From Agathobaculum butyriciproducens (GTDB lineage Bacteria > Bacillota > Clostridia > Oscillospirales > Butyricicoccaceae): 64,000 nt of DNA. Positions 1-64,000 of the stretch are shown one piece after another. Numbering within the stretch: the stretch's first letter is position 1; every line of letters begins with the position of its first letter. The position numbers and the translations under genes are program-made. The stretch spans positions 1 through 64,000 of the forward strand of contig QEKJ01000012.1 of NCBI GenBank assembly GCA_003096535.1, in the 5' to 3' direction. The notes under the pieces were generated by a model. That model searched no databases. It saw only the letters and a list, made by a program, of their open reading frames with translations, and had not been told where the DNA came from.

Positions 1-119
1 AAGACCGTCTCCCTTCTGGTAGAATACTCGTCTTTATGATAACTCCCAGAAAGACTTTTTTCTACCTTTCCGTGTCTACTTTTATAATAGCATCAGTAAA
101 AGAGACGGAGGAAATTAGT

Positions 120-944
120 ATGATAGGCGCAATTATGATTCTTGCGGTCGTAGCGTATCTGGTTTGGACATTCTGGGGACGCGCTTTCCATGTGATCGGG
201 CAGTATAAAAAAGGCGGCAGTCAGTTCAAATTGTCTGAACCTCTGGATTATGAAGCCATTTATCAGAAGCTAAAGGAGAGACTACAGTATCCGGACAATC
301 GCAATCTGTTTTATGATGAATTTGGACAGCCTTCCATTGCAGGACGATATGGCACGTATACCATTCACACAGAGGATACGCTGCTGACTGTTCAGGCGGA
401 AACAAACGGCAAGCTGAATAAAAACATGCGGCAGACCGAGGAGGCAATGTGCTTGGCAGCGTATATCCGCAAGATTTTTGAGCCTGCGGCACCAGTCAAT
501 CCGTATCAGCTGTACAAGCGCATGAGACATGCACGGCGTAACGGCTTAATAATCAGCGTAGTGCTGATTATCGCTGCAGCGGCATATTCTATGGCTGTGC
601 TGTCTCCGGCACTGGACGATACGGCAAAGGTGCGTAATGCGTATCTGTCGCAGTATAGCACAACGGTTACGGTAGGCGATGCGTTCGATAATTTCTTTGG
701 CTCGCCCAAGTGGAAGGCGTACGAGGAAGGTACGCAGGAGCGAGTCGATTTTCAGGGAAACTGCACGTATTCTGGCGAGCAGGTACAGGTTCGCATTGTG
801 TTTGGCATCTACGGGGATACGTTCCAGGTAGATTCGGTGCAGATCAACGGCAAGGAGGCACCGGCGCTGATTTCGGCAGGTCTGTTCTCTGCGGTTTACG
901 GAGAGACGGATTCGTCCGGAGGGACGGTATCCAGTGCAGAATGA
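120..944 (+). CDS. Hypothetical membrane protein
   Basis: I do not recognise a family for this 274-residue protein. The ATG at 120 is preferred over the in-frame ATG at 36 because GGAGG lies seven bases before it and translation then begins directly in a hydrophobic helix (residues 2-16). A second membrane segment lies at about residues 141-161. The stretch between them is soluble. About 100 residues after the second helix carry a compact domain with the string VGDAFDNFFGSPKWK, which recalls small extracytoplasmic domains in other clostridial membrane proteins (memory only). It is followed closely by two more genes in the same direction, so an operon of envelope proteins is likely. Function unknown. 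Confidence 0.75.
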   Translation: MIGAIMILAVVAYLVWTFWGRAFHVIGQYKKGGSQFKLSEPLDYEAIYQKLKERLQYPDNRNLFYDEFGQPSIAGRYGTYTIHTEDTLLTVQAETNGKLNKNMRQTEEAMCLAAYIRKIFEPAAPVNPYQLYKRMRHARRNGLIISVVLIIAAAAYSMAVLSPALDDTAKVRNAYLSQYSTTVTVGDAFDNFFGSPKWKAYEEGTQERVDFQGNCTYSGEQVQVRIVFGIYGDTFQVDSVQINGKEAPALISAGLFSAVYGETDSSGGTVSSAE

Positions 945-965
945 ATATAAAGCAGGTGAAACCGT

Positions 966-2288
966 ATGTTTTTTAAGAAAAAACAGGAACAATCGGCAGA
1001 ACTAGCGGTAGTGTCAGCAGAATCGTCTGCTGAGCGAAAACTGCCGCTGATTCTGCGCTGGCCAATCAGTATCATACTTTTGTTCGTCATGCCTCCATTC
1101 GGCACGGCTGTGGGCATTGGATTAGCAGTTGCACGGCTGATTTTTAACCACAAATATCCGAAATATAAGCTGAAGCTGTGGACAAAACTTATTATTTCGG
1201 CACTCTGCATTGCGTTCGTAATATGGGCTGTTGTCACAGCGCCCGAGAGCAGCACGACCACATCAGCAGAGGCAGTACCAACAGAACAGGGTGAATCGCA
1301 GGCCACCGAAACAACATCTGAAGCGACAGAAAACAAAACCGTAGAGCAAGAAACAACTTCTCAGGCGGAACAGCAGGCGGCCTCCGAACAGAAAAAGCAG
1401 GAAGAGGCAGTTCAGGCGGCGAAGGATGAGACAGAGAAACAGCAGAAGGAGGCAGAAAAGCAGCAAAGGCAGGAGGAGAAAGCTGCTAAAAAGCTGGTAC
1501 GTCAGCAAAAACGTGCCAACCGGAAAATCGAGAAGGCACTGAGTAAGGAGAAAATCGAGAAGGCGGCAAAAAAGCTCTCCCACGTGAAGGAAAACTGGGT
1601 ATACGCCTACTATCAGGGGCTGCTGCCGGATTTGATCGAACAGGACGACCGCACACAGCTCGACCGTTATCTCACAATCTACAGGCAGGCGTTTCCGGAG
1701 ACAGAGCAGATGAAGGACGTGCTCACGGCGTGGGATCAGATCTGTGACGACCAGAAGAAGATGGACGAACTGGACAAGAAATACCGTTCGGACTATTCGG
1801 GCGGCATGTCCGGTGCGATAAGTGCTGTGGATAAGGCGGAGGAGCGCACGTTTTATCTGCAGTATAAGCTGAAAAACTCTGCCGCGAACAGCAAAAACAG
1901 CGTCATCAGCGCAGTGGGCGAGGCAATCGGCGCGGCGCAGGAGTCGCTGACCGGTACCTATGAGTATCTGGCGAACAACGTGACGAACGACTTTATTCCG
2001 TCGATGTTGCAGGGCAACATCGATATGAATGTGTACCCGGGCGATGAGCAGTATGTGCTCATCACGACCAAGCCGTTTTCGCAGGCGGGTGCAACGACGG
2101 TGTATGCTTACCAGAGCGGAACGCGCACGCTGACAACCTCGGACGGCTTTGAGAAGGAGGTCGAGTGCTATCGCGTGATGGACAGTACCACGCGGGACAC
2201 AATCCGGCAGGATTACGAAACGTATTCGGTAGCCGGTATGTCGATCGTGGAGGCAAGCCAGCACATGCAGGAATTGTTAAACAAGTAA
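966..2288 (+). CDS. Hypothetical membrane protein with long charged coiled-coil region
   Basis: This 440-residue protein has two hydrophobic segments near the N-terminus (about 26-60 and 71-93). A low-complexity Ser/Thr/Glu stretch follows, then about 100 residues rich in Gln, Glu, Lys and Ala (about 120-210) that should form a coiled coil. The C-terminal half is soluble and ends in a domain that I do not recognise. It starts 21 bp after the upstream gene and ends 18 bp before the downstream lipoprotein gene, so the three are probably co-transcribed. The arrangement suggests a membrane-anchored extracytoplasmic stalk, but no function can be assigned. An antisense open frame over the coiled-coil part is a by-product of composition. 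Confidence 0.75.
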   Translation: MFFKKKQEQSAELAVVSAESSAERKLPLILRWPISIILLFVMPPFGTAVGIGLAVARLIFNHKYPKYKLKLWTKLIISALCIAFVIWAVVTAPESSTTTSAEAVPTEQGESQATETTSEATENKTVEQETTSQAEQQAASEQKKQEEAVQAAKDETEKQQKEAEKQQRQEEKAAKKLVRQQKRANRKIEKALSKEKIEKAAKKLSHVKENWVYAYYQGLLPDLIEQDDRTQLDRYLTIYRQAFPETEQMKDVLTAWDQICDDQKKMDELDKKYRSDYSGGMSGAISAVDKAEERTFYLQYKLKNSAANSKNSVISAVGEAIGAAQESLTGTYEYLANNVTNDFIPSMLQGNIDMNVYPGDEQYVLITTKPFSQAGATTVYAYQSGTRTLTTSDGFEKEVECYRVMDSTTRDTIRQDYETYSVAGMSIVEASQHMQELLNK

Positions 2289-2306
2289 AAGAAAGCAGGG
2301 AGAATC

Positions 2307-3719
2307 ATGAAACAAAAGATTTGCGGTTTGCTTGCCATGCTGCTGCTGTTATCCGGCTGCGGCTCAAGCACCCCGACCGACACCTCGCCGATGAGCGAGG
2401 ACGAGATCACGCAGATGTACAGCGATCCGGATTCGTTCAAGGGCCGCACGCTCGAGCTGTACGGCCGTGTGTTCAACGAGCCAGAGTACGATGACGACGG
2501 CGTGTATTTCCAGATGTGGGGAGACCCGGAGAACGGAGAGCGCAACACGATCGTAGCCTGCAAGGACACCTCGCTCAAGCTGCAGGATGATGATTATGTG
2601 CATATTTTGGGCAGTGTTTCCGGTAAACACGAGGGCGAAAACGCACTGGGCAGCAAAATCATCGCGCCTGCGATCGTTGCGGATTCGGTAGAGGTGGTAA
2701 CTTATCAGGAGGCCTGTGCGCCGACGCTGTACACCGCGACGGTGCAGACAGCGGCGCAGACACAGTGCGGCTACACGGTTTCGGTCGACTCGGTGGAGCT
2801 GGCGGAAAAGGAAACACGCGTTGCGGTTACGGTGACGAACAACGGTGCAGCGGCGTTCAGTATCTACGATTCCAGCGCAAAAATTGTGCAGAACGGCAAG
2901 CAGTTCGAGCGGGAGTACAACTCTTATGCGGATTATCCAGAGCTGCAGTCGGATTTGATGGTCGGCGCGAGCACGACCGGCATCATCACCTTCCCGGCAC
3001 TGGAAAAGGCGGATTTTGACATCACGCTGACTGGCTCGTCGGATGATTGGGACGAAAGCATTGCGCCGTTTACGTTCCATTGCACGTTCGATGACGCGGC
3101 AGCGCAGACTCAGCAGGAGCTAGCGGCGGAACAGGCGGCGCCGACCTACATGCTGTACGACGGCACAGCGACCAAGTCTATCGACCTTTCGCTGACCGAT
3201 ACCGTAATTGGCAGCAATAAACTGTGGCCGACGGACACGAAAACCATTACCACGGATGATCTGTCCAAGCTGACGCAAAATGAGGTTGCGGCCGTGCGCA
3301 ATGAGATTTATGCGCGGCACGGCTATACTTTTACCACGGATGAATGGAAAATTTTCTTTGCCTCGGCGGAGTGGTATCATGCGGACAGTGCGTACTCCAA
3401 CGATATGCTGAATGCCACGGAAAAAGCGAATGTGGATACCATTCTGAATTACGAAAAGAGTGCAGGCGGACAGCAGGAGAAGACCCGGCCGGAGGATATG
3501 GCATCGCAGGCCGCGCTGAATTACTGCCAGACGACCGGCTGGACGAACAGCCGCGTCAATTTTGTGGAAAGCCGTCCGGCGGGCGGATATTATGTCAATG
3601 TGATGAAGATAGACGACTCGGATAACAGTTATGAGGAAAATTATGTGGTGACGGTCGAAAACGGAAAGGCAATCGTGACCGGCACCGAGCAGTTTGGCGA
3701 ATTTACGCCGATCGATTAA
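2307..3719 (+). CDS. Lipoprotein with YARHG domain
   Basis: A 470-residue lipoprotein. The N-terminus is a short lipoprotein signal with lipobox LSGC (Cys18). The middle (about 130-270) looks like beta-sandwich material. At about residues 320-385 is a YARHG domain, recognisable from NEIYARHGYTF followed by a Trp/Tyr-rich segment (WKIFFASAEWY) and an acidic helix. YARHG is an extracellular domain of unknown function, common in Firmicutes lipoproteins. The last 70 residues form another small domain. It is the third gene of the first operon and is followed by a strong terminator. Export and lipid attachment are well supported; the role is not. Confidence 0.8.
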   Translation: MKQKICGLLAMLLLLSGCGSSTPTDTSPMSEDEITQMYSDPDSFKGRTLELYGRVFNEPEYDDDGVYFQMWGDPENGERNTIVACKDTSLKLQDDDYVHILGSVSGKHEGENALGSKIIAPAIVADSVEVVTYQEACAPTLYTATVQTAAQTQCGYTVSVDSVELAEKETRVAVTVTNNGAAAFSIYDSSAKIVQNGKQFEREYNSYADYPELQSDLMVGASTTGIITFPALEKADFDITLTGSSDDWDESIAPFTFHCTFDDAAAQTQQELAAEQAAPTYMLYDGTATKSIDLSLTDTVIGSNKLWPTDTKTITTDDLSKLTQNEVAAVRNEIYARHGYTFTTDEWKIFFASAEWYHADSAYSNDMLNATEKANVDTILNYEKSAGGQQEKTRPEDMASQAALNYCQTTGWTNSRVNFVESRPAGGYYVNVMKIDDSDNSYEENYVVTVENGKAIVTGTEQFGEFTPID

Positions 3720-3736
3720 TTAACAGAATAAATCAA

Positions 3737-3780
3737 AAAATCAGGACGGAAGGCTCGAGAGACCTTCTGTCCTGATTTTA
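3737..3780 (+). terminator. Intrinsic terminator after the YARHG lipoprotein
   Basis: AATCAGGACGGAAGG pairs with CCTTCTGTCCTGATT across a nine-base loop and is followed by TTTA. It ends the first operon. Its stem resembles the second terminator near 6028-6065, which uses GGACAGAAGG/CCTTCTGTCC. Confidence 0.8.
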
Positions 3781-3855
3781 TTAGAGGGGGGTTGGTGATA
3801 TGGTTTGGTTTGGAAATTTTTTAACTAAGTGAATTGGTAGTTTGTGTGAGATTGG

Positions 3856-4548
3856 TCAGTCGATGCGCTTTACCAGATCCTCCGGAATCTTGGCAGTGCC
3901 CTGACCGTAATACTGGAATACGTCAACCATCTGCTGAATCTGTGCGTCGCTCATCTGCTTGATCTCGCCGTTGACGCAGGCCGCGCGGGCAGCCAGATAG
4001 CATTTTGCGGCTTCTTCGAGGTAGACCGCAGCGTAAAGCGCCTGATTGAGATCCTTGCCGACCGTCATAACGCCGTGCTGAGACAGGATAACGGCATGAC
4101 CGTTGCCGACGTACTTAACCGTATCGATGCCCATATCGATCGAGCCGGCAGCCGAATAGGGTGTGATCGGCACGTTGCCGCCGGCGGCATTGGCCAGTGC
4201 GGTAATACATACGCGGAACTCGGTCAGACCCGGAATGAGCGAAACCGCAGTTGCGTACGGCTGGTGGGTGTGGATAACGGCGTTGATGTCCGGACGCTCG
4301 CGGAAGATATGCAGGATAGCCGGTGTGTCGGACGAAGGCTTGCGGGTGCCCTCGATGACATTGCCATCGATATCCATGACGATCATATCATCCTCGACCA
4401 TCTTCTCGTACATCATGCCGGACGGCGTAACGAGAATCTCGCCGGTCGGCATGCGCACGCTCAGGTTGCCGCAGGTCAGCGATACCAGTTCATAGCGGTC
4501 GAGCAGGATACCGGCTTCGATGATTTCTTTTTTCATTTCCGAAAACAT
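3856..4548 (-). CDS. Class II aldolase/adducin family protein (fuculose-phosphate aldolase-like)
   Basis: At 230 residues this has the usual length of L-fuculose-phosphate aldolase and L-ribulose-5-phosphate 4-epimerase relatives, Zn-dependent enzymes of sugar-phosphate cleavage or epimerisation. Visible signatures are CGNLSVR, VTPSGM, a substrate loop SSDTPAILHIF, the metal-binding HTHQPYA and a later HGVMTVG histidine. AGGAGG stands eight bases before the ATG. It lies 12 bp after a broken HAD phosphatase on the same strand. A second, truncated aldolase tail survives at 5389-5486, so the locus once had two. It could act on a sugar-acid or deoxysugar phosphate; the substrate cannot be read from sequence. 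Family confidence is high, exact activity low. Confidence 0.85.
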   Translation of the reverse strand: MFSEMKKEIIEAGILLDRYELVSLTCGNLSVRMPTGEILVTPSGMMYEKMVEDDMIVMDIDGNVIEGTRKPSSDTPAILHIFRERPDINAVIHTHQPYATAVSLIPGLTEFRVCITALANAAGGNVPITPYSAAGSIDMGIDTVKYVGNGHAVILSQHGVMTVGKDLNQALYAAVYLEEAAKCYLAARAACVNGEIKQMSDAQIQQMVDVFQYYGQGTAKIPEDLVKRID

Positions 4549-4560
4549 GATGAATTCCTC

Positions 4561-5039
4561 CTAAAAAATCGTGAGCAGCTGTTTCGGTCTGCGGACGATG
4601 AATTCCGGATGGTAGGGTAGCAGCATTTCGAGCGGCTGATAGCCCCAGGCGGCAGCAGCGGCTGCCGTTTGCGTGTTGCGTGCAGTCTGCATGTCCACAT
4701 CGGTGTCGCCAACGTAGAGTATCTGCTCACGCGGTATGCCCAGACGCTCGAGCACAGGGTCCATCGAGTACGGATCGGGTTTGGAGATGGTCTCCGGCGT
4801 CTGTCCGACGCACAGTTCCATCGCATCACCGAAAAATCGGTCGATGAGCGCACAGGCAACGGCATTGGGTTTATTCGTCAGAACGGCGTTCTTGATGCCA
4901 CGGGGTTCAGCTCCGCAAGCGTTTCACACACCCCTGCATACGGCTGGGTGAGATAGGTGAAATCGCTGAGGTATGCGGCGCAGTCGTAATCGCGTATCGC
5001 GGGCTGAAGTGCGGCGACCCGATCGGGCGGGCAGCCGCC
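4561..5039 (-). pseudogene. HAD phosphatase remnant (phosphoglycolate phosphatase-like), frameshifted
   Basis: The C-terminal two thirds of a Gph-like HAD phosphatase are present but split between frames. The upstream frame carries TQPYAGVCETLAEL. The rest continues in another frame as RGIKNAVLTNKPNAVACALI, then KPDP and the motif IV segment LYVGDTDVDMQTARN, and ends in PKQLLTIF. The shift lies near 4900-4920, inside what is normally PYxGV-ETLxxLkxRGIKxAVxTNKP. The N-terminal DxD nucleophile motif is missing altogether: the open frame upstream is transketolase, not HAD. The product could not be a working phosphatase. Confidence 0.7.
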
Positions 5040-5388
5040 GAGCTTCTTGCCGGTCAGATCCTCGACAGCGGATACGAGGTGCATGGCATCAATGCCGTAC
5101 TTCTTCATCAGGTACATTTGGGATGCACCGTGCGGATAGCCCGGCAGGCCGATCTTGACCAGACGCTTGCCCAGTCCGTTCTCCGCGATAACATCAGCAA
5201 CAGCGGAGCCGAGACCGCCGATATCCAGATGGTTTTTGATGGTAACAACGCCGTACTTGCTCTTCTTGATGGCCTCAACGATGGTCGGGTCGGTGAACGG
5301 CTTGAGGGTGGAAACGTGCATATGCTGTACGGAAATGCCCTTTTCCTTCAGAACTGCGGTAGCGCGCATGGCTTCCTCGCACAGCTTT
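5040..5388 (-). pseudogene. Transketolase C-terminal fragment
   Basis: About 115 residues match the C-terminal domain of transketolases, with KEKGISVQHMHVSTLKPF, VVTIKNHLDIGGLGSAVADV and a last helix pair ending VEDLTGKKL. The ThDP-binding and pyrimidine-binding domains are absent. The reading frame runs straight into the HAD remnant downstream and ends at its upstream side at an abrupt join (about 5385-5395) with a fragment of opposite polarity. It is not a duplicate of the intact C-terminal subunit at 20129-21100; the sequences differ substantially. It is a broken relic of another transketolase. Confidence 0.7.
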
Positions 5389-5486
5389 ATTATAATTGTA
5401 AGGCAGCCGGTCAGGAGCCGAAGCTGTTGAATGACGAGCAGATCAGCTCGGTGCTGGAGGCATTCCAGACCTACCGACAGAAATAA
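5389..5486 (+). pseudogene. 3' tail of a sugar aldolase gene
   Basis: The last ~30 codons of a class II aldolase-like gene remain in the plus orientation: CKAAGQEPKLLNDEQISSVL followed by EAFQTYRQK and a stop. This resembles the C-terminal helix of the intact aldolase at 3856-4548 (SDAQIQQMVDVFQYY) but is a different sequence. Everything 5' of it has been replaced by minus-strand transketolase sequence, which marks a recombination or inversion breakpoint. Confidence 0.5.
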
Positions 5487-5507
5487 ATTTTGCAGGAGGG
5501 GACCATT

Positions 5508-5915
5508 ATGGAGGAAAAATGCGTATACTGCGGCGGTGATCTGCCGGAAAAGCCGACTAAGGTAAAGGTGCGCACACGCTCGTTTGAGGTGTGCTGTGCG
5601 GATTGTGCGGAAAAGACCGAACAGTATATCAAGCTGGATAAGCGATTCAAGACCGCACTGTATCTTCTGGTCTTTCTGGGCGGCATCGGATTTGTTATCA
5701 GTGCATTTTTCGGCGGTGACAGTCCGCTGCGCATGATCGGTGCGTATGCCGGTCAGCTTGTTGCGGGACTGACGTTTATCGCGTTTCCGTATCCGGTCAC
5801 CTCGTTTGAGAGCTTTCACGCGATGAGCATCCGCGGCGTAACGCGGCTGACGCGCATTATCGGCCTTGTGTTGAGCGTGTCGGCAGTCGTGCTGATAGTG
5901 CTCACGCTGCGATAA
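5508..5915 (+). CDS. Small zinc-ribbon membrane protein
   Basis: A 135-residue protein. The ATG at 5508 is preferred over the one at 5490 because GGAGGGG is then correctly spaced. The N-terminus has a four-cysteine zinc-ribbon pattern (CVYCGG, then VCCADC). Two hydrophobic segments follow at about 48-66 and 75-95, and a third at the C-terminus. It probably sits in the membrane with a cytosolic metal-binding knuckle. I know no named family. It lies immediately downstream of the truncated aldolase tail and may originally have been co-transcribed with that aldolase; its present promoter is unclear. Confidence 0.65.
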   Translation: MEEKCVYCGGDLPEKPTKVKVRTRSFEVCCADCAEKTEQYIKLDKRFKTALYLLVFLGGIGFVISAFFGGDSPLRMIGAYAGQLVAGLTFIAFPYPVTSFESFHAMSIRGVTRLTRIIGLVLSVSAVVLIVLTLR

Positions 5916-5958
5916 AGAAAATTGTGCGATCGGTCTGACGAAAGTAAGGTCTTTCCAT

Positions 5959-6000
5959 AACCCCAAAGGGCGCTCAAAAGAGCGCTCTTTGGGGTTCTTT
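5959..6000 (+). terminator. Intrinsic terminator
   Basis: AACCCCAAAGGGCGCTC pairs with GAGCGCTCTTTGGGGTT around a short A-rich loop, followed by CTTT. It terminates the zinc-ribbon gene. Confidence 0.8.
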
Positions 6001-6027
6001 GCAGGATTGTCTGAGGTGATGGAAAGC

Positions 6028-6065
6028 AAAAGGACAGAAGGGTCCAAGTACCTTCTGTCCTTTTG
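6028..6065 (+). terminator. Second hairpin with stem AAAAGGACAGAAGG
   Basis: CAAAAGGACAGAAGG pairs with CCTTCTGTCCTTTTG over an eight-base loop. Because of the T/A-rich stem ends it could work in either direction, including for decayed leftward genes. The core GGACRGAAGG/CCTTCTGTCC is shared with the terminator at 3737-3780. Confidence 0.65.
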
Positions 6066-6139
6066 CGGAGAAAATTATATTTGTATTCTGTTTGGAGACT
6101 TGAATATAAAATAATAGAGAATAAATTGAATGTGAAATA

Positions 6140-6352
6140 AGAATGCAGTATAGCACACGCGGCAGATACCGTACCGGCTCATAACCTCGACCGGAGAATC
6201 AGTCGGAACGGATGCGATACGCAGCGTGCTGCGGGTACCAACGATTTCGGTCTCAACATGAGATGCAGTATTGGGATGATGGCAACCGCCTCGACGTTCG
6301 GGTCAGCGCATAGCTCCTTCGGGTCCTGATATACGGCTGTGCTCTTTGGGTG
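6140..6352 (-). pseudogene. Gfo/Idh/MocA dehydrogenase remnant
   Basis: Read on the minus strand, the sequence first encodes TAVYQDPKELCADPNVEAVA, the end of the Rossmann domain of an inositol-dehydrogenase-like protein. After a join near 6260-6275, in a different frame, it encodes HVETEIVGTRSTLRIASVP and SPVEVMSRYGIC, typical of the family's C-terminal sheet. The central ~150 residues, including the EKP catalytic motif, are deleted, and both ends are missing. It lies just downstream (in minus-strand terms) of iolI and may be a former second inositol dehydrogenase of the locus. Confidence 0.6.
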
Positions 6353-6384
6353 TGAATATGGAATTAATCTGCGATTCGGGAAAA

Positions 6385-7218
6385 TTAACCGAGGAACGGA
6401 CGGGTGGTTTCCGCGCCCATGCGGATCACATCCTCAGCAGGCATTCTCCAGTATTCCGGACGGAACAGCTCGAGGCACGCAGGGCCGTCGTAGCCGACTG
6501 CCTGTACCGCATCAGCAACCTCCTGCACCGGAATGGCACCCAGGCCGGGCATCAGACGGTGACAGTGGTCGAGGATGCCGAGCGGCAGGTCCTCGCAGTC
6601 GTTGATGTGGAACACGAACAGCTTCTCCTTGGGAATTTTGCGGATGAAATCAACGTCCGCGCACTTGTCGTGCAGGTAAACATTGATGCAGTCCACGGTC
6701 AGACCAACGCTGTCGCGGTTTACGGCGTTTACGATCTCGAGCGCCTGACGTACGCTGTTGACGCACCACTTCTTGTCGCCGATCGGCTCGAAGGACAGCT
6801 TGACACCGTACGGCTCGGCAATGTCGGCGAGTTCGTTCAGCACCTTCACCGAGTCGTCGAAAATTTCCTTCTCGTTCCTGGTGCAGATCTCATTGGTGAC
6901 AGTCGGCACCACGATGATATACGGATTGCCGATCTGCTGTGCCACCTTGCAGCCGAAGGTAAACAGCTCTACGAGCTTTGCCCACTCCTCCGGCGTGCAG
7001 AAGTTGATGTTTTCAATGGAGTTGAATGCAAACGGCTTGATATGGCTCTTTGCAAAAAAAGCCTTGAGATCGTCCACGGTGTGGGTTTTGAGATACTCCT
7101 GCAGCATATCAAGGCGCAGCTCGATATAGTCATAGCCGTACTTTTCGCACAGCAGCAGGTCGTTTTCAACCGTGGAATTTTCCTTGCAGGTTGCTTCGTT
7201 ATATCCGAGTTTCAGCAT
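6385..7218 (-). CDS. iolI: 2-keto-myo-inositol isomerase IolI
   Basis: A 277-residue TIM-barrel protein of the xylose-isomerase-like/AP-endonuclease 2 superfamily. It resembles Bacillus subtilis IolI along its length: LGYNEATCKEN at the start, LCEKYGYDYIELR, a metal-site region SFEPIGD, FHINDCEDLPLG and the tail CLELFRPEYWRMPAEDVI. IolI interconverts 2-keto-myo-inositol and 1-keto-D-chiro-inositol using a divalent metal, which widens the set of inositol isomers the cell can use. The ATG at 7218 is chosen because GGAGA precedes it; the longer frame has no good ribosome site. It starts 13 bp after the symporter gene, so it is the last gene of iolG-symporter-iolI. A former dehydrogenase relic lies beyond it. 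Confidence 0.85.
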   Translation of the reverse strand: MLKLGYNEATCKENSTVENDLLLCEKYGYDYIELRLDMLQEYLKTHTVDDLKAFFAKSHIKPFAFNSIENINFCTPEEWAKLVELFTFGCKVAQQIGNPYIIVVPTVTNEICTRNEKEIFDDSVKVLNELADIAEPYGVKLSFEPIGDKKWCVNSVRQALEIVNAVNRDSVGLTVDCINVYLHDKCADVDFIRKIPKEKLFVFHINDCEDLPLGILDHCHRLMPGLGAIPVQEVADAVQAVGYDGPACLELFRPEYWRMPAEDVIRMGAETTRPFLG

Positions 7219-7231
7219 AAGACAGTCTCCT

Positions 7232-8614
7232 TTACATTTCACCGCGCGCTTCACGCTCGGTGAGTTCCTTCATAATGGTGGGGTAAATCTTATCCAGCTT
7301 GTAGAACAGCAGGACGATAATGGCAACGATCCAAACGAGGATCGGACCGATTCTAAAGATAGAGGAAATCATTTGCTGGGCAGAAGTCGGCTGCATGGCA
7401 CCGCCGGTAACCGAGCTGAGGAAGCCTGCGCCCTCGAGCATGGCGGTCATAACCGCACTGGTGATGCCGGTGCCGATCTTAAAGCCGAGCGAGCCGCCGC
7501 CGAAGATCAGGCTTTCCTGACGCAGATGGCTCTTCCACTGACCGTACTCTACAACATCGCCCATCATGCCGAATACCAGAGAGGTCAGCGGAGCCTGACC
7601 GAGCGAGCGGATGATGGTCATTACCAGAATCCACCTGAAGCTCATCGGGTTTACCATAATGAGGGCATGGGCGATAACAACTACGATACAGCCGGCGAGC
7701 GACAGATTGCGCTTGTTGAATTTCTGCAGCAGCATCGGACACAGCAGCGCGCCAACGATCAGTGCGACGATCTCGGAGGTGTAAATGACGCTGTAATACC
7801 ATTCATCGTTGCCGAGAACATATTTGCAGTAGTACGGCAGGTCGGTGCCGATGATGGTGGTATGAACGCAGGTGACAGTCCACAGAATGAGCGTTGCCCA
7901 GAAATACGGGTTGCCAAGCAGCGCTTTAATCGCGCGGGAAGCGGGAACCTTGGGCTGCTCCTGTGCGGTGGATTCAAAATTAACGGTTTCCTTGCAGCGA
8001 ACAAAACAGATGACGAGCAGAGCAAGTGCGATGGCACACCAGATGCTCATGGTCTTGATCCAGGCGGCCTGATCGTTGCCGAACAGCTTGACGACCGGCA
8101 TAGTAAAGGTTACGGCAATGATCTTGCCGATCGGAGACAGTGCCATACGCACAACGGACAGCAGGTCGCGCTCGTGCGAGGAGCGGGTCATCATGGTGGA
8201 CAGGGTGCCGTAGGGCACGTTGATTGCGGTGTAGCATACGGTGGTGCACAGGTTATAAGTAACAAAAATGTACCAGAACTGAACGGTTGTGCTGCTGTGC
8301 GGCACACAGAACATCGCAACCGCGCACAGAACATACGGTACGCTCATCCATAAAATCCACGGACGGGCCTTACCCCATTTTGATTTGGTCTTGCTCACGA
8401 TGATGCCCATGATAACGTCGGACGAGCCGTCAAAAATACGCGAGATCAGCATGACCAGACCGACGGTAACGACCGGAATACCGCAGTAATCCGTATAGAA
8501 CAGGGTGAGCAGCGCGGTGATCATGCCGAACACAACGTTGCAGGCAGTGTCGCCTAAACCATAGGCAATGCGGGTTCCCCAGCCAAGGGAGGCAGTGTTG
8601 TTCTTTTCACTCAT
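7232..8614 (-). CDS. GPH-family sugar/inositol cation symporter
   Basis: A 460-residue MFS transporter of the glycoside-pentoside-hexuronide (MelB/UidB) type, with about 12 hydrophobic segments. Early motifs are GWGTRIAYGLGDTACN and FDGSSDVIMGIIVSKTKSKWG, the latter with the cation-site aspartates typical of GPH symporters. The ATG at 8614 follows AGAGGGG; the upstream TTG is less likely. It lies between iolG and iolI, so import of myo-inositol or another inositol by H+ or Na+ symport is the natural inference, although the family mainly carries sugars. A GC-rich hairpin separates it from iolG. Confidence 0.85.
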   Translation of the reverse strand: MSEKNNTASLGWGTRIAYGLGDTACNVVFGMITALLTLFYTDYCGIPVVTVGLVMLISRIFDGSSDVIMGIIVSKTKSKWGKARPWILWMSVPYVLCAVAMFCVPHSSTTVQFWYIFVTYNLCTTVCYTAINVPYGTLSTMMTRSSHERDLLSVVRMALSPIGKIIAVTFTMPVVKLFGNDQAAWIKTMSIWCAIALALLVICFVRCKETVNFESTAQEQPKVPASRAIKALLGNPYFWATLILWTVTCVHTTIIGTDLPYYCKYVLGNDEWYYSVIYTSEIVALIVGALLCPMLLQKFNKRNLSLAGCIVVVIAHALIMVNPMSFRWILVMTIIRSLGQAPLTSLVFGMMGDVVEYGQWKSHLRQESLIFGGGSLGFKIGTGITSAVMTAMLEGAGFLSSVTGGAMQPTSAQQMISSIFRIGPILVWIVAIIVLLFYKLDKIYPTIMKELTEREARGEM

Positions 8615-8649
8615 AAGGAGCAACCCCTCTTTCTCTTCTCAGAAAACGG

Positions 8650-8674
8650 AAGCCGCCGCCGGGTGCGGCGGCTT
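8650..8674 (-). terminator. Intercistronic GC-rich hairpin between iolG and the symporter gene
   Basis: AAGCCGCCGC pairs with GCGGCGGCTT. On the minus strand only a short T-rich run (CCGTTTTC) follows, so partial termination or 3'-end protection of the iolG message is more likely than a full stop. Confidence 0.55.
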
Positions 8675-8721
8675 GCCTTAACTCTTTCTCTTCTCTTTGC
8701 TTGTGGTAATGCGAGGATAAA

Positions 8722-9741
8722 TTACTCGATTTCGCTCAGCTTGACCGGACGGCCTTCCTTCATGGACAGGTTTGCTGCCATGGCGATCTTGACCGGCTGC
8801 AGACCGTCAAAACCGGTTACCAGCGTGTCGGTGTCGTTCAGAACGGCATCGGTGAACGCCTTTGCCTCTGCGATGAATGCGTTGTTGTAGCGCTCGAGGA
8901 AGAACCAGGTCGGCTTTGCAACCTCGACGCCTGCGGCAGAGGAGATCATGGCGGTGTTGTTCAGATCGTTTGCAACCTGCACGCAGCCCTGGTCGCAGTG
9001 AACCTCGGTGCGCTGGTCGTAGCCGTAGTGTGCGGCACGGGAGTTGTCGATCACGCCGAGTGCGCCGTTCTCGAACTTCATCATTACAATGGCGGTGTCC
9101 ACATCGCCGTATTCCTCGTAGCCTGCACCGGAGAGCGCTGCACCGTAAGCGGTAACCTCGGTAACCTCGCTGCTTGCCAGATAGCGAACCATGTCGAAAT
9201 CATGGATGGTCATGTCCATGAAGATACCGCCGGAAACCTTGATATAGCTCATCGGCTGATGATCAGGATCGCGGGAAGTGACCTTGATGAGATTGGGCTT
9301 GCCCAGCTTGCCGGAAGCGACCGTATCGCGGACGGCCTTGTGGTTGTGGTCAAAGCGGCGAACGAAGCCGACCTGCAGCTTAACGCCTGCCTTCTTTACC
9401 GCAGCGAGGGCTTCCTCGATCTTTGCCAGCTTGGTGTCGATCGGCTTCTCGCAGAAGATGTGCTTGCCGGTCTGCGCAGCGCGCATGATGAAGTCTGCAT
9501 GCGTTGCGGTGGAGGAGCAGATGAACACGGCCTCGATGGTCGGATCGCCAAAGATCATCTCGGGATCATCGTAGCACTTCTCAATACCCATGTCCGCTGC
9601 CCATGCGCGGGTCGCATCGTTCATGAACGGATCAGCCACTGCGTAGAGGTCTGCGTTCGGTACGGCATGTGCCAGATTTTCGCCGTGCAGCTTGCCGATT
9701 CTGCCTGCACCCAGCAGACCGATTCTTACCTTGTTTGCCAT
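8722..9741 (-). CDS. iolG: Inositol 2-dehydrogenase (Gfo/Idh/MocA family)
   Basis: A 339-residue NAD-dependent dehydrogenase. The N-terminal Rossmann fold begins VRIGLLGAGRIGKLHGENLA. The catalytic-loop EKPID follows at about residues 96-100, and the C-terminal alpha/beta domain contains a DMTIHDFDMVRYL stretch with the conserved Asp/His pair. Length and motifs fit inositol dehydrogenase (myo-inositol to 2-keto-myo-inositol); relatives with other polyol substrates cannot be excluded. The ATG at 9741 follows AAGGAG; the longer frame into the intergenic region is not needed. It is first in a leftward operon with symporter and iolI, divergent from an AraC regulator. Confidence 0.85.
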   Translation of the reverse strand: MANKVRIGLLGAGRIGKLHGENLAHAVPNADLYAVADPFMNDATRAWAADMGIEKCYDDPEMIFGDPTIEAVFICSSTATHADFIMRAAQTGKHIFCEKPIDTKLAKIEEALAAVKKAGVKLQVGFVRRFDHNHKAVRDTVASGKLGKPNLIKVTSRDPDHQPMSYIKVSGGIFMDMTIHDFDMVRYLASSEVTEVTAYGAALSGAGYEEYGDVDTAIVMMKFENGALGVIDNSRAAHYGYDQRTEVHCDQGCVQVANDLNNTAMISSAAGVEVAKPTWFFLERYNNAFIAEAKAFTDAVLNDTDTLVTGFDGLQPVKIAMAANLSMKEGRPVKLSEIE

Positions 9742-9802
9742 TTTTTCTTGCACTCCTTTTTTACTCTGAAACCTGAATTGACGCGCTTGCTCAAAAAGCA
9801 GT

Positions 9803-9839
9803 ATGTTAGAAGTTTTTTTCTGTGTTTTTATGATATAAT
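9803..9839 (+). promoter_or_regulatory. GTTAGAAG element with TATAAT, iolG/araC intergenic region
   Basis: The 328-bp gap between iolG and the AraC gene is AT-rich. It holds ATGTTAGAAG at 9803-9812, 21 bp before a perfect TATAAT at 9834-9839 that points right toward the AraC gene (start 10070). The same octamer recurs in two other promoters of the locus (11473-11492 on minus, 11889-11908 on plus). The repeated TCTTGTGATT at about 9936 and 10044 may be a second site type. I could not place a convincing leftward promoter for iolG. The rest of the gap shows no open reading frame of interest. Confidence 0.45.
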
Positions 9840-10069
9840 AATTATATAATAATTGCACACAAAGAAGATCGATGTAAAAATACCGAATAAAACAACGATA
9901 TAAACTGCTGTTTTTGAATCGTTTGCGCTTTTCTTGTGATTATTATACAAATAAAGTCTGTGAGAGCGTTATCGTGTTCTTGTGGAAAAAACAGCAGGAT
10001 TTTCCGAGGGGAAGAAAGAAAATCGAGGGAAGGCTTTCGTAATCTTGTGATTCTTAGGAGGGAGCATAC

Positions 10070-10945
10070 ATGGAAAACAAGCCGCGTAAACTGAGCGGAA
10101 CATTCTTCAACTGCATTTCGATCGACCGCAATTACAACAACCAGCAGTCTATACTTCCGCATATGCACGACGACCGTCTGGAGCTGTTCTATGTGTGCAG
10201 CGGACAAGGACAGTACATGGTGGATAACCGGTATTACCCGATTGGAGAGGGCGACATTGTTATCTGCAATCAGGGTGTGCTGCACGGCGAGGAACCCGAT
10301 CAGGTGCGGCAGATCCGGTCGTACAGCATCGCAATTACCGATGTCAATGCAGAAGGTCTGCCGCCTAACTGCCTGATTGCAGAAGGAGAGTATCCGGTTG
10401 TCTCGTGCGGACAGCTTGCCAGGCAGGTAGGCGAGACCATGCACCTGCTGTATCTGCTCAGCGCCGATGCGGGAAACCTGCATGCCGTGTGCTGCAGTCT
10501 GGCAGAGGCAATGCTGAATCTGACCGATTCCCTGCTCCGCAGTCGTATCCACCAGCAGGAGCAGCAGCGTGAAATGCCGTCTGTGCTGGCGCACCGCGTG
10601 CGGCGCTATCTGGATGCACACCACTGTGAGCCGATCACGCTGCGTATGGTGGCGGAGCGACTGCGCGTGAGCGAGTATTATCTGGCGCATGTGTTTAAGC
10701 AGGAGTTTGGCGTGCCGCCTATGCAGTATGTGATGAAACGCCGGATTGGTGAGGCGCAGGGTTTTCTGATGAATACCAGCATTCCAATCGCCGAGATTGC
10801 GGATACACTCGGCTTCAGCAGTATCTGTCACTTCAACGCCATGTTTAAGAAGTACACCGGCACACCGCCCGGCAAGTTCCGGCAGTCATTCAAGCAGAGC
10901 ATCACGCACAGCGAAAAAGGAAAAAGTGAAGAAAAGGAATCGTAA
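10070..10945 (+). CDS. AraC-family transcriptional regulator of the inositol locus
   Basis: A 291-residue regulator. The N-terminal half is a cupin-like sensor domain (HMHDDRLELFYVCSGQGQYM, then a GEGDIVICNQGVLH turn). The last ~100 residues form two helix-turn-helix motifs: ITLRMVAERLRVSEYYLAHV and IAEIADTLGFSSICHFNAMF, the latter followed by the GTPPGKFR signature. AGGAGGGAGC precedes the ATG. It lies between the divergent iolG operon and the iolD operon, so it most likely senses an inositol-derived ligand and controls both. The shared GTTAGAAG elements at three local promoters are candidate binding sites. Confidence 0.85.
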   Translation: MENKPRKLSGTFFNCISIDRNYNNQQSILPHMHDDRLELFYVCSGQGQYMVDNRYYPIGEGDIVICNQGVLHGEEPDQVRQIRSYSIAITDVNAEGLPPNCLIAEGEYPVVSCGQLARQVGETMHLLYLLSADAGNLHAVCCSLAEAMLNLTDSLLRSRIHQQEQQREMPSVLAHRVRRYLDAHHCEPITLRMVAERLRVSEYYLAHVFKQEFGVPPMQYVMKRRIGEAQGFLMNTSIPIAEIADTLGFSSICHFNAMFKKYTGTPPGKFRQSFKQSITHSEKGKSEEKES

Positions 10946-10950
10946 AACGG

Positions 10951-10991
10951 AAAACACCGTGCAGAGCAGTAACGCTTTGCACGGTGTTTTT
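10951..10991 (+). terminator. Intrinsic terminator of the AraC gene
   Basis: AAAACACCGTGCAGAGC pairs with GCTTTGCACGGTGTTTT and is followed by more Ts. Confidence 0.85.
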
Positions 10992-11036
10992 TCTATCTTA
11001 CTTACAAATAGAAGCAGTAGTAATCGACTGCAGCTG

Positions 11037-11214
11037 ATTCGCGCGTTAGCGCGCATTTAATAGCATTTGTTTTGCAAATGCCAAAAAAGAGGGAGCATGC
11101 ATCACTCTTTTTTGACTTCTGGAGGGAGAAAGTTTCGACCATAGAGAGGAACTTTCGTACGACTTTGGAACGGCCTACGGTCCGTTCCTCTTGTCGGCCA
11201 AACTGTAGTTTGGC
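11037..11214. repeat. Array of consecutive stem-loops; copy 1 of a structured repeat
   Basis: Six hairpins follow one another: 11041-11054 (GCGC arms), 11063-11081 (GCATTTG/CAAATGC), 11083-11113 (AAAAAAGAG/CTCTTTTTT), 11128-11156 (GAAAGTT/AACTTTC), 11167-11188 (GGAACGG/CCGTTCC) and 11197-11214 (GCCAAACT/AGTTTGGC). The 19-base block AGCGCGCATTTAATAGCAT at about 11048-11066 reappears at 47123-47141 with two mismatches, followed there by the same succession of hairpins with different stem bases. There is no coding sequence here. This may be a mobile palindromic element or a structured transcript. Confidence 0.55.
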
Positions 11215-11232
11215 GACAGCATATAGAAGAAT

Positions 11233-11262
11233 GGCGCAGCCGAGAGAGAGGGCGGCTGCGCC
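11233..11262 (-). terminator. Hairpin terminator downstream of the 35-codon ORF
   Basis: GGCGCAGCCG pairs with CGGCTGCGCC around a purine-rich loop. On the minus strand it lies 33 bp beyond the stop of the small ORF at 11296-11403 and is followed by ATTCTTCT. Confidence 0.6.
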
Positions 11263-11295
11263 GGTGAAATGGAGATGTGTGTGAAATTAGAGAGA

Positions 11296-11403
11296 TTAGC
11301 GGTAATCGTATTCTGAGGGAGCCGTCGGTTCACACGGCAGCGCGCTCTGCGTGAAGTACATATTTGCGAAGATGACTGCAATAGAAATGATAGTGAATAA
11401 CAT
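11296..11403 (-). CDS. 35-residue predicted membrane peptide
   Basis: A short frame encoding MLFTIISIAVIFANMYFTQS and a 15-residue polar tail ending SEYDYR. The first ~17 residues make one transmembrane helix; the tail contains a single Cys and is acidic and aromatic. Support for reality: AAAGGAG stands seven bases before the ATG, a -10 TACAAT lies 50 bp upstream behind the GTTAGAAG element, and a hairpin follows the stop. No family is recognised. It is transcribed away from iolD, so it may belong to the inositol regulon, perhaps as a small partner of a transporter (inference). Confidence 0.55.
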   Translation of the reverse strand: MLFTIISIAVIFANMYFTQSALPCEPTAPSEYDYR

Positions 11404-11452
11404 AATGAACGCTCCTTTCGCCGTTTGAGTTCGGCTTTCTTTTGATGATTCT

Positions 11453-11492
11453 ATTGTAGCCCCTGGGACGCGGTTTTTCTTCTAACTTCTTG
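11453..11492 (-). promoter_or_regulatory. Promoter with GTTAGAAGAAAA element for the 35-residue peptide
   Basis: On the minus strand CAAGAAGTTAGAAGAAAAAC (11473-11492) overlaps the -35 position, and TACAAT (11453-11458) lies exactly 17 bp after AAGAAA. This is the same geometry and nearly the same sequence as the iolD promoter at 11889-11928. The lack of a consensus -35 suggests an activator-dependent promoter. Confidence 0.6.
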
Positions 11493-11888
11493 TATTTCAT
11501 AGAGTTGAGCAAGAATCTGCAATTTGACCGGCGCAGACGGCCAGCATACGCGGAAAACGGCAGCAATAACTTGTAAAAAACGGTGAAAATACAGTCTGTG
11601 AGCGAAAAATAAAAGTAAGAGAAAAATTGCATATTTTTATAAAATATTGAGATATATACATTTTTACTTATTGTATGGGACGGAAAATATGAAAATTTGC
11701 AATGGTGTTATACCACGTTTTCAGCCCGATAGCGAGATATTAAAAAAACAGGTGCAAAGCACAGACCGCAAGCGGGAGCGGCAGGCACGGAAAATAATGC
11801 GATAGGGGAGAGAAAAGTTCTGGATTCTATAATAAAATGTGAAAATATTTGTATGTAACGTAAAAATATAAGAAAAAAGGCAATTCCT

Positions 11889-11928
11889 CAAGATGTTAGA
11901 AGAAAAGCAAACCCTCAAATGCTAAACT
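11889..11928 (+). promoter_or_regulatory. Promoter with GTTAGAAGAAAA element for the iolD operon
   Basis: CAAGATGTTAGAAGAAAAGC (11889-11908) is followed, 17 bp after AAGAAA, by TAAACT at 11923-11928; transcription would start about 85 bp before iolD. It matches the oppositely oriented element at 11473-11492 in 17 of 20 bases or better. The rest of the 614-bp gap between the small ORF and iolD (about 11493-11888) is very AT-rich and I see nothing else in it. Confidence 0.6.
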
Positions 11929-12017
11929 TAAATCATCAAAAGAGAACACCGCCGGGAGCGAAAAGAAAGAGCCTCGGCAGGAAAGAAATGAGTAAAGCAT
12001 TTGAGGAGGAAAACACA

Positions 12018-13970
12018 ATGAGCAAAACCAGAATGACAGTCGGTCAGGCGATCGTCAAGTTCCTGAACCAGCAGTACATTGAGATGGACGGCAAAGAGGA
12101 ACCCTTCGTAGACGGCATGTTCACGATCTTCGGTCACGGCATGGTAGTCGGTCTCGGACAGGCGCTGGAAGAGGATCCGGGCCACCTGAGAGTTTACCAG
12201 GGCCGCAACGAGCAGGGCATGGCACACGCCGCCATCAGCTACGCAAAGCAGCACAACCGCCGCAAGATCATCGCCTGCACCTCGTCCATCGGCGTTGGCG
12301 CAGCAAACATGGTAACCGCAGCACTGACCGCTACCATCAACAACATCCCGCTGCTGCTGTTCCCGTCCGATTACTTCGCAACCCGTCAGCCGGATCCGGT
12401 TCTCCAGCAGCTCGAGGTTCCGAACGACCTGTCCATGTCCGCTTCCGACTGCTTCAAGCCGGTTGCCAAGTACTGGGATCGCATTTCCCGTCCGGAGCAG
12501 CTGATGAGCGCGATGGTCAATGCAATGCGCGTCCTGACCGACACCGCAAACTGCGGCACGGCAGTTATCTCGCTCCCGCAGGATGTACAGGGTGAGAGCT
12601 TCGATTTTCCGGATTACTTCTTCCAGAAGCGCGTACATCACGTTGCACGCCGCGTAGCGGATGACTACGATATCGAGAAGGCAGTTGAGATGATCAAGGC
12701 TTCCAAGAAGCCGATGTTCATCGCAGGCGGCGGCGTTCGTTACTCCGAGGCCGGTCAGACCGCAATGGACTTCTGCAAGGCGTTCAACATTCCGGTTTCT
12801 CAGACCCAGGCCGGCCATTCCTGCCTGCCGGATTCGTTTGATCTGGCAGTCGGCGGCATCGGCGTAACCGGCGGTCTGGCGGCGAACGCACTCTGCAAGG
12901 ACTGCGACCTTGTTATCGGTGTCGGCACTCGTTTCAACGACTTCGTAACCGGCTCCAAGTGGGTGCTGTTCCGCAACCCGGATATTAAGGTTCTGGCAAT
13001 CAATACTTCCGAGTTCCACGCGGAAAAGCTGGACGCAACTCGCTGCATCGGCGACGCAAAGGTTACTCTCGAAGCGATCATGGCAAAGCTCAAGGCAGAC
13101 GGCTACAAGTCCGGCTACACCACCGAAATTCAGGATATCCGCAAGGTTTGGGAAGAAGAGCGTCTGCGCGTTCTGGGCGTTCAGTACAAGGGCGAGGGCT
13201 TCGGCGAGGGCAAGTTCGTACCGTGCGTTCCCAGCTGGACCGAGAAGATCATGAACGATTTCGTTGACCAGATCGGCGGCACCATCACCGAGTCCAACGC
13301 AGTCGGCATCCTCCGCGAGGAGGCAGACGACGACGCAATCGTGGTTGCAGCAGCAGGCTCGCTGCCGGCTGACCTCGAGCGTCTGTGGGTCACCGACGCA
13401 CCGAACTCCTACAATATGGAATACGGCGCTTCCTGCATGGGCTATGAGATCGCGGGTGCGTTCGGCGCCAAGCTGGCTGAGCCGGACAAGGAAGTTTACG
13501 CTCTGGTTGGTGACGGCTCCTTTATGATGCTCAACTCCGAGATCCCGACCGCAATGCAGGAGAATGCGAAGATCACCGTTGTTGTATTCGACAACTGCGC
13601 ATTCGGCTGCATCAACAACCTGCAGATGGGCAACGGCGTTGGCTCTCTGGCGACCGAAATGCGTCACCGCAACGAGACCACCGGCAAGCTGGACGGCGAC
13701 TACTGCTACACCGACTTCGGCAAGATCGGTGAGGGCTTCGGTATGAAGGCGTTCTACGCCAAGACTCCGGACGAATTCCGCAAGGCCGTTCAGGATGCTA
13801 AGAAGGAAAGCGTTTCCTGCATCATCGACGCAAAGGTTCTGCCCAAGACCATGGCGGAGGGCTACGAGTCCTGGTGGCACATCGGCGTGGCATCTACCTC
13901 CAAGTCTGATGAGGTAAAGGCTGCACGCAAGCGAATCGATGATCATCTGGCAGAAGCACGCATGTACTAA
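12018..13970 (+). CDS. iolD: 3D-(3,5/4)-trihydroxycyclohexane-1,2-dione hydrolase IolD
   Basis: A 650-residue ThDP-dependent enzyme that opens the inositol ring (trihydroxycyclohexanedione to 5-deoxy-glucuronate). The N-terminal pyrimidine-binding domain carries the catalytic glutamate in YQGRNEQGMAHAAISYA. The central domain has the FIAGGGVRYS loop. The C-terminal ThDP domain has GDGSFMMLNSEIPTAM followed by NCAFGCINN for Mg-diphosphate binding. The ATG at 12018 follows GAGGAGG; the longer frame starting at 11919 overlaps the promoter. Codons are strongly biased to optimal GC-ending forms, implying high expression. It opens the rightward operon and is followed by a hairpin and iolB. Confidence 0.92.
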   Translation: MSKTRMTVGQAIVKFLNQQYIEMDGKEEPFVDGMFTIFGHGMVVGLGQALEEDPGHLRVYQGRNEQGMAHAAISYAKQHNRRKIIACTSSIGVGAANMVTAALTATINNIPLLLFPSDYFATRQPDPVLQQLEVPNDLSMSASDCFKPVAKYWDRISRPEQLMSAMVNAMRVLTDTANCGTAVISLPQDVQGESFDFPDYFFQKRVHHVARRVADDYDIEKAVEMIKASKKPMFIAGGGVRYSEAGQTAMDFCKAFNIPVSQTQAGHSCLPDSFDLAVGGIGVTGGLAANALCKDCDLVIGVGTRFNDFVTGSKWVLFRNPDIKVLAINTSEFHAEKLDATRCIGDAKVTLEAIMAKLKADGYKSGYTTEIQDIRKVWEEERLRVLGVQYKGEGFGEGKFVPCVPSWTEKIMNDFVDQIGGTITESNAVGILREEADDDAIVVAAAGSLPADLERLWVTDAPNSYNMEYGASCMGYEIAGAFGAKLAEPDKEVYALVGDGSFMMLNSEIPTAMQENAKITVVVFDNCAFGCINNLQMGNGVGSLATEMRHRNETTGKLDGDYCYTDFGKIGEGFGMKAFYAKTPDEFRKAVQDAKKESVSCIIDAKVLPKTMAEGYESWWHIGVASTSKSDEVKAARKRIDDHLAEARMY

Positions 13971-13989
13971 TTAAACGCAGATTCAATAT

Positions 13990-14020
13990 GAGCCGCCCGT
14001 TTTCGGACGGGCGGCTTTCC
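13990..14020 (+). terminator. Hairpin between iolD and iolB
   Basis: GAGCCGCCCG pairs with CGGGCGGCTTTCC around a T-rich loop, followed by TTG. It is probably a partial terminator or a message-stabilising hairpin that sets iolD above the distal genes. Confidence 0.7.
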
Positions 14021-14080
14021 TTGTATATAAGGTATAGATACGCAATCTGGTATAGAGCAAAGAAAAGAGGAGCAAGAATT

Positions 14081-14872
14081 ATGAAATATACGCACAAGGC
14101 CCCCTTCGATAAGGGCTATAACGGCATGGTTTCGGCAGTTGAGCATCCGGAAATGATGGGCATGGAGTTCGGCGTGGTCAAGATGGCAGCCGGCGATGTG
14201 ATGCACTTCGACTATGCGCAGGAGGTTGTTTACGACCTGATGAGCGGCAGCGTGACCTTCGCATGGAACGGCAATTCCGAGACCGTTACCCGCAAAGACG
14301 TGTTCCATGAGGGTGCGATCCTGCTGCATGTGCCGCAGAATACCAGAGTGACCATCTCTGCCGAGAGTGACGCGGAGATTGCAGTATCCCGCACGGAAAA
14401 CAAGCGCGATTTCGCGGCTCGTCTGCTGCGTCCGGAGGATTGCCTGTGTGCAAACGAGGAGCGCGGCGCCGGTCAGATGAACGAGTGCTCGACCCGTCTG
14501 GTGCGCACGTTCTTTGACCGCTCCAACTGCCCGGAAACCAACTTCTTTATCGGTGAAGTGGTGCATTTCCCCGGCAAGTGGTCCTCTTATCCGCCGCATC
14601 AGCACGTTGAGCCGGAGCTGTACTACTACAAGTTCCTGCCGGAAAACGGCTACGGTCTGGCAGAATATGGCGACGATGCCTTCAAGGTTAAGAACAACGA
14701 CCTGACCGGCATGCCGGAAAATGTAACGCACTCTCAGGCCGCTGCGCCCGGCTATGCGGAGTATTACCTGTGGTGCATCCGTCTGCAGGACGACAAGAAC
14801 ATCGTGACCACCGTTGTACCCGAGTATGAGTGGGTGACCAAGGCGGACGCGAAGTATTTCCCGGACATTTAA
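14081..14872 (+). CDS. iolB: 5-deoxy-glucuronate isomerase IolB
   Basis: A 263-residue two-cupin protein. It converts 5-deoxy-D-glucuronate to 5-dehydro-2-deoxy-D-gluconate (DKG). The metal-binding cupin signature is visible in the C-terminal half as YPPHQHVEPELYYYKF, followed by ENGYGLAEYG and AAPGYAEYYLWCIRLQ. Length is as expected (about 260-275). GAGGAG precedes the ATG at 14081; the longer frame would begin inside the hairpin. The next gene, an iron alcohol dehydrogenase, starts only 14 bp later, which ties this cluster's unusual downstream enzymes to IolB. Confidence 0.9.
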   Translation: MKYTHKAPFDKGYNGMVSAVEHPEMMGMEFGVVKMAAGDVMHFDYAQEVVYDLMSGSVTFAWNGNSETVTRKDVFHEGAILLHVPQNTRVTISAESDAEIAVSRTENKRDFAARLLRPEDCLCANEERGAGQMNECSTRLVRTFFDRSNCPETNFFIGEVVHFPGKWSSYPPHQHVEPELYYYKFLPENGYGLAEYGDDAFKVKNNDLTGMPENVTHSQAAAPGYAEYYLWCIRLQDDKNIVTTVVPEYEWVTKADAKYFPDI

Positions 14873-14886
14873 GGGAGGCAAGCGGC

Positions 14887-16008
14887 ATGAAAGCATTTAA
14901 GATCGTTCCCTCTATCGCGGAGTATATGGATTTCCGCACGCTGGCGAAGGAATTAAACCTCGGCGAACGTGACCTGATTCTGACGAATGAATATATTTAC
15001 AATCCGACGATTGCGGCACTGAATCTCGGCTGCCATACCTGTTTTCAGGAAAAGTTTGGCGGCGGTGAGCCGACCGACATTATGGTTGACGCCATCCTCG
15101 ACGACCTGCGCGGCAAGGAGTTTGACCGTATTATCGCGGTCGGCGGCGGCACCGTTATCGACATTGCCAAGGTGTTGACCGTTGCCAAGGCCACCGACCG
15201 TGTGGACGATCTGTACGACCGCATGGCAAACCTCGAGAAGGAGCATGAGCTGATCATCGTGCCGACTACCTGCGGCACCGGCTCTGAGGTTACCAACATT
15301 TCCATCATCAACCGCACCACTAAGGGTGTCAAGGTCGGTCTGGTATCGCCCGCGATGTTCGCGGATGAGGCGGCGCTCGTGCCCGGTATGCTGCTCAGCC
15401 TGCCGTATCCGGTGTTCGCGACTTCTTCCATCGATGCGATGGTCCACGCGGTGGAGAGCTATCTCTCTCCGAATGCGTGTGCACTGAGCGAGCTGTTCTC
15501 CGCCAAGGCGCTGCACCTCATCCTGTCCTGCTGGAAGGACGCTGTTGCAGCGGGCGGCAAGGATGCGTGGAAGAAGCATGCACTTGAGTTTCTGCGCGCC
15601 TCCAACTACGCAGGTATCGCGTTCGGCCATGCAGGCTGCGCGGCTGTTCACGCGATGGCATATCCGCTCGGCGGCGTGCACCATATTCCGCATGGGCAGG
15701 CAAATCAGCTGATGTTCGCGGATGTCATGCGCAAGTACCAGGAAAAGAAGCCGATTGGAAAGCTGAATCAGCTGGAAGAACTTCTGGGTGCAGAACTGGA
15801 CGTAGAACCGGTATTTTCGCTTGAAAACCTGTACAAATTGATGGACGAGGTATTGAAAAAGGATCCCCTGCACGAACACGGAGTAACCGCTGACGAGCTG
15901 CCGGTCTTTGCAAAGAATGTCATTGAAACCCAGCAGCGCCTGCTCGGCAACAACTATGTGGAGCTGTCCGAGGACGATCTGCTCGACATTTACCGCAAGG
16001 CATTTTAA
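14887..16008 (+). CDS. Iron-containing alcohol dehydrogenase (4-hydroxybutyrate dehydrogenase-like)
   Basis: A 373-residue group III alcohol dehydrogenase. NAD-site motifs are AVGGGTVIDIAKV and PTTCGTGSEVTN. The metal site has HAVESYLSPNA and the double-histidine segment HIPHGQANQLMF after FGHAGCAAVHAMAYPLGG. Close relatives reduce succinate semialdehyde to 4-hydroxybutyrate. It begins 14 bp after iolB and ends 16 bp before a 4-hydroxybutyrate-type CoA-transferase, so its product is probably that enzyme's substrate. Candidates are 4-hydroxybutyrate, 3-hydroxypropionate, or, as argued in the findings, 3,4-dihydroxybutyrate from an inositol-derived aldehyde. Confidence 0.88.
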   Translation: MKAFKIVPSIAEYMDFRTLAKELNLGERDLILTNEYIYNPTIAALNLGCHTCFQEKFGGGEPTDIMVDAILDDLRGKEFDRIIAVGGGTVIDIAKVLTVAKATDRVDDLYDRMANLEKEHELIIVPTTCGTGSEVTNISIINRTTKGVKVGLVSPAMFADEAALVPGMLLSLPYPVFATSSIDAMVHAVESYLSPNACALSELFSAKALHLILSCWKDAVAAGGKDAWKKHALEFLRASNYAGIAFGHAGCAAVHAMAYPLGGVHHIPHGQANQLMFADVMRKYQEKKPIGKLNQLEELLGAELDVEPVFSLENLYKLMDEVLKKDPLHEHGVTADELPVFAKNVIETQQRLLGNNYVELSEDDLLDIYRKAF

Positions 16009-16024
16009 CTGCGGAGGGACAAGC

Positions 16025-17332
16025 ATGGATTGGAGAACGTATTATAAGGAGCACACGATGACCCCGGAACAGGCGGTCAGTGTGATCCATGACGGCGACC
16101 GCGTGGTATTCGGCCATGCGGTAGGCGAGCCGATCATCTTTCAGCGTACGATGGCGCGCATGGCAGAGCAGTTCCACAATGTGGAGGTCGCTCACATGGT
16201 TTATCTCGGCTCGGGCGAGTATCTGCAGCCCGGCATGGAGAGCCATTTCCGTCATAACGCGCTGTTCGTCGGCGGCCCGGCGCGCAAGCCCATTGCCGAG
16301 CACCGCGCGGACTACACCCCGGTGTTCTTCTCGGACGTACCGCGTATGTTCCGCGACAACACCCTGCCGGTGGACGTTTTCGCGTTCACCTGCTCGCCTC
16401 CGGACGAGCGCGGCTACGTTTCGCTCGGCCTGTCGTGCGATTACGGCGCACAGGCGGTCAAATCTGCGAAAACCGTTATCGCTGAGGTAAACCCGAATAT
16501 GCCGCGCACCTATGGCGAGAGCTTTGTGCACGTTTCCGAGATCGACGGCTTCCTGTGCTCGTGGGAGCCGCTGCCCGAGTCCAAGCCGCCCAGGATCGGT
16601 GAGGAGGACCGCGCCATCGGCAAGTACATTGCCGAGCTCGTGCGCGACGGTGACTGCCTGCAGCTCGGCATCGGTGCGGTGCCGGATGCGGTCTGCTCGT
16701 TCCTCGGCGACAAACACGACCTCGGCCTGCACACCGAGATGATCTCGGACGGCGTGCTGCCGCTGCTTGAAAACGGCAACATTAACGGCAAGCGCAAGCA
16801 GCGCGACGTCGGCAAGGTGAGCGTCACCTTCCTGATGGGCACGCGCAAGCTGTACGATTTCGTGGATAATAACCCGATTATTAACATGCTTCCGGTGGAT
16901 GTCTGCAACAATCCGGCGGTTATCGCGGAGAACGACAACGTGGTTTCCATTAACTCCTGCGTCGAGGTCGATCTGCAGGGGCAGGTCTGTGCCGAGGCGA
17001 TCGGCCTGCGCCAGATTTCCGGCATCGGCGGCCAGATGGACTTTGTGCGCGGCGCAAACTTGTCCAAGGGCGGCCGTTCCATCATTGCGCTGCACTCGAC
17101 CACCAAGGACGAGTCTGCATCTAAGATTGTTACAACCATCACCACCGGCGGTCCGGTTACCACTAGCCGCTGCGATGTCAATTATATTGTCACCGAGTAC
17201 GGCGTGGCGCAGCTTCGCGGTCAAACGCTCCGCGAGCGCGCAAAGCGTCTGATTGCCATTGCGCATCCAAAATTCCGCGAAGAACTTGCCGAGGAATTCG
17301 AGAAGCGCTTCGGTGAAAAACTCAAGGTGTAA
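16025..17332 (+). CDS. 4-hydroxybutyrate-type CoA-transferase
   Basis: A 435-residue family I CoA-transferase of the acetyl-CoA hydrolase/4-hydroxybutyrate CoA-transferase group. The likely catalytic glutamate is in LHTEMISDGVLPLL. The C-terminal oxyanion/CoA region has GIGGQMDFVRGANLSKGG and the tail VTEYGVAQLRGQT. It should swap CoA from acetyl-CoA or butyryl-CoA onto a short hydroxy acid. GGAGGG stands six bases before the ATG at 16025. It lies between a matching dehydrogenase and a 4-hydroxybutyryl-CoA dehydratase, the same trio as in gamma-aminobutyrate-fermenting clostridia, but here inside an inositol operon. Confidence 0.9.
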   Translation: MDWRTYYKEHTMTPEQAVSVIHDGDRVVFGHAVGEPIIFQRTMARMAEQFHNVEVAHMVYLGSGEYLQPGMESHFRHNALFVGGPARKPIAEHRADYTPVFFSDVPRMFRDNTLPVDVFAFTCSPPDERGYVSLGLSCDYGAQAVKSAKTVIAEVNPNMPRTYGESFVHVSEIDGFLCSWEPLPESKPPRIGEEDRAIGKYIAELVRDGDCLQLGIGAVPDAVCSFLGDKHDLGLHTEMISDGVLPLLENGNINGKRKQRDVGKVSVTFLMGTRKLYDFVDNNPIINMLPVDVCNNPAVIAENDNVVSINSCVEVDLQGQVCAEAIGLRQISGIGGQMDFVRGANLSKGGRSIIALHSTTKDESASKIVTTITTGGPVTTSRCDVNYIVTEYGVAQLRGQTLRERAKRLIAIAHPKFREELAEEFEKRFGEKLKV

Positions 17333-17369
17333 CCAATTAAAATGCAACATACAGCAGGGGGTCATAACG

Positions 17370-17483
17370 ATGAAAAAGACATTCTCCCGTTTTCAAATCG
17401 CCTATATTCATGTGATTTTGCTGCTGCTGATCATGCTCTCCGGCTGGTGCGTTTATATCACAAGCCTGATGCTGAGCGTATAA
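17370..17483 (+). CDS. 37-residue single-helix membrane peptide
   Basis: A short frame between the CoA-transferase and the dehydratase. It encodes MKKTFSRFQIAYIHVILLLL then a continuing hydrophobic stretch ending in LMLSV. AGGGGGT lies nine bases before the ATG. A positively charged N-terminus followed by ~20 apolar residues predicts one transmembrane helix with the N-terminus inside. It is in the operon direction, 37 bp after the CoA-transferase stop. No known family. It could help dock a transporter or redox partner, but no function can be read. Confidence 0.5.
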   Translation: MKKTFSRFQIAYIHVILLLLIMLSGWCVYITSLMLSV

Positions 17484-17636
17484 TTTCGTGGATATGCGCC
17501 GAAAAACCGATTTTTCTGCTATTCTCATTACAAATCAGACTATTCCCTTCATGTCTCCTCAAATATGTTATAAAAATCGGTGAATCGGCGCTTTTTCCTA
17601 TTGCAAAGAAAGAAAAAGGACAAGGAAGATGATATT

Positions 17637-19082
17637 ATGATGACAAAAGACCAGTACATCGACTCTCTGCGGGGGCTGCACCTGAACCTGTACAGCTTCG
17701 GCAAGAAGGTTGAAAACGTAGTGGACAACCCGATCGTTCGTCCGTCGCTCAACTCGTTTGCGGCAACGTACGAGCTGGCAGAGGACCCGCAGTACGAAGA
17801 TCTGATGACAGCCACCTCCAATCTGACCGGCAAAAAGGTAAACCGCTTCACCCACCTGCATCAGTCCACGGACGACCTCATCAAAAAGGTAAAGATGCAG
17901 CGCCTGCTCGGCCAGAAGACCGCAGCGTGCTTCCAGCGCTGTGTCGGCATGGATGCCGCTAACGCGGTTTACTCCACCACCTTTGAGACCGACGAGGCTT
18001 GCGGCACCAAGTACCACGAGAATTTCGTCAAGTTCTGGACCGATGTGCAGAACAACGATTGGGGCGTTGACGGCGCTATGACCGACGTTAAGGGCGACCG
18101 CGGTCTGTCTCCGTCCAAGCAGGCCGACCCGGATTTGTTCCTGCACGTTGTCGAGCGCACCGCGGACGGCGTTTACGTTACCGGCGCAAAGGCGCACCAG
18201 ACTGGCTACCTGAACAGCCATTATGTTCTGGTTATGCCGACCATCTCCATGCGTGAGGGCGACGAGGACTACGCAATTTCCTTCGCATGCCCGACCGACG
18301 CGGAAGGCATCACCCTGATTCTGGGCCGTCAGTCCTGTGACACCCGCAAGACCGAGGAACATAACGACATCGACGTCGGCAACAAGGTTTACGGCGGTCA
18401 CGAGGTTCTGGTTATTTTCGACCGTGTATTCATTCCGAACGACATGATCTTCCTCAACGGCGAAACCCAGTTTGCCGGCATGATGGTAGAGCGCTTCGCA
18501 GGCTATCACCGTCAGTCCTACGGCGGCTGCAAGGTCGGCGTTGGCGATGTGCTCATCGGCGCTACCGCGCTGGCAGGTGAGATGGCGGGCTCGGCCAAGG
18601 CTTCTCATGTCAAGGACAAGCTCATCGAGATGACCCACCTGAACGAAACCCTGTACTGCTGCGGCATTGCATGCTCGTCTCAGGGCACCAAGACCAAGAG
18701 CGGCAACTACCTGATCGACCTGCTGCTGGCAAACGTCTGCAAGCAGAACGTCACCCGCTTCCCGTATGAGATCGCTCGTCTGGCACAGGATCTGGCCGGC
18801 GGCATCATGGTAACCCAGCCGTCCGAGGCGGATTACCGCAACCCGGCAACCCACGCTTACATCGAGAAGTACCTCAAGGGTGTGGCTTCCGTGCCCACCG
18901 AGGATCGTATGCGCCTGCTGCGCCTGATCGAGAATATGACGATGGGCACCGCCGCAGTCGGCTATCTGCCGGAGTCCATGCACGGCGCAGGTTCTCCGCA
19001 GGCTCAGCGCATCATGATCGCCCGTCAGTCCAACATGGAAATGAAGAAGGAACTGGCGAAGAAGATCGCAAGAATCAAGTAA
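17637..19082 (+). CDS. abfD: 4-hydroxybutyryl-CoA dehydratase / vinylacetyl-CoA isomerase
   Basis: A 481-residue flavin and [4Fe-4S] enzyme of the 4-hydroxyphenylacetate 3-hydroxylase fold. All four cluster ligands known from the Clostridium aminobutyricum enzyme (Cys99, Cys103, His292, Cys299) are present one residue earlier: Cys98 and Cys102 in TAACFQRCVGMDAAN, His291 and Cys298 in GYHRQSYGGCKVG. The family dehydrates 4-hydroxybutyryl-CoA to crotonyl-CoA by a ketyl-radical mechanism. Either of two adjacent ATGs (17637, 17640) can serve after AAGGAAG. Embedded between inositol and transketolase genes, it may act on a hydroxylated analogue. Activity class is confident; natural substrate is open. 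Confidence 0.9.
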   Translation: MMTKDQYIDSLRGLHLNLYSFGKKVENVVDNPIVRPSLNSFAATYELAEDPQYEDLMTATSNLTGKKVNRFTHLHQSTDDLIKKVKMQRLLGQKTAACFQRCVGMDAANAVYSTTFETDEACGTKYHENFVKFWTDVQNNDWGVDGAMTDVKGDRGLSPSKQADPDLFLHVVERTADGVYVTGAKAHQTGYLNSHYVLVMPTISMREGDEDYAISFACPTDAEGITLILGRQSCDTRKTEEHNDIDVGNKVYGGHEVLVIFDRVFIPNDMIFLNGETQFAGMMVERFAGYHRQSYGGCKVGVGDVLIGATALAGEMAGSAKASHVKDKLIEMTHLNETLYCCGIACSSQGTKTKSGNYLIDLLLANVCKQNVTRFPYEIARLAQDLAGGIMVTQPSEADYRNPATHAYIEKYLKGVASVPTEDRMRLLRLIENMTMGTAAVGYLPESMHGAGSPQAQRIMIARQSNMEMKKELAKKIARIK

Positions 19083-19191
19083 TTTCTGTGAAAGCTGCGG
19101 CACAGGAGAAGCTCTGGCGGTTCCATGTCAAAAATGGAGTATGTCTAACCGGCAGGGCGGACCCGAAACGCAGCCTCACCGATAAAAACTG

Positions 19192-19232
19192 ACAAGACCC
19201 GTCCTTTTTATTGCGGAAGGGCGGGTTTTGTT
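19192..19232 (+). terminator. Hairpin between the dehydratase and the transketolase genes
   Basis: AAGACCCGTCCTT pairs imperfectly with AAGGGCGGGTTTTG, followed by TT. Probably leaky, since the same-strand transketolase genes follow at once and no clear new promoter is seen. Confidence 0.6.
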
Positions 19233-19262
19233 CTGCAAACCGTAATTTCAAGGAGGAAAGCA

Positions 19263-20114
19263 ATGGATAAGCAAAAACTGCACGAGCTGCGTGTGTTTGC
19301 GACGGAAATCCGTCTGGAAACGCTCAAGGTGATCGCGTCCCGCGGTTTTGGTCACGTTGGCGGCTCTATGTCGATGGCGGACGCAATGGCCGTTCTGTAC
19401 GGCGAGGTCATGCACATCGACCCGAAGAATCCCCACTGGGAGGACCGCGACTGGTTCGTTCTGTCCAAGGGACACGGCGGCCCGGTCATGTACGCAACGC
19501 TCGGCCTCAAGGGATATTACCCGATGGAGAGCGCCTACACGCTCAACCAGCCGAACACGGATTTCCCGTCCCACACTGACCGCAGCAAGACCATCGGCGT
19601 TGACCTGACGACCGGTTCGCTCGGTCAGGGTATGAGCGAAGCCATCGGCGCCGCACTCGGCAGCCGCGTGCAGAACCGTCCGAGCCGTGTTTACGTTGCC
19701 GTAGGCGACGGTGAGTGCGATGAGGGCCAGATCTGGGAAGGCGCACAGTTTGCCGCGCACTACAAGCTGGATAACCTCGTATGTCTCGTAGACAACAACG
19801 GCCGTCAGCTGGACGGCGCAGTTGCCGATGTTATGAGCCACGGCAAGGGTATCGGCGCCAAGTTTGACGCATTCGGCTGGAACGTTATCGACGTAGCCGA
19901 CGGTAACGACGTAGAGCAGATCTTGGGCGCGCTCGAGCAGGCGAAGGCGTGCAAGGGCAAGCCGACCTGCCTGATTCTGAACACGGTAAAGGGCAAGGGA
20001 GCAACCTTTGCCGAGCCGTCCGGCGCACATTCTTCGCAGCCGACTAAGGAGCAGTGGGATGAAGCGATTGCCGCATCCGAAGCCGCTCTGGCTGCAGTGA
20101 AAAACGAAAAGTAA
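19263..20114 (+). CDS. Transketolase, N-terminal (ThDP-binding) subunit
   Basis: A 283-residue protein corresponding to the first domain of transketolase. Motifs: GHVGGSMSMADAMAVLYGEV, LSKGHGGPVMYATL, a ThDP diphosphate motif GDGECDEGQIWEGA followed by CLVDNNG, and a C-terminal TVKGKGATFAE with the usual substrate-phosphate-side HSSQPTKEQW. GGAGG precedes the ATG at 19263. The second subunit follows 14 bp later. Split transketolases of this kind are common in clostridia and archaea. Ending the inositol operon with a dedicated transketolase is unusual and points to a two-carbon transfer in the pathway (see findings). Confidence 0.9.
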   Translation: MDKQKLHELRVFATEIRLETLKVIASRGFGHVGGSMSMADAMAVLYGEVMHIDPKNPHWEDRDWFVLSKGHGGPVMYATLGLKGYYPMESAYTLNQPNTDFPSHTDRSKTIGVDLTTGSLGQGMSEAIGAALGSRVQNRPSRVYVAVGDGECDEGQIWEGAQFAAHYKLDNLVCLVDNNGRQLDGAVADVMSHGKGIGAKFDAFGWNVIDVADGNDVEQILGALEQAKACKGKPTCLILNTVKGKGATFAEPSGAHSSQPTKEQWDEAIAASEAALAAVKNEK

Positions 20115-20128
20115 GGGAGGGGAAAACA

Positions 20129-21100
20129 ATGAGTTTTACTTTGATCGGCAAGCATGAAAAGGATAGCCGCGCCAACCGCGACGGCTATGTAGAAGCCATG
20201 CTCGAAATGATGGCGGAGAACCCAAAGCTGGTGCATATCGACTGCGACCTGATGGGCTGCATCAACACCGGAAAGCTGCTGAAGGCGTTCCCGGCCCAGA
20301 CCTTTAACGCAGGCATCGCGGAGCAGAACGCGATGGGCGTTGCCTCCGGCATGGCAGCCACCGGCCTGACCGTGTTCGCGCACTCGTTTGGCTGCTTTGC
20401 TGCCCGCCGCATGTTCGATCAGGCATTTCTGGCAGCGGGCTACTCTGAGCTGCCGGTGCATGTCATCGGTTCCGACCCGGGTGTCTGCGCAGCATTCAAC
20501 GGCGCAACTCATATGCCGTTTGAGGACTGTGCGCTGTACATGAACATCCCGAACGCAGTCGTTATCGACTCGTGCGATTTTGCACAGACCAAGGCACTGA
20601 CCAGGAAGCTGGCTGCCTGCGGCAGCCCGTCCTACATGCGCCTGATCCGCAAGGGCTTTACCACGGTTTACGCGGATGGCTCTGATTTTGAGATCGGCAA
20701 GGGCGTTACGCTGCGTGACGGCAAGGACGTGACCATTATTGCCTCCGGTATTTTGGTAGACGAGGCACTCAAGGCCGAAGAAATGCTGGCAGCAAAGGGT
20801 ATTTCTGCCCGCGTGATCGACATGCACACCTGGAAGCCGCTTGACGAGGAGCTGGTGCTCCGCGCGGCTGCAGAGACCGGCTGCATCGTCACAGCGGAGA
20901 ACCATCAGGTCGGCACCGGCCTCGGCTCTGCCATTACCAACCTGACGAGCGCAAAGAATCCGGTTCCGGTGGAGCGCATCGGCATCCAGAACCGCTTCGG
21001 TCAGGTCGGTCCGCAGGATTTCCTTATGCAGCAGTATAACCTCACTGCAGAGGATATCGTGGCGGCGGCTCTGCGCGCCATTGCCCGCAGGCAGGGATAA
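20129..21100 (+). CDS. Transketolase, C-terminal (pyrimidine-binding) subunit
   Basis: A 323-residue partner of the preceding gene. The catalytic glutamate of the pyrimidine domain is in FNAGIAEQNAMGVASGMAAT; CNGATHMPFEDCALYM-like and RLIRKGF segments follow; the C-terminal domain shows VIDMHTWKPLDEE and TAENHQVGTGLGSAI. Together the two subunits form a complete ThDP enzyme moving a ketol unit between sugar phosphates or similar ketoses. AGGGAGGGG precedes the ATG. A strong terminator follows, so this gene closes the operon. A different transketolase survives only as a fragment at 5040-5388. Confidence 0.9.
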   Translation: MSFTLIGKHEKDSRANRDGYVEAMLEMMAENPKLVHIDCDLMGCINTGKLLKAFPAQTFNAGIAEQNAMGVASGMAATGLTVFAHSFGCFAARRMFDQAFLAAGYSELPVHVIGSDPGVCAAFNGATHMPFEDCALYMNIPNAVVIDSCDFAQTKALTRKLAACGSPSYMRLIRKGFTTVYADGSDFEIGKGVTLRDGKDVTIIASGILVDEALKAEEMLAAKGISARVIDMHTWKPLDEELVLRAAAETGCIVTAENHQVGTGLGSAITNLTSAKNPVPVERIGIQNRFGQVGPQDFLMQQYNLTAEDIVAAALRAIARRQG

Positions 21101-21112
21101 TTCAATTACAGT

Positions 21113-21157
21113 AAAGCTCCCGTCGGAACGGTTGATCGGTTCCGGCGGGAGCTTTTC
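21113..21157 (+). terminator. Terminator of the iolD-transketolase operon
   Basis: AAAGCTCCCGTCGGAACGG pairs with a near-perfect complement ending CGGGAGCTTTT. The stem is long and the T tail is short but clear. Confidence 0.85.
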
Positions 21158-21231
21158 TGCGCGCAGCAGCGGACACGGCGCTGAGGAAGAAATGCATAAT
21201 TTTTGCTTGAAAAGATTGGTGAGAAGTGAGA

Positions 21232-21289
21232 TTGCTTTTCTGACGAAACAGGGATAGAATTATAAGTACAAGTTACGCAAACGTTTGCG
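21232..21289 (+). promoter_or_regulatory. Promoter plus perfect LacI-type operator before the S-layer phosphoesterase gene
   Basis: TTGCTT (21232-21237), a 17-bp spacer and TAGAAT (21255-21260) form a promoter. The perfect palindrome CGCAAACGTTTGCG at 21276-21289 lies about where transcription begins, so a bound repressor would block it. The same palindrome core stands at the promoters of the LacI/PfkB and HAD/ABC operons. Confidence 0.75.
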
Positions 21290-21402
21290 AAAAAGAAAAC
21301 GGAATGCATAACCACACGAATCTGTTGCACGGGGAGGAGGAATGAGATTTCGCTGCAGAATCGAGAAAGAAAAAGAATTTTAAGAAAGAGGGTCCGAGAT
21401 AC

Positions 21403-24400
21403 ATGAAAAAGCGCATACTCAGTTTAGCTATATCCGCAGCACTGGTTTTGACGATGCTTCCCGCCGGGGCGCTGGCCGCAGGCGACAAGGGCACGCCGCC
21501 GGTATACAACAAGGCGACGGGCTGCTATGAGATCTCCACCCCGGACCAGCTGCTCTATCTGTCCGGCAGCTGGAAGGACGGCGCTCCTCGCGACGGACAC
21601 TATGTTTTGACCGCCGACATCGATATGTCCGGTGTCAAGGGCTTCAAGCCCATCGCATCCAAGAAAGATAAGGGCTTTATCGGCACGTTCGACGGCCAGT
21701 TCCACGCCATCAAGGGACTGCGCGTGGAATACGAGAAGAAATACGCCGGTCTGTTCGGCTATGTCGGCAATCAGGACGATCAGGCGTACATCAAGGATGT
21801 TGCGCTGCTTGACTGCTACGTTACCGGCCAGCAGAACGTCGGTGCGCTGGCAGGTGTCAACTACGGCACCATTACCGGCTGCGTTGTCACCGGTGAGGTT
21901 AAGTGCCTGGATCTGTCCAACTCGCACACCGCAGGCGGCATCTGCGGCAAGCTGAAGGAGGGCGAAGGCCCGATCGTCGGTCATGTTGAGGACTGCTATA
22001 TCAACGCAGACGTTTCCGCTCCGTATGATGCGGGCGGCGTTGCCGGCATTCAGGACGGCGGCGGCTATCTGGCACGCTGCTTTGCAGCCGGTACGGTCGA
22101 TACCACCGCAAAGAGCGGCACGGTAGGTCATGCGGGCGGTATTGCAGGCTCGTTCAACGCCGGTGAAACGCTCAAGGACAGCGTTTCCGCACAGACCGTT
22201 ATCAACGGCGTTGCAGATGTTGACAAGATCGTCGGCCAGCTCGATGATGAGGCAGCTACCAACATCACCGACAATATTGCATGGGAGGGCACGCTGCTGT
22301 CCGGCAACGAGCCGACCGAGCAGCCCATCAAGTGGGAGGACGTTTCCGCTGCAAAAATGCAGGACAAGGCCACCTATGAAGCACTCGGCTGGGATATGAG
22401 CAAGGTCTGGGACTGGAGTTCCTCCGGCAAGCAGCCTGTTCTGCGCGGCTATGATGCCTCCATCTTCCCCGCAGTGGATTACACCGTCAGCGGCACGCGC
22501 ATCATTTCCCGCGCGCTGAACATCGCACCGCATAACGGCAAGGCCGAGGTCTCTGCCCGCATCGTCACCAGTGACAAGGTGCAGAGCGCGACGCTGTATT
22601 ACGGCTATGATTCCGCCAAGGTCGATACCGCTGTTGCCATGAAGGAATCCGGCGGTACCTACACAGCTTCTCTGCCGACCGACAAGACCGGCGATATGTT
22701 CTACTACATCGAGGTCAAGACCGATAAGGAAACCGTAACCAAGCCGTACACCAAGTCTGAGCCGATCGTGCTGAATATTGATGACGGCAAGGTAAAGGGC
22801 GAACCCGACCAGATTACCATTACGCCGGATACCAAGCAGGGCGGTCTGCGCTTCAGCTGGCTGACTGACCCCGCTGTCACCAAGACCGTTATCCAGTACA
22901 AGGTAAAGGGTGCTTCCAAGTGGGAAACCAAGTCCGGCACCTCTTATGTAGAATCCGTAACCGCAGGCTATAAGGAAAAGGCGGCACATCGTGTGGAGAT
23001 CACCGGTCTGACACCGTCTGCCGAGTATGTTTACCGCGTAGGCGACGGCGGTTCGTTTATGAGCGAAGAAAAATCCTTCACCGCCCCGAAGTCTGCAGCG
23101 GATAAGAGCTTTAAGGTGATTTTCTACTCGGACCCGCAGTCTGAATCTGTTGAAAATTACATGAGCTTCAAGGACTCCATCGACCAGGCACTCAAGATCT
23201 GCCCGAAGCCGGATCTGATGATCTCCGCGGGCGACACCACCCAGAACGGCTATAAGTCCACCGAATGGGAGGCATGCTTTGAAGTTATGGGCGATTACTA
23301 CGCCAAGTATCCGACCGTTACCGTTGCAGGCAACCACGAGATGAAGGGCGACTGGAATTTCGTATCGTTCGCACAGCGCTTCAATATGTCGGGCGCAAAG
23401 ACCGGCTATCCGCAGTTCGACCGCACGATGGGCTACTTCGAATATGGCGATGCTATCTTCGTTATCCTCAACGGCGAAGTCACTCCGGCGGATCAGAAGG
23501 CCGAGATCATGAAGAAAGAGCTCCAGTGGTGCAAGAGCGTGCTGGATGCTTCCGACAAGAAATGGCGCATCGTTATGACGCACGCAGGCCCGTATACCTC
23601 CAACCATGATCCGCTGGACGTTCGGGATTACTACATCAACGACAGCGAGTATTCGCTCGACGCTATGGGCGTTGACCTGTTCCTCAACGGCCATGACCAT
23701 ATCTATATCCGTTCTACCGTGAAGAACGATATCAAGGTCAACACCGGCGACGGCACGACCTATCTGACCGGCGGTACGGTAGGCAATAAGTTCTACGAGT
23801 ACATTCCGGCTCGTTCGGACTACTCCACCGATTTCTACACCGATGAAGAGGATAAGCAGGTATTCTCCATCATCGAGTTCAACGAGGATTCCATCAAGGG
23901 CACCGCTTACCAGAAGCAGGACGAGGACAACTGGAACAGCTTCAAGGCAGTTGACAGCTACGAGATCCGCAACACCCTGCGCGAAGGCAAATCCGTTACC
24001 GATTATACCGACGTTCCGGCGAACGCATGGTACTACAAGGCGGCGGATTACGTCACCAAGAACGGTCTGCTCTCCGGCGACAAGGCGTATACGTTTGGCG
24101 CGAACAAGGCACTGACCCGCGCACAGGTCGCACAGGCGCTGTATAATCTGGCAGGCCAGCCCAAGACCAAGCTGACTGACAGCTTCAGCGATGTTCCGGT
24201 AACGCATCAGGCTCGCACGGCTATTGCGTGGGCGGAAAAGACCGGTATCATGGAGGGTGTCGGCGGCGGCAAGTTCTCGCCCGACCGCAGCGTCACCCGT
24301 CAGGAGGCGGCAACGCTGCTGACCCGTCAGCGCAAGCTGAGCGGTGAGGATACCGCGGCAGACGGCAGTATCGTCAAGCAGTTTACCGACGGCGGCACGA

Positions 24401-24540
24401 TTGCCGACTGGGCAGCAGCAGGCGTAGCCTACTGTGCAAAGACCGGTCTGGTGCAGGGCAAGCCGGGCAAGGTATTTGCACCGAAGTCCACCATCACCCG
24501 CGCGGAGATGGCGACCATCATGCAGCGCATTGCAGCATGA
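21403..24540 (+). CDS. S-layer-anchored metallophosphoesterase
   Basis: A 1045-residue exported enzyme. It has a signal peptide ending GALAA (about residue 26), a GLUG-like beta-helical repeat region (about 80-330, with CYVTGQQNVGALAGVNYGTI-type units), a fibronectin/purple-acid-phosphatase N-terminal sandwich (about 465-560), then a calcineurin-type metallophosphatase (about 565-790) with ISAGDTTQNG, AGNHEMKGD, MTHAGP and LNGHDHIYIRS ligands. Three SLH repeats (from about 866, for example DVPANAWYYKAADYVTKNG) anchor it to the cell wall. It should release phosphate or a phosphoester product outside the cell. The LacI-type operator at its promoter links it to the phosphoester-uptake genes downstream. 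A terminator shared with an opposite small gene follows. Confidence 0.88.
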   Translation: MKKRILSLAISAALVLTMLPAGALAAGDKGTPPVYNKATGCYEISTPDQLLYLSGSWKDGAPRDGHYVLTADIDMSGVKGFKPIASKKDKGFIGTFDGQFHAIKGLRVEYEKKYAGLFGYVGNQDDQAYIKDVALLDCYVTGQQNVGALAGVNYGTITGCVVTGEVKCLDLSNSHTAGGICGKLKEGEGPIVGHVEDCYINADVSAPYDAGGVAGIQDGGGYLARCFAAGTVDTTAKSGTVGHAGGIAGSFNAGETLKDSVSAQTVINGVADVDKIVGQLDDEAATNITDNIAWEGTLLSGNEPTEQPIKWEDVSAAKMQDKATYEALGWDMSKVWDWSSSGKQPVLRGYDASIFPAVDYTVSGTRIISRALNIAPHNGKAEVSARIVTSDKVQSATLYYGYDSAKVDTAVAMKESGGTYTASLPTDKTGDMFYYIEVKTDKETVTKPYTKSEPIVLNIDDGKVKGEPDQITITPDTKQGGLRFSWLTDPAVTKTVIQYKVKGASKWETKSGTSYVESVTAGYKEKAAHRVEITGLTPSAEYVYRVGDGGSFMSEEKSFTAPKSAADKSFKVIFYSDPQSESVENYMSFKDSIDQALKICPKPDLMISAGDTTQNGYKSTEWEACFEVMGDYYAKYPTVTVAGNHEMKGDWNFVSFAQRFNMSGAKTGYPQFDRTMGYFEYGDAIFVILNGEVTPADQKAEIMKKELQWCKSVLDASDKKWRIVMTHAGPYTSNHDPLDVRDYYINDSEYSLDAMGVDLFLNGHDHIYIRSTVKNDIKVNTGDGTTYLTGGTVGNKFYEYIPARSDYSTDFYTDEEDKQVFSIIEFNEDSIKGTAYQKQDEDNWNSFKAVDSYEIRNTLREGKSVTDYTDVPANAWYYKAADYVTKNGLLSGDKAYTFGANKALTRAQVAQALYNLAGQPKTKLTDSFSDVPVTHQARTAIAWAEKTGIMEGVGGGKFSPDRSVTRQEAATLLTRQRKLSGEDTAADGSIVKQFTDGGTIADWAAAGVAYCAKTGLVQGKPGKVFAPKSTITRAEMATIMQRIAA

Positions 24541-24603
24541 CCCTTTGAAAGATAAACCATAAACGGGGGCGCAGCCGACGGCTGCCGCTGCCCGGAACAG
24601 AAA

Positions 24604-24642
24604 AAACTCCGCAAGCGTTTTCGCTTGCGGAGTTTGCGTTTT
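24604..24642. terminator. Bidirectional terminator
   Basis: AAACTCCGCAAGCG pairs with CGCTTGCGGAGTTT around a four-T loop, with T-rich sequence on the plus side and A-rich sequence (T on minus) on the other. It serves the phosphoesterase gene and the opposing 35-codon ORF. Confidence 0.8.
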
Positions 24643-24654
24643 CTGAGGAGCAGC

Positions 24655-24762
24655 TTACTTGCGGTTGGTGCGGTTTGCAGTGAACAGCTTAGCGGTGCAG
24701 GGATCGCAGGACAGCTCAAACATAGCGGTGTTCATCAGAAACTTGGAAAAATTCTTACGCAT
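24655..24762 (-). CDS. 35-residue basic peptide with CxxC
   Basis: A short frame encoding MRKNFSKFLMNTAMFELSCD followed by PCTAKLFTANRTNRK. It is basic at both ends, with one Cys-Asp-Pro-Cys pair that could bind metal or form a disulfide, and it is not a membrane helix. Evidence for a real gene: GAGGT ten bases before the ATG, a TTGTTT-17-TAGAAT promoter (24804-24832), an operator-like site abutting that promoter, optimal codons, and a terminator directly after the stop. No family is recognised. Confidence 0.55.
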   Translation of the reverse strand: MRKNFSKFLMNTAMFELSCDPCTAKLFTANRTNRK

Positions 24763-24803
24763 TGCAATTACCTCAATTCAGTCTTGTTTTTTTAACTGAT
24801 GAT

Positions 24804-24848
24804 ATTCTACCAGATTATTTTGTGCAAAACAAGCGCAAACGTATACGG
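24804..24848 (-). promoter_or_regulatory. Promoter of the 35-residue CxxC peptide with abutting operator-like site
   Basis: On the minus strand TTGTTT (24827-24832), 17 bp, TAGAAT (24804-24809). Directly upstream at 24833-24848 is GCGCAAACGTATACGG, an imperfect version of the CGCAAACGTTTGCG palindrome. A position upstream of -35 would suit modulation rather than simple blockage. Confidence 0.5.
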
Positions 24849-24940
24849 AATATACAATAAAATAAAAATACTTTTATGCAGAATGAACAATCGAAAAGGC
24901 AAACTGCACGAAACAAGAAGAATAAAAGGTAAAATACAAC

Positions 24941-24956
24941 CGGAAAACGTTTGCGG
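24941..24956. promoter_or_regulatory. LacI-type operator-like site
   Basis: CGGAAAACGTTTGCGG, centred 108 bp from the site at 24833-24848, which is near a whole number of helical turns and so would allow looping. No rightward gene follows. It may act with the neighbouring site on the leftward small gene. Confidence 0.45.
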
Positions 24957-24985
24957 TACACTGAGAATAAGGCGCGATGTATGAG

Positions 24986-25023
24986 AAAAAAGCTGCTGTT
25001 GCGTTGGAGCAACAGCAGCTTTT
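24986..25023 (-). terminator. Terminator of the PHP gene operon
   Basis: AAAAGCTGCTGTTGC pairs with GCAACAGCAGCTTTT around a six-base loop; on the minus strand it follows the PHP stop within 20 bp. Confidence 0.8.
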
Positions 25024-25041
25024 ACATGGTATCGTTTTGTC

Positions 25042-25728
25042 TCAATCCTCGGTGCATTCGGGATGGATGATGGTATAGTTGCCCGAACGCAGCAGATCTG
25101 CAAGACCGAAGCTGTCTTCGGGGAGGGTGTCGGACAGAATACCGGTCGTACCCTGATCGCCGGGACGGTGGCAGTCCGAGCCGGCCGTCATGATGAGATG
25201 ATGCTCCTTGGCATAAGCCAGCGCAAGATCGTTATGGCTGTCATGGCGGGGGTTGAGGTTGAGCACCTCGATGCCGTCCAGATATTCCGCCGGAGCGGGG
25301 GTGCATTTTTTGCGGAACGGGTGTGCCTGCACGAGCAGTGCGCCGTCTGCGCGGTATTGCGGGGCAAAGGCCGCCAGACCCTCGCGCATGACGCGATCCG
25401 GATCGGCCAGCAGGGCATCGTGAAAGCCGTACAGCAGATAATCATTGTCCGATTCGTCAAAACGCAGTTCAGCACCCGCATACACGCGGATATTGTACTT
25501 CTCCGCTTCGCGCTTGAGGCGGTGGTAGCCCAGCAGGAACGCCTGCGTTTTACTGCCGGGGGTGGTCAGATCAATTTCGGCATAGTCGAAGCATTCGCGG
25601 TTATAGTGGTCGGTGACGCAGATCGCGTCATAGCCGCACGCGGTATAATACTTCATAATGGCCTCTGCGCCAAGCCAGCCGCAGCGAGAGATATAGGTGG
25701 TATGCAGATGGGTTTCAATGCGGTACAT
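25042..25728 (-). CDS. PHP-domain phosphoesterase
   Basis: A 228-residue protein of the polymerase-and-histidinol-phosphatase fold, a trinuclear metal hydrolase acting on phosphate mono- or diesters. Metal-ligand motifs are IETHLHTTYISRCGWL at the start, ICVTDHYNRE, VYAGAELRFDE, and GSDCHRPGDQ near the C-terminus; a central NPRHDSHND adds further histidine. Length is as expected for stand-alone PHP enzymes. It is the last gene of a leftward group with LacI and PfkB genes, after a hairpin at 25750-25779. In context it should act inside the cell on a phosphorylated compound imported by the divergent operon. Confidence 0.82.
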   Translation of the reverse strand: MYRIETHLHTTYISRCGWLGAEAIMKYYTACGYDAICVTDHYNRECFDYAEIDLTTPGSKTQAFLLGYHRLKREAEKYNIRVYAGAELRFDESDNDYLLYGFHDALLADPDRVMREGLAAFAPQYRADGALLVQAHPFRKKCTPAPAEYLDGIEVLNLNPRHDSHNDLALAYAKEHHLIMTAGSDCHRPGDQGTTGILSDTLPEDSFGLADLLRSGNYTIIHPECTED

Positions 25729-25749
25729 AAGCTCCTCCTTTTTGTGTAT

Positions 25750-25779
25750 GAGAATGCCGCAGGATTCTGCGGCATTCTC
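25750..25779 (-). terminator. Hairpin between lacI-type gene and PHP gene
   Basis: GAGAATGCCGCAG pairs perfectly with CTGCGGCATTCTC over a four-base loop. No long T run follows on the minus strand, so partial readthrough into the PHP gene is likely. Confidence 0.6.
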
Positions 25780-25868
25780 GATCAGCAGCGCTGCGGTTGA
25801 CCTGTTGGTGTATTGTGTGTGATAAAAGGGCTAAGAGAGAAAGGCGGTCGGTGCGCAGTGCTGTGGAT

Positions 25869-26891
25869 TTACTTTTTTGGTGCGCGGCATGAGCTGCGCG
25901 AAACCAGTGTCGGACGGATCATGCGGTGCGTGAACTCGTCCTGCTCATCCGAATCAATGATGCGCGTGAGCAGATCAACGGTGGCTTCTGCAAGAAGCTG
26001 CTTGCGCTGATCGATGGTGGAAAGCTCGATCTTTGGCAGTGCGGAATAAATGATGTTGTCAAAGCCGAGCAGGGAAATATCCTCGGGGATAGAGATGCCG
26101 TATTCGTCTGCTGCCTGCAATACGCCGAGCGCCATGGAATCGGTCGAGGCGAAGATCGCAGTGGCGGAACAGCCGTTTGCGAACAGCTCCCGGCTGAGTG
26201 CACAGCCGATGTCGATCGAGGAGCAACCATGCGGATTGTCGATGACCTGCGGGGTGATACCTGCTTTTTCCATCATTTCGGTAAAGCCGCGCAGACGAAG
26301 CTGGTGCGTCAGGCTGTTGGGGCGGTTGCCCAGATAGACAATGTCACGGTGGCCGAGCTCCAGCAGATGCTCTGCTGCCAGACGGCCGCCTGCCAGATTA
26401 TCAATGCAGACCGAGTTGACCTCATCGCCGCTGACGAGTGCCGGTGTTCCGAGCAGAACGGTGGGCAGTCGGGGAGCGAATTTCTGGATCATGGTTCCTG
26501 CATCCTGCTGTGAACTGGCGAGGATGATGCCGTCCACCTGATGACTGATCAGAAAACCGAACAGCTCTTCGGTCACTTTGGTGTCATTCTGCCCATTGCA
26601 CAGGATCACATTGTAGCCGAGGCTGCGTGCGTGCGTTTCGATGCCGAGAGAGAGTTCGGCATAGAACGGATTGGTCACCTCGGGAACGATCAGGCCGATG
26701 ACGTTGGTTTTGTTGCAGATCAGACTGCGTGCGAGTGCATTGACACGGTAGCCCTCCCGTCGGCAGATTTCCAGGATCCGCTGGCGGGTTTGCTCGCTCA
26801 GTTCAGGCGAATTGCTGAGTGCGCGGGAGACGGTAGAAGTCGAAACACCGGCAATGCGGGCGATATCTTTGATGGTAATGTGCTGTCGCAT
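25869..26891 (-). CDS. LacI-family transcriptional repressor
   Basis: A 340-residue regulator. The N-terminal LacI helix-turn-helix is complete: ITIKDIARIAGVSTSTVSRA, then hinge residues VNALARSLICNKTN. The rest is a periplasmic-binding-protein-like ligand domain (IGLIVPEVTNPFYAEL, GIILASSQQD, DIVYLGNRPNS, SISLLGFDN). ATG at 26891 with GGAAGG upstream is chosen over a longer frame. It lies between PfkB and PHP genes in a leftward group whose promoter has the CGCAAACGTTTGCG-type operator, so it is probably autoregulated and the repressor for all such sites in the window. The ligand is likely a sugar or sugar phosphate. Confidence 0.9.
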   Translation of the reverse strand: MRQHITIKDIARIAGVSTSTVSRALSNSPELSEQTRQRILEICRREGYRVNALARSLICNKTNVIGLIVPEVTNPFYAELSLGIETHARSLGYNVILCNGQNDTKVTEELFGFLISHQVDGIILASSQQDAGTMIQKFAPRLPTVLLGTPALVSGDEVNSVCIDNLAGGRLAAEHLLELGHRDIVYLGNRPNSLTHQLRLRGFTEMMEKAGITPQVIDNPHGCSSIDIGCALSRELFANGCSATAIFASTDSMALGVLQAADEYGISIPEDISLLGFDNIIYSALPKIELSTIDQRKQLLAEATVDLLTRIIDSDEQDEFTHRMIRPTLVSRSSCRAPKK

Positions 26892-27023
26892 AGATGCCGC
26901 TTCCTTCCCATAGTAGATTAGTAAGAATATAATACCGCATTTGCCGGGGAAAGACAAGGATAACGGCAGAAGGCGCGAAAAATATCAGATGTGCTTCAGG
27001 TGTCGAAGCGGTTCCGGATGGGC

Positions 27024-27902
27024 TCAGGCGTAAAATTCCTTGATATAGTCGAGGACAGCCTGTTCGGGACCCTGCAGCGGACCGGGGGATTCCATTTTGA
27101 GCGAAACGGCTGCGGTAGCGAACAGCAGCGCATCCGGGATGGAAACGCCCATCATGCGTTTGGCAAGATAAGCGCCGAAGGTGGTATCGCCGCGTCCGGT
27201 GCGGCCGGACAGATTGCGTGCCTTGACCGGGCAGGTATAATAGTCCTTGCCGTCGTAGACCAGCATTTCGTTGTTGTGCGAGATCAGGATCTCCTTGGCA
27301 CCCCATTCATAAAGCTGCTTGGCGGCGGCGCGGCGGTCGGTCAGACCGGTGAGGATCTCGGCTTCTGCCGCATCGGTTTTGAGAAAATCGAAATAGGGGA
27401 GATAGGTCAGCTTATCTTTCCAGTCGTGGAAGTTCATCAGGCCGTTTTCGTTGTGTCGGAGAAATCCCTGAATATCTGCGGATACCTTGCCTTTTTGGGA
27501 AAGCGCGGGGATCAGCTCGTTGGGGAAATCGCCGTACAGCAGACCGGCCAGATGATACAGGCCGCAGTCCACATCGGGGATCTGATCGGGAGTGATTGCA
27601 TCCGACTGTGCCAGGCATTCAGCCTTGCGGCGTTCGCGGTCGGCGGTGAAGTAGGTGTTCTGCATCAGGGTGGTGCATTGGGCGGGCAGCACGGCGATAT
27701 GGTCGCTGTCCAGATGAAATGCATCCAGTACATCGGTATCGTCCGGATGGATCTTGACTGAAGCGAAAAGGTTTGCGGAAGCGGCTGCAGCAGCGTATGC
27801 ACAGAAGAATACAGCGCCGCCGATTTCGCGGACTTCCTGACCGGTATAGTCGATATTGATGTCTCGAGTGGCGGGTCCGATCAGCATAAGATCATATTTC
27901 AT
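27024..27902 (-). CDS. PfkB-family carbohydrate kinase
   Basis: A 292-residue ribokinase-fold kinase. The C-terminal signature is NLSGRTGRGDTTFGAYLAKR, with the catalytic Asp in the GRGD variant of the usual GAGD. The N-terminal GG segment is EIGGAVFFCAYAAAAA. It does not look like IolC (IolC proteins are longer, with an RPxxxxxxF region and GGSPANIA). It leads the leftward PfkB-LacI-PHP group, 26 bp from a LacI-type operator. In a phosphoester-salvage context it may re-phosphorylate the freed sugar or nucleoside. Substrate unknown. Confidence 0.85.
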   Translation of the reverse strand: MKYDLMLIGPATRDINIDYTGQEVREIGGAVFFCAYAAAAASANLFASVKIHPDDTDVLDAFHLDSDHIAVLPAQCTTLMQNTYFTADRERRKAECLAQSDAITPDQIPDVDCGLYHLAGLLYGDFPNELIPALSQKGKVSADIQGFLRHNENGLMNFHDWKDKLTYLPYFDFLKTDAAEAEILTGLTDRRAAAKQLYEWGAKEILISHNNEMLVYDGKDYYTCPVKARNLSGRTGRGDTTFGAYLAKRMMGVSIPDALLFATAAVSLKMESPGPLQGPEQAVLDYIKEFYA

Positions 27903-27927
27903 ACGAATCCTTCTTTCTCATTTCTAC

Positions 27928-27977
27928 GGAAACGTTTGCGTTGATTACAGTATACGGGAATACGGAGAGAAAAGCAA
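27928..27977 (-). promoter_or_regulatory. Leftward promoter with LacI-type operator (PfkB-LacI-PHP operon)
   Basis: On the minus strand TTGCTT (27972-27977), 17 bp, TATACT (27949-27954), then AACGCAAACGTTTCCG at about 27928-27942 near the start of transcription. Same architecture as at 21232-21289. Confidence 0.7.
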
Positions 27978-28054
27978 CTGTGCATAATTAACGAAAACAC
28001 CTGGATTGAAATTGTGAATATCATAAAACTTTGATAGAAGAATGTGATTTTTTA

Positions 28055-28112
28055 TTGACATAGCCGGGAGATAGTGGTACGGTTGAATCAAGAAATGAAA
28101 ACGTTTGCGTAA
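28055..28112 (+). promoter_or_regulatory. Rightward promoter with LacI-type operator (HAD/ABC operon)
   Basis: TTGACA (28055-28060), 17 bp, TACGGT (28078-28083), and TGAAAACGTTTGCGTAA at 28096-28112 overlapping the start. With the leftward site, each arm of the divergent region has its own operator about 170 bp apart. The remaining ~100 bp between them is AT-rich with no further signal. Confidence 0.6.
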
Positions 28113-28178
28113 AACGCGATGCAAATGAAAATGCAAGAGTACAAGAGTAGAGAAAAAAGAGAAGCGAGAGGAGTTGTT

Positions 28179-28952
28179 ATGATACAAGCTGTTTTCTTCG
28201 ATATTGGAGGCACCGTACATACACAGGACGCTACCCCGGAGAGTGACCGCGATTATATCCGCCGACTGTGGTGCTTCCTTCATATGAATCATATTTACAC
28301 AGCAGAAACGCCGGAGCAGCTTCTGGAGCACATCAATGCAGGCGCCAAAGCATACAAGTCCTATACCGAACAGGAACTGATCGAGCTGCCGCCGGATATG
28401 ATCTGGCAGAAGTTCTTCCTGAAGGACTTTGACATTCCGGCAGAAAAACTTGCGGGACTGGGCGAAGAGCTCTGCTACATGTTCGACCGATACCGCAAGC
28501 ACATCGTCAAACGCGAGGGGCTGAAGGAAACGCTGGAGGCTCTCAGGCAGCGCGGATATCGGCTGGGTGTAATCTCCAACATTATGAGCACGACCTTCGT
28601 ACCGCGTATTCTAAAGGAACACGGCGTCGATCAGTATTTCGAAACGCTCACCATGAGCAGCGTCTGCGGCATCCGCAAACCGCGGCCGGAGATTTTCGAG
28701 ATCGCGCTGAACGAAATGAGAATCGGGAAAGAACAGGCGGCTTACGTCGGAGATACCATCTCCCGCGATGTGCGCGGCGTGCGGAACGCCGGATGGCCGC
28801 TGATGATTCAGATCGATAACCCTCGCATTTATCACAAGGACGAAAAGTACCGCGGCATGGGGTATGAACCGGATGTCAAGATCGGTTCGCTGCCCGAAGT
28901 GGTGACCGCGGTGGAACAATACAATCGGAATTTGAAGGAGGGGCAAAACTGA
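28179..28952 (+). CDS. HAD-superfamily protein, paralogue 1
   Basis: A 257-residue HAD hydrolase with an alpha-helical cap. Motif I reads FFDIGGT: the nucleophile Asp is present, but the position two residues later, normally the general acid/base Asp of phosphatases, is Gly. Motif II is GVISN, motif III Lys lies in GIRKPRPEIF, motif IV is YVGDTISRDVRG. GAGAGGAG precedes the ATG at 28179. It opens the LacI-controlled importer operon and stops one base before the permease ATG. A clear paralogue with the same DxG substitution ends the operon (34830-35600), so the pair may act on one imported phosphorylated compound. Activity uncertain because of motif I. Confidence 0.82.
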   Translation: MIQAVFFDIGGTVHTQDATPESDRDYIRRLWCFLHMNHIYTAETPEQLLEHINAGAKAYKSYTEQELIELPPDMIWQKFFLKDFDIPAEKLAGLGEELCYMFDRYRKHIVKREGLKETLEALRQRGYRLGVISNIMSTTFVPRILKEHGVDQYFETLTMSSVCGIRKPRPEIFEIALNEMRIGKEQAAYVGDTISRDVRGVRNAGWPLMIQIDNPRIYHKDEKYRGMGYEPDVKIGSLPEVVTAVEQYNRNLKEGQN

Positions 28953-28953
28953 A

Positions 28954-30786
28954 ATGAAACCAAAAGATCAGAACTACTCCAAATCCAGAAGGTTAAAGAA
29001 CCAGATCAAGGCGGTTGTCACCAACCCGTATAACCTGATCGTGCTGATTGCGATCGTGCTGCTGACCTACTTGATCGTTTTTCCTCTGCTGGATATGATT
29101 TCGACCTCGTTTACGCTGGCACAGAAGGATGCACGACTGGCGGGCGGCACAGCGGGATCGTTCACACTGTATTACTGGCAGCGCCTGCTCGGCAGCGCAC
29201 TGACCAAGCAGATGCTGCTCCAGCCGCTGCTCAATTCGCTGCTGATCGGTGTCTGCGTATCGTTCTTCGCTATCCTGATCGGATCGGTTCTTGCATGGCT
29301 GATGGTCCGCACGGATCTTCCCTTCAAGCCGTTCTTCTCGCTGGCAGTTATCATTCCTTATATGATCCCGAGCTGGTGTAAGTCGCAGGCTTGGCTGACC
29401 ATGTTCAAGACCGAACGCATCGGCGGTGCGCCAGGCTTCCTGATGAGTCTTGGCATCAATGTTCCCGACTGGCTGGCATACGGTCCGGTCGCGATCATCA
29501 CCGTGCTTTCGCTTCATTATTACGCATATGCGTATCTGCTGGTTTCCGCAGCACTGAACTCCATCAACTCCGAGCTGGAGGAGATGGGCGAGATCCAGGG
29601 CGCCGGCAAGGCGACCATTCTCCGCAAGATCACCTTCCCGCTGGTACTGCCGGCTATGCTTTCCGCCGTTATCCTGACCTTCTCCAAGGCGATCGGCACC
29701 TTCGGCGTTATCAACTACTTGGGCTCCAAGGTCAATTTCGTGACCCTGTCCAGCCAGCTGTACATGAACAGCAAGTCCCAGAATACCCAGACCGCGTTTG
29801 CCATGGCACTCATCATGATCTGCATCGCTTCGATCTCGGTATTTGTTAACCAGAAGCTGATCGGCTCGCGCAAGTCCTACGCCACCATCGGCGGCAAGGG
29901 CGGCCGTTCCACCCCGATCCGTCTGGGCAAGCATAAGCCGCTGATCACGGCCGTGCTGTTCCTGTTCTTCGTTTTCGGCATCATCATGCCGATCGCACTG
30001 CTGATCCTCGAGTCCTTTATGCTCCGGCAGGGCGACTACTCGCTGTCCAACCTGACGCTGCACTACTGGATCGGCGATCCGATCGCAACGGTAATGGAAG
30101 GTCAGCCGGGTATCTTCAAGAATGCTAACTTTATCAATTCGCTGATCAATTCCCTCAAGCTGACGTTTGTAAACGGTGTATTCGGCACCATCTTCGGCCA
30201 GATCATCGGTTATATCTGCGCCAAGGGCCGCGGCAAGCTGCACGGCAAGGTCGTAGAGCAGCTGGTATTCATTCCGTATCTGATCCCGTCCATCGCATTC
30301 GGCGGCATTTTCCTGTCGATGTTCTCCGCTCCGCAGCAGCTGTTCGGCGTAACGCTCGTTCCGTCCCTGTACGGCACGTTCGCACTGCTGACCATTACCT
30401 CGGTCGTCAAGCATCTGCCGTTCGCTTCCCGCGCCGGCACCTCCAATATGCTGCAGATCGGCGGCGAGCTGGAGGAAGCAGCTGAGATTGCAGGCGCAGG
30501 CTTCTTCAAGCGCTTTATCCGCATTGTATTCCCGCTTTCCAAGGGCGGCTTCATTTCGGGCTTCATGCTGATCTTCGTTTCCATTATGAAGGAACTCGAT
30601 CTGATCATCCTGCTGATGACCCCGAAAACCTCCACGCTGCCGTATTTGGCATTCCAGTATCAGAACAGTAACTCTCCGCAGGCTTCTGACTGCGTGGCAA
30701 TCGTCATGTTCTCCATCGTATTCCTGGTATACGCACTGGCGAATATCTTTGGCGACGCAGATCTGGCGAAGAGCATGGGCGGTTGA
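28954..30786 (+). CDS. ABC transporter permease, fused double MetI domain (iron/phosphonate class)
   Basis: A 610-residue membrane protein with about 12 helices and two binding-protein-dependent transport domains in tandem. The EAA-type cytoplasmic loops read ELEEMGEIQGAGKATILRKI (about 208) and ELEEAAEIAGAGFFKRFIRI (about 507). This fused layout is typical of FbpB/ThiP and of 2-aminoethylphosphonate or phosphoglycerate-type importers. It starts one base after the HAD stop with AAGGAGGGG upstream. With the ATPase and binding protein that follow it forms a complete importer. Next to so many phosphoesterases, an organophosphate cargo is more plausible than iron. Confidence 0.88.
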   Translation: MKPKDQNYSKSRRLKNQIKAVVTNPYNLIVLIAIVLLTYLIVFPLLDMISTSFTLAQKDARLAGGTAGSFTLYYWQRLLGSALTKQMLLQPLLNSLLIGVCVSFFAILIGSVLAWLMVRTDLPFKPFFSLAVIIPYMIPSWCKSQAWLTMFKTERIGGAPGFLMSLGINVPDWLAYGPVAIITVLSLHYYAYAYLLVSAALNSINSELEEMGEIQGAGKATILRKITFPLVLPAMLSAVILTFSKAIGTFGVINYLGSKVNFVTLSSQLYMNSKSQNTQTAFAMALIMICIASISVFVNQKLIGSRKSYATIGGKGGRSTPIRLGKHKPLITAVLFLFFVFGIIMPIALLILESFMLRQGDYSLSNLTLHYWIGDPIATVMEGQPGIFKNANFINSLINSLKLTFVNGVFGTIFGQIIGYICAKGRGKLHGKVVEQLVFIPYLIPSIAFGGIFLSMFSAPQQLFGVTLVPSLYGTFALLTITSVVKHLPFASRAGTSNMLQIGGELEEAAEIAGAGFFKRFIRIVFPLSKGGFISGFMLIFVSIMKELDLIILLMTPKTSTLPYLAFQYQNSNSPQASDCVAIVMFSIVFLVYALANIFGDADLAKSMGG

Positions 30787-30822
30787 TCCGCATGGTATAA
30801 CCGGAAAAAAGGAGTTTGGAAA

Positions 30823-31950
30823 ATGAGCAAAATTGAACTGAAGCATATTGATAAATTCTACGGTAAGAACCACATTCTGAAGGATGTAAACCTCACGATT
30901 GAAGACGGTGACTTTATGACGCTGCTCGGCCCGTCCGGCTGCGGCAAAACCACCACGCTGCGTGTAGTATCCGGCTTGGAGAAGCCGCAGAACGGCACCA
31001 TTCACATGGACGGCAAGGAAATCGTCAACGCTGCGGAGGCTCATTTCGCGCCTCCGAGCGAACGTGACCTCAACCTGGTATTCCAGTCCTATGCATTGTG
31101 GCCGCATATGACGGTGCGCGAGAACATCGCGTTCGGTCTGAATATCCAGAAGCTGCCCAAGGATGAGGTAGATCGCCGCATCAAGGATGCCCTTGGACGA
31201 ATGCAGATCGGCCAGTATGTAGACCGTTACCCGTCCGAGCTGTCCGGCGGCCAGCAGCAGCGTGTTGCAATCGCCCGCGCTATCGCTTCCGAGCCGCATC
31301 TGCTGCTGATGGATGAGCCGCTGTCCAACCTGGATGCAAAGCTCCGCGTGGATATGCGCAGCGAGCTCAAGCGTCTGCACACCGAAACCGGCACGACGAT
31401 GATCTACGTTACCCACGATCAGGTCGAGGCGCTGACCATGTCCACCAAGATCGCGATTTTCCGCGAAGGCATCATCATTCAGGTGGCACATCCGCTGGAG
31501 CTGTACAACAACCCCGCCAATCTGTATGTAGCAGACTTTATCGGCAACCCGCGCATCAACTTTGTTGACGGCAAGGCAGAGGTTTCCGCTTCCGGTCTGA
31601 CAGTAAACAGCGTGCTGGGCCGGATGACATTCCCGGCCGATCATCTCAAGGACGAGAATATGCCGCAGGAAGCATCGTTCGATGCAGTGCTCGGCATTCG
31701 TCCGGAGCAGATTGCCATCAACACCTCGCGTCAGTCCCCGTCCGACATCGAAGCGCATATCTACACCTCGATGCCTGCCGGCTCCGAGACTCTGGTCACC
31801 GTCAAGGTCGGCGGCGTGAGCATGGTCATCAAGGCACTCGGCATTACGCATTACAACCCGGATCAGGTGGTCTATCTGTCGATCGATACCACCAAGATCA
31901 ACGTATTTGATAAGAAAACCGAAAACCTCATCAAGTATTCGGTTGAATAA
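30823..31950 (+). CDS. ABC transporter ATPase (PotA/FbpC class)
   Basis: A 375-residue ATP-binding subunit. Walker A is GPSGCGKTTTLR, Q-loop LVFQSYALWPHM, signature LSGGQQQRVAIARA, Walker B LLLMDEPLSNLD, H-loop YVTHDQVEAL. The C-terminal ~120 residues form the TOBE/OB regulatory domain with LGIRPEQIAI. It energises the upstream double permease. AAAAAAGGAG precedes the ATG. The set permease-ATPase-binding protein is in order and co-directional. Confidence 0.9.
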   Translation: MSKIELKHIDKFYGKNHILKDVNLTIEDGDFMTLLGPSGCGKTTTLRVVSGLEKPQNGTIHMDGKEIVNAAEAHFAPPSERDLNLVFQSYALWPHMTVRENIAFGLNIQKLPKDEVDRRIKDALGRMQIGQYVDRYPSELSGGQQQRVAIARAIASEPHLLLMDEPLSNLDAKLRVDMRSELKRLHTETGTTMIYVTHDQVEALTMSTKIAIFREGIIIQVAHPLELYNNPANLYVADFIGNPRINFVDGKAEVSASGLTVNSVLGRMTFPADHLKDENMPQEASFDAVLGIRPEQIAINTSRQSPSDIEAHIYTSMPAGSETLVTVKVGGVSMVIKALGITHYNPDQVVYLSIDTTKINVFDKKTENLIKYSVE

Positions 31951-32015
31951 GCACCATACCAGCAATTCACACATTCACAAGAAAAGAAGAGAGGAAACTG
32001 AAGGAGGAAAAACAA

Positions 32016-33251
32016 ATGTTACAGCACAAGCGCACTTTAGCAGGTATTCTGGCAGCAACAATGATGTTCTCGCTGACCGCGTGCGGCGGAGGCGGAGCGA
32101 CGACGGACCCGGGCAGCGATGCTGCGCAGGATCCGAATGAGGCAGCGGCAGCGGGCACGCTCCAGCTGAGCGAGTGGGAAGAGTCCTCCGGTATCTTCAA
32201 CACGGATGAGACCGATGAGGAACTGTACGAGAAGGCGAAGGAAGAGGGCAAGGTAACCATCTATTCGATTTCCTCCCGTATCACCAAGGTCGCCAATGCC
32301 TTTATGGAGAAGTATCCCGGCATTGAAGTAGAGCCGTTCGATATTTCCACCAACGAGCTGCTGGAAAAGGTCACCCGTGAGTATGATGCCGGTCAGCACG
32401 TTGCCGATGTGGTGCATATCAAGGATCAGGACGGTACGCTGTACAACGAGTATATTCTGGCGCGCAAGTTCTATAACTACAAGCCGGCAGATATCCTGTC
32501 GCACATTGATGAAAAGTACACCAAGACGCAGACCCCGATGTATGTCGAGCTGACGCAGCTGTTCTACAACAGTGAAGCCTATCCGGACGGTTCTCCGGTG
32601 ACGAATATCTGGCAGCTGACCGAGCCGGAGTGGAAGGGCCGTGTCATGATGCAGAACCCGCTGGACAACCTCGCATGGGGCTCCTGGATCACCGGTTTCT
32701 GTGTAGGCGATGTTCCGGATCAGCTGGCTGCTTCCTACAAGGAGCTGTACGGTAAAGAGCTGACGCTGTCCGACGGCTGCGAGAACGCAGGCTATGAGTT
32801 CCTCAAGCGTCTGCATGACAACGAACCCATCTTCACCTCTTCTTCTGACGAGATCGCGGAAGCTGTAGGTACCAAGGGTCAGACCAACCCGCCGGTTGGC
32901 TTCTGCGCTTCCTCCAAGCTGCGTAAGAACGAAGATAACAACTGGTGCCTCGCTCCTGTAAACCTTGAGCCGACCACCGGTATCCCTGCAATCAACACCC
33001 TGTACGTTGTCGGCGAGTGCGAGCATCCGAATGCTGCCAAGCTGCTGATCCGCTTCATGATGGGCGGCGCAGACGGCGATGTATCCGGCTACAAGTACTT
33101 CAATACGCTGGGCGGCTGGCCGGTACGCGATGATATCGAACCGGCTGAGGGTTCCACCCCGTACAGCGAGCTGCACGTTTCTGATTTCAACGTTACCGAT
33201 ATCTATGAGAACATCAACCCGGTTCGTGATTTCTGGACGCTGCTTGGCTAA
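32016..33251 (+). CDS. Extracellular solute-binding lipoprotein (iron/phosphonate class)
   Basis: A 411-residue binding protein with lipoprotein signal (lipobox LTAC, Cys23), followed by an acidic linker. The fold is the class of FbpA/PhnS-type proteins: VTIYSISSRITKVANAFMEK, then GIEVEPFDISTNELLEKV and a C-terminal hinge. It captures the ligand for the adjacent double permease. Tyr pairs used for ferric iron in FbpA are not obvious, so another anion such as a phosphoester is plausible. A perfect 11-bp hairpin after the gene may protect its message, as is common for binding-protein genes. Confidence 0.87.
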   Translation: MLQHKRTLAGILAATMMFSLTACGGGGATTDPGSDAAQDPNEAAAAGTLQLSEWEESSGIFNTDETDEELYEKAKEEGKVTIYSISSRITKVANAFMEKYPGIEVEPFDISTNELLEKVTREYDAGQHVADVVHIKDQDGTLYNEYILARKFYNYKPADILSHIDEKYTKTQTPMYVELTQLFYNSEAYPDGSPVTNIWQLTEPEWKGRVMMQNPLDNLAWGSWITGFCVGDVPDQLAASYKELYGKELTLSDGCENAGYEFLKRLHDNEPIFTSSSDEIAEAVGTKGQTNPPVGFCASSKLRKNEDNNWCLAPVNLEPTTGIPAINTLYVVGECEHPNAAKLLIRFMMGGADGDVSGYKYFNTLGGWPVRDDIEPAEGSTPYSELHVSDFNVTDIYENINPVRDFWTLLG

Positions 33252-33277
33252 GTAATCAAAAGAGAAAACGATACGGA

Positions 33278-33303
33278 CGCGGCAGGCTGAAAAGCCTGCC
33301 GCG
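33278..33303 (+). terminator. Message-stabilising hairpin after the binding-protein gene
   Basis: CGCGGCAGGCT pairs perfectly with AGCCTGCCGCG over a GAAA tetraloop. There is no T tract, so it more likely shields the 3' end or gives partial termination. Confidence 0.65.
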
Positions 33304-33331
33304 GATAGTAAAAGCGGAAGGAGCATACAGA

Positions 33332-33769
33332 ATGGCTTTATTCGTAACCAAGGAAGGCAAGCGCAAGAGTCCGATGGCAGTTACCTGCTTTTTCGTGGAC
33401 CTGCTGTTCTGCCTGGTATTCGGCGGTATGTATGCACTGCTGACCGGCGTACTGCATGACCATCTGCCTCTCGGCGGAGGCATGGCAGAAAACTGGATCC
33501 ACTGCGGTCTGATCGCTGTGGTGGGCACTGCGGTCTGCTGCATCCTGTTTCTGCTGCCGGACAAGCGAATCGTGCCTTACAGCTTTGCGAGCCTGCCGGT
33601 TATCACGATCATGTGCGTGGTCGCAGCGTTCCAGCTGGAGCCTGCTGCTCGGAATATGATGCTGTATGTGACCTTCCTGTATACCCTGATGCCAATCCTT
33701 GTCGGCAACGCAGTATCGTGGACGGTATATTTCAAGCTGTGCAAAAACCCGATGCCGCGCCGCCTGTAA
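33332..33769 (+). CDS. Hypothetical four-helix membrane protein
   Basis: A 145-residue protein with four predicted membrane segments (about 18-40, 55-77, 85-103, 108-130) and no recognised motif. GGAAGGAG precedes the ATG. It lies in the importer operon between the binding protein and the EEP-family phosphatase (11 bp before it), so an accessory role in the same uptake system is possible. It might be conserved only with this operon type, which would be informative. Function unknown. Confidence 0.7.
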   Translation: MALFVTKEGKRKSPMAVTCFFVDLLFCLVFGGMYALLTGVLHDHLPLGGGMAENWIHCGLIAVVGTAVCCILFLLPDKRIVPYSFASLPVITIMCVVAAFQLEPAARNMMLYVTFLYTLMPILVGNAVSWTVYFKLCKNPMPRRL

Positions 33770-33780
33770 AGGGGAGCAGT

Positions 33781-34827
33781 ATGGAAAAACTGACAAAAGA
33801 ATGCGTGCTGCAATCTGCGGCACGGTTGGAGCAGGAATCGCAGGATGCGGTGATGCGGGATATTCCTCAGTTTTTTGAGGCGGAGATCGTGACCCGGTTT
33901 GCGGGTGCGGCGCCGCAGAAGAAAGAACTGAATCCGCTGGTGTTCAACATGGAGCGGGGCATATGCCTTGCCGAAACGGTGGATTTTCTCAGGGGATGCC
34001 CGGCGCTGCGGCCGTATGACCTGATCCTGGCCAATGAACTGGATAGCGGCTGTGCCCGGTCGGGTGAGCGGGATACTGCCGCAGAGATCGCCCGTGCGCT
34101 GGGAATGCAGTATGTGTTCGGGCTGGAGTTTGTCGAACTGAAGGACGCTGCACACGGGTTTCACGGCAATGCGATCTTTTCGCGCTGGCCGATCCTGTGG
34201 GCAGAGGTGCTCCGCCTGCCGGAGCAGTATAACTGGTATTACGATCGACAGAAGCGCATCGGCGGCCGCAATGCGGTTTTTGCAAAGCTGGATGTGCAGG
34301 GGCAGGAGGTCGGCGCGGTATCCATCCATCTGGAAAACCGGACGAGCGGCGCGGGACGCCTGCAGCAGATGAAGGCTGTGCTGCAGGAGGCCGAGCGTGT
34401 ATTTCCGGGGATTCCCGTTGTGCTGGGCGGCGATCTCAACACCAATACCTTTGACGGACGCGACAAGGCGGTGATTCGTCATCTGTGTGACGAGCCGGAG
34501 GAGCTGGCTGCGGCGATCGAAATGATCGACCGGTATGAACCGCTTCTGCAGGACTGCACTGCAGCAGGCTATGCATGGCGGGAGGCTTCGGGCGGCGCGG
34601 ACTGCACACGGCGCAAACCGCTGCCGGAAGGCGGCTGCCTGCATATGAAGCTGGATTGGCTGCTGCCGCGCGGCTTTACCGTGCACTGCAGCAGTGTGAT
34701 TTCTACACTGACGGCAGACTGCGGCTTTGCTGCGCCGGACAGTGCGCTGGCCCGGTATGCACAGCCGGAGCTGAGCGATCACAATGTGGTTCGTGCCTCC
34801 CTTGCACTGCCGCAGAAGGAGGAGTAA
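33781..34827 (+). CDS. Endonuclease/exonuclease/phosphatase-fold (EEP) hydrolase
   Basis: A 348-residue member of the fold shared by DNase I, sphingomyelinases and inositol-polyphosphate 5-phosphatases. Active-site motifs: LANELD for the metal-binding Glu, HGNAIFSRWPI, VSIHLENR, VVLGGDLNTNTFDG and the terminal LSDHNVV Asp-His. No signal peptide is present, so it acts inside the cell. GGGGAGC stands before the ATG at 33781; the longer frame reaches back into the previous gene. Placed in a LacI-controlled importer operon with two HAD proteins, it is a candidate phosphodiesterase that splits the imported compound. Confidence 0.85.
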   Translation: MEKLTKECVLQSAARLEQESQDAVMRDIPQFFEAEIVTRFAGAAPQKKELNPLVFNMERGICLAETVDFLRGCPALRPYDLILANELDSGCARSGERDTAAEIARALGMQYVFGLEFVELKDAAHGFHGNAIFSRWPILWAEVLRLPEQYNWYYDRQKRIGGRNAVFAKLDVQGQEVGAVSIHLENRTSGAGRLQQMKAVLQEAERVFPGIPVVLGGDLNTNTFDGRDKAVIRHLCDEPEELAAAIEMIDRYEPLLQDCTAAGYAWREASGGADCTRRKPLPEGGCLHMKLDWLLPRGFTVHCSSVISTLTADCGFAAPDSALARYAQPELSDHNVVRASLALPQKEE

Positions 34828-34829
34828 AC

Positions 34830-35600
34830 GTGATTAAGACTATATTATTTGATATGGGAGGAACGCTCGAGGATATCTGGTATAATGATCAGACGATCCG
34901 CACGGTTACCGGAGAGCTGCGGACGTTCCTCGATGAACATGATCTGGGTACAGGCTGCAATGACATTACCTTCTGGAACAAGCTGAACAGCGGTATCCGT
35001 ACCTACAAACAATGGAGCGAATCCAACGAACTTGAGAAAAAACCGGAGGAAATCTGGCCGGAGTATTATATGGCGGACTTCAATCTGAACCGTGAAAGGC
35101 TGCAGGAGGTAGCGGAACGGCTGGCCGGCATGTGGGAAGTGACCTATTATCACCGCGAGCTTCGTCCGAAGGTCAAGGAAACACTGGAGGAGCTGAAAAA
35201 ACGCGGGTATCATCTGGGCGTCATCTCCAATACGGCATCGCTTTATTCGGTGTTCGATGTGCTGGAGCAGTACGGAATCCGCGATTATTTTGAAGATGTT
35301 ACCCTGTCCAGCGTGACCGGATACCGAAAACCGCATCCGTCTATTTTCCAGATCTCGCTGCGCCAGATGCAGGCGAAGCCGGAGGAATGTGCCTATGTGG
35401 GCGATACGATCTCGCGTGATATCATCGGTGCAAAGCGAATGCATTTCGGTGCCGCGATCCAGATCCAGTCGTTCCTGTCGGCGCAGAAGGATGCCGGTGT
35501 AGATGCTGCTTACCAGCCGGATCATATCATTCGGGAATTGCCGGAGCTGGTAGATTATCTGGAGGAGCGAAATCGAGCAGAGCGCTTGACGATGCAATAA
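34830..35600 (+). CDS. HAD-superfamily protein, paralogue 2
   Basis: A 256-residue paralogue of the protein at 28179-28952. It starts with GTG at 34830 after AAGGAGG, two bases after the EEP gene stop. Shared features include KETLEELKKRGYHLGVISN, SSVTGYRKPHPSIFQ with the motif III Lys, and AYVGDTISRD. Motif I is LFDMGGT, again with Gly in place of the second Asp. It is the last gene of the importer operon. Both copies keep the altered motif, so the change is probably functional rather than decay. Candidate roles are a phosphatase using a cap-domain acid, a phosphonatase-like enzyme or a sensor. Confidence 0.82.
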   Translation: MIKTILFDMGGTLEDIWYNDQTIRTVTGELRTFLDEHDLGTGCNDITFWNKLNSGIRTYKQWSESNELEKKPEEIWPEYYMADFNLNRERLQEVAERLAGMWEVTYYHRELRPKVKETLEELKKRGYHLGVISNTASLYSVFDVLEQYGIRDYFEDVTLSSVTGYRKPHPSIFQISLRQMQAKPEECAYVGDTISRDIIGAKRMHFGAAIQIQSFLSAQKDAGVDAAYQPDHIIRELPELVDYLEERNRAERLTMQ

Positions 35601-35640
35601 GAAAAAGAACGTAACCGTAACAATCTCTCTCTCTTTTTCT

Positions 35641-35670
35641 GACCGTACCCTGCCATTGCAGGGTGCGGTC
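35641..35670 (+). terminator. Terminator of the LacI-controlled importer operon
   Basis: GACCGTACCCTG pairs with CAGGGTGCGGTC over a six-base loop, followed by AAATATTTTA. Confidence 0.6.
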
Positions 35671-35698
35671 AAATATTTTAGACAGGAGGGAAACGAAA

Positions 35699-36400
35699 AT
35701 GGGGAAAATTACAGTGGTGGATATCGTGCTGCGGCTGCTGGGTGCAGTGATCGTCGGGTTTGCCGTCGGCGCGCAGCGCGCACGAACCTCGCATCCGGCG
35801 GGAATCCGCACACATATTCTGGTAGCACTCGGCTCGTGCGTGGTCATGGTGACAAGCTGCATCATGTATGAGCAGACGATCGCGGTATTCGGCACAACGC
35901 CCTCTGACCCGGCGCGACTGGGCGCACAGGTCATCAACGGCATCGGTTTTCTGGGTGCCGGTGCGATCCTGCGTGAGGGATTTACCGTTCGCGGACTGAC
36001 AACGGCGGCCAGTGTCTGGGTCGTTGCCTGTCTCGGTCTGTCGGTCGGCATGGGATACTATGTGCTCACGGCGGTCGGTACGGTGATTGCCTTTGTAACG
36101 CTGGTGGCGTTTGACGGGATTCAGGAGAAAATCCGCACCAGAAGACGCCCGGAGCTGGATCTGCAGATCGAATGTGACCACATGGGTGACATCATGGTGG
36201 AGCTGTCGCATCTGGCAGAACGGCATTTCGCAAAGCTGCTTAATCTGTCCTTTGGCAGAACTCCGCATAACACCTACATCATCAGCTTCCGTGCAAGCTT
36301 TCCACCGCACGGATATGAGTCCGCGCAGAATGCATTCTGTCAGGAGCTGGCAGGTGTTTCCGGCATGATCCGCATGGAAAATCAGATTGACCATATCTAA
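35699..36400 (+). CDS. MgtC/SapB-family membrane protein 1
   Basis: A 233-residue protein with four or five N-terminal helices of the MgtC fold: LRLLGAVIVGFAVGAQRART, the glycine-rich GAQVINGIGFLGAGAILREG and VRGLTTAASVWVVACLGL. An ACT-like cytosolic domain of about 85 residues follows. The family is linked to Mg2+ homeostasis, membrane potential and acid or low-phosphate survival, without an agreed biochemical role. ATG at 35699 with GGAGGG is chosen. It is the most divergent of three MgtC proteins within 4.4 kb (no GLERE motif; it has GAQRA). Confidence 0.85.
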   Translation: MGKITVVDIVLRLLGAVIVGFAVGAQRARTSHPAGIRTHILVALGSCVVMVTSCIMYEQTIAVFGTTPSDPARLGAQVINGIGFLGAGAILREGFTVRGLTTAASVWVVACLGLSVGMGYYVLTAVGTVIAFVTLVAFDGIQEKIRTRRRPELDLQIECDHMGDIMVELSHLAERHFAKLLNLSFGRTPHNTYIISFRASFPPHGYESAQNAFCQELAGVSGMIRMENQIDHI

Positions 36401-36441
36401 ACGATACCTAATTATGCGGTATTGTCCTATTTCTTCCCGAG

Positions 36442-36494
36442 GAGGAACAGCAGCACCCGAATCAGTGGCATGGTCGGTGCTGCTGTTTCCTTTT
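36442..36494 (+). terminator. Hairpin between MgtC 1 and the pyrophosphatase gene
   Basis: GGAACAGCAGCACC pairs with GGTGCTGCTGTTTCC around an 18-base loop and is followed by TTTT. Just before it, TAATTATGCGGTATTGTCC (36409-36427) resembles one end of the inverted-repeat elements described at 40074 and 45155. Confidence 0.65.
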
Positions 36495-36569
36495 ACCCGC
36501 AATCATACACCGTCGGGAAAACCACAGCAGTTCCCGCGGTCATTTCTCAGACAAAGGAGTCGGTACAGT

Positions 36570-38219
36570 ATGAACCCGGTTTTTGTTATCGGACACCGTA
36601 ATCCGGATACAGATTCGATCTGCTCTGCGATCTGTTATGCAGAGCTTAAGCACAGGCTGACCGGAGAACCATATATCCCCTGCCGGGCAGGCCATGTCAA
36701 TACAGAGACCAAATTTGTCCTTGAGCGCTTCGGTGTAAAAGCACCGCGGTATATCAAGTCGTTTGAGCCGTGTCTGAGCGATGTACAGTATCGCAGGATC
36801 CCCGGTATTGATGAGGAGATGTCGCTGCACCGCGCATGGAATTACATGAACGAAAATGATATTCAGACGCTGGCCGTTGTCGATGAGGACCGTCATCTCA
36901 AGGGACTGCTGACGCTGAGTGATATTGCGCGCTTCTATATGGAGGACAAGGACGCGAACGCATTGGCGGAGGCCGGCACAAGCTATCGCAATCTGGTGGA
37001 TGTATTGGATGGTACGCTGATTGTTGGTGATATCGAAAAGCGGTTCGAGCAGGGCAGCGTGGTGGTTGCGGCAGCCAATCCGGATGTTCTGGAGGATTAT
37101 ATCGGGCCGCATGACATGGTCATTCTCGGCAACCGCTATGAGAGTCAGCTCTGCGCCATTGAGATGAATGCGGGCTGCATTATTATCGGGCTCGGCGCGA
37201 AAGTCTCGCGTACCATCCGCAAGCTGGCAAGTGAAAATCAGGTATCCATCATCGCAACGCCGCTGACGACATACAGCTGCGCCAAGGTGGTCAGTCAGGC
37301 TGTGCCGGTGCGCCATGTCATGCGCCGCAGGGGACTGATCACCTTTGAACCCGATGACGTGGTAGAGGATGTAAAGCGCGCGGTATCCAAAAAGCGTATG
37401 CGCTACTATCCGCTGCTGGATGAGCAGGGACGGTATATCGGAATGTTTTCTCAGCGCAATCTGCTGGATCTGGAGCGTCCGTCGGTCATTCTGGTCGATC
37501 ATAACGAGCGGGATCAGGCGGCAGACGGCATTCGTTCGACTAATATCATTGAAATCATCGACCATCACCGCATTGATTCGGTTGAAACGAGCGGGCCGAT
37601 CTATTTCCGCAATCAGCCGCTCGGCTGTACTGCGACCATTATCACAGGAATGTATCATGAGCATAATGTGCCGATCGAACCGAAAATCGCGGGTCTGCTG
37701 TGCTCTGCGATTCTATCGGATACACTGATGTTCCGTTCTCCGACCTGTACGCCGCTCGATCGCGCCGCCGCAGAGGAGCTGGCGCAGATCGCAGGTCTGG
37801 ACATCAGAGAGTATGCAACGGAGATGTTTCGCTCCAGCTCGCGCCTGCGCGACCGTTCGATGGATGAGCTGTTCCACATGGATTTCAAGTACTTTCAGGT
37901 ACAGAATAAAAAAATCGCCATTTCGCAGATCACGAGTGTCAGCGAGAATGAGCTGAACGGCATACGGGATAAAATGCTGGACTATATGGAGGACTATCTC
38001 AAGACGAGCGGACTGTCCATGCAGTTTGTCATGCTGACCGATATCATCGAGGAAAAGACCGAACTGCTCTATGTCGGCAGGGGCGCAAAGAATCTGGTGC
38101 ATACCGCGTTCCGCAAGGAATGCGGGGAGCATTCGGTCGTGCTGCCGGGTGTAGTCAGCCGCAAAAAGCAGATGGTAACGCCGCTGCTCAGCGCAATGGA
38201 GGAGGAAGGGACCATGTAA
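36570..38219 (+). CDS. ppaC: Manganese-dependent inorganic pyrophosphatase with CBS and DRTGG domains
   Basis: A 549-residue family II pyrophosphatase. Catalytic DHH motifs: VIGHRNPDTDSICSA at the N-terminus, LVDHNE and EIIDHHRID, and a DHHA2 C-terminal domain with LLYVGRGAKN. Between the first motif and the second lie a CBS domain (about 70-120), a DRTGG-like domain and a second CBS half (about 250-300), the arrangement that allows adenine-nucleotide regulation. AAAGGAG precedes the ATG at 36570. It hydrolyses pyrophosphate, supplying phosphate and pulling biosynthesis. It sits among MgtC proteins and next to the phosphoester regulon, consistent with a phosphate/divalent-cation theme. Confidence 0.92.
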   Translation: MNPVFVIGHRNPDTDSICSAICYAELKHRLTGEPYIPCRAGHVNTETKFVLERFGVKAPRYIKSFEPCLSDVQYRRIPGIDEEMSLHRAWNYMNENDIQTLAVVDEDRHLKGLLTLSDIARFYMEDKDANALAEAGTSYRNLVDVLDGTLIVGDIEKRFEQGSVVVAAANPDVLEDYIGPHDMVILGNRYESQLCAIEMNAGCIIIGLGAKVSRTIRKLASENQVSIIATPLTTYSCAKVVSQAVPVRHVMRRRGLITFEPDDVVEDVKRAVSKKRMRYYPLLDEQGRYIGMFSQRNLLDLERPSVILVDHNERDQAADGIRSTNIIEIIDHHRIDSVETSGPIYFRNQPLGCTATIITGMYHEHNVPIEPKIAGLLCSAILSDTLMFRSPTCTPLDRAAAEELAQIAGLDIREYATEMFRSSSRLRDRSMDELFHMDFKYFQVQNKKIAISQITSVSENELNGIRDKMLDYMEDYLKTSGLSMQFVMLTDIIEEKTELLYVGRGAKNLVHTAFRKECGEHSVVLPGVVSRKKQMVTPLLSAMEEEGTM

Positions 38220-38270
38220 GGCGGAAGCGCCTTGTGCTGCGTGCAGGCGCAGTTCGTGCGATACGGAACG

Positions 38271-38312
38271 AATACCCCCGTCCTGCACAATCTGTGCAGA
38301 ATGGGGGTATTT
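38271..38312 (+). terminator. Terminator of the pyrophosphatase gene
   Basis: AATACCCCC pairs with GGGGGTATT around an inner CTGCACA/TGTGCAG hairpin, giving a long stem. Confidence 0.75.
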
Positions 38313-38422
38313 GCGCTCTGCGGAAGGGAAAAAACAGTTCGGAGAGGCCGTATCAAAATAAAAATTTTCACAAATGCAGATATTTAGAACTTAATATATA
38401 ATAATACGGTGATAATTAAATA

Positions 38423-38573
38423 CACAAACGTTTGCGAATGTACAAATTACACAAAAATAAACAAAATACTTCTTACAATGTGAGGGATGAAACTTTGCCT
38501 GATTCGGTGTTATACTGTATATATACCAAGGAGTACGGTGTGTAAACCGACCATCAGCGCAAACGTGTGCGTA
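38423..38573. promoter_or_regulatory. Two LacI-type operators flanking the MgtC 2 promoter
   Basis: CACAAACGTTTGCGAATG at 38423-38440 and CGCAAACGTGTGCGTA at 38558-38573 both match the CGCAAACGTTTGCG core. Between them lies a possible promoter TGAAAC-17-TATACT with the -10 just after the GATTCGGTGT stretch (about 38511-38516). The 387-bp gap before this gene otherwise holds only the terminator at 38271 and AT-rich sequence. Confidence 0.55.
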
Positions 38574-38606
38574 ACGGTTTCCGCAGGAAATGAGGAGGAG
38601 CAGAAC

Positions 38607-39332
38607 ATGACAGAAACGATTGCATATCTTCGCGAATTTCATTTTGCATCGGTCGTGCTGCGGCTCGCCCTTGCGATGCTGCTCGGCGGCTGCATCGGTC
38701 TGGAGCGGGAACGAAAACGCCGTCCGGCGGGCTTCCGCACTTATATGCTGGTGTGTCTGGGTGCGGCGCTGACCGTGCTGCTCAGTCTGTATGAGTATAC
38801 GCTGGTAACCGGCCCGTGGTCGGCGCTTGCAGCCGAGCTCGGTATGAAAACCGACGTTTCCCGCTTCGGCGCACAGGTCATCAACGGCATCGGCTTTCTC
38901 GGCGCAGGCACGATTCTGGTCACCGGTCGTCAGCAGGTCAAGGGACTGACTACCGCCGCCGGATTGTGGGCTTCAGCGTGCACCGGCCTTGCGGTCGGCG
39001 CGGGATTTTACGAATGCGTACTGATCGCGTTTGCTATGATCTTTCTGAGCATCCGCCTGTTCCCAATCGTGGATGCATACATTCAGGAAAACGCGCGCGA
39101 CATCAATCTGTATCTGGAGTTTAACTCGATGGATGATGTCAGCACGATCATCAATCAGCTGAAGGCGCAGAATGTGCAGATCTATGACATCGACATCGAG
39201 CGCAACCGGAGCGGTGAGCAGCTGCATCCAAGCTCGATCTTTTCGATCCGTCTGAATGAAAAAATACCGCATACGCAGCTGCTGTCCGAACTGGCCGGGC
39301 TGGATTGCCTGTGCGCGATCGAAGAGCTGTAA
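38607..39332 (+). CDS. MgtC/SapB-family membrane protein 2
   Basis: A 241-residue MgtC protein with the canonical GGCIGLERERKRRPAGFRTY motif, GAQVINGIGFLGAGTILVTG and KGLTTAAGLWASACTGLAVG. A C-terminal ACT-like domain starts near residue 155. GGAGGAG precedes the ATG at 38607. It is followed 15 bp later by a third MgtC gene with a closely matching layout, evidently a tandem duplication. LacI-type operators at its promoter tie it to the phosphoester regulon. Confidence 0.88.
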   Translation: MTETIAYLREFHFASVVLRLALAMLLGGCIGLERERKRRPAGFRTYMLVCLGAALTVLLSLYEYTLVTGPWSALAAELGMKTDVSRFGAQVINGIGFLGAGTILVTGRQQVKGLTTAAGLWASACTGLAVGAGFYECVLIAFAMIFLSIRLFPIVDAYIQENARDINLYLEFNSMDDVSTIINQLKAQNVQIYDIDIERNRSGEQLHPSSIFSIRLNEKIPHTQLLSELAGLDCLCAIEEL

Positions 39333-39347
39333 CGGGAGGAAGGCAAT

Positions 39348-40040
39348 ATGTTATCTGTTTTTGACGGTCTGCGCAGCGTTACCACACTCTCTGTGTTTGT
39401 GCGTCTCGCCTGTGCATTTATCTGCGGCGGCATCATCGGCATCGAGCGCTCGTACAAGCGTCGTCCGGCAGGCTTCCGCACCCATATCCTCATCTGCATC
39501 GGTGCAGCGATCACCACGCTGACCAGTCAGTATCTGTATCTGAATATGCATTATTTTACTGATATGGCGCGTCTGGGCGCGCAGGTTGTTGCCGGCATCG
39601 GCTTCATTGGCGCCGGTACGATCATCGTTACCAAGCGGCAGAATGTGAAGGGATTGACAACGGCGGCCGGACTGTGGACCTCGGCCATCATCGGTCTGGC
39701 GTTCGGCGGCGGCTTTTATGAGGGCGGCATTCTGGCCACCGGCTTTATCATGCTGGCAGAGCAGGTGTTCTCGCGGCTGGAGTACCGTGTGCTGGAGCAC
39801 GTTCCCGAGATCAATGTGTATATGGAATACGAGGATAAAACGTGTCTGGACGATGTGCTCCAACTCTACCGCGGCTGCAATGTCAAGGTGTTGAATATCC
39901 AGATCACCCGTGCGGCGGAAAACGAGGAGCACAATGCCTGCGCCATCTTCACACTGCGCCTGCCGCGCAGCTGTACGGTAAACCGTTTGATGACACTGGT
40001 CGGCAAGCGTAAAGGCATCGTGTCGGTCGAGGAACTGTAA
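39348..40040 (+). CDS. MgtC/SapB-family membrane protein 3
   Basis: A 230-residue paralogue of the preceding gene: GGIIGIERSYKRRPAGFRTH, GAQVVAGIGFIGAGTIIVTK, KGLTTAAGLWTSAIIGLAFG, then an ACT-like domain. Co-transcribed with MgtC 2. GGGAGG precedes the ATG. Two related copies in one operon may form a heteromer or respond to different cytosolic ligands through the divergent C-terminal domains. Confidence 0.88.
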   Translation: MLSVFDGLRSVTTLSVFVRLACAFICGGIIGIERSYKRRPAGFRTHILICIGAAITTLTSQYLYLNMHYFTDMARLGAQVVAGIGFIGAGTIIVTKRQNVKGLTTAAGLWTSAIIGLAFGGGFYEGGILATGFIMLAEQVFSRLEYRVLEHVPEINVYMEYEDKTCLDDVLQLYRGCNVKVLNIQITRAAENEEHNACAIFTLRLPRSCTVNRLMTLVGKRKGIVSVEEL

Positions 40041-40073
40041 AACAGAACAAATCTATTGCATTTCATCCTTTCA

Positions 40074-40268
40074 GGCAACACCGCATAATGAGACAAAAGG
40101 CGATTTGCGAGCAGGTTTTGCGTGCTGACGAGGCTCGGTTTTGCAGTAATACTTGATGTATTACTATGAAAGCGCAGCAAAGTCAGGGCGCGGAATTTCA
40201 GCAAAGCGCCGCAGCAGCGCGACCGGAGTCTGCGCAAGAAGCTGTGGTTCTCGTTATGCGGTGTTGTC
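40074..40268. repeat. Inverted-repeat intergenic element, copy A
   Basis: The element is bounded by GGCAACACCGCATAAT and, at the other end, GTTATGCGGTGTTGTC. Internal blocks GATTTGCGAG, TTTTGCGT, CTGACGAG and the stem AGTAATAC/GTATTACT are shared with copy B at 45155-45315, where the stem is GGTAATAC/GTATTACC (a paired change). No protein is encoded. It looks like a non-autonomous mobile or REP-type element. It fills most of the 352-bp gap before the leftward AraC gene; the rest holds a terminator. Confidence 0.7.
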
Positions 40269-40348
40269 TTAACAGACCGTGAACCTTTTAACGCGCACTG
40301 GCGTGCGAATTATTTAAATTGCAGGAATAGGACCTTTTTGACAGACTG

Positions 40349-40378
40349 AGACGCACATCTTGCGATGTGCGTCTTTTT
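40349..40378. terminator. Terminator shared by converging MgtC 3 and AraC genes
   Basis: AGACGCACATC pairs with GATGTGCGTCTTTTT over TTGC. It is preceded by GACAGACTGAGACGC, a string also found before the hairpin at 62228. Confidence 0.75.
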
Positions 40379-40392
40379 GCATATTTGCACGG

Positions 40393-41295
40393 TTACAGCT
40401 CCGGTACATCTGTATCTATGAACGGCACATCGGTTTTGCATACCGCATCAATCGCTTTGGACATATGCCGGATACGGTACTGCCGCGGTGACGTACCGAC
40501 CTTCTTAACAAACAGGTTGATCAGGCTGCCGCTGGTCGAGTAGCCAACCTCCTCGGCGATTTCCGCAATCGGCTTCTGCGTGCGCACAAGCAGGACTTTT
40601 GCACGCTCAATACGCGAGTTGATTACATAATCGGCAGGGGAGAAGCCGGTGCGGCGCTTGAACATATGCGCGAAATAGGATGCGCTCAGGCACACGGTAG
40701 ACGCCAGCTCCTCCACGGAAATCGGCTGACCGATATGCGAGCGAATGTACTGGATGGCCTGCTCGACCGGCGTATCTGCTGACTGCTCGGCGGCACTCGG
40801 CGAGAGCAGCAGGTCAAACATGCGGTAGATGCGTGCCGAGCGCTGCATGTCGGTCTCTACACCGTTCTCATCGTAAAAGCGCACCATGTCGTACAGCAGA
40901 TTGCCGATCAGCGTGTTGTTATCGCGGCGGATGAGCCAGCCGTGCCGGTCGGTGATGCGGCGGCACAGCTCACGCGCGTTCGAGCCTTCAAAGTGCATGT
41001 AAACGAACTCCAGTCCGTCCTCGGCGTGGTAGTAGTGCGGCTCGATGCAGTCGAGCAGCAGTATGTCACCGGCCTCGGCGACATGGAATTCACCGTGGTA
41101 CTCCACGCGGAAGCGTCCCTTGCGGATGTAGGCGATGAGCAGCGGCGGATAACTGTCGCGCTTCATAAAATAGTTGGCGGTGCAGTAGTAGTGACCGCAC
41201 CATGTCGGGTAAAACAGCAGCTCTCTCGCGGTCTGCGACGGCGTAAACGGAAAACAAACCGACTCACTTCGGATGCCGGGATCAACACTTTGCAT
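40393..41295 (-). CDS. AraC-family transcriptional regulator
   Basis: A 300-residue regulator. An N-terminal cupin sensor (FRVEYHGEFHVAEAGDILLL, HYYHAEDGLEFVYMHFEG) is followed by a C-terminal AraC domain with ISVEELASTVCLSASYFAHM and IAEIAEEVGYSTSGSLINLF, ending in a VGTSPRQYRIRH signature. GGAAGGAG precedes the ATG. It is divergent from a dehydrogenase gene whose promoter has two direct repeats (41345 and 41386) that are good candidate sites. It probably activates the dehydrogenase/isomerase/transport group in response to its substrate. Confidence 0.88.
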   Translation of the reverse strand: MQSVDPGIRSESVCFPFTPSQTARELLFYPTWCGHYYCTANYFMKRDSYPPLLIAYIRKGRFRVEYHGEFHVAEAGDILLLDCIEPHYYHAEDGLEFVYMHFEGSNARELCRRITDRHGWLIRRDNNTLIGNLLYDMVRFYDENGVETDMQRSARIYRMFDLLLSPSAAEQSADTPVEQAIQYIRSHIGQPISVEELASTVCLSASYFAHMFKRRTGFSPADYVINSRIERAKVLLVRTQKPIAEIAEEVGYSTSGSLINLFVKKVGTSPRQYRIRHMSKAIDAVCKTDVPFIDTDVPEL

Positions 41296-41344
41296 ATACT
41301 CTTCTCCTTCCTTATTTTGCCCTCATAGAATCCGTGAACGAAAT

Positions 41345-41449
41345 AGCAGGATTGATGAACTGGTTTTCTGTGTTTTCTCACAGAAAGCAGGATTGATGAA
41401 CTTTACGGCAGAAACGCTTATTGAATATATCCATAAAACATTTTATACT
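41345..41449 (+). promoter_or_regulatory. AraC-type direct repeats and promoter for the dehydrogenase gene
   Basis: AGCAGGATTGATGAACT occurs twice as an exact 17-base direct repeat, at 41345-41361 and 41386-41402 (41 bp apart, about four helical turns). Then comes TTGAAT (41421-41426), 17 bp, TATACT (41444-41449). Direct repeats ahead of -35 are typical of AraC-family activation. A CTGTG/CACAG hairpin lies between the repeats. The leader to the gene is about 130 bases with no other visible feature. Confidence 0.75.
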
Positions 41450-41588
41450 TAGGGCAGAAGTTAGGGAATAGATACAATAAACAAAGATAAATCGAATTTA
41501 TTGTATGTATTTCACAAAACATCAAAATTAGCAGTACAAAAACAGAATCAAACACTTTTTTGCAAATCAAAGAAAGAAGGAAAACATT

Positions 41589-42767
41589 ATGTTTATCGGT
41601 GAAAAGAAAATTGATCGTCCGTTCCGTTGGGGTATCGTAGGCGGCGGCCGCACTTCCGGCGTTGGCTACAAGCATCGTCTGGGTGCTATGCGAGACAACA
41701 CCTCGTTCGTACTCAAGGCTGCAGCGTTCGACCTGGACTTCGCCCGCTGCGTAGACTTCGGCAAGAACCTGAACATGGATGAGGAACGCCTCTATCCGGA
41801 TTACAAGACCATGTTCGCTGAGGAAGCAAAGCGCGAGGACGGCATCGAGGCTGTTGATATTGCAACCCCGAACTTCCAGCACTTTGAGGTCTGCAAGGCA
41901 GCTCTGGAAGCCGGCCTGCATGTAATCTGCGAGAAGCCGCTGTTCTTCAAGGTTGAGGAAGGCGAGGAGATCAAGAAGCTAGCTGAGGAAAAGGGCAAGA
42001 TCGTTTGCGTAACCTATGGCTTCTCCGGTTTCGACCTGCTGAGCCAGATGCGCTCCATGGTCCTGAACGGTGACATCGGTGAGGTTACTATGGTAGACCT
42101 CCGCTACGCACACGGCTTCGCCTGCGACCCGACCGGCGACAAGCAGGCTGAGGGTCAGAAGTGGCGTGTTGATCCGGCAAAGTCCGGCCCGTCCTTCGTA
42201 CTCGGCGACCTGTCCACTCACACCTTCTACATGTCCGAGCTGATCTGCCCGCAGCTGAAGCTGAAGCAGCTGCTGTGCGACCGCCAGAGCTTCATCAAGT
42301 CCCGCGCACCGCTGGAGGACAATGCTTACGTCCTGATGCGTTACGAGAACGGCGCAGTTGGCCGTATGTGGGCATCTGCGGTTAACGCAGGCGACATGAG
42401 CAGCCAGCACATCCGCATTGTCGGCACCAAGGCTTCCCTCGAGTGGAACGACATGCATCCGGATGAGCTGTACTACGAAGTACAGGGTCAGCCGCGTCAG
42501 ACGCTGGTTCGTGCAATGGATTACCTGAATCCGGAAGCTCTCGAGTACGAGCGCCTGGGTGCTCTGCACTACACCGGCCTGATCGAGTCCTGGAGCAACC
42601 TGTACACCCGTTTTGCTATCGCAATGGATGCAAAGAACCGTGGCGATGAGGAAACCCTCAAGAATCTGGTTTACCCGGATCTGGAGCACGGCATCGACGG
42701 CATCCGCTGGGTAACCAAGTGCGTAGAGTCCGCTGACAAGGGCGGCGTATGGGTAGATTTCAAGTAA
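41589..42767 (+). CDS. Gfo/Idh/MocA-family oxidoreductase
   Basis: A 392-residue NAD(P)-dependent dehydrogenase. Rossmann signature FRWGIVGGGRTSGVGYKHR, EAVDIATPNFQHFEV, the catalytic-loop ICEKPLFF, and a C-terminal sheet domain with a long substrate lid. It is longer than inositol dehydrogenase by ~50 residues, like enzymes that oxidise sugar rings or glycosides at C3. Codon use is optimal, implying high expression. It is paired with a TIM-barrel isomerase downstream. Possible substrates are an inositol isomer, a pyranose or a glycoside. Confidence 0.88.
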   Translation: MFIGEKKIDRPFRWGIVGGGRTSGVGYKHRLGAMRDNTSFVLKAAAFDLDFARCVDFGKNLNMDEERLYPDYKTMFAEEAKREDGIEAVDIATPNFQHFEVCKAALEAGLHVICEKPLFFKVEEGEEIKKLAEEKGKIVCVTYGFSGFDLLSQMRSMVLNGDIGEVTMVDLRYAHGFACDPTGDKQAEGQKWRVDPAKSGPSFVLGDLSTHTFYMSELICPQLKLKQLLCDRQSFIKSRAPLEDNAYVLMRYENGAVGRMWASAVNAGDMSSQHIRIVGTKASLEWNDMHPDELYYEVQGQPRQTLVRAMDYLNPEALEYERLGALHYTGLIESWSNLYTRFAIAMDAKNRGDEETLKNLVYPDLEHGIDGIRWVTKCVESADKGGVWVDFK

Positions 42768-42817
42768 GTCTCCCGATTTCCATCTAAACTAAGATACTCT
42801 CTCATTTCTTTTCTCTG

Positions 42818-42856
42818 TACCGCTGCCTTCCGTAAGGCGGGCAGCGGTAACCTTTT
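42818..42856 (+). terminator. Terminator after the Gfo/Idh gene
   Basis: TACCGCTGCC pairs with GGCAGCGGTA around TTCCGTAAGGCG, followed by ACCTTTT. The ~110 bp between it and the next gene are AT-rich. Confidence 0.75.
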
Positions 42857-42967
42857 AAGGTGCTTAAAAATTCCCTCCTATATAACATACTCTTGAAATT
42901 CTCTCTCTAAAAATCGCTCCAACGATTTCTACTACAATAAAAAAGGAAGAAAAGTGAGGTTTTTTAT

Positions 42968-43906
42968 ATGAAACTCGCAATTTGCACTGATGTTTTTGCT
43001 GATCTGTCCTACACGGACATGCTCGATAAGGTAAAGTCTCTCGGTATCGACGCAGTTGAGATGACCGCAGGCGGCTGGGGTGCCCGCAAGCACTGCAACA
43101 CCGCGGAGCTGCTTGCTGACGAAGGCAAGCGCAAGAAATTCATGGGCGAGCTCGAGAAGCGCGGCATGCGTATTTCTGCACTGAACACGTCCTGCAACCC
43201 GCTCTGGCCGAGCAAGACCGGCGAGGAATACAAGAAGTCCATGTACGACTGCGCTACTCTGGCAGGTCTGCTGGGCGTTAAGAAGATCGTTGCTATGGCT
43301 GGCCTGCCGGCAGGCAGCGAAACCGACACCACCCCGAACTGGATCACCTCTACCGTTTCGTGGCCGGACTTTATGGCTCCGGCGTATGAGTACCAGTGGA
43401 AGGTAACGATCGAGTTCTGGAACGAGTTCATCGCACACTGCAAGAAGTGCGGCATCGAGCACATCGCGATCGAGGAGTTCCCGGGCACGATGGTTTGGTC
43501 TGCTTCGACCCTGCTCAAGCTGCGTGAAGCTACCGACCCGATGCTCGGCATCAACCTCGACCCGTCCCACATGATGGTTCTGGGTGCGGACCCGATCGCG
43601 GCTGCACGCGCTCTGAAGGGCTGCATCTTCCACGTTCACGGCAAGGATGCCCGTATCGAGCGTGGTCTGGCTGACACCGACGGCATTCTGGAGCCACGTC
43701 CGGTTACCGAGTCCGCTGACCGCGTTTGGAACTACGTTGCGGTCGGCTGCGGCAAGGATTTGCAGTGGTGGAAGGAATTCTTCTCCGTTTGCCACATGAT
43801 GGGCTACGACGGCGACGTTTCCCTCGAGATGGAAGACCTGACCATGACCGTTGATGCAGGTGTCAACACCTCGATCGACGCGCTGCGCCAGACCATCAGC
43901 CAGTAA
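42968..43906 (+). CDS. Sugar-phosphate isomerase/epimerase-type TIM-barrel protein
   Basis: A 312-residue xylose-isomerase-like barrel. Metal ligands can be seen in IEHIAIEEFPGTMVW (Glu), GINLDPSHMMVLGAD (Asp/His), FHVHGKDARI (His/Asp) and VSLEMED (Glu). Such proteins act with Gfo/Idh dehydrogenases as isomerases, epimerases, dehydratases or lyases of keto-sugars. I compared it mentally with IolE and found no convincing match. Very strong codon bias. It likely converts the keto product of the preceding enzyme. Confidence 0.85.
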   Translation: MKLAICTDVFADLSYTDMLDKVKSLGIDAVEMTAGGWGARKHCNTAELLADEGKRKKFMGELEKRGMRISALNTSCNPLWPSKTGEEYKKSMYDCATLAGLLGVKKIVAMAGLPAGSETDTTPNWITSTVSWPDFMAPAYEYQWKVTIEFWNEFIAHCKKCGIEHIAIEEFPGTMVWSASTLLKLREATDPMLGINLDPSHMMVLGADPIAAARALKGCIFHVHGKDARIERGLADTDGILEPRPVTESADRVWNYVAVGCGKDLQWWKEFFSVCHMMGYDGDVSLEMEDLTMTVDAGVNTSIDALRQTISQ

Positions 43907-43913
43907 TTGGTGC

Positions 43914-43957
43914 GGCATCACCGAACAATTGCTCCTACCAAATTGTCCGGTGTTGCC
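43914..43957. repeat. Short inverted repeat, copy D of the element family (also acts as terminator)
   Basis: GGCATCACCGAACAATT pairs with AATTGTCCGGTGTTGCC across ten bases. The ends match the GGCAAYACCG ends of copies A and B, with no internal sequence. It is immediately after the isomerase stop and can end its transcript. Confidence 0.55.
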
Positions 43958-44051
43958 TTAAGTCCATAGCATTTTCGCAATTCCAGCACCACCCTCTGTA
44001 GAGAAGAAAGAAAATCAATATGAGAAGAAGAGAAAGGGCAGTGTTTGAACT

Positions 44052-45062
44052 ATGAAAAAGAAGCTTTTAGCAATGACGTTAGCGAGTGCTCTGTGTGCCG
44101 GCATGCTGGCAGGCTGCGGTTCGTCCGCATCGACTGGCAGCACGGGCGACAGCGGCTCCACCGCTTCCGATGATGCCTACAACGTAACCGTTATCGTAAA
44201 GCATACGGACGGTCACTTCAACAAGGTTATTGCCGGTGCGCGCGCTTACGGCAGCGAGCACGACAATGTAAACGTCGAAATCCAGTCTCCGACCTCGGCT
44301 ACCTCGTATGATGAGCAGGTCAACATGATCGAGACTGCACTCGGCAACCCGGGCATTGACGCCGTTGTTATCGCTCCGCAGCAGTCCACCTCTACCGCAA
44401 CGCTGGTAGATACCGCGACCAAGCCGGTCGTAGCACTCGATACCGACTTCACCTCGGATAAGAAGGCATGCTTCGTTGGCACCGGCAACGAGGACGCAGC
44501 GCTGAACGGCGGCAAGGCGGTTGCTGAGGCCTGCAAGGCACTCGGCAAGGACAAGCCGACGGCGGTTATCATTGCAGGCGTACAGGGCGACGAGACCCAT
44601 GAAGCACGACTGCGCGGCTACCGCGATGCGATCGAAGCCGCAGGCGGTCAGGTGCTCGAAGTGCAGTACACCGACACCATGCCGGACAAGGCAGCAGCCG
44701 CTATGGAGGCGGTTATCCAGAAGTACCCGAACGGCGTAGACGCAGTTCTGTCCATCGCGGATGACATGGCGCTTGCAGCTGCAAAGGTTATCAAGGATTC
44801 CGGCAACACCAATTACGCAGATACCGTTCTGTGCGGTTTTGACGGCAACCAGTCTGCCATCGAGGCAGTTATGGACGGCTCTCTGACCATCGACATCGCT
44901 CAGATGGGCTACGACATGGGCTACAAGGCTGTTGAAGCAGCAGTTACCGTACTTGAGGGCGGCTCTGTTGAATCCTTCATCGACTCCGGCTCCAAGGTTA
45001 TCGACTCCTCCAATATCGACGAGTACGTCTCCGACATGAAGTCCAAGGGCCTGTGGGAGTAA
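44052..45062 (+). CDS. Sugar-binding lipoprotein, RbsB-like (no adjacent ABC partner)
   Basis: A 336-residue periplasmic-binding-protein-like lipoprotein with lipobox LAGC (Cys21) and a Ser/Thr/Gly linker. The fold is that of ribose/inositol/galactose-binding proteins: VTVIVKHTDGHFNKVIAGAR, IDAVVIAPQQST, AVIIAGVQGDETHEARLRGY, VLCGFDGNQSAIEAV. No ATPase or RbsC-type permease follows; it is bounded by terminators. The partner transporter must be elsewhere, or it acts as a sensor component. Placement after the dehydrogenase and isomerase suggests a related sugar or inositol ligand. Confidence 0.85.
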   Translation: MKKKLLAMTLASALCAGMLAGCGSSASTGSTGDSGSTASDDAYNVTVIVKHTDGHFNKVIAGARAYGSEHDNVNVEIQSPTSATSYDEQVNMIETALGNPGIDAVVIAPQQSTSTATLVDTATKPVVALDTDFTSDKKACFVGTGNEDAALNGGKAVAEACKALGKDKPTAVIIAGVQGDETHEARLRGYRDAIEAAGGQVLEVQYTDTMPDKAAAAMEAVIQKYPNGVDAVLSIADDMALAAAKVIKDSGNTNYADTVLCGFDGNQSAIEAVMDGSLTIDIAQMGYDMGYKAVEAAVTVLEGGSVESFIDSGSKVIDSSNIDEYVSDMKSKGLWE

Positions 45063-45098
45063 TTCAAACACACATTTGACAGCATAAACAGTTTATAG

Positions 45099-45137
45099 AC
45101 AGGGCGGACGCAGAGTTCGACACATGCGCCCGCCCTA
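45099..45137 (+). terminator. Terminator of the sugar-binding lipoprotein gene
   Basis: AGGGCGGACGCA pairs with TGCGCCCGCCCT around a loop of about 14 bases, with one unpaired position in the stem. No strong T run. Confidence 0.6.
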
Positions 45138-45154
45138 ACTATGCGCATTTTTGA

Positions 45155-45315
45155 GGCAATACCGCATAATTGAACAAGAGTGATTTGCGAGTAAATTTTG
45201 CGTACTGACGAGACACAGTTTGGCGGTAATACTTGATGTATTACCGTGAAACTGCAACAAAGTCAGGACACAAAATTTCCGCAAAGCACCGCAGTCTTAA
45301 TTGTGCGGTGTTGCC
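45155..45315. repeat. Inverted-repeat intergenic element, copy B
   Basis: Ends GGCAATACCGCATAATT and AATTGTGCGGTGTTGCC are inverted repeats. The interior aligns with copy A throughout (GTGATTTGCGAG, TTTTGCGTACTGACGAG, TAATACTTGATGTATTA), with a paired change in the central stem. It is 161 bp against 195 bp in copy A, which has extra GC-rich sequence near its right end. It occupies the gap between the binding-protein and symporter genes. Confidence 0.72.
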
Positions 45316-45382
45316 TTGAGAATTAAATTACAAATATGGAAAATTAGAGCGGTGGAGGGACCGTGTGAAAGAGGGGATTCCA

Positions 45383-47035
45383 ATGGTTTGGACTATGGCG
45401 ACGTTTATCGGTTTCACGATACTTGTTGCAGTCATTTCGTATGTAAAAACAAAGGGCGATGACCAGAGCACCGCAGACGGCTATTTTCTGGCCGGACGCG
45501 GACTGCCGGGCTTTGTTATCGCAGGTTCGCTGCTGCTGACCAACCTGTCGGCAGAGCAGCTGGTCGGCACAAACGGCCAGACTTGGAGCGTGGGCATGAG
45601 CCCGATGGCGTTCGAGATCGTAGCAGCTCCGTGCTGTATCGTGCTGGCGCTGTTTGCGGCGCCGCGTTATCTGAAAAGCGGCATTACCACCATTCCGGAG
45701 CTGATCGGTCTGCGCTATGACCGCAGCACGAAGCTGTGGTTCTCCATCGCGTATATTCTGCTGTACATTGTGGTACAGATTCCGGTTATCCTGTACTCCG
45801 GTTCGCTGGTATTTGAGAATATCTTCAACGTATCCGGCATTCTGGGCGTAACCAAGTTTCAGGCAGTCATCATTCTGTGTATCATCATCAGTGTCATCGG
45901 CTCGATTTACGCGATCTTCGGCGGACTGAAAGCCGTAGCCGTATCGGATACCGTAAACGGCATCGGACTGCTGATCGGCGGCTTCATGATCCCGTTCTTC
46001 GCACTGAGCGTGCTCGGCAAAACGGCAGGCGGTGACGGTCTGTCGGTTATCGACGGTATGCGTTTCCTGATCGAAAACCATTCGGACATGCTCAACTCCA
46101 TCGCTCCGGCGGATTCTCTGCCGCCTGCGGTTCCGTGGCCGACCGTATTTACCGGTCTGTTCTTCCTCGGTCTGCAGTCCTGGTGTACGCACCAGTCGTT
46201 CATCCAGCGTGTACTTGCTGCAAAGAACCTCAAGGAAGCGCAGAAGGGTGCTCTCTACTGCGCGTTTCTTAAAATTATCGGTTTTATGTACCTTGCGCTG
46301 CCGGGCGTTATCGCGTATGCGCTGTTTGAGCTGCAGGGCGATCAGGTATCCATGATGGACGAAGCGTACCCGCAGCTGGTTTCGCAGGTTGTTCCGGCTC
46401 CGCTGATGGGCTTCTTCGCAGCCGTAATGCTCGGTGCGATCCTGTCCTCGTTCAACTCGGTGCTGAACTCGGTAGATACCATGTTTACCATGGACATTTA
46501 CAAGGAATTCATCGACAAGGACGCTTCCGAGGAAAAACTCGTCAAGGTCGGCAAGAATGTCGGCATTATCTTCGCGGTACTGACCACCATCGTCGGTCCG
46601 CTGATCTACTTCTTCCCGGCAGGCTTGAAAACCTTCCTGGATTCCCTCGTAATGCTGATTGCACTGCCGGTTCTGACGGCCGTATTCGGCGGCTTCTTCT
46701 TCAAACACCTGCCGAAATACAGCGCAAAGGTCATTCTGGTGCTGCATGTGGTCTGCTACGGCTCGTTCCTGCTGTTCCTCAACAGCAAGCTCCATTATCT
46801 GTACGCTGTCTTTGTTCTGCTGCCGGTTGAGCTGCTGGTCATGTTCATTTTCAATCAGCGAAACAAGGCAAAGCATCCGGAGGTATGGGTGCAGAAGGAC
46901 ATCGGCGCTGTCGATCTTACCCCGTGGAAGTATCGCTGGGTTGCCACCGCACTGATTCTCATTTGTGTTGCAGCGGTTTACCTTGCGTTCTCGCCGCTCG
47001 GTATCGGCACCTGGAGTTATACACAGCCTTTCTAA
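45383..47035 (+). CDS. Sodium/solute symporter (SSS family)
   Basis: A 550-residue transporter with about 14 helices of the SSS family (SGLT-like): TADGYFLAGRGLPGFVIAGS, LTNLSAEQLVGTNGQTWSVG, and the QSWCTHQSFIQRVLAAKNLK segment followed by GAILSSFNSVLNSVDTMFTMD, a conserved signature for sodium-coupled sugar or inositol carriers. ATG at 45383 follows GAGGGG; the in-frame GTG at 45365 is too close to its own possible ribosome site. It probably imports the substrate of the dehydrogenase/isomerase pair. Confidence 0.88.
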   Translation: MVWTMATFIGFTILVAVISYVKTKGDDQSTADGYFLAGRGLPGFVIAGSLLLTNLSAEQLVGTNGQTWSVGMSPMAFEIVAAPCCIVLALFAAPRYLKSGITTIPELIGLRYDRSTKLWFSIAYILLYIVVQIPVILYSGSLVFENIFNVSGILGVTKFQAVIILCIIISVIGSIYAIFGGLKAVAVSDTVNGIGLLIGGFMIPFFALSVLGKTAGGDGLSVIDGMRFLIENHSDMLNSIAPADSLPPAVPWPTVFTGLFFLGLQSWCTHQSFIQRVLAAKNLKEAQKGALYCAFLKIIGFMYLALPGVIAYALFELQGDQVSMMDEAYPQLVSQVVPAPLMGFFAAVMLGAILSSFNSVLNSVDTMFTMDIYKEFIDKDASEEKLVKVGKNVGIIFAVLTTIVGPLIYFFPAGLKTFLDSLVMLIALPVLTAVFGGFFFKHLPKYSAKVILVLHVVCYGSFLLFLNSKLHYLYAVFVLLPVELLVMFIFNQRNKAKHPEVWVQKDIGAVDLTPWKYRWVATALILICVAAVYLAFSPLGIGTWSYTQPF

Positions 47036-47046
47036 AATCGAAAGTA

Positions 47047-47072
47047 AAACGGAGTGCGTTTGCACTCCGTTT
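47047..47072 (+). terminator. Terminator of the symporter gene
   Basis: AAACGGAGTGC pairs with GCACTCCGTTT over a GTTT loop. Confidence 0.8.
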
Positions 47073-47106
47073 CAGCTTGTTAAGAAAGTCCGTTTTCACG
47101 ATGCTG

Positions 47107-47188
47107 ACGCTGCCGCGCGGCAGCGCGCATGAAATAGCATGTACGGCACAAATGCATGAAAACCGAGGGCATGTACCTCGTTTTTCAT
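47107..47188. repeat. Structured repeat, copy 2 of the stem-loop array
   Basis: GCTGCCGCGCGGCAGC (47109-47124), then AGCGCGCATGAAATAGCAT, an imperfect GCAT/ATGC stem ending CAAATGC, then TGAAAACCGAGG/CCTCGTTTTTCA (47157-47187). The order and the 19-base block match 11037-11113, while stem bases differ in a paired way. Confidence 0.5.
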
Positions 47189-47373
47189 ACTTTGTTTTTC
47201 GATTCTGCAAGCGGGATAAAGGTTTGTACGCAGGTCTGCACGATTTCACTCAGCGGCACCTCGGCCACGGCGGACGCGGGCAGATCTTCCTCACTGCGTG
47301 CCGGTTCGACCAGGTTTTTGATCAGGCCGTCCATGCGGGCAATCTGCTCGTGCGAAGCATCCAACAACGACAA
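47185..47373 (-). pseudogene. Sensor histidine kinase fragment
   Basis: An isolated stretch encodes ASHEQIARMDGLIKNLVEPA and VPLSEIVQTCVQTFIPLAES, matching the end of the HisKA dimerisation helices and the linker into the ATPase domain of a histidine kinase. The phosphorylated His region and the whole catalytic domain are absent. It lies in the 475-bp gap between symporter and diguanylate cyclase genes, beside the structured repeat. The rest of the gap (47374-47465) carries nothing recognisable. Confidence 0.5.
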
Positions 47374-47465
47374 ATGCTGTCGTTTTCATTTGACCCATTG
47401 CAGCACGTTTTTGACAGAACGGAGTGCAGCTGCATGAATTTACATGTATTTTTCATCGAACAGAC

Positions 47466-47507
47466 ACAAAAACCCGCACAGCTGCTTTACGCTGTGCGGG
47501 CTTTTGT
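47466..47507. terminator. Terminator of the diguanylate cyclase gene
   Basis: AAAACCCGCACAGC pairs with GCTGTGCGGGCTTTT; both flanks are A/T tracts, so it works in both directions. Confidence 0.8.
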
Positions 47508-47510
47508 AAT

Positions 47511-48869
47511 TTACTTTTCAGTCGAATCCTCTATCACGAAGCACGCTCGGCCGTTCTCCTTGGCCTGATAGAGCACGCGGTCGGTTTCGGTAAGCAGGTG
47601 CTTGATCTCCTGCGGAAAAACAAAGCGGTACGCGCCGATGCTGCAGCTGACCGTGACCTGCTCGAGAATACCGGAAATATCGCGCAGGAACTGCGTCAGC
47701 AGATGCTCTAGCTGGTCCGGCGACAGATTTATATCGAGCATTACGGCAAACTCGTCACCGCCGATACGGCCGACAGAGCCGCAGAAACGAAAGGTGTTCT
47801 GCAGATGCTCGGCGAACTGCTTGAGGACCTCATCACCGACAGAATGGCCGTATTTGTCGTTGATGTGCTTGAAATAATCCAGATCACAGACCAGAAACCA
47901 GCCGGCTGATCCGGCGTGGGACTTCTGGCTGCGGAGACAGGTGTGCAGGAACAGCCTGCGGCCCATAATGCCGGTCAGGAAGTCCAGCTCGCCGGTGTAC
48001 TCACGAAATTTCATGTAGCGATAGACCATCAGGATGAGGATGAGCAGAATGAAGTTGAGCGCCAGCATGGCAGTCAAAAACTGCACCTGCAGGTGGAGAA
48101 TATCCCGATGGATGTCCTGTGTGACATCTATGCCGTGCTGCCCGAGCATGTAGTACATACGGCTGGAGAAGTAGACGGTCGAGAGGACCGCCATACAGAA
48201 GATAAACGTACTTACGGCCCCCAGCACGAAACCAATCTTCGGAGACCAGTACGGGGTGTTTTCGTATTCATTGACCGCTTTTTTATAGGTCTGGATAAAG
48301 GAACTGTGATACAGCTTGTCAATCGCCAGAACGACCGCAACACAGAACAGCAGGATGATGAGGTCGCTTTTTTCAAGCATAAAGATTGATGAAAAATTAA
48401 AACCGAGAGAGGGGAAGAACAACCCCATCGCAGTATAAACTAAAAGCGCGTGCAGCTTAGGTGCCGCGATTGTGATGAGCAGCTTGCACAGATTCTTTCG
48501 TTTGCTTTTGCGTGTCAGCTGAAACAGACAGCCGAGCAGAAAACCGAACAGCACACGCGTGCCGACACTCAGCAGTATGCTTCCAATGGGAAAATCACTC
48601 CGAAACGGAGAAAAGACCGCATCTGCAGGCATGACATAGGTCGCGGAAGCCTTATACAGACTGCCAAGACCGAACAGCAGTCCCGCGAGGGAAGCCTCGG
48701 CCGGGCCAAACAGGCAGGCGGTAATGATGATAGGGATATACGCCGTGGTAATGGAAATCGGCGGAATGTGCACATATCCTAAAAATGTAAAGGACATAAT
48801 GACTTCCACTGCCAGCAAAAGGCTGAATATGTAGTGCTCAAATTTGTGTGTTTCCCAAGTTGTATTCAT
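47511..48869 (-). CDS. Membrane diguanylate cyclase with ECF-S-like N-terminal domain
   Basis: A 452-residue protein. Residues ~10-200 are hydrophobic and resemble the substrate-binding (S) subunits of ECF vitamin transporters (TAYIPIIITACLFGPAEASL then AGLLFGLGSLYKA). Two more helices (about 215-235 and 255-280) flank a short loop. The C-terminus is a GGDEF domain with DLDYFKHINDKYGHSVGDEV and an intact RIGGDEFAVML active site; an RxxD inhibitory site is not evident. It should make cyclic di-GMP, perhaps in response to a small ligand bound by the membrane part. It is a single gene with its own terminator and no obvious partner. Confidence 0.85.
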   Translation of the reverse strand: MNTTWETHKFEHYIFSLLLAVEVIMSFTFLGYVHIPPISITTAYIPIIITACLFGPAEASLAGLLFGLGSLYKASATYVMPADAVFSPFRSDFPIGSILLSVGTRVLFGFLLGCLFQLTRKSKRKNLCKLLITIAAPKLHALLVYTAMGLFFPSLGFNFSSIFMLEKSDLIILLFCVAVVLAIDKLYHSSFIQTYKKAVNEYENTPYWSPKIGFVLGAVSTFIFCMAVLSTVYFSSRMYYMLGQHGIDVTQDIHRDILHLQVQFLTAMLALNFILLILILMVYRYMKFREYTGELDFLTGIMGRRLFLHTCLRSQKSHAGSAGWFLVCDLDYFKHINDKYGHSVGDEVLKQFAEHLQNTFRFCGSVGRIGGDEFAVMLDINLSPDQLEHLLTQFLRDISGILEQVTVSCSIGAYRFVFPQEIKHLLTETDRVLYQAKENGRACFVIEDSTEK

Positions 48870-48890
48870 CTTCCTGATTACCTTTATACA

Positions 48891-48961
48891 GGCAGTACCG
48901 CGACGGATCCGGCTGTGGAATTTGCTCGCAGATCACGCTTGTTCGATCATGCGGTATTGCC
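48891..48961. repeat. Inverted-repeat intergenic element, copy C (short)
   Basis: Ends GGCAGTACCGC and GCGGTATTGCC are inverted, as in copies A and B, and the interior retains ATTTGCTCGCAGATCACG, an inside-out version of the GTGATTTGCGAG block. At 71 bp it is a deleted form, upstream of the diguanylate cyclase gene. Confidence 0.55.
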
Positions 48962-49114
48962 ATGAATTTTATTGATAATTAAATATATTTGATTATATAT
49001 TATACAGTAAAGGTACGGAAAATGCAACCGATTTGCTGGCACGCAGATCATTTTGAGAATTGCGGAAAAGGTTCTGATGGGATGCGTGCCGGAGCGGTTT
49101 TCGCTTCTTTCCGT

Positions 49115-50707
49115 TTATACGGATGATTCGTTCTGCACGCTGTGACGGTAATCCTTCGGCTTGAGACCGGTGATCTTCTTAAATATGCGTGAGAAATACA
49201 CGGGATCGTTAATGCCGACCCGCTCGGCAACTTCATAGCTTTTGAGCGCCGTAGTGCGCAGCAGATTTTTTGCGGCTTCGATGCGCACGTTCTGCAGATA
49301 AGTTGTCAGCGTTGTGCCGGTCTCGCGCTTAAACAGGCGCGAGAGATAGCTTGAGCTGAGATAGAACTGCTGGGCAAGCTGGTCGAGCGAAAGCTGCTCA
49401 CCGTAGTGTGCGCTGATATAGGCCTGCACCGAGGAAACGATATGGTCTGCGCTGGCGGCGCTGCTCTGCGCCATGTCCTGCGTTTGCTGCACGAGTGCGC
49501 GGGTGCAGGATTCCATCTCGGCGATGGAGTTGGTCTCCATAATGCGCTTGAGCGAGGAAATGCTGCCGCCCTCGAGCGAATGTCCGGCCATTCCGGGAAA
49601 CTGCAGCTCCATGCCGAACTGGTGAATATATACGCAGATATTGCGCACGGTATCCGGCGGCAGCTTGTTGCTGTCCGCATAGGCGAAAATGCAGTCGAGC
49701 AGCTGCTCTGTGTCGGCGGGATTGCGCAGCTCCATCGCAGATTTAAGGGCAGAGAGCATTTCAAAGATTTCGTCGGTCAGCTGCTGCGGGAACGAGCTGA
49801 GCTCAGCGAAGTGCGTCACCGGATGGTCGGGCGTGAAGACGGTGAAGCGCACCGCCTGTGCGGCTTCATCGGCGGCGTCGGCAAGACAGATGGGATTGTC
49901 ATTGCAGTTGGAAATACCGATAAACAGCAGAAAATGTGCCAGACTGCCGACAATATTCACCGCTTCCCTGCATAATGCGGTAATGGGCGCTTCCCCGGCG
50001 GCACAGATGACCACAAAGCAGTCCTGCGTGCCGCGGGCAATGTAGTAATGCTGGTAGGAGGATAGACAGTCAGACAGAATCTCCTGCGACTGATTGAGAT
50101 ACTCGTTGTATTCTTCCTCGGTCAGCGCTTCCTCGGACAGCGAGGTAATATGCAGCTTGAGTACAAAATAGCTGCGCAGGTCCATTTTCAGCTGAGCCAG
50201 GCGGTTGAGCACATACAGCTGCGAGCATGCAACACGGTGGATGAGGTCATGCAGCAGCATGCTCTTCTGCAGCTCTATGTTGCGCGCCGAGGTCGTGGAG
50301 AGCTTCTCCTGCAGATCCTGACTGCTGCGGTCTTCCGCTATGGCGGCCTTGGCTTTTTCGATGGCATTGGTCAGGTTTTCTACCGTCATCGGCTTGAGTA
50401 CAAAATCCACCACATGATACTGGATGGCACGCTGCGCGTAGGCAAAATCCGGATAGCCGGTCAAAATGATGACTTTGATGCCGGGATGGTCGCGGGCGAT
50501 GATCTCGGCAAGCTCAAGACCGTCCATACCGGGCATGCGGATATCGCTGATAACGATATTCGGCTGAATGACCGGAATCTGCTCGAGCGCCATCATGCCG
50601 TCGTCTGCCTGTGCGGCAATCTCACAGCCGAGGTCGCCCCAGTGGATGCAGTGTACCAGACCCTTGCGGATGGCGGATTCATTGTCAACGATCATAACTT
50701 TCAGCAT
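49115..50707 (-). CDS. Response regulator, YesN/AraC type
   Basis: A 530-residue regulator. The receiver domain has MIVDNESAIRKG, the phospho-acceptor Asp in VISDIRMPGMDG, and ILTGYPDFAYAQRAI. A long linker (about 130-420) follows, then an AraC output domain with LSLDQLAQQFYLSSSYLSRL and SYEVAERVGINDPVYFSRIF, ending GLKPKDYR. It overlaps the sensor kinase gene by seven bases, an ordinary YesM-YesN pairing. The pair is divergent from a complete sugar ABC operon (52741 onward), its most likely target. Confidence 0.9.
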   Translation of the reverse strand: MLKVMIVDNESAIRKGLVHCIHWGDLGCEIAAQADDGMMALEQIPVIQPNIVISDIRMPGMDGLELAEIIARDHPGIKVIILTGYPDFAYAQRAIQYHVVDFVLKPMTVENLTNAIEKAKAAIAEDRSSQDLQEKLSTTSARNIELQKSMLLHDLIHRVACSQLYVLNRLAQLKMDLRSYFVLKLHITSLSEEALTEEEYNEYLNQSQEILSDCLSSYQHYYIARGTQDCFVVICAAGEAPITALCREAVNIVGSLAHFLLFIGISNCNDNPICLADAADEAAQAVRFTVFTPDHPVTHFAELSSFPQQLTDEIFEMLSALKSAMELRNPADTEQLLDCIFAYADSNKLPPDTVRNICVYIHQFGMELQFPGMAGHSLEGGSISSLKRIMETNSIAEMESCTRALVQQTQDMAQSSAASADHIVSSVQAYISAHYGEQLSLDQLAQQFYLSSSYLSRLFKRETGTTLTTYLQNVRIEAAKNLLRTTALKSYEVAERVGINDPVYFSRIFKKITGLKPKDYRHSVQNESSV

Positions 50708-52401
50708 AGGTCTTTCTCCTTTTCGGGCGGTGCGGTGATGATGGGGAGCGTCAGCACGATGCTCGTGCCGTGTCCGGGTTCGGATTTGATCGACATGCCG
50801 TAGGGCTCGCCGTACAGCAGCTGAAAACGGCGCTCGATGTTGTGCAGCGCAACATGTGTGTGGTGCTTGTCGTCGCTGCCGGGCTGGGGGATGGCGGACG
50901 GGTCAAAGCCTACGCCGTCATCGTACACGCGGATGTACACGGCGTCCTCCTCTTCCCAGATGCTGACGCGCACCCAGCCGCCGTGACGCTTGGGTTCGAG
51001 TCCGTGTACGATACTGTTTTCTACCAGCGGCTGAATGGTCAGCTTAGGCAGGTAGCAGCCGAGCAGCTTGTCGTCCTCCACATCGACGGTATACTGCAGC
51101 TTTTCCTCAAAGCGTTCCTTTTGCAGGGCAAGATAGTATTTTACCGAATCCAGCTCCTCCTGCAGGGTGATAATCTGCTTGCCATGGTTGACAACGCTTG
51201 CCCGCAGCAGCTGCGCCAGATTCTGCACCGTGGTGCAGATGGCCGGCTGACCGGCTACCATGCAGCGGACATTGATCAGCTCGAGAATATTAAAGATGAA
51301 GTGCGGCTGAATCTGGCTCTCCAGCTGATGAATCTCTGCATCGCGCAGCAGCAGACCGCGCTGATAGACCTCCTGAAACAGGGTGTCCAGCCGGTCGGCC
51401 ATGTCGTTGAAGGCATGCGAGATAGCGGTTGTTTCGGTGTATGGTGTTTCATCCATGCGCACGGAAAAATCACCACTGCCGATACTGCCGATGGTGTGCA
51501 GCATCTGCCGCAGAGGACGCAGCAGCAGGATGAGACAGGTGGCGGCCAGCAGCAGGGCCAGGATCAGGATGGCAGCACAGACGAGAAAATACACACGCGT
51601 ACTCTGGCGCACACCGGCGAGGATTTCGGCGTTTGGAATATAGATATCCACGCGCTCACGGCTTTTTCGGAGTGAGCTGGACGCATGATACCACTTGTTC
51701 ATATCCACGTTCTCGCGGAACAGGTCGGTCTGCAGAGAGCCGATGCGTTTGCCCTGAGCACCGCTGAAAATGACGACAGTGGAAGGGTAAAGCTGGTTCA
51801 GCGACAGCGTGGAGAGCAGCTTGTCGATGTTCAGCTCCACGATGATTTTGCCAAGCGGCTGCATGGTGTTGAGGTCAACAAAATCGACGATCATATATGC
51901 GTATCCAATGATGGTGTAGTGCGTGTACAGCGTGCGTGCGGAGTTGCAGTCCTCGTGCGTCTGGTACATCTGCCGGACGCGCCACGAGGTATTCAAATAG
52001 TAGTTGCCGCCGTAGACCGGCACATATTGATCATTTTTGATCAGGTAGATGGCGCTGACCACATCGGGGTTGAGCGAATCGCCGAGCGAGAATGCGCGGC
52101 TGAAATTCTGCTCCAGCCGGAGAATCTGGATCTGGGTGAGCGGTTCGCTGCTGCTCATCATCTGCTGGGCGGCGCTGTCCGAGGTCAGGTAGTACACACC
52201 ATCCCGCAGGGTCTCCATCATGCGGTCGGTGCGGTCAGTGAATTCGTTCAGATACATGGAAACTGTCTCACTGGCGGTATGCTGCAGTTGACCGGATACG
52301 GTATGGATAAAATAGATGCCGGCGGTGACAACAGGTGCGAATACCAGAACACATATCATCACAACGACCAGCCCGATAAGAGAGATCTTGCGTTTTGCCA
52401 T
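50701..52401 (-). CDS. Sensor histidine kinase, YesM type
   Basis: A 566-residue kinase. An N-terminal membrane helix (about 7-30), an extracytoplasmic sensor of ~250 residues, a second helix (about 275-300) with a HAMP region, then the His_kinase domain of the LytS/YesM class: LESQIQPHFIFNILELINVR carries the phosphorylated His, and the ATPase part has LVENSIVHGLEPKRHGGWV and VYDDGVGFDPS. ATG at 52399-52401 follows GAGGTG. It should detect an extracellular sugar or binding protein and activate the ABC operon through the overlapping response regulator gene. Confidence 0.9.
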   Translation of the reverse strand: MAKRKISLIGLVVVMICVLVFAPVVTAGIYFIHTVSGQLQHTASETVSMYLNEFTDRTDRMMETLRDGVYYLTSDSAAQQMMSSSEPLTQIQILRLEQNFSRAFSLGDSLNPDVVSAIYLIKNDQYVPVYGGNYYLNTSWRVRQMYQTHEDCNSARTLYTHYTIIGYAYMIVDFVDLNTMQPLGKIIVELNIDKLLSTLSLNQLYPSTVVIFSGAQGKRIGSLQTDLFRENVDMNKWYHASSSLRKSRERVDIYIPNAEILAGVRQSTRVYFLVCAAILILALLLAATCLILLLRPLRQMLHTIGSIGSGDFSVRMDETPYTETTAISHAFNDMADRLDTLFQEVYQRGLLLRDAEIHQLESQIQPHFIFNILELINVRCMVAGQPAICTTVQNLAQLLRASVVNHGKQIITLQEELDSVKYYLALQKERFEEKLQYTVDVEDDKLLGCYLPKLTIQPLVENSIVHGLEPKRHGGWVRVSIWEEEDAVYIRVYDDGVGFDPSAIPQPGSDDKHHTHVALHNIERRFQLLYGEPYGMSIKSEPGHGTSIVLTLPIITAPPEKEKDLC

Positions 52402-52639
52402 ACAATACACCTCACGGGAGATTCTGCGAATCAAACAAGGGCAGCACCATACAATGGAGCTGCGGAGTTACCCTAAATATACCACAATTCGACCGCTTTG
52501 TGTACCATCCGGAAGGGGAGAAGCGACATTAGAAAAAAATATCCTGTTTTGGCGCAAAATAATCCTATGTTTTCAAAGAGGAGTGCAGAGCGTGTGAACG
52601 AAAAGCAAAATCGTCATATGTTTTGACCGGTTTACTGCA

Positions 52640-52668
52640 TTGAGGGCAGACTGCTCCTCGGGTATAAT
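52640..52668 (+). promoter_or_regulatory. Promoter of the sugar ABC operon
   Basis: TTGAGG (52640-52645), 17-bp spacer, perfect TATAAT (52663-52668), about 70 bp before the binding-protein gene. The 339-bp gap between the kinase and binding-protein genes otherwise shows no reading frame; sites for the response regulator would be expected just upstream, but I see no clear repeat. Confidence 0.7.
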
Positions 52669-52740
52669 AAATACAACAAAACACAGAGCGGTATTTGAAT
52701 GAAACAAATGCCGTAAGGAGAGAAAGAGGAGGAACCCCAC

Positions 52741-54060
52741 ATGAAAACAAAGCGTATCCTCTCCCTGCTGATGGCAGGTGCGCTGCTGACCGGTGCACTG
52801 ACCGGCTGCGGCAGCAAGAAGGATGATTCTGCACAGAGCGGTGACAGCTCCGGTGTGATCACCATCAACTATCCGACGGCCCAGTGCGGCACGAATACGT
52901 CCGCTCCGGTATGCGATGAACTGATCAAGGAATTCAATGAGAAGTACGCAGGCAAGTACGAGATCAAGAAGGAAGACGTTCCGGGCGATCAGAACTACAT
53001 CGACAAGATCAAGGTACAGCTTGGCACGGGCGATCTCCCGCCGGTTATTTACGGCGGCGGCTACAATCTGCTTGATATGGTCGTTGCCAAGGATCTGGCA
53101 GTTGACCTGACCGATGCGGTAAATTCTGATGCAGACTGGAAGGCACTGTATTCGGATACCGCGCTGGCTACCAACAGCCGCGACGGCAAGATCTACGCTT
53201 CCTCGATGGAAGGTCAGGTTATCGGTTACTTCTACAACAAGGATCTGTTCAAGCAGGCAGGCATCACCGAGCCGGCTAAGACCTGGGACGAGTTCTTCCA
53301 GCAGTGCGACAAGCTGAAGGCAGCCGGCATCACCCCGCTGTCCATGGATACCGCAGATTCTGCGTGGGTAACCCAGCTGTGGATGGGCGCTATGGTTGGC
53401 ACCGAGTCCGACGCAGGCCTGGAGTTCATGAATACCATGAACCCGACCGACTACAACACGCCGGAAATGATCGCAGCAGCCGAGAAAATCCAGAAGATGT
53501 ACCAGAACTACACCACGCAGGATGCAATCGGCGGCAAGTATGAGAATGCTGCAAACAACTTCCTGTCCGGCCAGACCGCAATGCTGGCGAACGGCCCGTG
53601 GATGATCGGTGATTTCTCCGATACCTCCATGGCAGAGGAAGGCTTCGCTGATAAGGTCGGCGTAGCGCTGTTCCCGGGCAACTTCGTATACGATGCACCG
53701 ATTCAGGGCTACATCGTTACCAAGCAGGACGACCCGAAGGTAGAAGAGGCTGCCATTGAGATGGTCAAGTTCTTTACCTCGGCTGAGGCACAGCAGACTG
53801 CAATGGAGATGCAGGGCATGGTTCCGGCCTCCAACACGGTAGAGCTGACCGACACCGCAAAGGACAAGTACCCGCTGCTTGCTGAGTTCCTTGACCTTGC
53901 AACCACTGAGGGTGAAAAGCGCTCGGATACTCTGCAGGCTACGATGTACTCCAACCTGCTCGACGTTATGAGCCAGCAGCTCCCGCTGCTCGCTTCGGGT
54001 GAGCTGGACGCAAAGGGCTTCTGCCAGACGCTGACGGATGCTGCAGCGAAGAACCAGTAA
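52741..54060 (+). CDS. Sugar ABC transporter binding lipoprotein (family 1)
   Basis: A 439-residue MalE-type binding protein. Lipobox LTGC (Cys23), linker rich in Ser/Asp, then the two-lobed fold with ELIKEFNEKYAGKYEIKKED, GQVIGYFYNKDLFKQAGI and TWDEFFQQCDKLKAAGITPL, and GPWMIGDFSD. It delivers a sugar or oligosaccharide to the two permeases that follow. GAGGAGG precedes the ATG. High codon bias and an intrinsic terminator just downstream fit the usual excess of binding protein over permease. Confidence 0.9.
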   Translation: MKTKRILSLLMAGALLTGALTGCGSKKDDSAQSGDSSGVITINYPTAQCGTNTSAPVCDELIKEFNEKYAGKYEIKKEDVPGDQNYIDKIKVQLGTGDLPPVIYGGGYNLLDMVVAKDLAVDLTDAVNSDADWKALYSDTALATNSRDGKIYASSMEGQVIGYFYNKDLFKQAGITEPAKTWDEFFQQCDKLKAAGITPLSMDTADSAWVTQLWMGAMVGTESDAGLEFMNTMNPTDYNTPEMIAAAEKIQKMYQNYTTQDAIGGKYENAANNFLSGQTAMLANGPWMIGDFSDTSMAEEGFADKVGVALFPGNFVYDAPIQGYIVTKQDDPKVEEAAIEMVKFFTSAEAQQTAMEMQGMVPASNTVELTDTAKDKYPLLAEFLDLATTEGEKRSDTLQATMYSNLLDVMSQQLPLLASGELDAKGFCQTLTDAAAKNQ

Positions 54061-54070
54061 ACTGTTTACC

Positions 54071-54104
54071 GCAGGGACCCGTCAAAAACGGGTCCCTGTT
54101 TTTC
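54071..54104 (+). terminator. Attenuating terminator between binding protein and permease genes
   Basis: GCAGGGACCCGT pairs with ACGGGTCCCTGTTTTTC over CAAAA. It must be partly read through because the permeases have no other promoter that I can see. Confidence 0.8.
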
Positions 54105-54130
54105 TCCTCAACAAGAAAGGAAACCGCTTT

Positions 54131-55003
54131 ATGAAACGTAAAAAGGGCTGGCTGCCGGTGTTCCTGCTTCCGGCTGTCGCATTGTTCCTGCTGATCTATG
54201 CTGTTCCGTTGGTGATCGTGTTTGTTTCCTCGCTGTTTGATTACCGGCTGACGGGCGACTCGATGACATTCATCGGTCTGCAGAACTATACACAGCTGTT
54301 CAGCGATGCGACCTTCCGGCAGGCGTGCGGCCACACGGTCGTCTGGATTCTGATCCACTGTATTATTCATGTCTCCATCGGCGTTATCCTGGCGCTCGTG
54401 CTGTACAAGAAGCCGCGCGGCTGGAAATTTGTCCGTACGGCATATATGATCCCGAATATCATCTCCAACGCCGCAATGGGCATGATCTTCCTCAATATTT
54501 TCAACCCGCAGTACGGTGTTGTAAACTCCATCCTCAAGGCTGTTGGTCTGGAAAACCTGACGCATAACTGGCTGATGGATACCACAACGGCGTTCCCGTC
54601 CGTCACCATGACGTGGCTGCTGTTTGCGGGCTACACCACGACGCTCGTGCTCGCCGAGGCGCTGACCATTGACGATTCGGTGCTCGAAGCGGCCCGAGTG
54701 GACGGTGCGACCTCGTTCCAGACCGATATGTTCGTTGTGCTGCCGCTGCTGCGCAAGATCATCGGCACGACCATGGTCATGGCGGCAACCTATATGCTGC
54801 AGATGTTCGACCTGATCTACATCACCACCAAGGGCGGCCCCGGCTCGGCTACCATGAACCTGCCGCTCATGCTGTACAGCGTGTACAAGAACGAAAACAA
54901 CTACGGCTACTCGAATGCAATCGGCGTTTGCATCGTCATCGCGGGTGTCGTTTGCATGACGCTCATCAACAAAGCGATGCGCGTCAACGAAGAAGACTAC
55001 TAA
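54131..55003 (+). CDS. Sugar ABC transporter permease 1
   Basis: A 290-residue MalF-type permease with six helices. The EAA loop reads DDSVLEAARVDGATSFQTDM. The signature ITTKGGPGSATMNLPLMLY near the C-terminus is characteristic of sugar permeases. ATG at 54131 after AGAAAGGAAA; the longer frame overlaps the hairpin. It pairs with the next gene. Confidence 0.9.
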   Translation: MKRKKGWLPVFLLPAVALFLLIYAVPLVIVFVSSLFDYRLTGDSMTFIGLQNYTQLFSDATFRQACGHTVVWILIHCIIHVSIGVILALVLYKKPRGWKFVRTAYMIPNIISNAAMGMIFLNIFNPQYGVVNSILKAVGLENLTHNWLMDTTTAFPSVTMTWLLFAGYTTTLVLAEALTIDDSVLEAARVDGATSFQTDMFVVLPLLRKIIGTTMVMAATYMLQMFDLIYITTKGGPGSATMNLPLMLYSVYKNENNYGYSNAIGVCIVIAGVVCMTLINKAMRVNEEDY

Positions 55004-55018
55004 GGAGGCGTTCGACAA

Positions 55019-55870
55019 ATGAAAACCAGCTTCGGTGCAATGACCGGCAGAGAACGCCTGTGCTTTGTGCTCAAATATCTGTTTATGGCGCTGTGCGTGG
55101 TCGTTGCGCTGTTCCCGATCATATGGGTCATCCTGTCCTCGTTCAAGACGAATGCGGAGATCCTGTCGAACGGCATTTCGCTGCCGACGCACTTCGGGTT
55201 TGACGGCTATAAATCCGCACTGGATATGGCGCCGATCTTCAAGTTCTTCGGCAACAGCGTGATCGTCACCTGCTGCGCGACGGTACTCAATGTGCTCGTC
55301 TTCGCTATGGCAGGCTACGCGTTTGCGCGGTTCCGCTTTCCGTGCGATAAGCTGCTGTACATGCTGCTCAGCCTGTCGCTCGTCATTCCGATGACGGCAC
55401 TGCTGCAGCCGGTGTACAGCGTGGTCAACAATCTGGGTCTGTATGATACCAAGGCGGGTCTGATTCTGGTCAACACCGCACTGAATATGCCGATGAGCCT
55501 GCTCATCCTGCGCGGCGCCTTCCAGTCTATCCCCAAGGCCATTGAGGAGGCCGCCTACATCGACGGTGCGGGCTTCCTGCGCACGTTCTTCCAGATCATG
55601 ATGCCGTGCGCCAAGGGCGGTCTTACGAGCGCAGCTGTGCTGTGCTTCCTCAATACATGGAACGAATTTACGTTCTCCCTGATCCTGACCAGCAGCGAGA
55701 GTGCCCGCACGCTGCCGTTGTCGCTCAGCTACTTTACCAGCCAGTTCAGCTTTAACTACACGGCGCTGTTTGCCGCAGTTACCATTGCGGTCATTCCTTC
55801 GATCATCGTGTTTGCGATCTTCCAGGAGCAGGTCGTTTCCAGCCTGACCGCGGGTTCGGTCAAAGAATAA
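55019..55870 (+). CDS. Sugar ABC transporter permease 2
   Basis: A 283-residue MalG-type permease. EAA loop PKAIEEAAYIDGAGFLRTFF, six helices, and the N-terminal SSFKTNAEIL segment typical of the family. AAGGAGG precedes the ATG; the ATPase gene follows 15 bp later. Confidence 0.9.
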   Translation: MKTSFGAMTGRERLCFVLKYLFMALCVVVALFPIIWVILSSFKTNAEILSNGISLPTHFGFDGYKSALDMAPIFKFFGNSVIVTCCATVLNVLVFAMAGYAFARFRFPCDKLLYMLLSLSLVIPMTALLQPVYSVVNNLGLYDTKAGLILVNTALNMPMSLLILRGAFQSIPKAIEEAAYIDGAGFLRTFFQIMMPCAKGGLTSAAVLCFLNTWNEFTFSLILTSSESARTLPLSLSYFTSQFSFNYTALFAAVTIAVIPSIIVFAIFQEQVVSSLTAGSVKE

Positions 55871-55885
55871 ACGAGGTGAAATTAC

Positions 55886-56986
55886 ATGGCAAGCATTAGT
55901 TTGAATCACATCAAGAAGGTGTACCCCGGTGATATCGAGGTTATCTCCGACCTGAACCTGCAGATCAAGGATAAGGAGTTCGTCGTACTGGTCGGACCGT
56001 CCGGCTGCGGTAAATCGACCACACTGCGCATGATCGCGGGTCTGGAGGAGATTTCGGACGGCGAAATGTACATCGGTGACCGCAAGGTGAACGATGTAGC
56101 GCCGAAGGACCGCGATATCGCGATGGTTTTCCAGAACTACGCGCTCTATCCGCATATGACGGTTTACAAGAACATGGCATTCGCGCTCAAGCTGCGAAAA
56201 ACACCTAAGGACGAAATCGACCGCAAAGTGCACGAGGCGGCTAAGGTGCTGGACATCGAGCATCTGCTCAACCGCAAGCCCAAGCAGCTTTCCGGCGGCC
56301 AGCGGCAGCGTGTCGCACTCGGACGTGCGATGGTGCGCGACCCGGCGGTATTCCTGCTCGATGAGCCGCTGTCCAATCTGGATGCCAAGCTGCGCACCCA
56401 GATGCGCACCGAGATCATCAAGCTGCATCAGAAGCTGGATACGACCTTTGTTTACGTTACGCATGACCAGACCGAGGCCATGACCATGGGCGACCGTATT
56501 GTTGTTATGAAGGGCGGCGAGATTCAGCAGGCGGACACACCGCAGACGCTGTATGACCATCCGTGCAATCTGTTCGTAGCGGGCTTTATCGGCTCGCCGC
56601 AGATGAATTTCATGGACGCCGAGCTGGGACGCGATGCGGACGGCTACAAGCTGACCTTTGCGGACCAGAGCCTGCACTTTGCGGGCAGCGATGCGCTGAG
56701 TGAGTACGTCGGAAAGACGGTCGTGTTCGGCATCCGTCCGGAGAATCTGCACACCTCGGGTGAAAAGTTTACGCAGAATACGGCGCATACGCTCACCATG
56801 CATGTGGATATTGCCGAGCTGATGGGCGCGGAGATTTACGCGCACTGCACCTGTGACGGTACGTCCGTTACCGTGCGTACGCCGTCCGGTGAGCCGATTC
56901 ATGCGGGCGACACCATCACCGCGGCTGTGGATATGAGCCGCATCCATTTGTTCGATAAGCAGACCGAACGCGCGATCGCGTTCTGA
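55886..56986 (+). CDS. ABC transporter ATPase, MsmX/UgpC type
   Basis: A 366-residue ATP-binding subunit with Walker A GPSGCGKSTTLR, signature LSGGQRQRVALGRA, Walker B VFLLDEPLSNLD, H-loop YVTHDQTEAM and a C-terminal MalK-like regulatory domain (FGIRPENLHT, GAEIYAHC). In many Firmicutes a single MsmX serves several importers. Here it is within the operon but could also power the orphan binding protein or others. Substrate: sugars. Confidence 0.9.
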   Translation: MASISLNHIKKVYPGDIEVISDLNLQIKDKEFVVLVGPSGCGKSTTLRMIAGLEEISDGEMYIGDRKVNDVAPKDRDIAMVFQNYALYPHMTVYKNMAFALKLRKTPKDEIDRKVHEAAKVLDIEHLLNRKPKQLSGGQRQRVALGRAMVRDPAVFLLDEPLSNLDAKLRTQMRTEIIKLHQKLDTTFVYVTHDQTEAMTMGDRIVVMKGGEIQQADTPQTLYDHPCNLFVAGFIGSPQMNFMDAELGRDADGYKLTFADQSLHFAGSDALSEYVGKTVVFGIRPENLHTSGEKFTQNTAHTLTMHVDIAELMGAEIYAHCTCDGTSVTVRTPSGEPIHAGDTITAAVDMSRIHLFDKQTERAIAF

Positions 56987-57000
56987 CAGGAGGAAAATCT

Positions 57001-57645
57001 GTGTTTCGTCCATCCTATTTGAAGGAAGGTCCGGGCGTTGCCAAGGATGCACCGGAAAAAACCGGCGCCGCATGGGTCGGAGAGACCCTTGCGCGGGAGT
57101 TCTGGCAGCTCGTCAAGCTGAATGTACTGTTTCTGCTGTGCTGTCTGCCGGTCGTGACCTTCGGTGCGGCTCGAGCCGCCATGGCGCGCTGTACGGTCAA
57201 TATGGCGCGTGATGTGCCGAACGACGTGTGGACCGATTTCCGTGCGGCGCTGCGGCAGGATACGGTGCGCAATCTTTTGTGCGGTCTGGCCGAGCTTGCG
57301 CTGCTGTGGATGGGCGTGATGCTGGTAACGGCGGACGGATTTTTCCCGGCGCTGCTGGGCATGCTGCAGCTCTGCGTCACGGCTGCGTTTTTCCAGAATT
57401 TCTGGGCAGTACAGGCGGCGGTGGACATCCCGTTTGCGGCAGCGGCGAAAAATGCGTGGCTGCTGTGTCTGCTCCGTCCCGGCATGACCGTGCTGGGGCT
57501 GGGCGTAAATGCGCTGCTGCTGATTCCTGCAGTGCTGTTTTTCCCGCTTTCTCTGCCGTATGTGCTGCTGTTCCCGTGCGGTCTGTCCGGATTTGCCTCG
57601 GGCATGATCGGCTGGTCCAGCTGCAAACGGTATCTGATTCGATAA
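57001..57645 (+). CDS. DUF624 (YesL-like) membrane protein
   Basis: A 214-residue protein starting with GTG at 57001 after AGGAGG. It has about five helices, with NVLFLLCCLPVVTFGAARAA near the start, then ARDVPNDVWTDFRAALRQD. YesL proteins accompany YesM/YesN-controlled sugar importers in Firmicutes; their function is not established. Here it sits between the ATPase and the glycosidase genes, as in those operons. Confidence 0.82.
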   Translation: MFRPSYLKEGPGVAKDAPEKTGAAWVGETLAREFWQLVKLNVLFLLCCLPVVTFGAARAAMARCTVNMARDVPNDVWTDFRAALRQDTVRNLLCGLAELALLWMGVMLVTADGFFPALLGMLQLCVTAAFFQNFWAVQAAVDIPFAAAAKNAWLLCLLRPGMTVLGLGVNALLLIPAVLFFPLSLPYVLLFPCGLSGFASGMIGWSSCKRYLIR

Positions 57646-57659
57646 CAGGAGGTATTTTT

Positions 57660-59027
57660 ATGAAATTAACGGTAATCGGCGGCGGCGGTGTACGCTCCAT
57701 GTTCCTCGCAAAGAGCATTGCACAGCGTGCGGAGGAGCTGCATATCGACGAGCTGGTATTTATGGATAACGATCCGGAAAAGCTCCGCATCTACGGCGGT
57801 CTGGCGGCGCACGTTGCGCGCATGCTGTGCCCGACCATGAAGTTCACGCTGACCTCCAGTGCGGAGGAGGCGGTAACCGATGCGGATTACGTCATCACGA
57901 CCATCCGTGTCGGCGGCGATGCGACCCGCGTGCGCGATGAACGGCTGGCGCTTGATCTGGGTATTCTCGGTCAGGAGACCACAGGTGCGGCCGGCGTTTC
58001 GTTCGCCATGCGCTCGATTCCGGCGCTGGCTGAGTACTGCGAGCTGATTAAGAAGCTGGCAAAGCCGGGCGTCAAGGTGTTCAACTTTACCAATCCGGCG
58101 GGCGTGGTTTCACAGGCGCTGCGTGATATGGGATATGATTTCACCTACGGTATCTGCGACGCGCCGAGCGGCATGCTGCACCAGTTTGCCGACCTGTACG
58201 GCGTGGATGCGTCCCGCATTTACGGCGAGTGCTACGGTTTGAATCATCTGTCCTACTTCCAGAGCATCAAGGTGGACGGAAAGGAGATTATGCCCGAGCT
58301 GATCGCCAATGACGAGGCTTACGCCAAGACTGATATGCGCTTTTTCGAGAAGCGTCTGCTCGAGGACCGCGGCTGTGTGCTGAATGAATATCTGTACTAC
58401 TTCTACTACCGTGAAAAGGCGGTTGCCAACATTCTGAACGCCAAGCAGACGCGCGGCGAGATGATCTGCGATATCAACCGCCACATGACCGAGGAGCTGT
58501 CCAAGATCGACATCGAGAACGACTTTGAGGCGGGTCTCAAGTGCTTTGAGAAGTGGTATGGCATCCGCGAGAACAACTACATGGCCAATGAGACTGGTAT
58601 TCACCGCGACAAGCCGTGGACGTTTGATGTGTATTCCAAGGACGCGGGCGGCTACGCAGGCGTTGCGCTCAAGTTCATCGAGATTGCAGCCTCCGGCGGC
58701 ATGGGCACGATGATCCTGTGCGCACCGAACGGCAATGCCATCGAAGGCCTCGAGCCGACCGATATTATCGAGGTTACCTGCGATATCTCCCGCGAGGGCT
58801 GCAAGCCGCACCATATCGAGAACATTCCGGAGAGCAACCTCGAAATGATCCGCCGCGTAAAATATTACGAACGTCTGGCGGCACGCGGTATCGTCAACCG
58901 CTCCAGGAAGGATATTACCGAGTGCCTGACCATGCACCCGCTGGTCGGCTCTTACTCGCTGGCAAGCAAGCTGACCGACGAGTATATCAAGCTCAACGCG
59001 CCGTATATCGGGGACTGGAGGGACTGA
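57660..59027 (+). CDS. Glycoside hydrolase family 4 (6-phospho-glycosidase or alpha-galactosidase type)
   Basis: A 455-residue NAD- and metal-dependent glycosidase. N-terminal Rossmann motif VIGGGGVRSM, RVGGDATRVRDERLALDLGI, GQETTGAAGVSFAMRSIP. The metal-site Cys lies in ICDAPSGML (commonly CNxP) and the histidine site in YGLNHLSYF. GH4 enzymes cleave by transient oxidation at C3, and members vary between phosphorylated and free alpha- or beta-glycosides. An ABC importer delivers unphosphorylated sugar, so a free glycoside is more likely than a 6-phosphate unless the next gene's kinase acts first. Confidence 0.85.
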   Translation: MKLTVIGGGGVRSMFLAKSIAQRAEELHIDELVFMDNDPEKLRIYGGLAAHVARMLCPTMKFTLTSSAEEAVTDADYVITTIRVGGDATRVRDERLALDLGILGQETTGAAGVSFAMRSIPALAEYCELIKKLAKPGVKVFNFTNPAGVVSQALRDMGYDFTYGICDAPSGMLHQFADLYGVDASRIYGECYGLNHLSYFQSIKVDGKEIMPELIANDEAYAKTDMRFFEKRLLEDRGCVLNEYLYYFYYREKAVANILNAKQTRGEMICDINRHMTEELSKIDIENDFEAGLKCFEKWYGIRENNYMANETGIHRDKPWTFDVYSKDAGGYAGVALKFIEIAASGGMGTMILCAPNGNAIEGLEPTDIIEVTCDISREGCKPHHIENIPESNLEMIRRVKYYERLAARGIVNRSRKDITECLTMHPLVGSYSLASKLTDEYIKLNAPYIGDWRD

Positions 59028-59030
59028 CGC

Positions 59031-59942
59031 ATGTCGTTTCTCGCTTCGGTCGGTGTGACCAATGTGGATTTGATGTATGTCGGCATGCCGCGCGTGCCGC
59101 AGGAGGGCGAGGAGATCTTTTCGCAGGATTTCCGCGTGCTGCTCGGCGGCGGTGCACCGGGTACGGCAGTAAACGCCGCCCGGCTGGGCATTCCGACCCG
59201 TCTGGCGACTTATCTCGGCAGCGATCTGTTTTCCGGCTTTGCCCGCGCGCAGTTTGAGCAGAACGGCGTTTCTCCGTACAATCTGGCGGCGGAGGGCGAG
59301 ACTGGTATTCCGGTGAATGTCACCAGTGCCATGCTCACGCCCGGTGACCGTACATTTGCGACCTACTGCAAGCCGACCGCCATCACGGACGAGCTGCTCG
59401 AGCGGGTATATACCATGTCTAAGGGCGCTAAGCTGGTGCAGATGCAGGAGGGCTTTTTGCCGGTATATCGCAAGCTGCACGAGGAAGGCACCATTCTGAT
59501 TTTCGACATGGGATGGGATGATGAACTGAGCTTTGAGAAATACGGCGATTATCTGCGTCTGGCGGATTACTACACGCCGAATACCAAGGAAGCACTCAAG
59601 ATCACCGGCAGGGACACGCCGGAGGAGGCGCTCCGCGTACTGGCTGAGTATTTTGAGCACCCGCTGGTCAAGCTGGATAAGGACGGCTGTCTCATTCTCG
59701 AGGACGGCACGCCGCGTCTGCTGCGCAATATTCCGGAATTCACCTGTAAGGATTCCACCGGTGCAGGCGATGCGTTCCTTGCAGGACTGATGTACGGTCT
59801 GTACCACGGCTATCCGTTTGCGGATTGTGTGCGGTTCGGCAACATCACAGGCGGCAAGAGTGTTACCGGCGTAGGCTGCCTGACCGAGTATGTGCAGGAG
59901 AGCGAGCTGCTCGCGCTGCGTGAAAAGTATAAGGATTTATAA
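59031..59942 (+). CDS. PfkB-family sugar kinase
   Basis: A 303-residue ribokinase-fold kinase. It has VLLGGGAPGTAVNAARLGIP near the start and the C-terminal signature CKDSTGAGDAFLAGLMYGLY with the catalytic Asp in GAGD. It starts three bases after the glycosidase stop. With NagB next, it may phosphorylate a sugar or amino sugar released by the glycosidase, for example an N-acetylhexosamine or fructose-type monosaccharide. Substrate not assignable from sequence. Confidence 0.87.
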   Translation: MSFLASVGVTNVDLMYVGMPRVPQEGEEIFSQDFRVLLGGGAPGTAVNAARLGIPTRLATYLGSDLFSGFARAQFEQNGVSPYNLAAEGETGIPVNVTSAMLTPGDRTFATYCKPTAITDELLERVYTMSKGAKLVQMQEGFLPVYRKLHEEGTILIFDMGWDDELSFEKYGDYLRLADYYTPNTKEALKITGRDTPEEALRVLAEYFEHPLVKLDKDGCLILEDGTPRLLRNIPEFTCKDSTGAGDAFLAGLMYGLYHGYPFADCVRFGNITGGKSVTGVGCLTEYVQESELLALREKYKDL

Positions 59943-59963
59943 GCGTTTGGAGGCTTTTTCGTT

Positions 59964-60701
59964 ATGAGAATCATTCGTGCAAAGGATTATAAGGACATGA
60001 GCCGCAAGGCGGCAAATATCATTTCCGCGCAGGTCATCCTCAAGCCGGATTCCGTGCTCGGTCTTGCCACCGGCTCGTCGCCGATCGGCACATATGAGCA
60101 GCTGGTCAAGTGGTACGAAAAGGGCGATCTGGATTTTGCGGATGTGACTACGGTCAATCTGGATGAATACTACGGCATGAAGCCGGAAAACGACCAGAGC
60201 TATCATTATTTCATGCACGACCACTTTTTTGACCATGTGAACATCGACCCGTCGCGTATCAATCTGCCGAACGGCATGGAGCCGGACGAGAAAAAGGAGT
60301 GCGCCCGCTATGATGCGGTGCTTCGCAGTGTGGGCGATGTGGATATTCAGCTGCTCGGTATCGGCCGCAACGGCCATATCGGCTTCAACGAGCCGGACAA
60401 CTGCTTCGCCAAGGGCACGCACTGCGTGGAGCTGACCGAGTCCACCATCGAGGCAAACAAGCGCTTTTTCGCCAGCGAGGATGAGGTGCCGCGCCGTGCC
60501 TACTCGATGGGCATTCACACCATCATGACCGCAAAAAAAGTGCTGGTCGTTGCCAGCGGCGAGGACAAGGCGTGGGCTATCCGTGAATCCTGCTTCGGTC
60601 CGGTAACGCCCAAGGTGCCCGGTTCGATTCTGCAGCTGCACAACGACGCGATCGTTATCGCAGATGAGGCAGCTCTCAGCCTGTGCGGCGATTTTCTCTG
60701 A
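59964..60701 (+). CDS. nagB: Glucosamine-6-phosphate deaminase
   Basis: A 245-residue NagB: LGLATGSSPIGTYEQLVKWY, VNLDEYYGMKPENDQSYHYF, the catalytic Asp/His segment LLGIGRNGHIGFNEPD, and TMGIHTIM-like SMGIHTIMTAKKVLV. It converts glucosamine 6-phosphate to fructose 6-phosphate and ammonia. It closes the ABC-GH4-kinase operon, so the imported glycan likely contains an amino sugar. NagA is not in the window, so a non-acetylated amino sugar, or a NagA elsewhere, is required. Confidence 0.92.
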   Translation: MRIIRAKDYKDMSRKAANIISAQVILKPDSVLGLATGSSPIGTYEQLVKWYEKGDLDFADVTTVNLDEYYGMKPENDQSYHYFMHDHFFDHVNIDPSRINLPNGMEPDEKKECARYDAVLRSVGDVDIQLLGIGRNGHIGFNEPDNCFAKGTHCVELTESTIEANKRFFASEDEVPRRAYSMGIHTIMTAKKVLVVASGEDKAWAIRESCFGPVTPKVPGSILQLHNDAIVIADEAALSLCGDFL

Positions 60702-60851
60702 TTCCTGATCATAACGGCGGCGGTACCGTGTTTTATCTTACCGTGCGGTAAATCAACAGCATTCTGCGGTACCGTCGTTTTGAAACCCGAAGTGCAGTTT
60801 CGTCTCCTTCTGCGCTTTGGGTTTTATGATTTTTCGCAAGGGAGGTGCGAT

Positions 60852-62204
60852 ATGGTGCGCGTTACCGATATGACACACGGCCGTCCGATACGGCTGATTC
60901 TGCTGTTTTCGCTGCCACTGATGCTGGGCAGCGTGTTTCAGCAGCTGTATACTATCGTGGATACGATCATCATCGGACGCGGTGTCGGCATGCAGGCGCT
61001 GGCGTCCATCGGTGCGGCGGATTGGATCAACTGGCTGGTTTTATGGGGACTGCAGGGCTTTACGCAGGGCTTTGCGATTCTCGCGGCGCAGGAGTTCGGC
61101 GCGGGCGCATACGACCGGCTGCGTCGTGTACTGGCTATGATCGTTAAGCTGTCGTGCTGGTTCGGCATTGCGGTGACGATCACCAGTCTGCTGCTGGTAA
61201 GACCTCTGCTCACACTGCTGCACACCGATCCTGCAGTGTTCGGCGGAGCACAGACATACTTATATGTGCAGTTCGGCGGCTCGCTCATCATCATTGCGTA
61301 CAACATGGCGGCGGCCGTGCTGCGCTGTCTGGGCGACAGCAGAACACCGCTGTTTGCGATTATCGCGGCGAGCTTTGCTAATATTGCGCTCGACCTGCTG
61401 TTTGTGATGGGCTTTGGCTGGGGCATTTTCGGAGCTTCGTTCGCAACCGTGCTGGCGCAGTTGATTGCGTTTCTGCTTTGTCTGCGTTCTCTGTGGCGGC
61501 TGCCGTTCGTGCAGCTGACAAAGGCCGACTGGAAAACCGACCCTGCCATTCTGCTGCACCTGTGCCGCCTCGGCATTCCGACCGGTCTGCAGATGAGCAT
61601 GATCACACTGGGAGGCATGGTGCTGCAGTCCGTGCTGAACGGCTTCGGCGTAGTGTTCGTGGCGGGCTATACGGCGGCCAACAAGCTGTACGGCATACTC
61701 GAAAGTGCATCGGTGGCGTTTGGCTATGCCATGACAGCCTACATGGGGCAGAACCTTGGTGCACGAAACGCGGCACGCATTGATGCAGGCATTCGGGCGG
61801 TACTGGTGCTGTCCGCCGAATTTACAGCCGCCATCGTGACGGCTATGCTTGTTGCGGGCAAACCGCTGCTGGGACTGTTTCTTTCGACCGAGGAGGCGGG
61901 CGCGGCAGAGGCGCTGGCGGTGGCCTATCAGTATCTCATGGTGCTGATGGCGTTTTTGTTTGCACTGTTCATGCTGCAGGCATACCGCTCCTCACTGCAG
62001 GGACTGGGCGAGATGACTGTGCCGACGCTTTCCGGCTTTGCGGAAATGCTCATGCGCATGGGCGCGGCGCTCGTGCTGCCGACCTTCATCGGGCAGAGCG
62101 GCGTATTCTTTGCGGAAGGCGCAGCATGGGTGTGTGCGGCAGCGCTCAATCTGGTATGGTATTATATGCGGATTGGGAAAATCAAGCGGGAAATGCTGAA
62201 ATAA
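60852..62204 (+). CDS. MATE-family efflux transporter
   Basis: A 450-residue exporter with 12 helices in two homologous halves; repeats of the MATE type include LPLMLGSVFQQLYTIVDTII and, in the second half, GLQMSMITLGGMVLQSVLNG and AFGYAMTAYMGQNLGARNA. ATG at 60852 after GGGAGG; the longer frame to 60780 lacks a ribosome site. Likely Na+ or H+ driven export of cationic drugs or metabolites. No functional link to neighbours. Confidence 0.88.
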   Translation: MVRVTDMTHGRPIRLILLFSLPLMLGSVFQQLYTIVDTIIIGRGVGMQALASIGAADWINWLVLWGLQGFTQGFAILAAQEFGAGAYDRLRRVLAMIVKLSCWFGIAVTITSLLLVRPLLTLLHTDPAVFGGAQTYLYVQFGGSLIIIAYNMAAAVLRCLGDSRTPLFAIIAASFANIALDLLFVMGFGWGIFGASFATVLAQLIAFLLCLRSLWRLPFVQLTKADWKTDPAILLHLCRLGIPTGLQMSMITLGGMVLQSVLNGFGVVFVAGYTAANKLYGILESASVAFGYAMTAYMGQNLGARNAARIDAGIRAVLVLSAEFTAAIVTAMLVAGKPLLGLFLSTEEAGAAEALAVAYQYLMVLMAFLFALFMLQAYRSSLQGLGEMTVPTLSGFAEMLMRMGAALVLPTFIGQSGVFFAEGAAWVCAAALNLVWYYMRIGKIKREMLK

Positions 62205-62227
62205 CAAAGGTTCTGGACAGACTGAGA

Positions 62228-62257
62228 CGCTCAACCGCTGTCATAAGTGGTTGAGCG
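62228..62257 (+). terminator. Terminator after the MATE gene
   Basis: CGCTCAACC pairs with GGTTGAGCG over 12 bases. It is preceded by GACAGACTGAGACGC, as at 40340. Confidence 0.6.
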
Positions 62258-62340
62258 CCTTGCGAATTAACTTGATGCCATTGCATTCGGAAGAGAGCAG
62301 ATCAATCTATCAATAGCCATGAGATATCCTGTTTGAAGCG

Positions 62341-63177
62341 TCAAATATTGTGTGGATATTCAGATGGGGATAGGCGCAAACCGTTTGCACCTATCCTCGC
62401 GTTTTCTGCCGCTCGTACATTATATATAGTAAGAAAAGGATCGGAATCTTCCTTCCTTTTGTTTGGCGAAAGGTGTATTTCGCGTGCCACCTCCATCTGG
62501 GTGCGTCCCTCGAAGAACCGCAGCCGGATGATACGGCGCTCGCGGTCGTTCAGGCTGCGCATAGCGTCCCGCAGAGCAATACCGGCCAACCAGTTGTCGT
62601 CCGTGTTTTTGGTGTCACCGACCTGATCCATCACGCAGACCGTGTCCGTGCCGTCGTGGAACACCGGCTCGAACAGCGACACTGGGTCGAGTATCGCGTC
62701 GAGCGCGAACACGACCTCCTCTTTCGGCACGTCCATCAGCTTGGCCAGTTCCACGATGTCCGGCTCACGCTGGTGCTCGCGGATGAACGCCTCCTTGGCC
62801 TGCAGAGCGCGGTACGCCGTGTCGCGCAGGCTGCGCGAGACTCGCATGGCACTGTTGTCGCGCAGGTAGCGGCGGATTTCGCCGATGATCATCGGTACGG
62901 CGTAGGTGGAGAAGCGCACGCCGAGTTCGGTATTAAAATTGTCGATGGCTTTCATCAGGCCGATGCACCCGACTTGAAACAGGTCGTCCGGCGATTCGCC
63001 GCGGCCCTGAAACCGCTGAACAACGCTGAGCACTAGCCGCAGATTGCCGCGGATCAGCTCATCGCGTGCCTGCTTGTCTCCGGCAGCGGATTTTTTCAAA
63101 AGCTCGTCCGTCTTTTTTGCGGAGAGTACCGGCAGTCCCGATGTATTCACACCGCAGATCTCAACTTTTGTCTGCAT
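62341..63177 (-). pseudogene. sigG: Sigma-G sporulation sigma factor gene, 3' end replaced
   Basis: The first ~238 codons match forespore sigma factor G: KVEICGVNTSGLPVLS, RGNLRLVLSVVQRFQGRGES, DLFQVGCIGLMKAIDNF, VRFSTYAVPMIIGEIRRYLR, and LNDRERRIIRLRFFEGRTQM. At region 4.2, EVAREIHLSP should continue as QAQVSRLEKxALxxMR, the recognition helix that reads the -35 element. Instead the frame runs ~40 unrelated residues to a stop. No other frame downstream restores the lost end. As it stands the protein could bind RNA polymerase and perhaps -10 DNA but not the -35. AGGAGGG precedes the ATG. An imperfect palindrome, GCGCAAACCGTTTGCAC, lies in the replaced part. Confidence 0.75.
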
Positions 63178-63348
63178 AAAATTCCCTCCTGTTGGTCGTC
63201 ACTATGAGGATACTATCTGGATTTTCCCCGCGGTTCCGTTCAAATATACCGACGAAATATTTTGCATGGGCCGGAGATTCGACAAATTTCACGTTCGCCT
63301 TGTGATATGGAACCGAGAAAGCGTTTTGCGTCCATCAGAAATTCCCTC

Positions 63349-63378
63349 TTGTGGGAATAGGGGGAAAGGGTGTATAAT
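63349..63378 (+). promoter_or_regulatory. Promoter of pta
   Basis: TTGTGG (63349-63354), 18-bp spacer, perfect TATAAT (63373-63378), about 70 bp before the pta start codon. The 271-bp gap to sigG has no other feature that I can identify. Confidence 0.65.
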
Positions 63379-63448
63379 AAATTCAAGAGAATGCCTGTTT
63401 GCAGCGTCACACTGCATACAGACGATTGAAAACGAAGGAGAATGCAAT

Positions 63449-64000
63449 ATGTTTGAAAATCTGATTGCAGCACTCAAGGCTGACAAGCGCAAGATCGTAT
63501 TCACCGAAGGCCCGGACGCTCGTATCCTCGAAGCGGCTGCACGCCTGAAGAAGGACGGCCTGATGGATTCTATCCTGGTCGGCAATGTTGACGAGGTAAA
63601 GGCTGCTGCTGCAAAGGGCGGCTTCGATATCGAGGGCATGGAGATCATCGACCCGGCTACCTACCCGGAGATGGACGCTATGGTAGCTAAGATGGTAGAG
63701 CTCCGTAAGGGCAAGATGAGCGAGGAAGACTGCCGCGCTGCACTGTCCAAGGGCAACTACTTCGGCACCATGCTCGTTAAGATGGGCAAGGCTGACGCTC
63801 TGCTCGGCGGCGCTACCTACTCCACCGCTGACACCGTTCGTCCGGCTCTGCAGCTGATCAAGACCAAGCCGGGCGCACACCTCGTAAGCTCCTGCTTTAT
63901 TCTGGTCCGCGAGAAGGACGGCGTAGAGGAGAAGCTGGCTATGGGCGACTGCGCGATCAACATCGACTATCCGGATTCTGTCGACAAGGAAGGCAACGTA
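63449..64000 (+). CDS. pta: Phosphate acetyltransferase (partial, runs off the window)
   Basis: The first 184 codons of Pta are present with no stop before the window ends. The N-terminus FENLIAALKADKRKIVFTEG, then DARILEAAARLKKDGLMDSI and ALLGGATYSTADTVRPALQL, match the PTA_PTB family, which makes acetyl phosphate from acetyl-CoA. AAGGAG lies nine bases before the ATG at 63449. Strong codon bias fits a central fermentation enzyme. Butyryltransferase is less likely because of the DTVRPALQLI segment typical of Pta. Confidence 0.88.
   Translation, partial: MFENLIAALKADKRKIVFTEGPDARILEAAARLKKDGLMDSILVGNVDEVKAAAAKGGFDIEGMEIIDPATYPEMDAMVAKMVELRKGKMSEEDCRAALSKGNYFGTMLVKMGKADALLGGATYSTADTVRPALQLIKTKPGAHLVSSCFILVREKDGVEEKLAMGDCAINIDYPDSVDKEGNV

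What the first reader, a model, noticed from the sequence alone, without database searches (positions are those of the whole stretch)
12018..21100. Possible transketolase-based inositol pathway ending in acetoacetyl-CoA
Seen: iolD and iolB are followed in one direction by an Fe-alcohol dehydrogenase (14 bp after iolB), a 4-hydroxybutyrate-type CoA-transferase, a 4-hydroxybutyryl-CoA dehydratase and both halves of a transketolase. The usual DKG kinase (IolC) and DKG-phosphate aldolase (IolJ) are not in the window. Known: the IolB product DKG is, read from C6, a 2-ketose acid with hydroxyls on the next two carbons, the shape transketolase uses; transketolase would move C5-C6 to an acceptor and leave 3-hydroxy-4-oxobutanoate. 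Inference: the dehydrogenase reduces this to 3,4-dihydroxybutyrate, the transferase makes its CoA ester, and the dehydratase removes the 4-hydroxyl to give 3-hydroxycrotonyl-CoA, the enol of acetoacetyl-CoA, a direct entry to butyrate. Every gene would then have a role and no ATP-consuming kinase is needed. I know of no description of this route.
Basis: partly seen in the sequence, partly recalled or inferred. Interest (0 to 1): 0.88.

Follow-up and report, generated by a model that had tools for sequence, protein, structure and literature searches.

The report
Transketolase route for inositol breakdown
A gut bacterium carries a gene set that looks built to cut an inositol breakdown product with a transketolase and turn the four-carbon piece into the butyrate precursor acetoacetyl-CoA, without the usual kinase, which would explain how some gut bacteria turn dietary inositol into butyrate.

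Summary
In detail: iolD, iolB, Fe-alcohol dehydrogenase (ADH), CoA-transferase, a 4-hydroxybutyryl-CoA dehydratase homologue (AbfD) and both halves of a split transketolase (TK) lie co-directionally at 12018-21100. One premise fails genome-wide: this genome has a separate classical iolC-iolJ operon. The route itself gains support. In the family, 48 of 87 genomes have iolB, 5 of 87 iolC; 15 of 19 genomes with window-type iolB lack iolC. Faecalicatena contorta, in another family, has the set assembled from diverged genes, followed by thiolase, crotonase, 3-hydroxybutyryl-CoA dehydrogenase, PPi-phosphofructokinase and aldolase. Five other Clostridia join TK, iolB and iolD to GAPDH and PGK paralogues, four also to a malate racemase, as expected if TK makes D-malate semialdehyde. 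In 63 iolB+iolD loci, TK, transaldolase and iolC never share a locus; 17 have none. Against: two carriers kept ADH but lack AbfD and TK beside it, and no activity is shown. Best reading: a kinase-free inositol pathway, analogous to sulfo-TK sulfoglycolysis, ending in acetoacetyl-CoA; my searches found no description.

The parts
7232..8623 (-). GPH-family cation symporter, probable cyclitol transporter of the divergent operon
   Evidence: TIGR00792 315 bits, cut-off 231; next to iolG in relatives too
8722..9741 (-). iolG, inositol 2-dehydrogenase
   Evidence: TIGR04380 437.6 bits, cut-off 355; start at 9741 chosen by me
10070..10945 (+). AraC-family regulator between the two divergent gene sets
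   Evidence: Pfam HTH_18, AraC_binding
12018..13970 (+). iolD, trihydroxycyclohexane-1,2-dione hydrolase
   Evidence: TIGR04377 866.5 bits, cut-off 715
14081..14872 (+). iolB, 5-deoxy-glucuronate isomerase of a divergent kind (product DKG)
   Evidence: Pfam KduI/IolB; TIGR04378 103.9 bits, under cut-off 205; H173, H175, E177, E179, H217 invariant in 12 sequences
14887..16008 (+). Fe-alcohol dehydrogenase; inferred 3-hydroxy-4-oxobutanoate reductase
   Evidence: Pfam Fe-ADH and ADH_Fe_C; no NCBIfam cut-off reached
16025..17332 (+). CoA-transferase, 4-hydroxybutyrate type; inferred to activate 3,4-dihydroxybutyrate
   Evidence: Pfam AcetylCoA_hydro and AcetylCoA_hyd_C; H-T-E-M motif
17637..19082 (+). 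AbfD homologue; inferred 3,4-dihydroxybutyryl-CoA dehydratase giving 3-hydroxycrotonyl-CoA (enol of acetoacetyl-CoA)
   Evidence: 1u8v match 1.4e-223; C98, C102, H291, C298 kept
19263..20114 (+). transketolase N-half (TPP-binding)
   Evidence: Pfam Transketolase_N
20129..21100 (+). transketolase C-half; inferred to split DKG
   Evidence: Pfam Transket_pyr and Transketolase_C; sugar-head residues RCFDR

Best explanation
A kinase-free inositol pathway. IolG (window), IolE (elsewhere in the genome), IolD and IolB make 2-deoxy-5-keto-D-gluconate (DKG). The dedicated split transketolase takes carbons 5-6 of DKG and hands them to an aldose phosphate, feeding the pentose phosphate and glycolytic pools. 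It leaves (R)-3-hydroxy-4-oxobutanoate (D-malate semialdehyde). The Fe-ADH reduces this to 3,4-dihydroxybutyrate, the CoA-transferase makes the CoA ester, and the AbfD homologue removes the 4-hydroxyl to give the enol of acetoacetyl-CoA, which enters butyrate formation. Shown: gene content, conserved clustering, absence of iolC in most carriers, independent re-assembly in other families. Inferred: every substrate and product from DKG onward.
For: (1) Seven-gene cluster conserved in Agathobaculum and sister genera. Of 19 genomes with window-type iolB, 15 lack iolC (11 of these 15 are at least 90% complete); 12 of 19 also have the window-type TK C-half, and only G000 of these 12 has iolC, against 3 of the other 7. 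(2) Independent assembly in F. contorta, with thl-crt-hbd, PPi-PFK and FBA downstream: what acetoacetyl-CoA and TK-derived sugar phosphates need. (3) TK+iolB+iolD with type II GAPDH and a PGK homologue in L174, L176, L181, L182, L195, with a malate-racemase-type LarA next to it in four of these five (not seen in L174, whose contig ends soon after iolD); iolC not found in the four genomes tested. Each of the five genomes has a second, ordinary PGK; in the iol-linked copies the Arg65-equivalent is Asp or Ser. (4) TK, TAL and iolC never share a locus in 63 iolB+iolD loci. (5) The same ADH-TK-CoAT-AbfD module recurs with a glycyl radical enzyme, an ALDH and an MDR dehydrogenase, genes that could also make a 2-deoxy-5-keto-hexonate. 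(6) TK head-group residues RCFDR/RSFDR resemble RAFDR of sulfofructose TK, against RSFHR (PMC11659671 section 3.4). (7) Stereochemistry, by hand from recalled structures: DKG read from C6 has the D-threo arrangement of xylulose 5-phosphate. (8) Donor B faeces made [13C4]butyrate and [13C2]acetate from [13C6]phytate with no other intermediate, Butyricicoccus among the most abundant taxa (PMC7618129 section 5).
Against: No enzyme activity, expression or growth data for these genes. G000 and F. contorta also have iolC, so they do not strictly need the route. Two carriers, G002 and G007, have iolB-ADH followed by a CoA-transferase (a fragment in G002, full length in G007) but no AbfD or TK beside it, with no contig end there; G007 has no TK C-half match at E<=1e-60 at all. 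G003 and G004 have iolB-ADH-CoAT-AbfD without iolD or TK. In I. massiliensis no TK lies at the iolD-iolB locus. The H-to-D change in TK also occurs in 9 of 9 TKs of iolB-less relatives that I read (L214-L222), so it is not diagnostic. The cluster AbfD is 90% identical to the canonical-locus copy, with no active-site change that I saw. No iolE lies beside the window cluster in this genome. Butyricicoccus was also abundant in donor A, which made propionate, and uniform 13C label cannot tell an intact C4 unit from two acetyl-CoA.
Confidence: 0.68

Rival explanations
1. The TK splits DKG as proposed, but ADH, CoA-transferase and AbfD are an ordinary 4-hydroxybutyrate fermentation module (succinate semialdehyde to crotonyl-CoA) that merely sits beside it; the C4 aldehyde goes elsewhere.
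For: AbfD is 90% identical to the canonical-locus copy and keeps all cluster ligands; the ADH is in the same broad Fe-ADH family as the canonical one; iolB-ADH-CoAT(-AbfD) also occurs without TK in G003, G004 and G007; thl, crt and hbd also lie beside the canonical AbfD.
Against: G000 already has a canonical AbfD/ADH locus on contig 2. The window ADH and CoAT are only 43% and 39% identical to the canonical-locus ADH and butyryl-CoA:acetate CoA-transferase. The AbfD-ADH-CoAT set travels with TK in three contexts (window type, F. contorta, glycyl-radical clusters).
Confidence: 0.15
2. The cluster is accessory to the classical route: iolD and iolB feed DKG to the IolC/IolJ encoded on contig 11, and the TK only handles sugar phosphates.
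For: A complete iolC-iolJ operon exists in G000; G002, G003 and G004 have iolC as well.
Against: The contig 11 operon has its own iolB, iolD, iolE and regulator; 15 of 19 carriers lack iolC; iolC and TK never share a locus. In G002 the TK cluster has decayed while the iolC/iolJ operon is present.
Confidence: 0.1
3. The substrate is another cyclitol or a 2-deoxy-5-keto acid isomer rather than DKG from myo-inositol, with the same TK logic.
For: IolB is below its family cut-off; G000 holds three iolB-like genes with iolD beside each, and five iolE over the cut-off, which suggests several cyclitol substrates.
Against: iolD and iolG are over their curated cut-offs; iolG of F. contorta's locus is 78% identical to the window's.
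Confidence: 0.07

Closest known systems
Sulfo-transketolase (sulfo-TK) sulfoglycolysis (SqwGH and partners; PMC11659671, passages and section 3.4 seen)
   Same: Split TK removes C2 units from an unphosphorylated acid ketose and gives them to glyceraldehyde 3-phosphate; an acid aldehyde is left and reduced or oxidised. The H-to-D change in the TK head-group site is shared.
   Different: Substrate is DKG (carboxylate) from inositol, not sulfofructose; one TK step, not two; product goes to CoA chemistry and AbfD, or to malate.
Classical inositol pathway (IolG-E-D-B-C-J-A)
   Same: iolG, iolE, iolD, iolB.
   Different: No kinase or DKG-phosphate aldolase in the cluster; C4+C2 split instead of C3+C3.
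Anaerostipes inositol-to-propionate pathway (PMC8355322, passages seen)
   Same: Gut anaerobe, inositol, CoA-transferase; G000's contig 11 operon resembles it (iolC, iolJ, two CoA-transferase subunits).
   Different: Window cluster lacks IolC/IolJ and has TK and AbfD; predicted product butyrate.
4-Hydroxybutyrate fermentation (AbfD, AbfT, 4-hydroxybutyrate dehydrogenase)
   Same: Homologues of all three enzymes.
   Different: Here tied to iolB and TK; substrate inferred to carry a 3-hydroxyl and to give acetoacetyl-CoA instead of crotonyl-CoA.

Membership tests
Classical IolC/IolJ inositol pathway | iolC and iolJ in the same locus | tested here: not met
   Absent from the window cluster; present in a separate operon on contig 11; iolC over the curated cut-off in only 5 of 87 family genomes; iolJ was not searched genome-wide
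Classical IolC/IolJ inositol pathway | iolG, iolD, iolB present | tested here: met
   IolB by Pfam only, below the NCBIfam cut-off
Sulfo-TK-like pathway | Dedicated split transketolase in the catabolic cluster | tested here: met
Sulfo-TK-like pathway | TK acts on an unphosphorylated acid ketose | not testable with these tools
   Needs enzyme assay; RCFDR motif is compatible but also seen in TKs of iolB-less genomes
Sulfo-TK-like pathway | Sulfosugar substrate genes (SQ isomerase and the like) | not tested
   No targeted search for sulfoglycolysis genes was made; the cluster genes are iol genes, so I claim likeness of mechanism, not membership
4-Hydroxybutyryl-CoA dehydratase (AbfD) | [4Fe-4S] ligands C-x3-C and H-x6-C | tested here: met
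   residue roles recalled
4-Hydroxybutyryl-CoA dehydratase (AbfD) | 4-Hydroxybutyryl-CoA as physiological substrate | not testable with these tools
   Context argues for 3,4-dihydroxybutyryl-CoA
IolB | TIGR04378 equivalog cut-off | tested here: not met
   103.9 against 205 bits; IolB of the iolC operon also fails (73.3), so the model may be too narrow here
IolB | KduI/IolB fold family with invariant His/Glu of the metal site | tested here: met
   Pfam 166 bits; invariant H173, H175, E177, E179, H217 in 12 sequences; metal role recalled

The most novel reading that the evidence does not exclude
DKG is a branch point with three mutually exclusive ways to be split, parallel to sulfoglycolysis: kinase/aldolase (IolC/IolJ), transaldolase and transketolase. 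The TK version has two fates for D-malate semialdehyde: reduction and AbfD dehydration to acetoacetyl-CoA (butyrate), or oxidation by GAPDH-II and PGK paralogues with ATP gain to D-malate, then racemised. The same TK-AbfD module also serves a glycyl-radical-enzyme route from a polyol. This would be the missing inositol-to-butyrate pathway of the gut.
Probability: 0.55. Interest if true: 0.93.

Novelty: new variant of a known kind. Interest (0 to 1): 0.86.

Why it matters
A 2025 review states that the myo-inositol-to-butyrate pathway of gut bacteria is uncharacterised and names Dysosmobacter welbionis and Intestinibacillus massiliensis (unpublished data) as performers (PMC12482443 section 5). 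I. massiliensis lies in the family studied here, has iolD, iolB, a family-type TK and two AbfD genes, in separate loci, and shows no iolC over the cut-off. The cluster gives a concrete, testable route, spares one ATP per DKG, gives a new predicted substrate for a radical dehydratase, and suggests that inositol catabolism has the same three architectures as sulfosugar catabolism. It would also change how inositol use is predicted from genomes where iolC is taken as a marker.

Tried and rejected
TK active-site motif as a fingerprint of DKG use: rejected, because 9 of 9 TKs read from family genomes without an iolB match (L214-L222) carry the same Asp. AbfD sequence as a marker of new specificity: rejected, a window-type copy also sits in a canonical locus (L052). 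TK beside iolB/iolD in 9 loci of the roughly 70%-identical type (L077-L079, L081-L083, L109, L113, L114) as proof of the route: set aside, since that TK also occurs in G043, G044 and G047-G049, which lack iolB, and may be housekeeping. Without these 9, TK-linked loci fall from 25 to 16 of 63 and loci with none rise from 17 to 26. A small ORF between CoAT and AbfD (17370-17483): no counterpart in the gaps of six relatives. Promoter/terminator scan: 9 and 13 sites against 6.8 and 14.2 expected, nothing usable. The second PfkB kinase of G000 (contig 3, 199.5 bits to the IolC model): best match is fructokinase. One TK tree row (L056_5959) and one motif row (L055_5972) come from DXP-synthase-like genes and carry no meaning for the argument. 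I could not test D. welbionis by name. iolJ was not searched genome-wide; its absence elsewhere is inferred from iolC. Rows left out of the '19 genomes': G040 (122-residue fragment), G025 (71%), G050 (68%) and second, 63-67% copies in G054 and G055.


Full report
Observation. The iolB-to-ADH gap is 14 bp. IolB matches the KduI/IolB Pfam family well but is below the NCBIfam equivalog cut-off; so are the two other IolBs of the genome. A divergent GPH symporter, iolG and an AraC regulator lie upstream.

The genome. The window is contig 12 of a 2.8 Mb genome (99.7% complete). I place it in the genus Agathobaculum, family Butyricicoccaceae, from named relatives with matching contigs and my knowledge of their taxonomy, not from a record title for the window. 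Contig 11 carries a separate classical operon: iolC (347.7 bits, cut-off 300), iolJ, iolB, iolD, iolE, two CoA-transferase subunits and a DeoR regulator. Contig 2 carries a third iolB-iolD pair. Five iolE genes pass the cut-off.

Family survey. Of 87 family genomes, 48 have an iolB-like gene at E<=1e-20, 45 have AbfD at E<=1e-100 and 5 have iolC at E<=1e-70, all over the cut-off: G000, G002, G003, G004, G012. iolB and AbfD co-occur in 44; 4 have iolB only, 1 AbfD only, 38 neither (relatedness not corrected). Nineteen genomes have the window-type iolB at 83-100% identity; 4 of these have iolC (G000, G002, G003, G004), and 11 of the 15 without it are at least 90% complete. The complete seven-gene run lies on one contig in G000, G022, G006, G017, G041, G038 and G042; G054 is cut by a contig end inside the TK N-half. 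Of the 11 other carriers, six are cut by contig ends inside the run (G016, G024, G010, G033, G035, G055), mostly at AbfD; I suspect collapse of near-identical AbfD copies in assembly, which I did not test. Five depart from the pattern: G031 has the two halves of the run in two places (L102, L067); G003 and G004 have iolB-ADH-CoAT-AbfD without iolD or TK; G002, Agathobaculum desmolans by its contig, has only an 86-residue piece of the CoA-transferase after ADH and no AbfD or TK there; G007 has a full CoA-transferase followed by unrelated genes. The window-type TK C-half (82% identity or more) is found in 12 of the 19; G000 is the only one of these 12 with iolC, while 3 of the other 7 have it.

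Independent assembly. Faecalicatena contorta NLAE-zl-C134 has GntR | TKN-TKC-iolB-ADH-AbfD-CoAT-iolD-thl-crt-hbd-PFK-FBA, a TIM-barrel gene and two other frames, then AraC, iolE, MocA, iolG and GPH, over about 23 kb. Identities to the window: TK C-half 47%, TK N-half 53%, ADH 43%, CoAT 52%, AbfD 70%, iolB 59%, iolD 65%. PFK is over the cut-off of the diphosphate-dependent subfamily and FBA over one class II FBA cut-off; thl is over the acyltransferase cut-off, while crt and hbd best match short-chain enoyl-CoA hydratase and 3-hydroxybutyryl-CoA dehydrogenase models below their cut-offs. Thiolase, crotonase and hbd genes also lie beside AbfD in the canonical locus (L070), so they are consistent with, not proof of, acetoacetyl-CoA. 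This genome also has iolC elsewhere. Clostridium minihomine has TKN-TKC-iolB-ADH beside iolD-iolE-iolG-GPH, with no AbfD in the stretch held, and no iolC over the cut-off.

A second fate of the same product. In a class-wide sample, 17 of 391 genomes, G000 among them, matched the F. contorta IolB at E<=1e-50. I fetched all 18 loci outside G000. Five have TK (L170, L174, L176, L181, L182), five a transaldolase-like gene (L171, L172, L178, L179, L180), five iolC (L183-L186, L189) and three none (L173, L175, L177). In the order-wide search 37 of 394 genomes matched; I fetched all 12 loci outside the family: six have iolC, one TK (L195), and five an iolB-like gene without iolD. Four TK loci of the class sample (L174, L176, L181, L182), and L195, also hold a type II GAPDH and a PGK homologue; a LarA of the malate racemase type is found in L176, L181, L182 and L195, not in L174. 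The curated cut-offs were tested on the L182 copies only: GAPDH 414 against 185, LarAH6 malate racemase 588 against 500. L175 has GAPDH and PGK, and L177 LarA, with iol genes but no TK in the stretch. D-malate semialdehyde is glyceraldehyde 3-phosphate with a carboxylate in place of the phosphate ester, so these enzymes fit oxidation to malyl phosphate, ATP formation and D-malate, with racemisation to L-malate (inference). Each of the five genomes has an ordinary PGK besides the iol-linked one. The position equivalent to yeast Arg65 (role recalled) is Asp in L174, L176, L181 and L182, Ser in L195, and Arg or Lys in the ordinary copies; one Ser copy in G433 (L211) is not in the iol locus that I fetched. 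iolC was not found at E<=1e-60 in G476, G192, G363 and G326; G429 has it in another locus; G786 was not searched.

Exclusivity. In 63 non-redundant loci with iolB and iolD, TK is present in 25, iolC in 16, transaldolase in 5, none in 17, and never two of the three. Nine of the 25 are the less certain kind named under Tried and rejected. Of the 17, seven are window-type clusters cut by a contig end on the TK side (L086, L087, L089, L092, L094, L095, L100), three lie near a contig end (L110, L115, L177) and seven are not cut (L004, L085, L091, L097, L102, L173, L175). By rough arithmetic, five TK neighbours in 18 loci by chance has probability 3e-6 to 6e-4, for two to six TK pairs per 3 Mb genome.

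TK history. In the TK C-half tree the window clade sits inside the family's TKs, the F. contorta and C. minihomine TKs are sister to a clade with the TKs of the glycyl-radical clusters (100/98), and four malate-type TKs plus L170 form another clade (98/85); L195 lies apart on a long branch. The fork that joins these clades is unresolved. I read this as at least two, probably three, recruitments of TK to inositol genes. In G038 a window-type TK N-half fragment and in G033 both window-type halves lie beside the ALDH-GRE-SSS genes, as if one TK activity served both routes.

The other front end. L057, L058, L061, L062, L064 and L068 carry ADH, MDR dehydrogenase, AbfD, CoAT, a glycyl radical enzyme and its activase, with an ALDH in all but L068 and a TK in all (window-type fragment in L062), and no iolB or iolD in the stretches held. 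A diol dehydratase on a hexitol, then ALDH, then 5-dehydrogenation would give a 2-deoxy-5-keto-hexonate, the same kind of substrate. This is inference: the L064 GRE and MDR pass no specific cut-off, and the MDR's best models are threonine 3-dehydrogenase (222 bits), scyllo-inosose 3-dehydrogenase IolM (217) and idonate 5-dehydrogenase (178), so a cyclitol dehydrogenase is also possible.

Chemistry, by hand and from recall: DKG seen from C6 has the D-threo 3,4-diol next to the ketone that transketolase prefers, and the remaining carbinol has the D (R) configuration of glyceraldehyde 3-phosphate; oxidation gives D-malate. I recall that AbfD removes the pro-S hydrogen at C3, which is the one left in the (R)-3,4-dihydroxy compound; one search did not let me verify this.

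Literature. Among the rows listed by the full-text searches over open PMC papers I saw no title or abstract start describing a TK- or transaldolase-based inositol pathway (none held the terms; 9: 20 of 228 listed; 34: 20 of 20; 52: 1 of 1; 53: 15 of 1354; 57: 5 of 5; 72: 10 of 21). Subscription papers and preprints were not covered. The review PMC12482443 (section 5 read) calls the inositol-to-butyrate pathway not yet fully characterised. PMC7618129 (section 5 read) reports [13C4]butyrate and [13C2]acetate from [13C6]phytate in donor B, with Butyricicoccus among the most abundant taxa of its enrichment, as also in donor A. PMC11659671 (passages and section 3.4) describes sulfo-TK and the RAFDR motif. 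PMC8355322 (passages) describes the propionate route.

Verdict. All reaction assignments beyond iolB are inferred.

Noticed in passing
L057, L058, L061, L062, L064, L068: Clusters with glycyl radical enzyme and activase, MDR dehydrogenase, Fe-ADH, CoA-transferase, AbfD and TK (ALDH in all but L068), without iolB/iolD; possibly a polyol-to-butyrate route through a 2-deoxy-5-keto-hexonate.
   Followed up: partly
L171, L172, L178, L179, L180: Transaldolase-family gene inside iolB-iolD-iolE-iolG operons, with an IolA/MMSDH-like (L178-L180) or SauS-like acylating dehydrogenase (L171, L172) and no iolC over the cut-off in the genome; suggests a transaldolase version of inositol breakdown.
   Followed up: partly
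L174, L176, L181, L182, L195: TK plus type II GAPDH and archaeal-type PGK paralogue in iol loci, with a LarA of the malate racemase type in all but L174.
   Followed up: yes
window 4878-6047 (-): Open frame whose end matches a transketolase C-terminal domain (49 bits); looks like a remnant of another TK, next to an L-ribulose-5-phosphate 4-epimerase-like gene at 3856-4548 (189 bits, cut-off 251).
   Followed up: partly
window 17370-17483 (+): 37-codon hydrophobic ORF between CoA-transferase and AbfD; no counterpart in the same gap of six relatives.
   Followed up: yes
G000 contigs 4, 9, 11, 22, 30: Five iolE genes over the curated cut-off in one genome, which hints at several cyclitol substrates.
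   Followed up: no
L055, L056 (G004, G003): iolB-ADH-CoAT-AbfD beside a Zn-dehydrogenase and branched-chain-type ABC transporter genes, without iolD or TK; another use of the C4 module.
   Followed up: no
L076 13.7-14.7 kb (G001): A very divergent second TK pair (34-38%) with an MDR dehydrogenase and GPH transporter near the iolB locus; its head-group residues are RGFYP.
   Followed up: no
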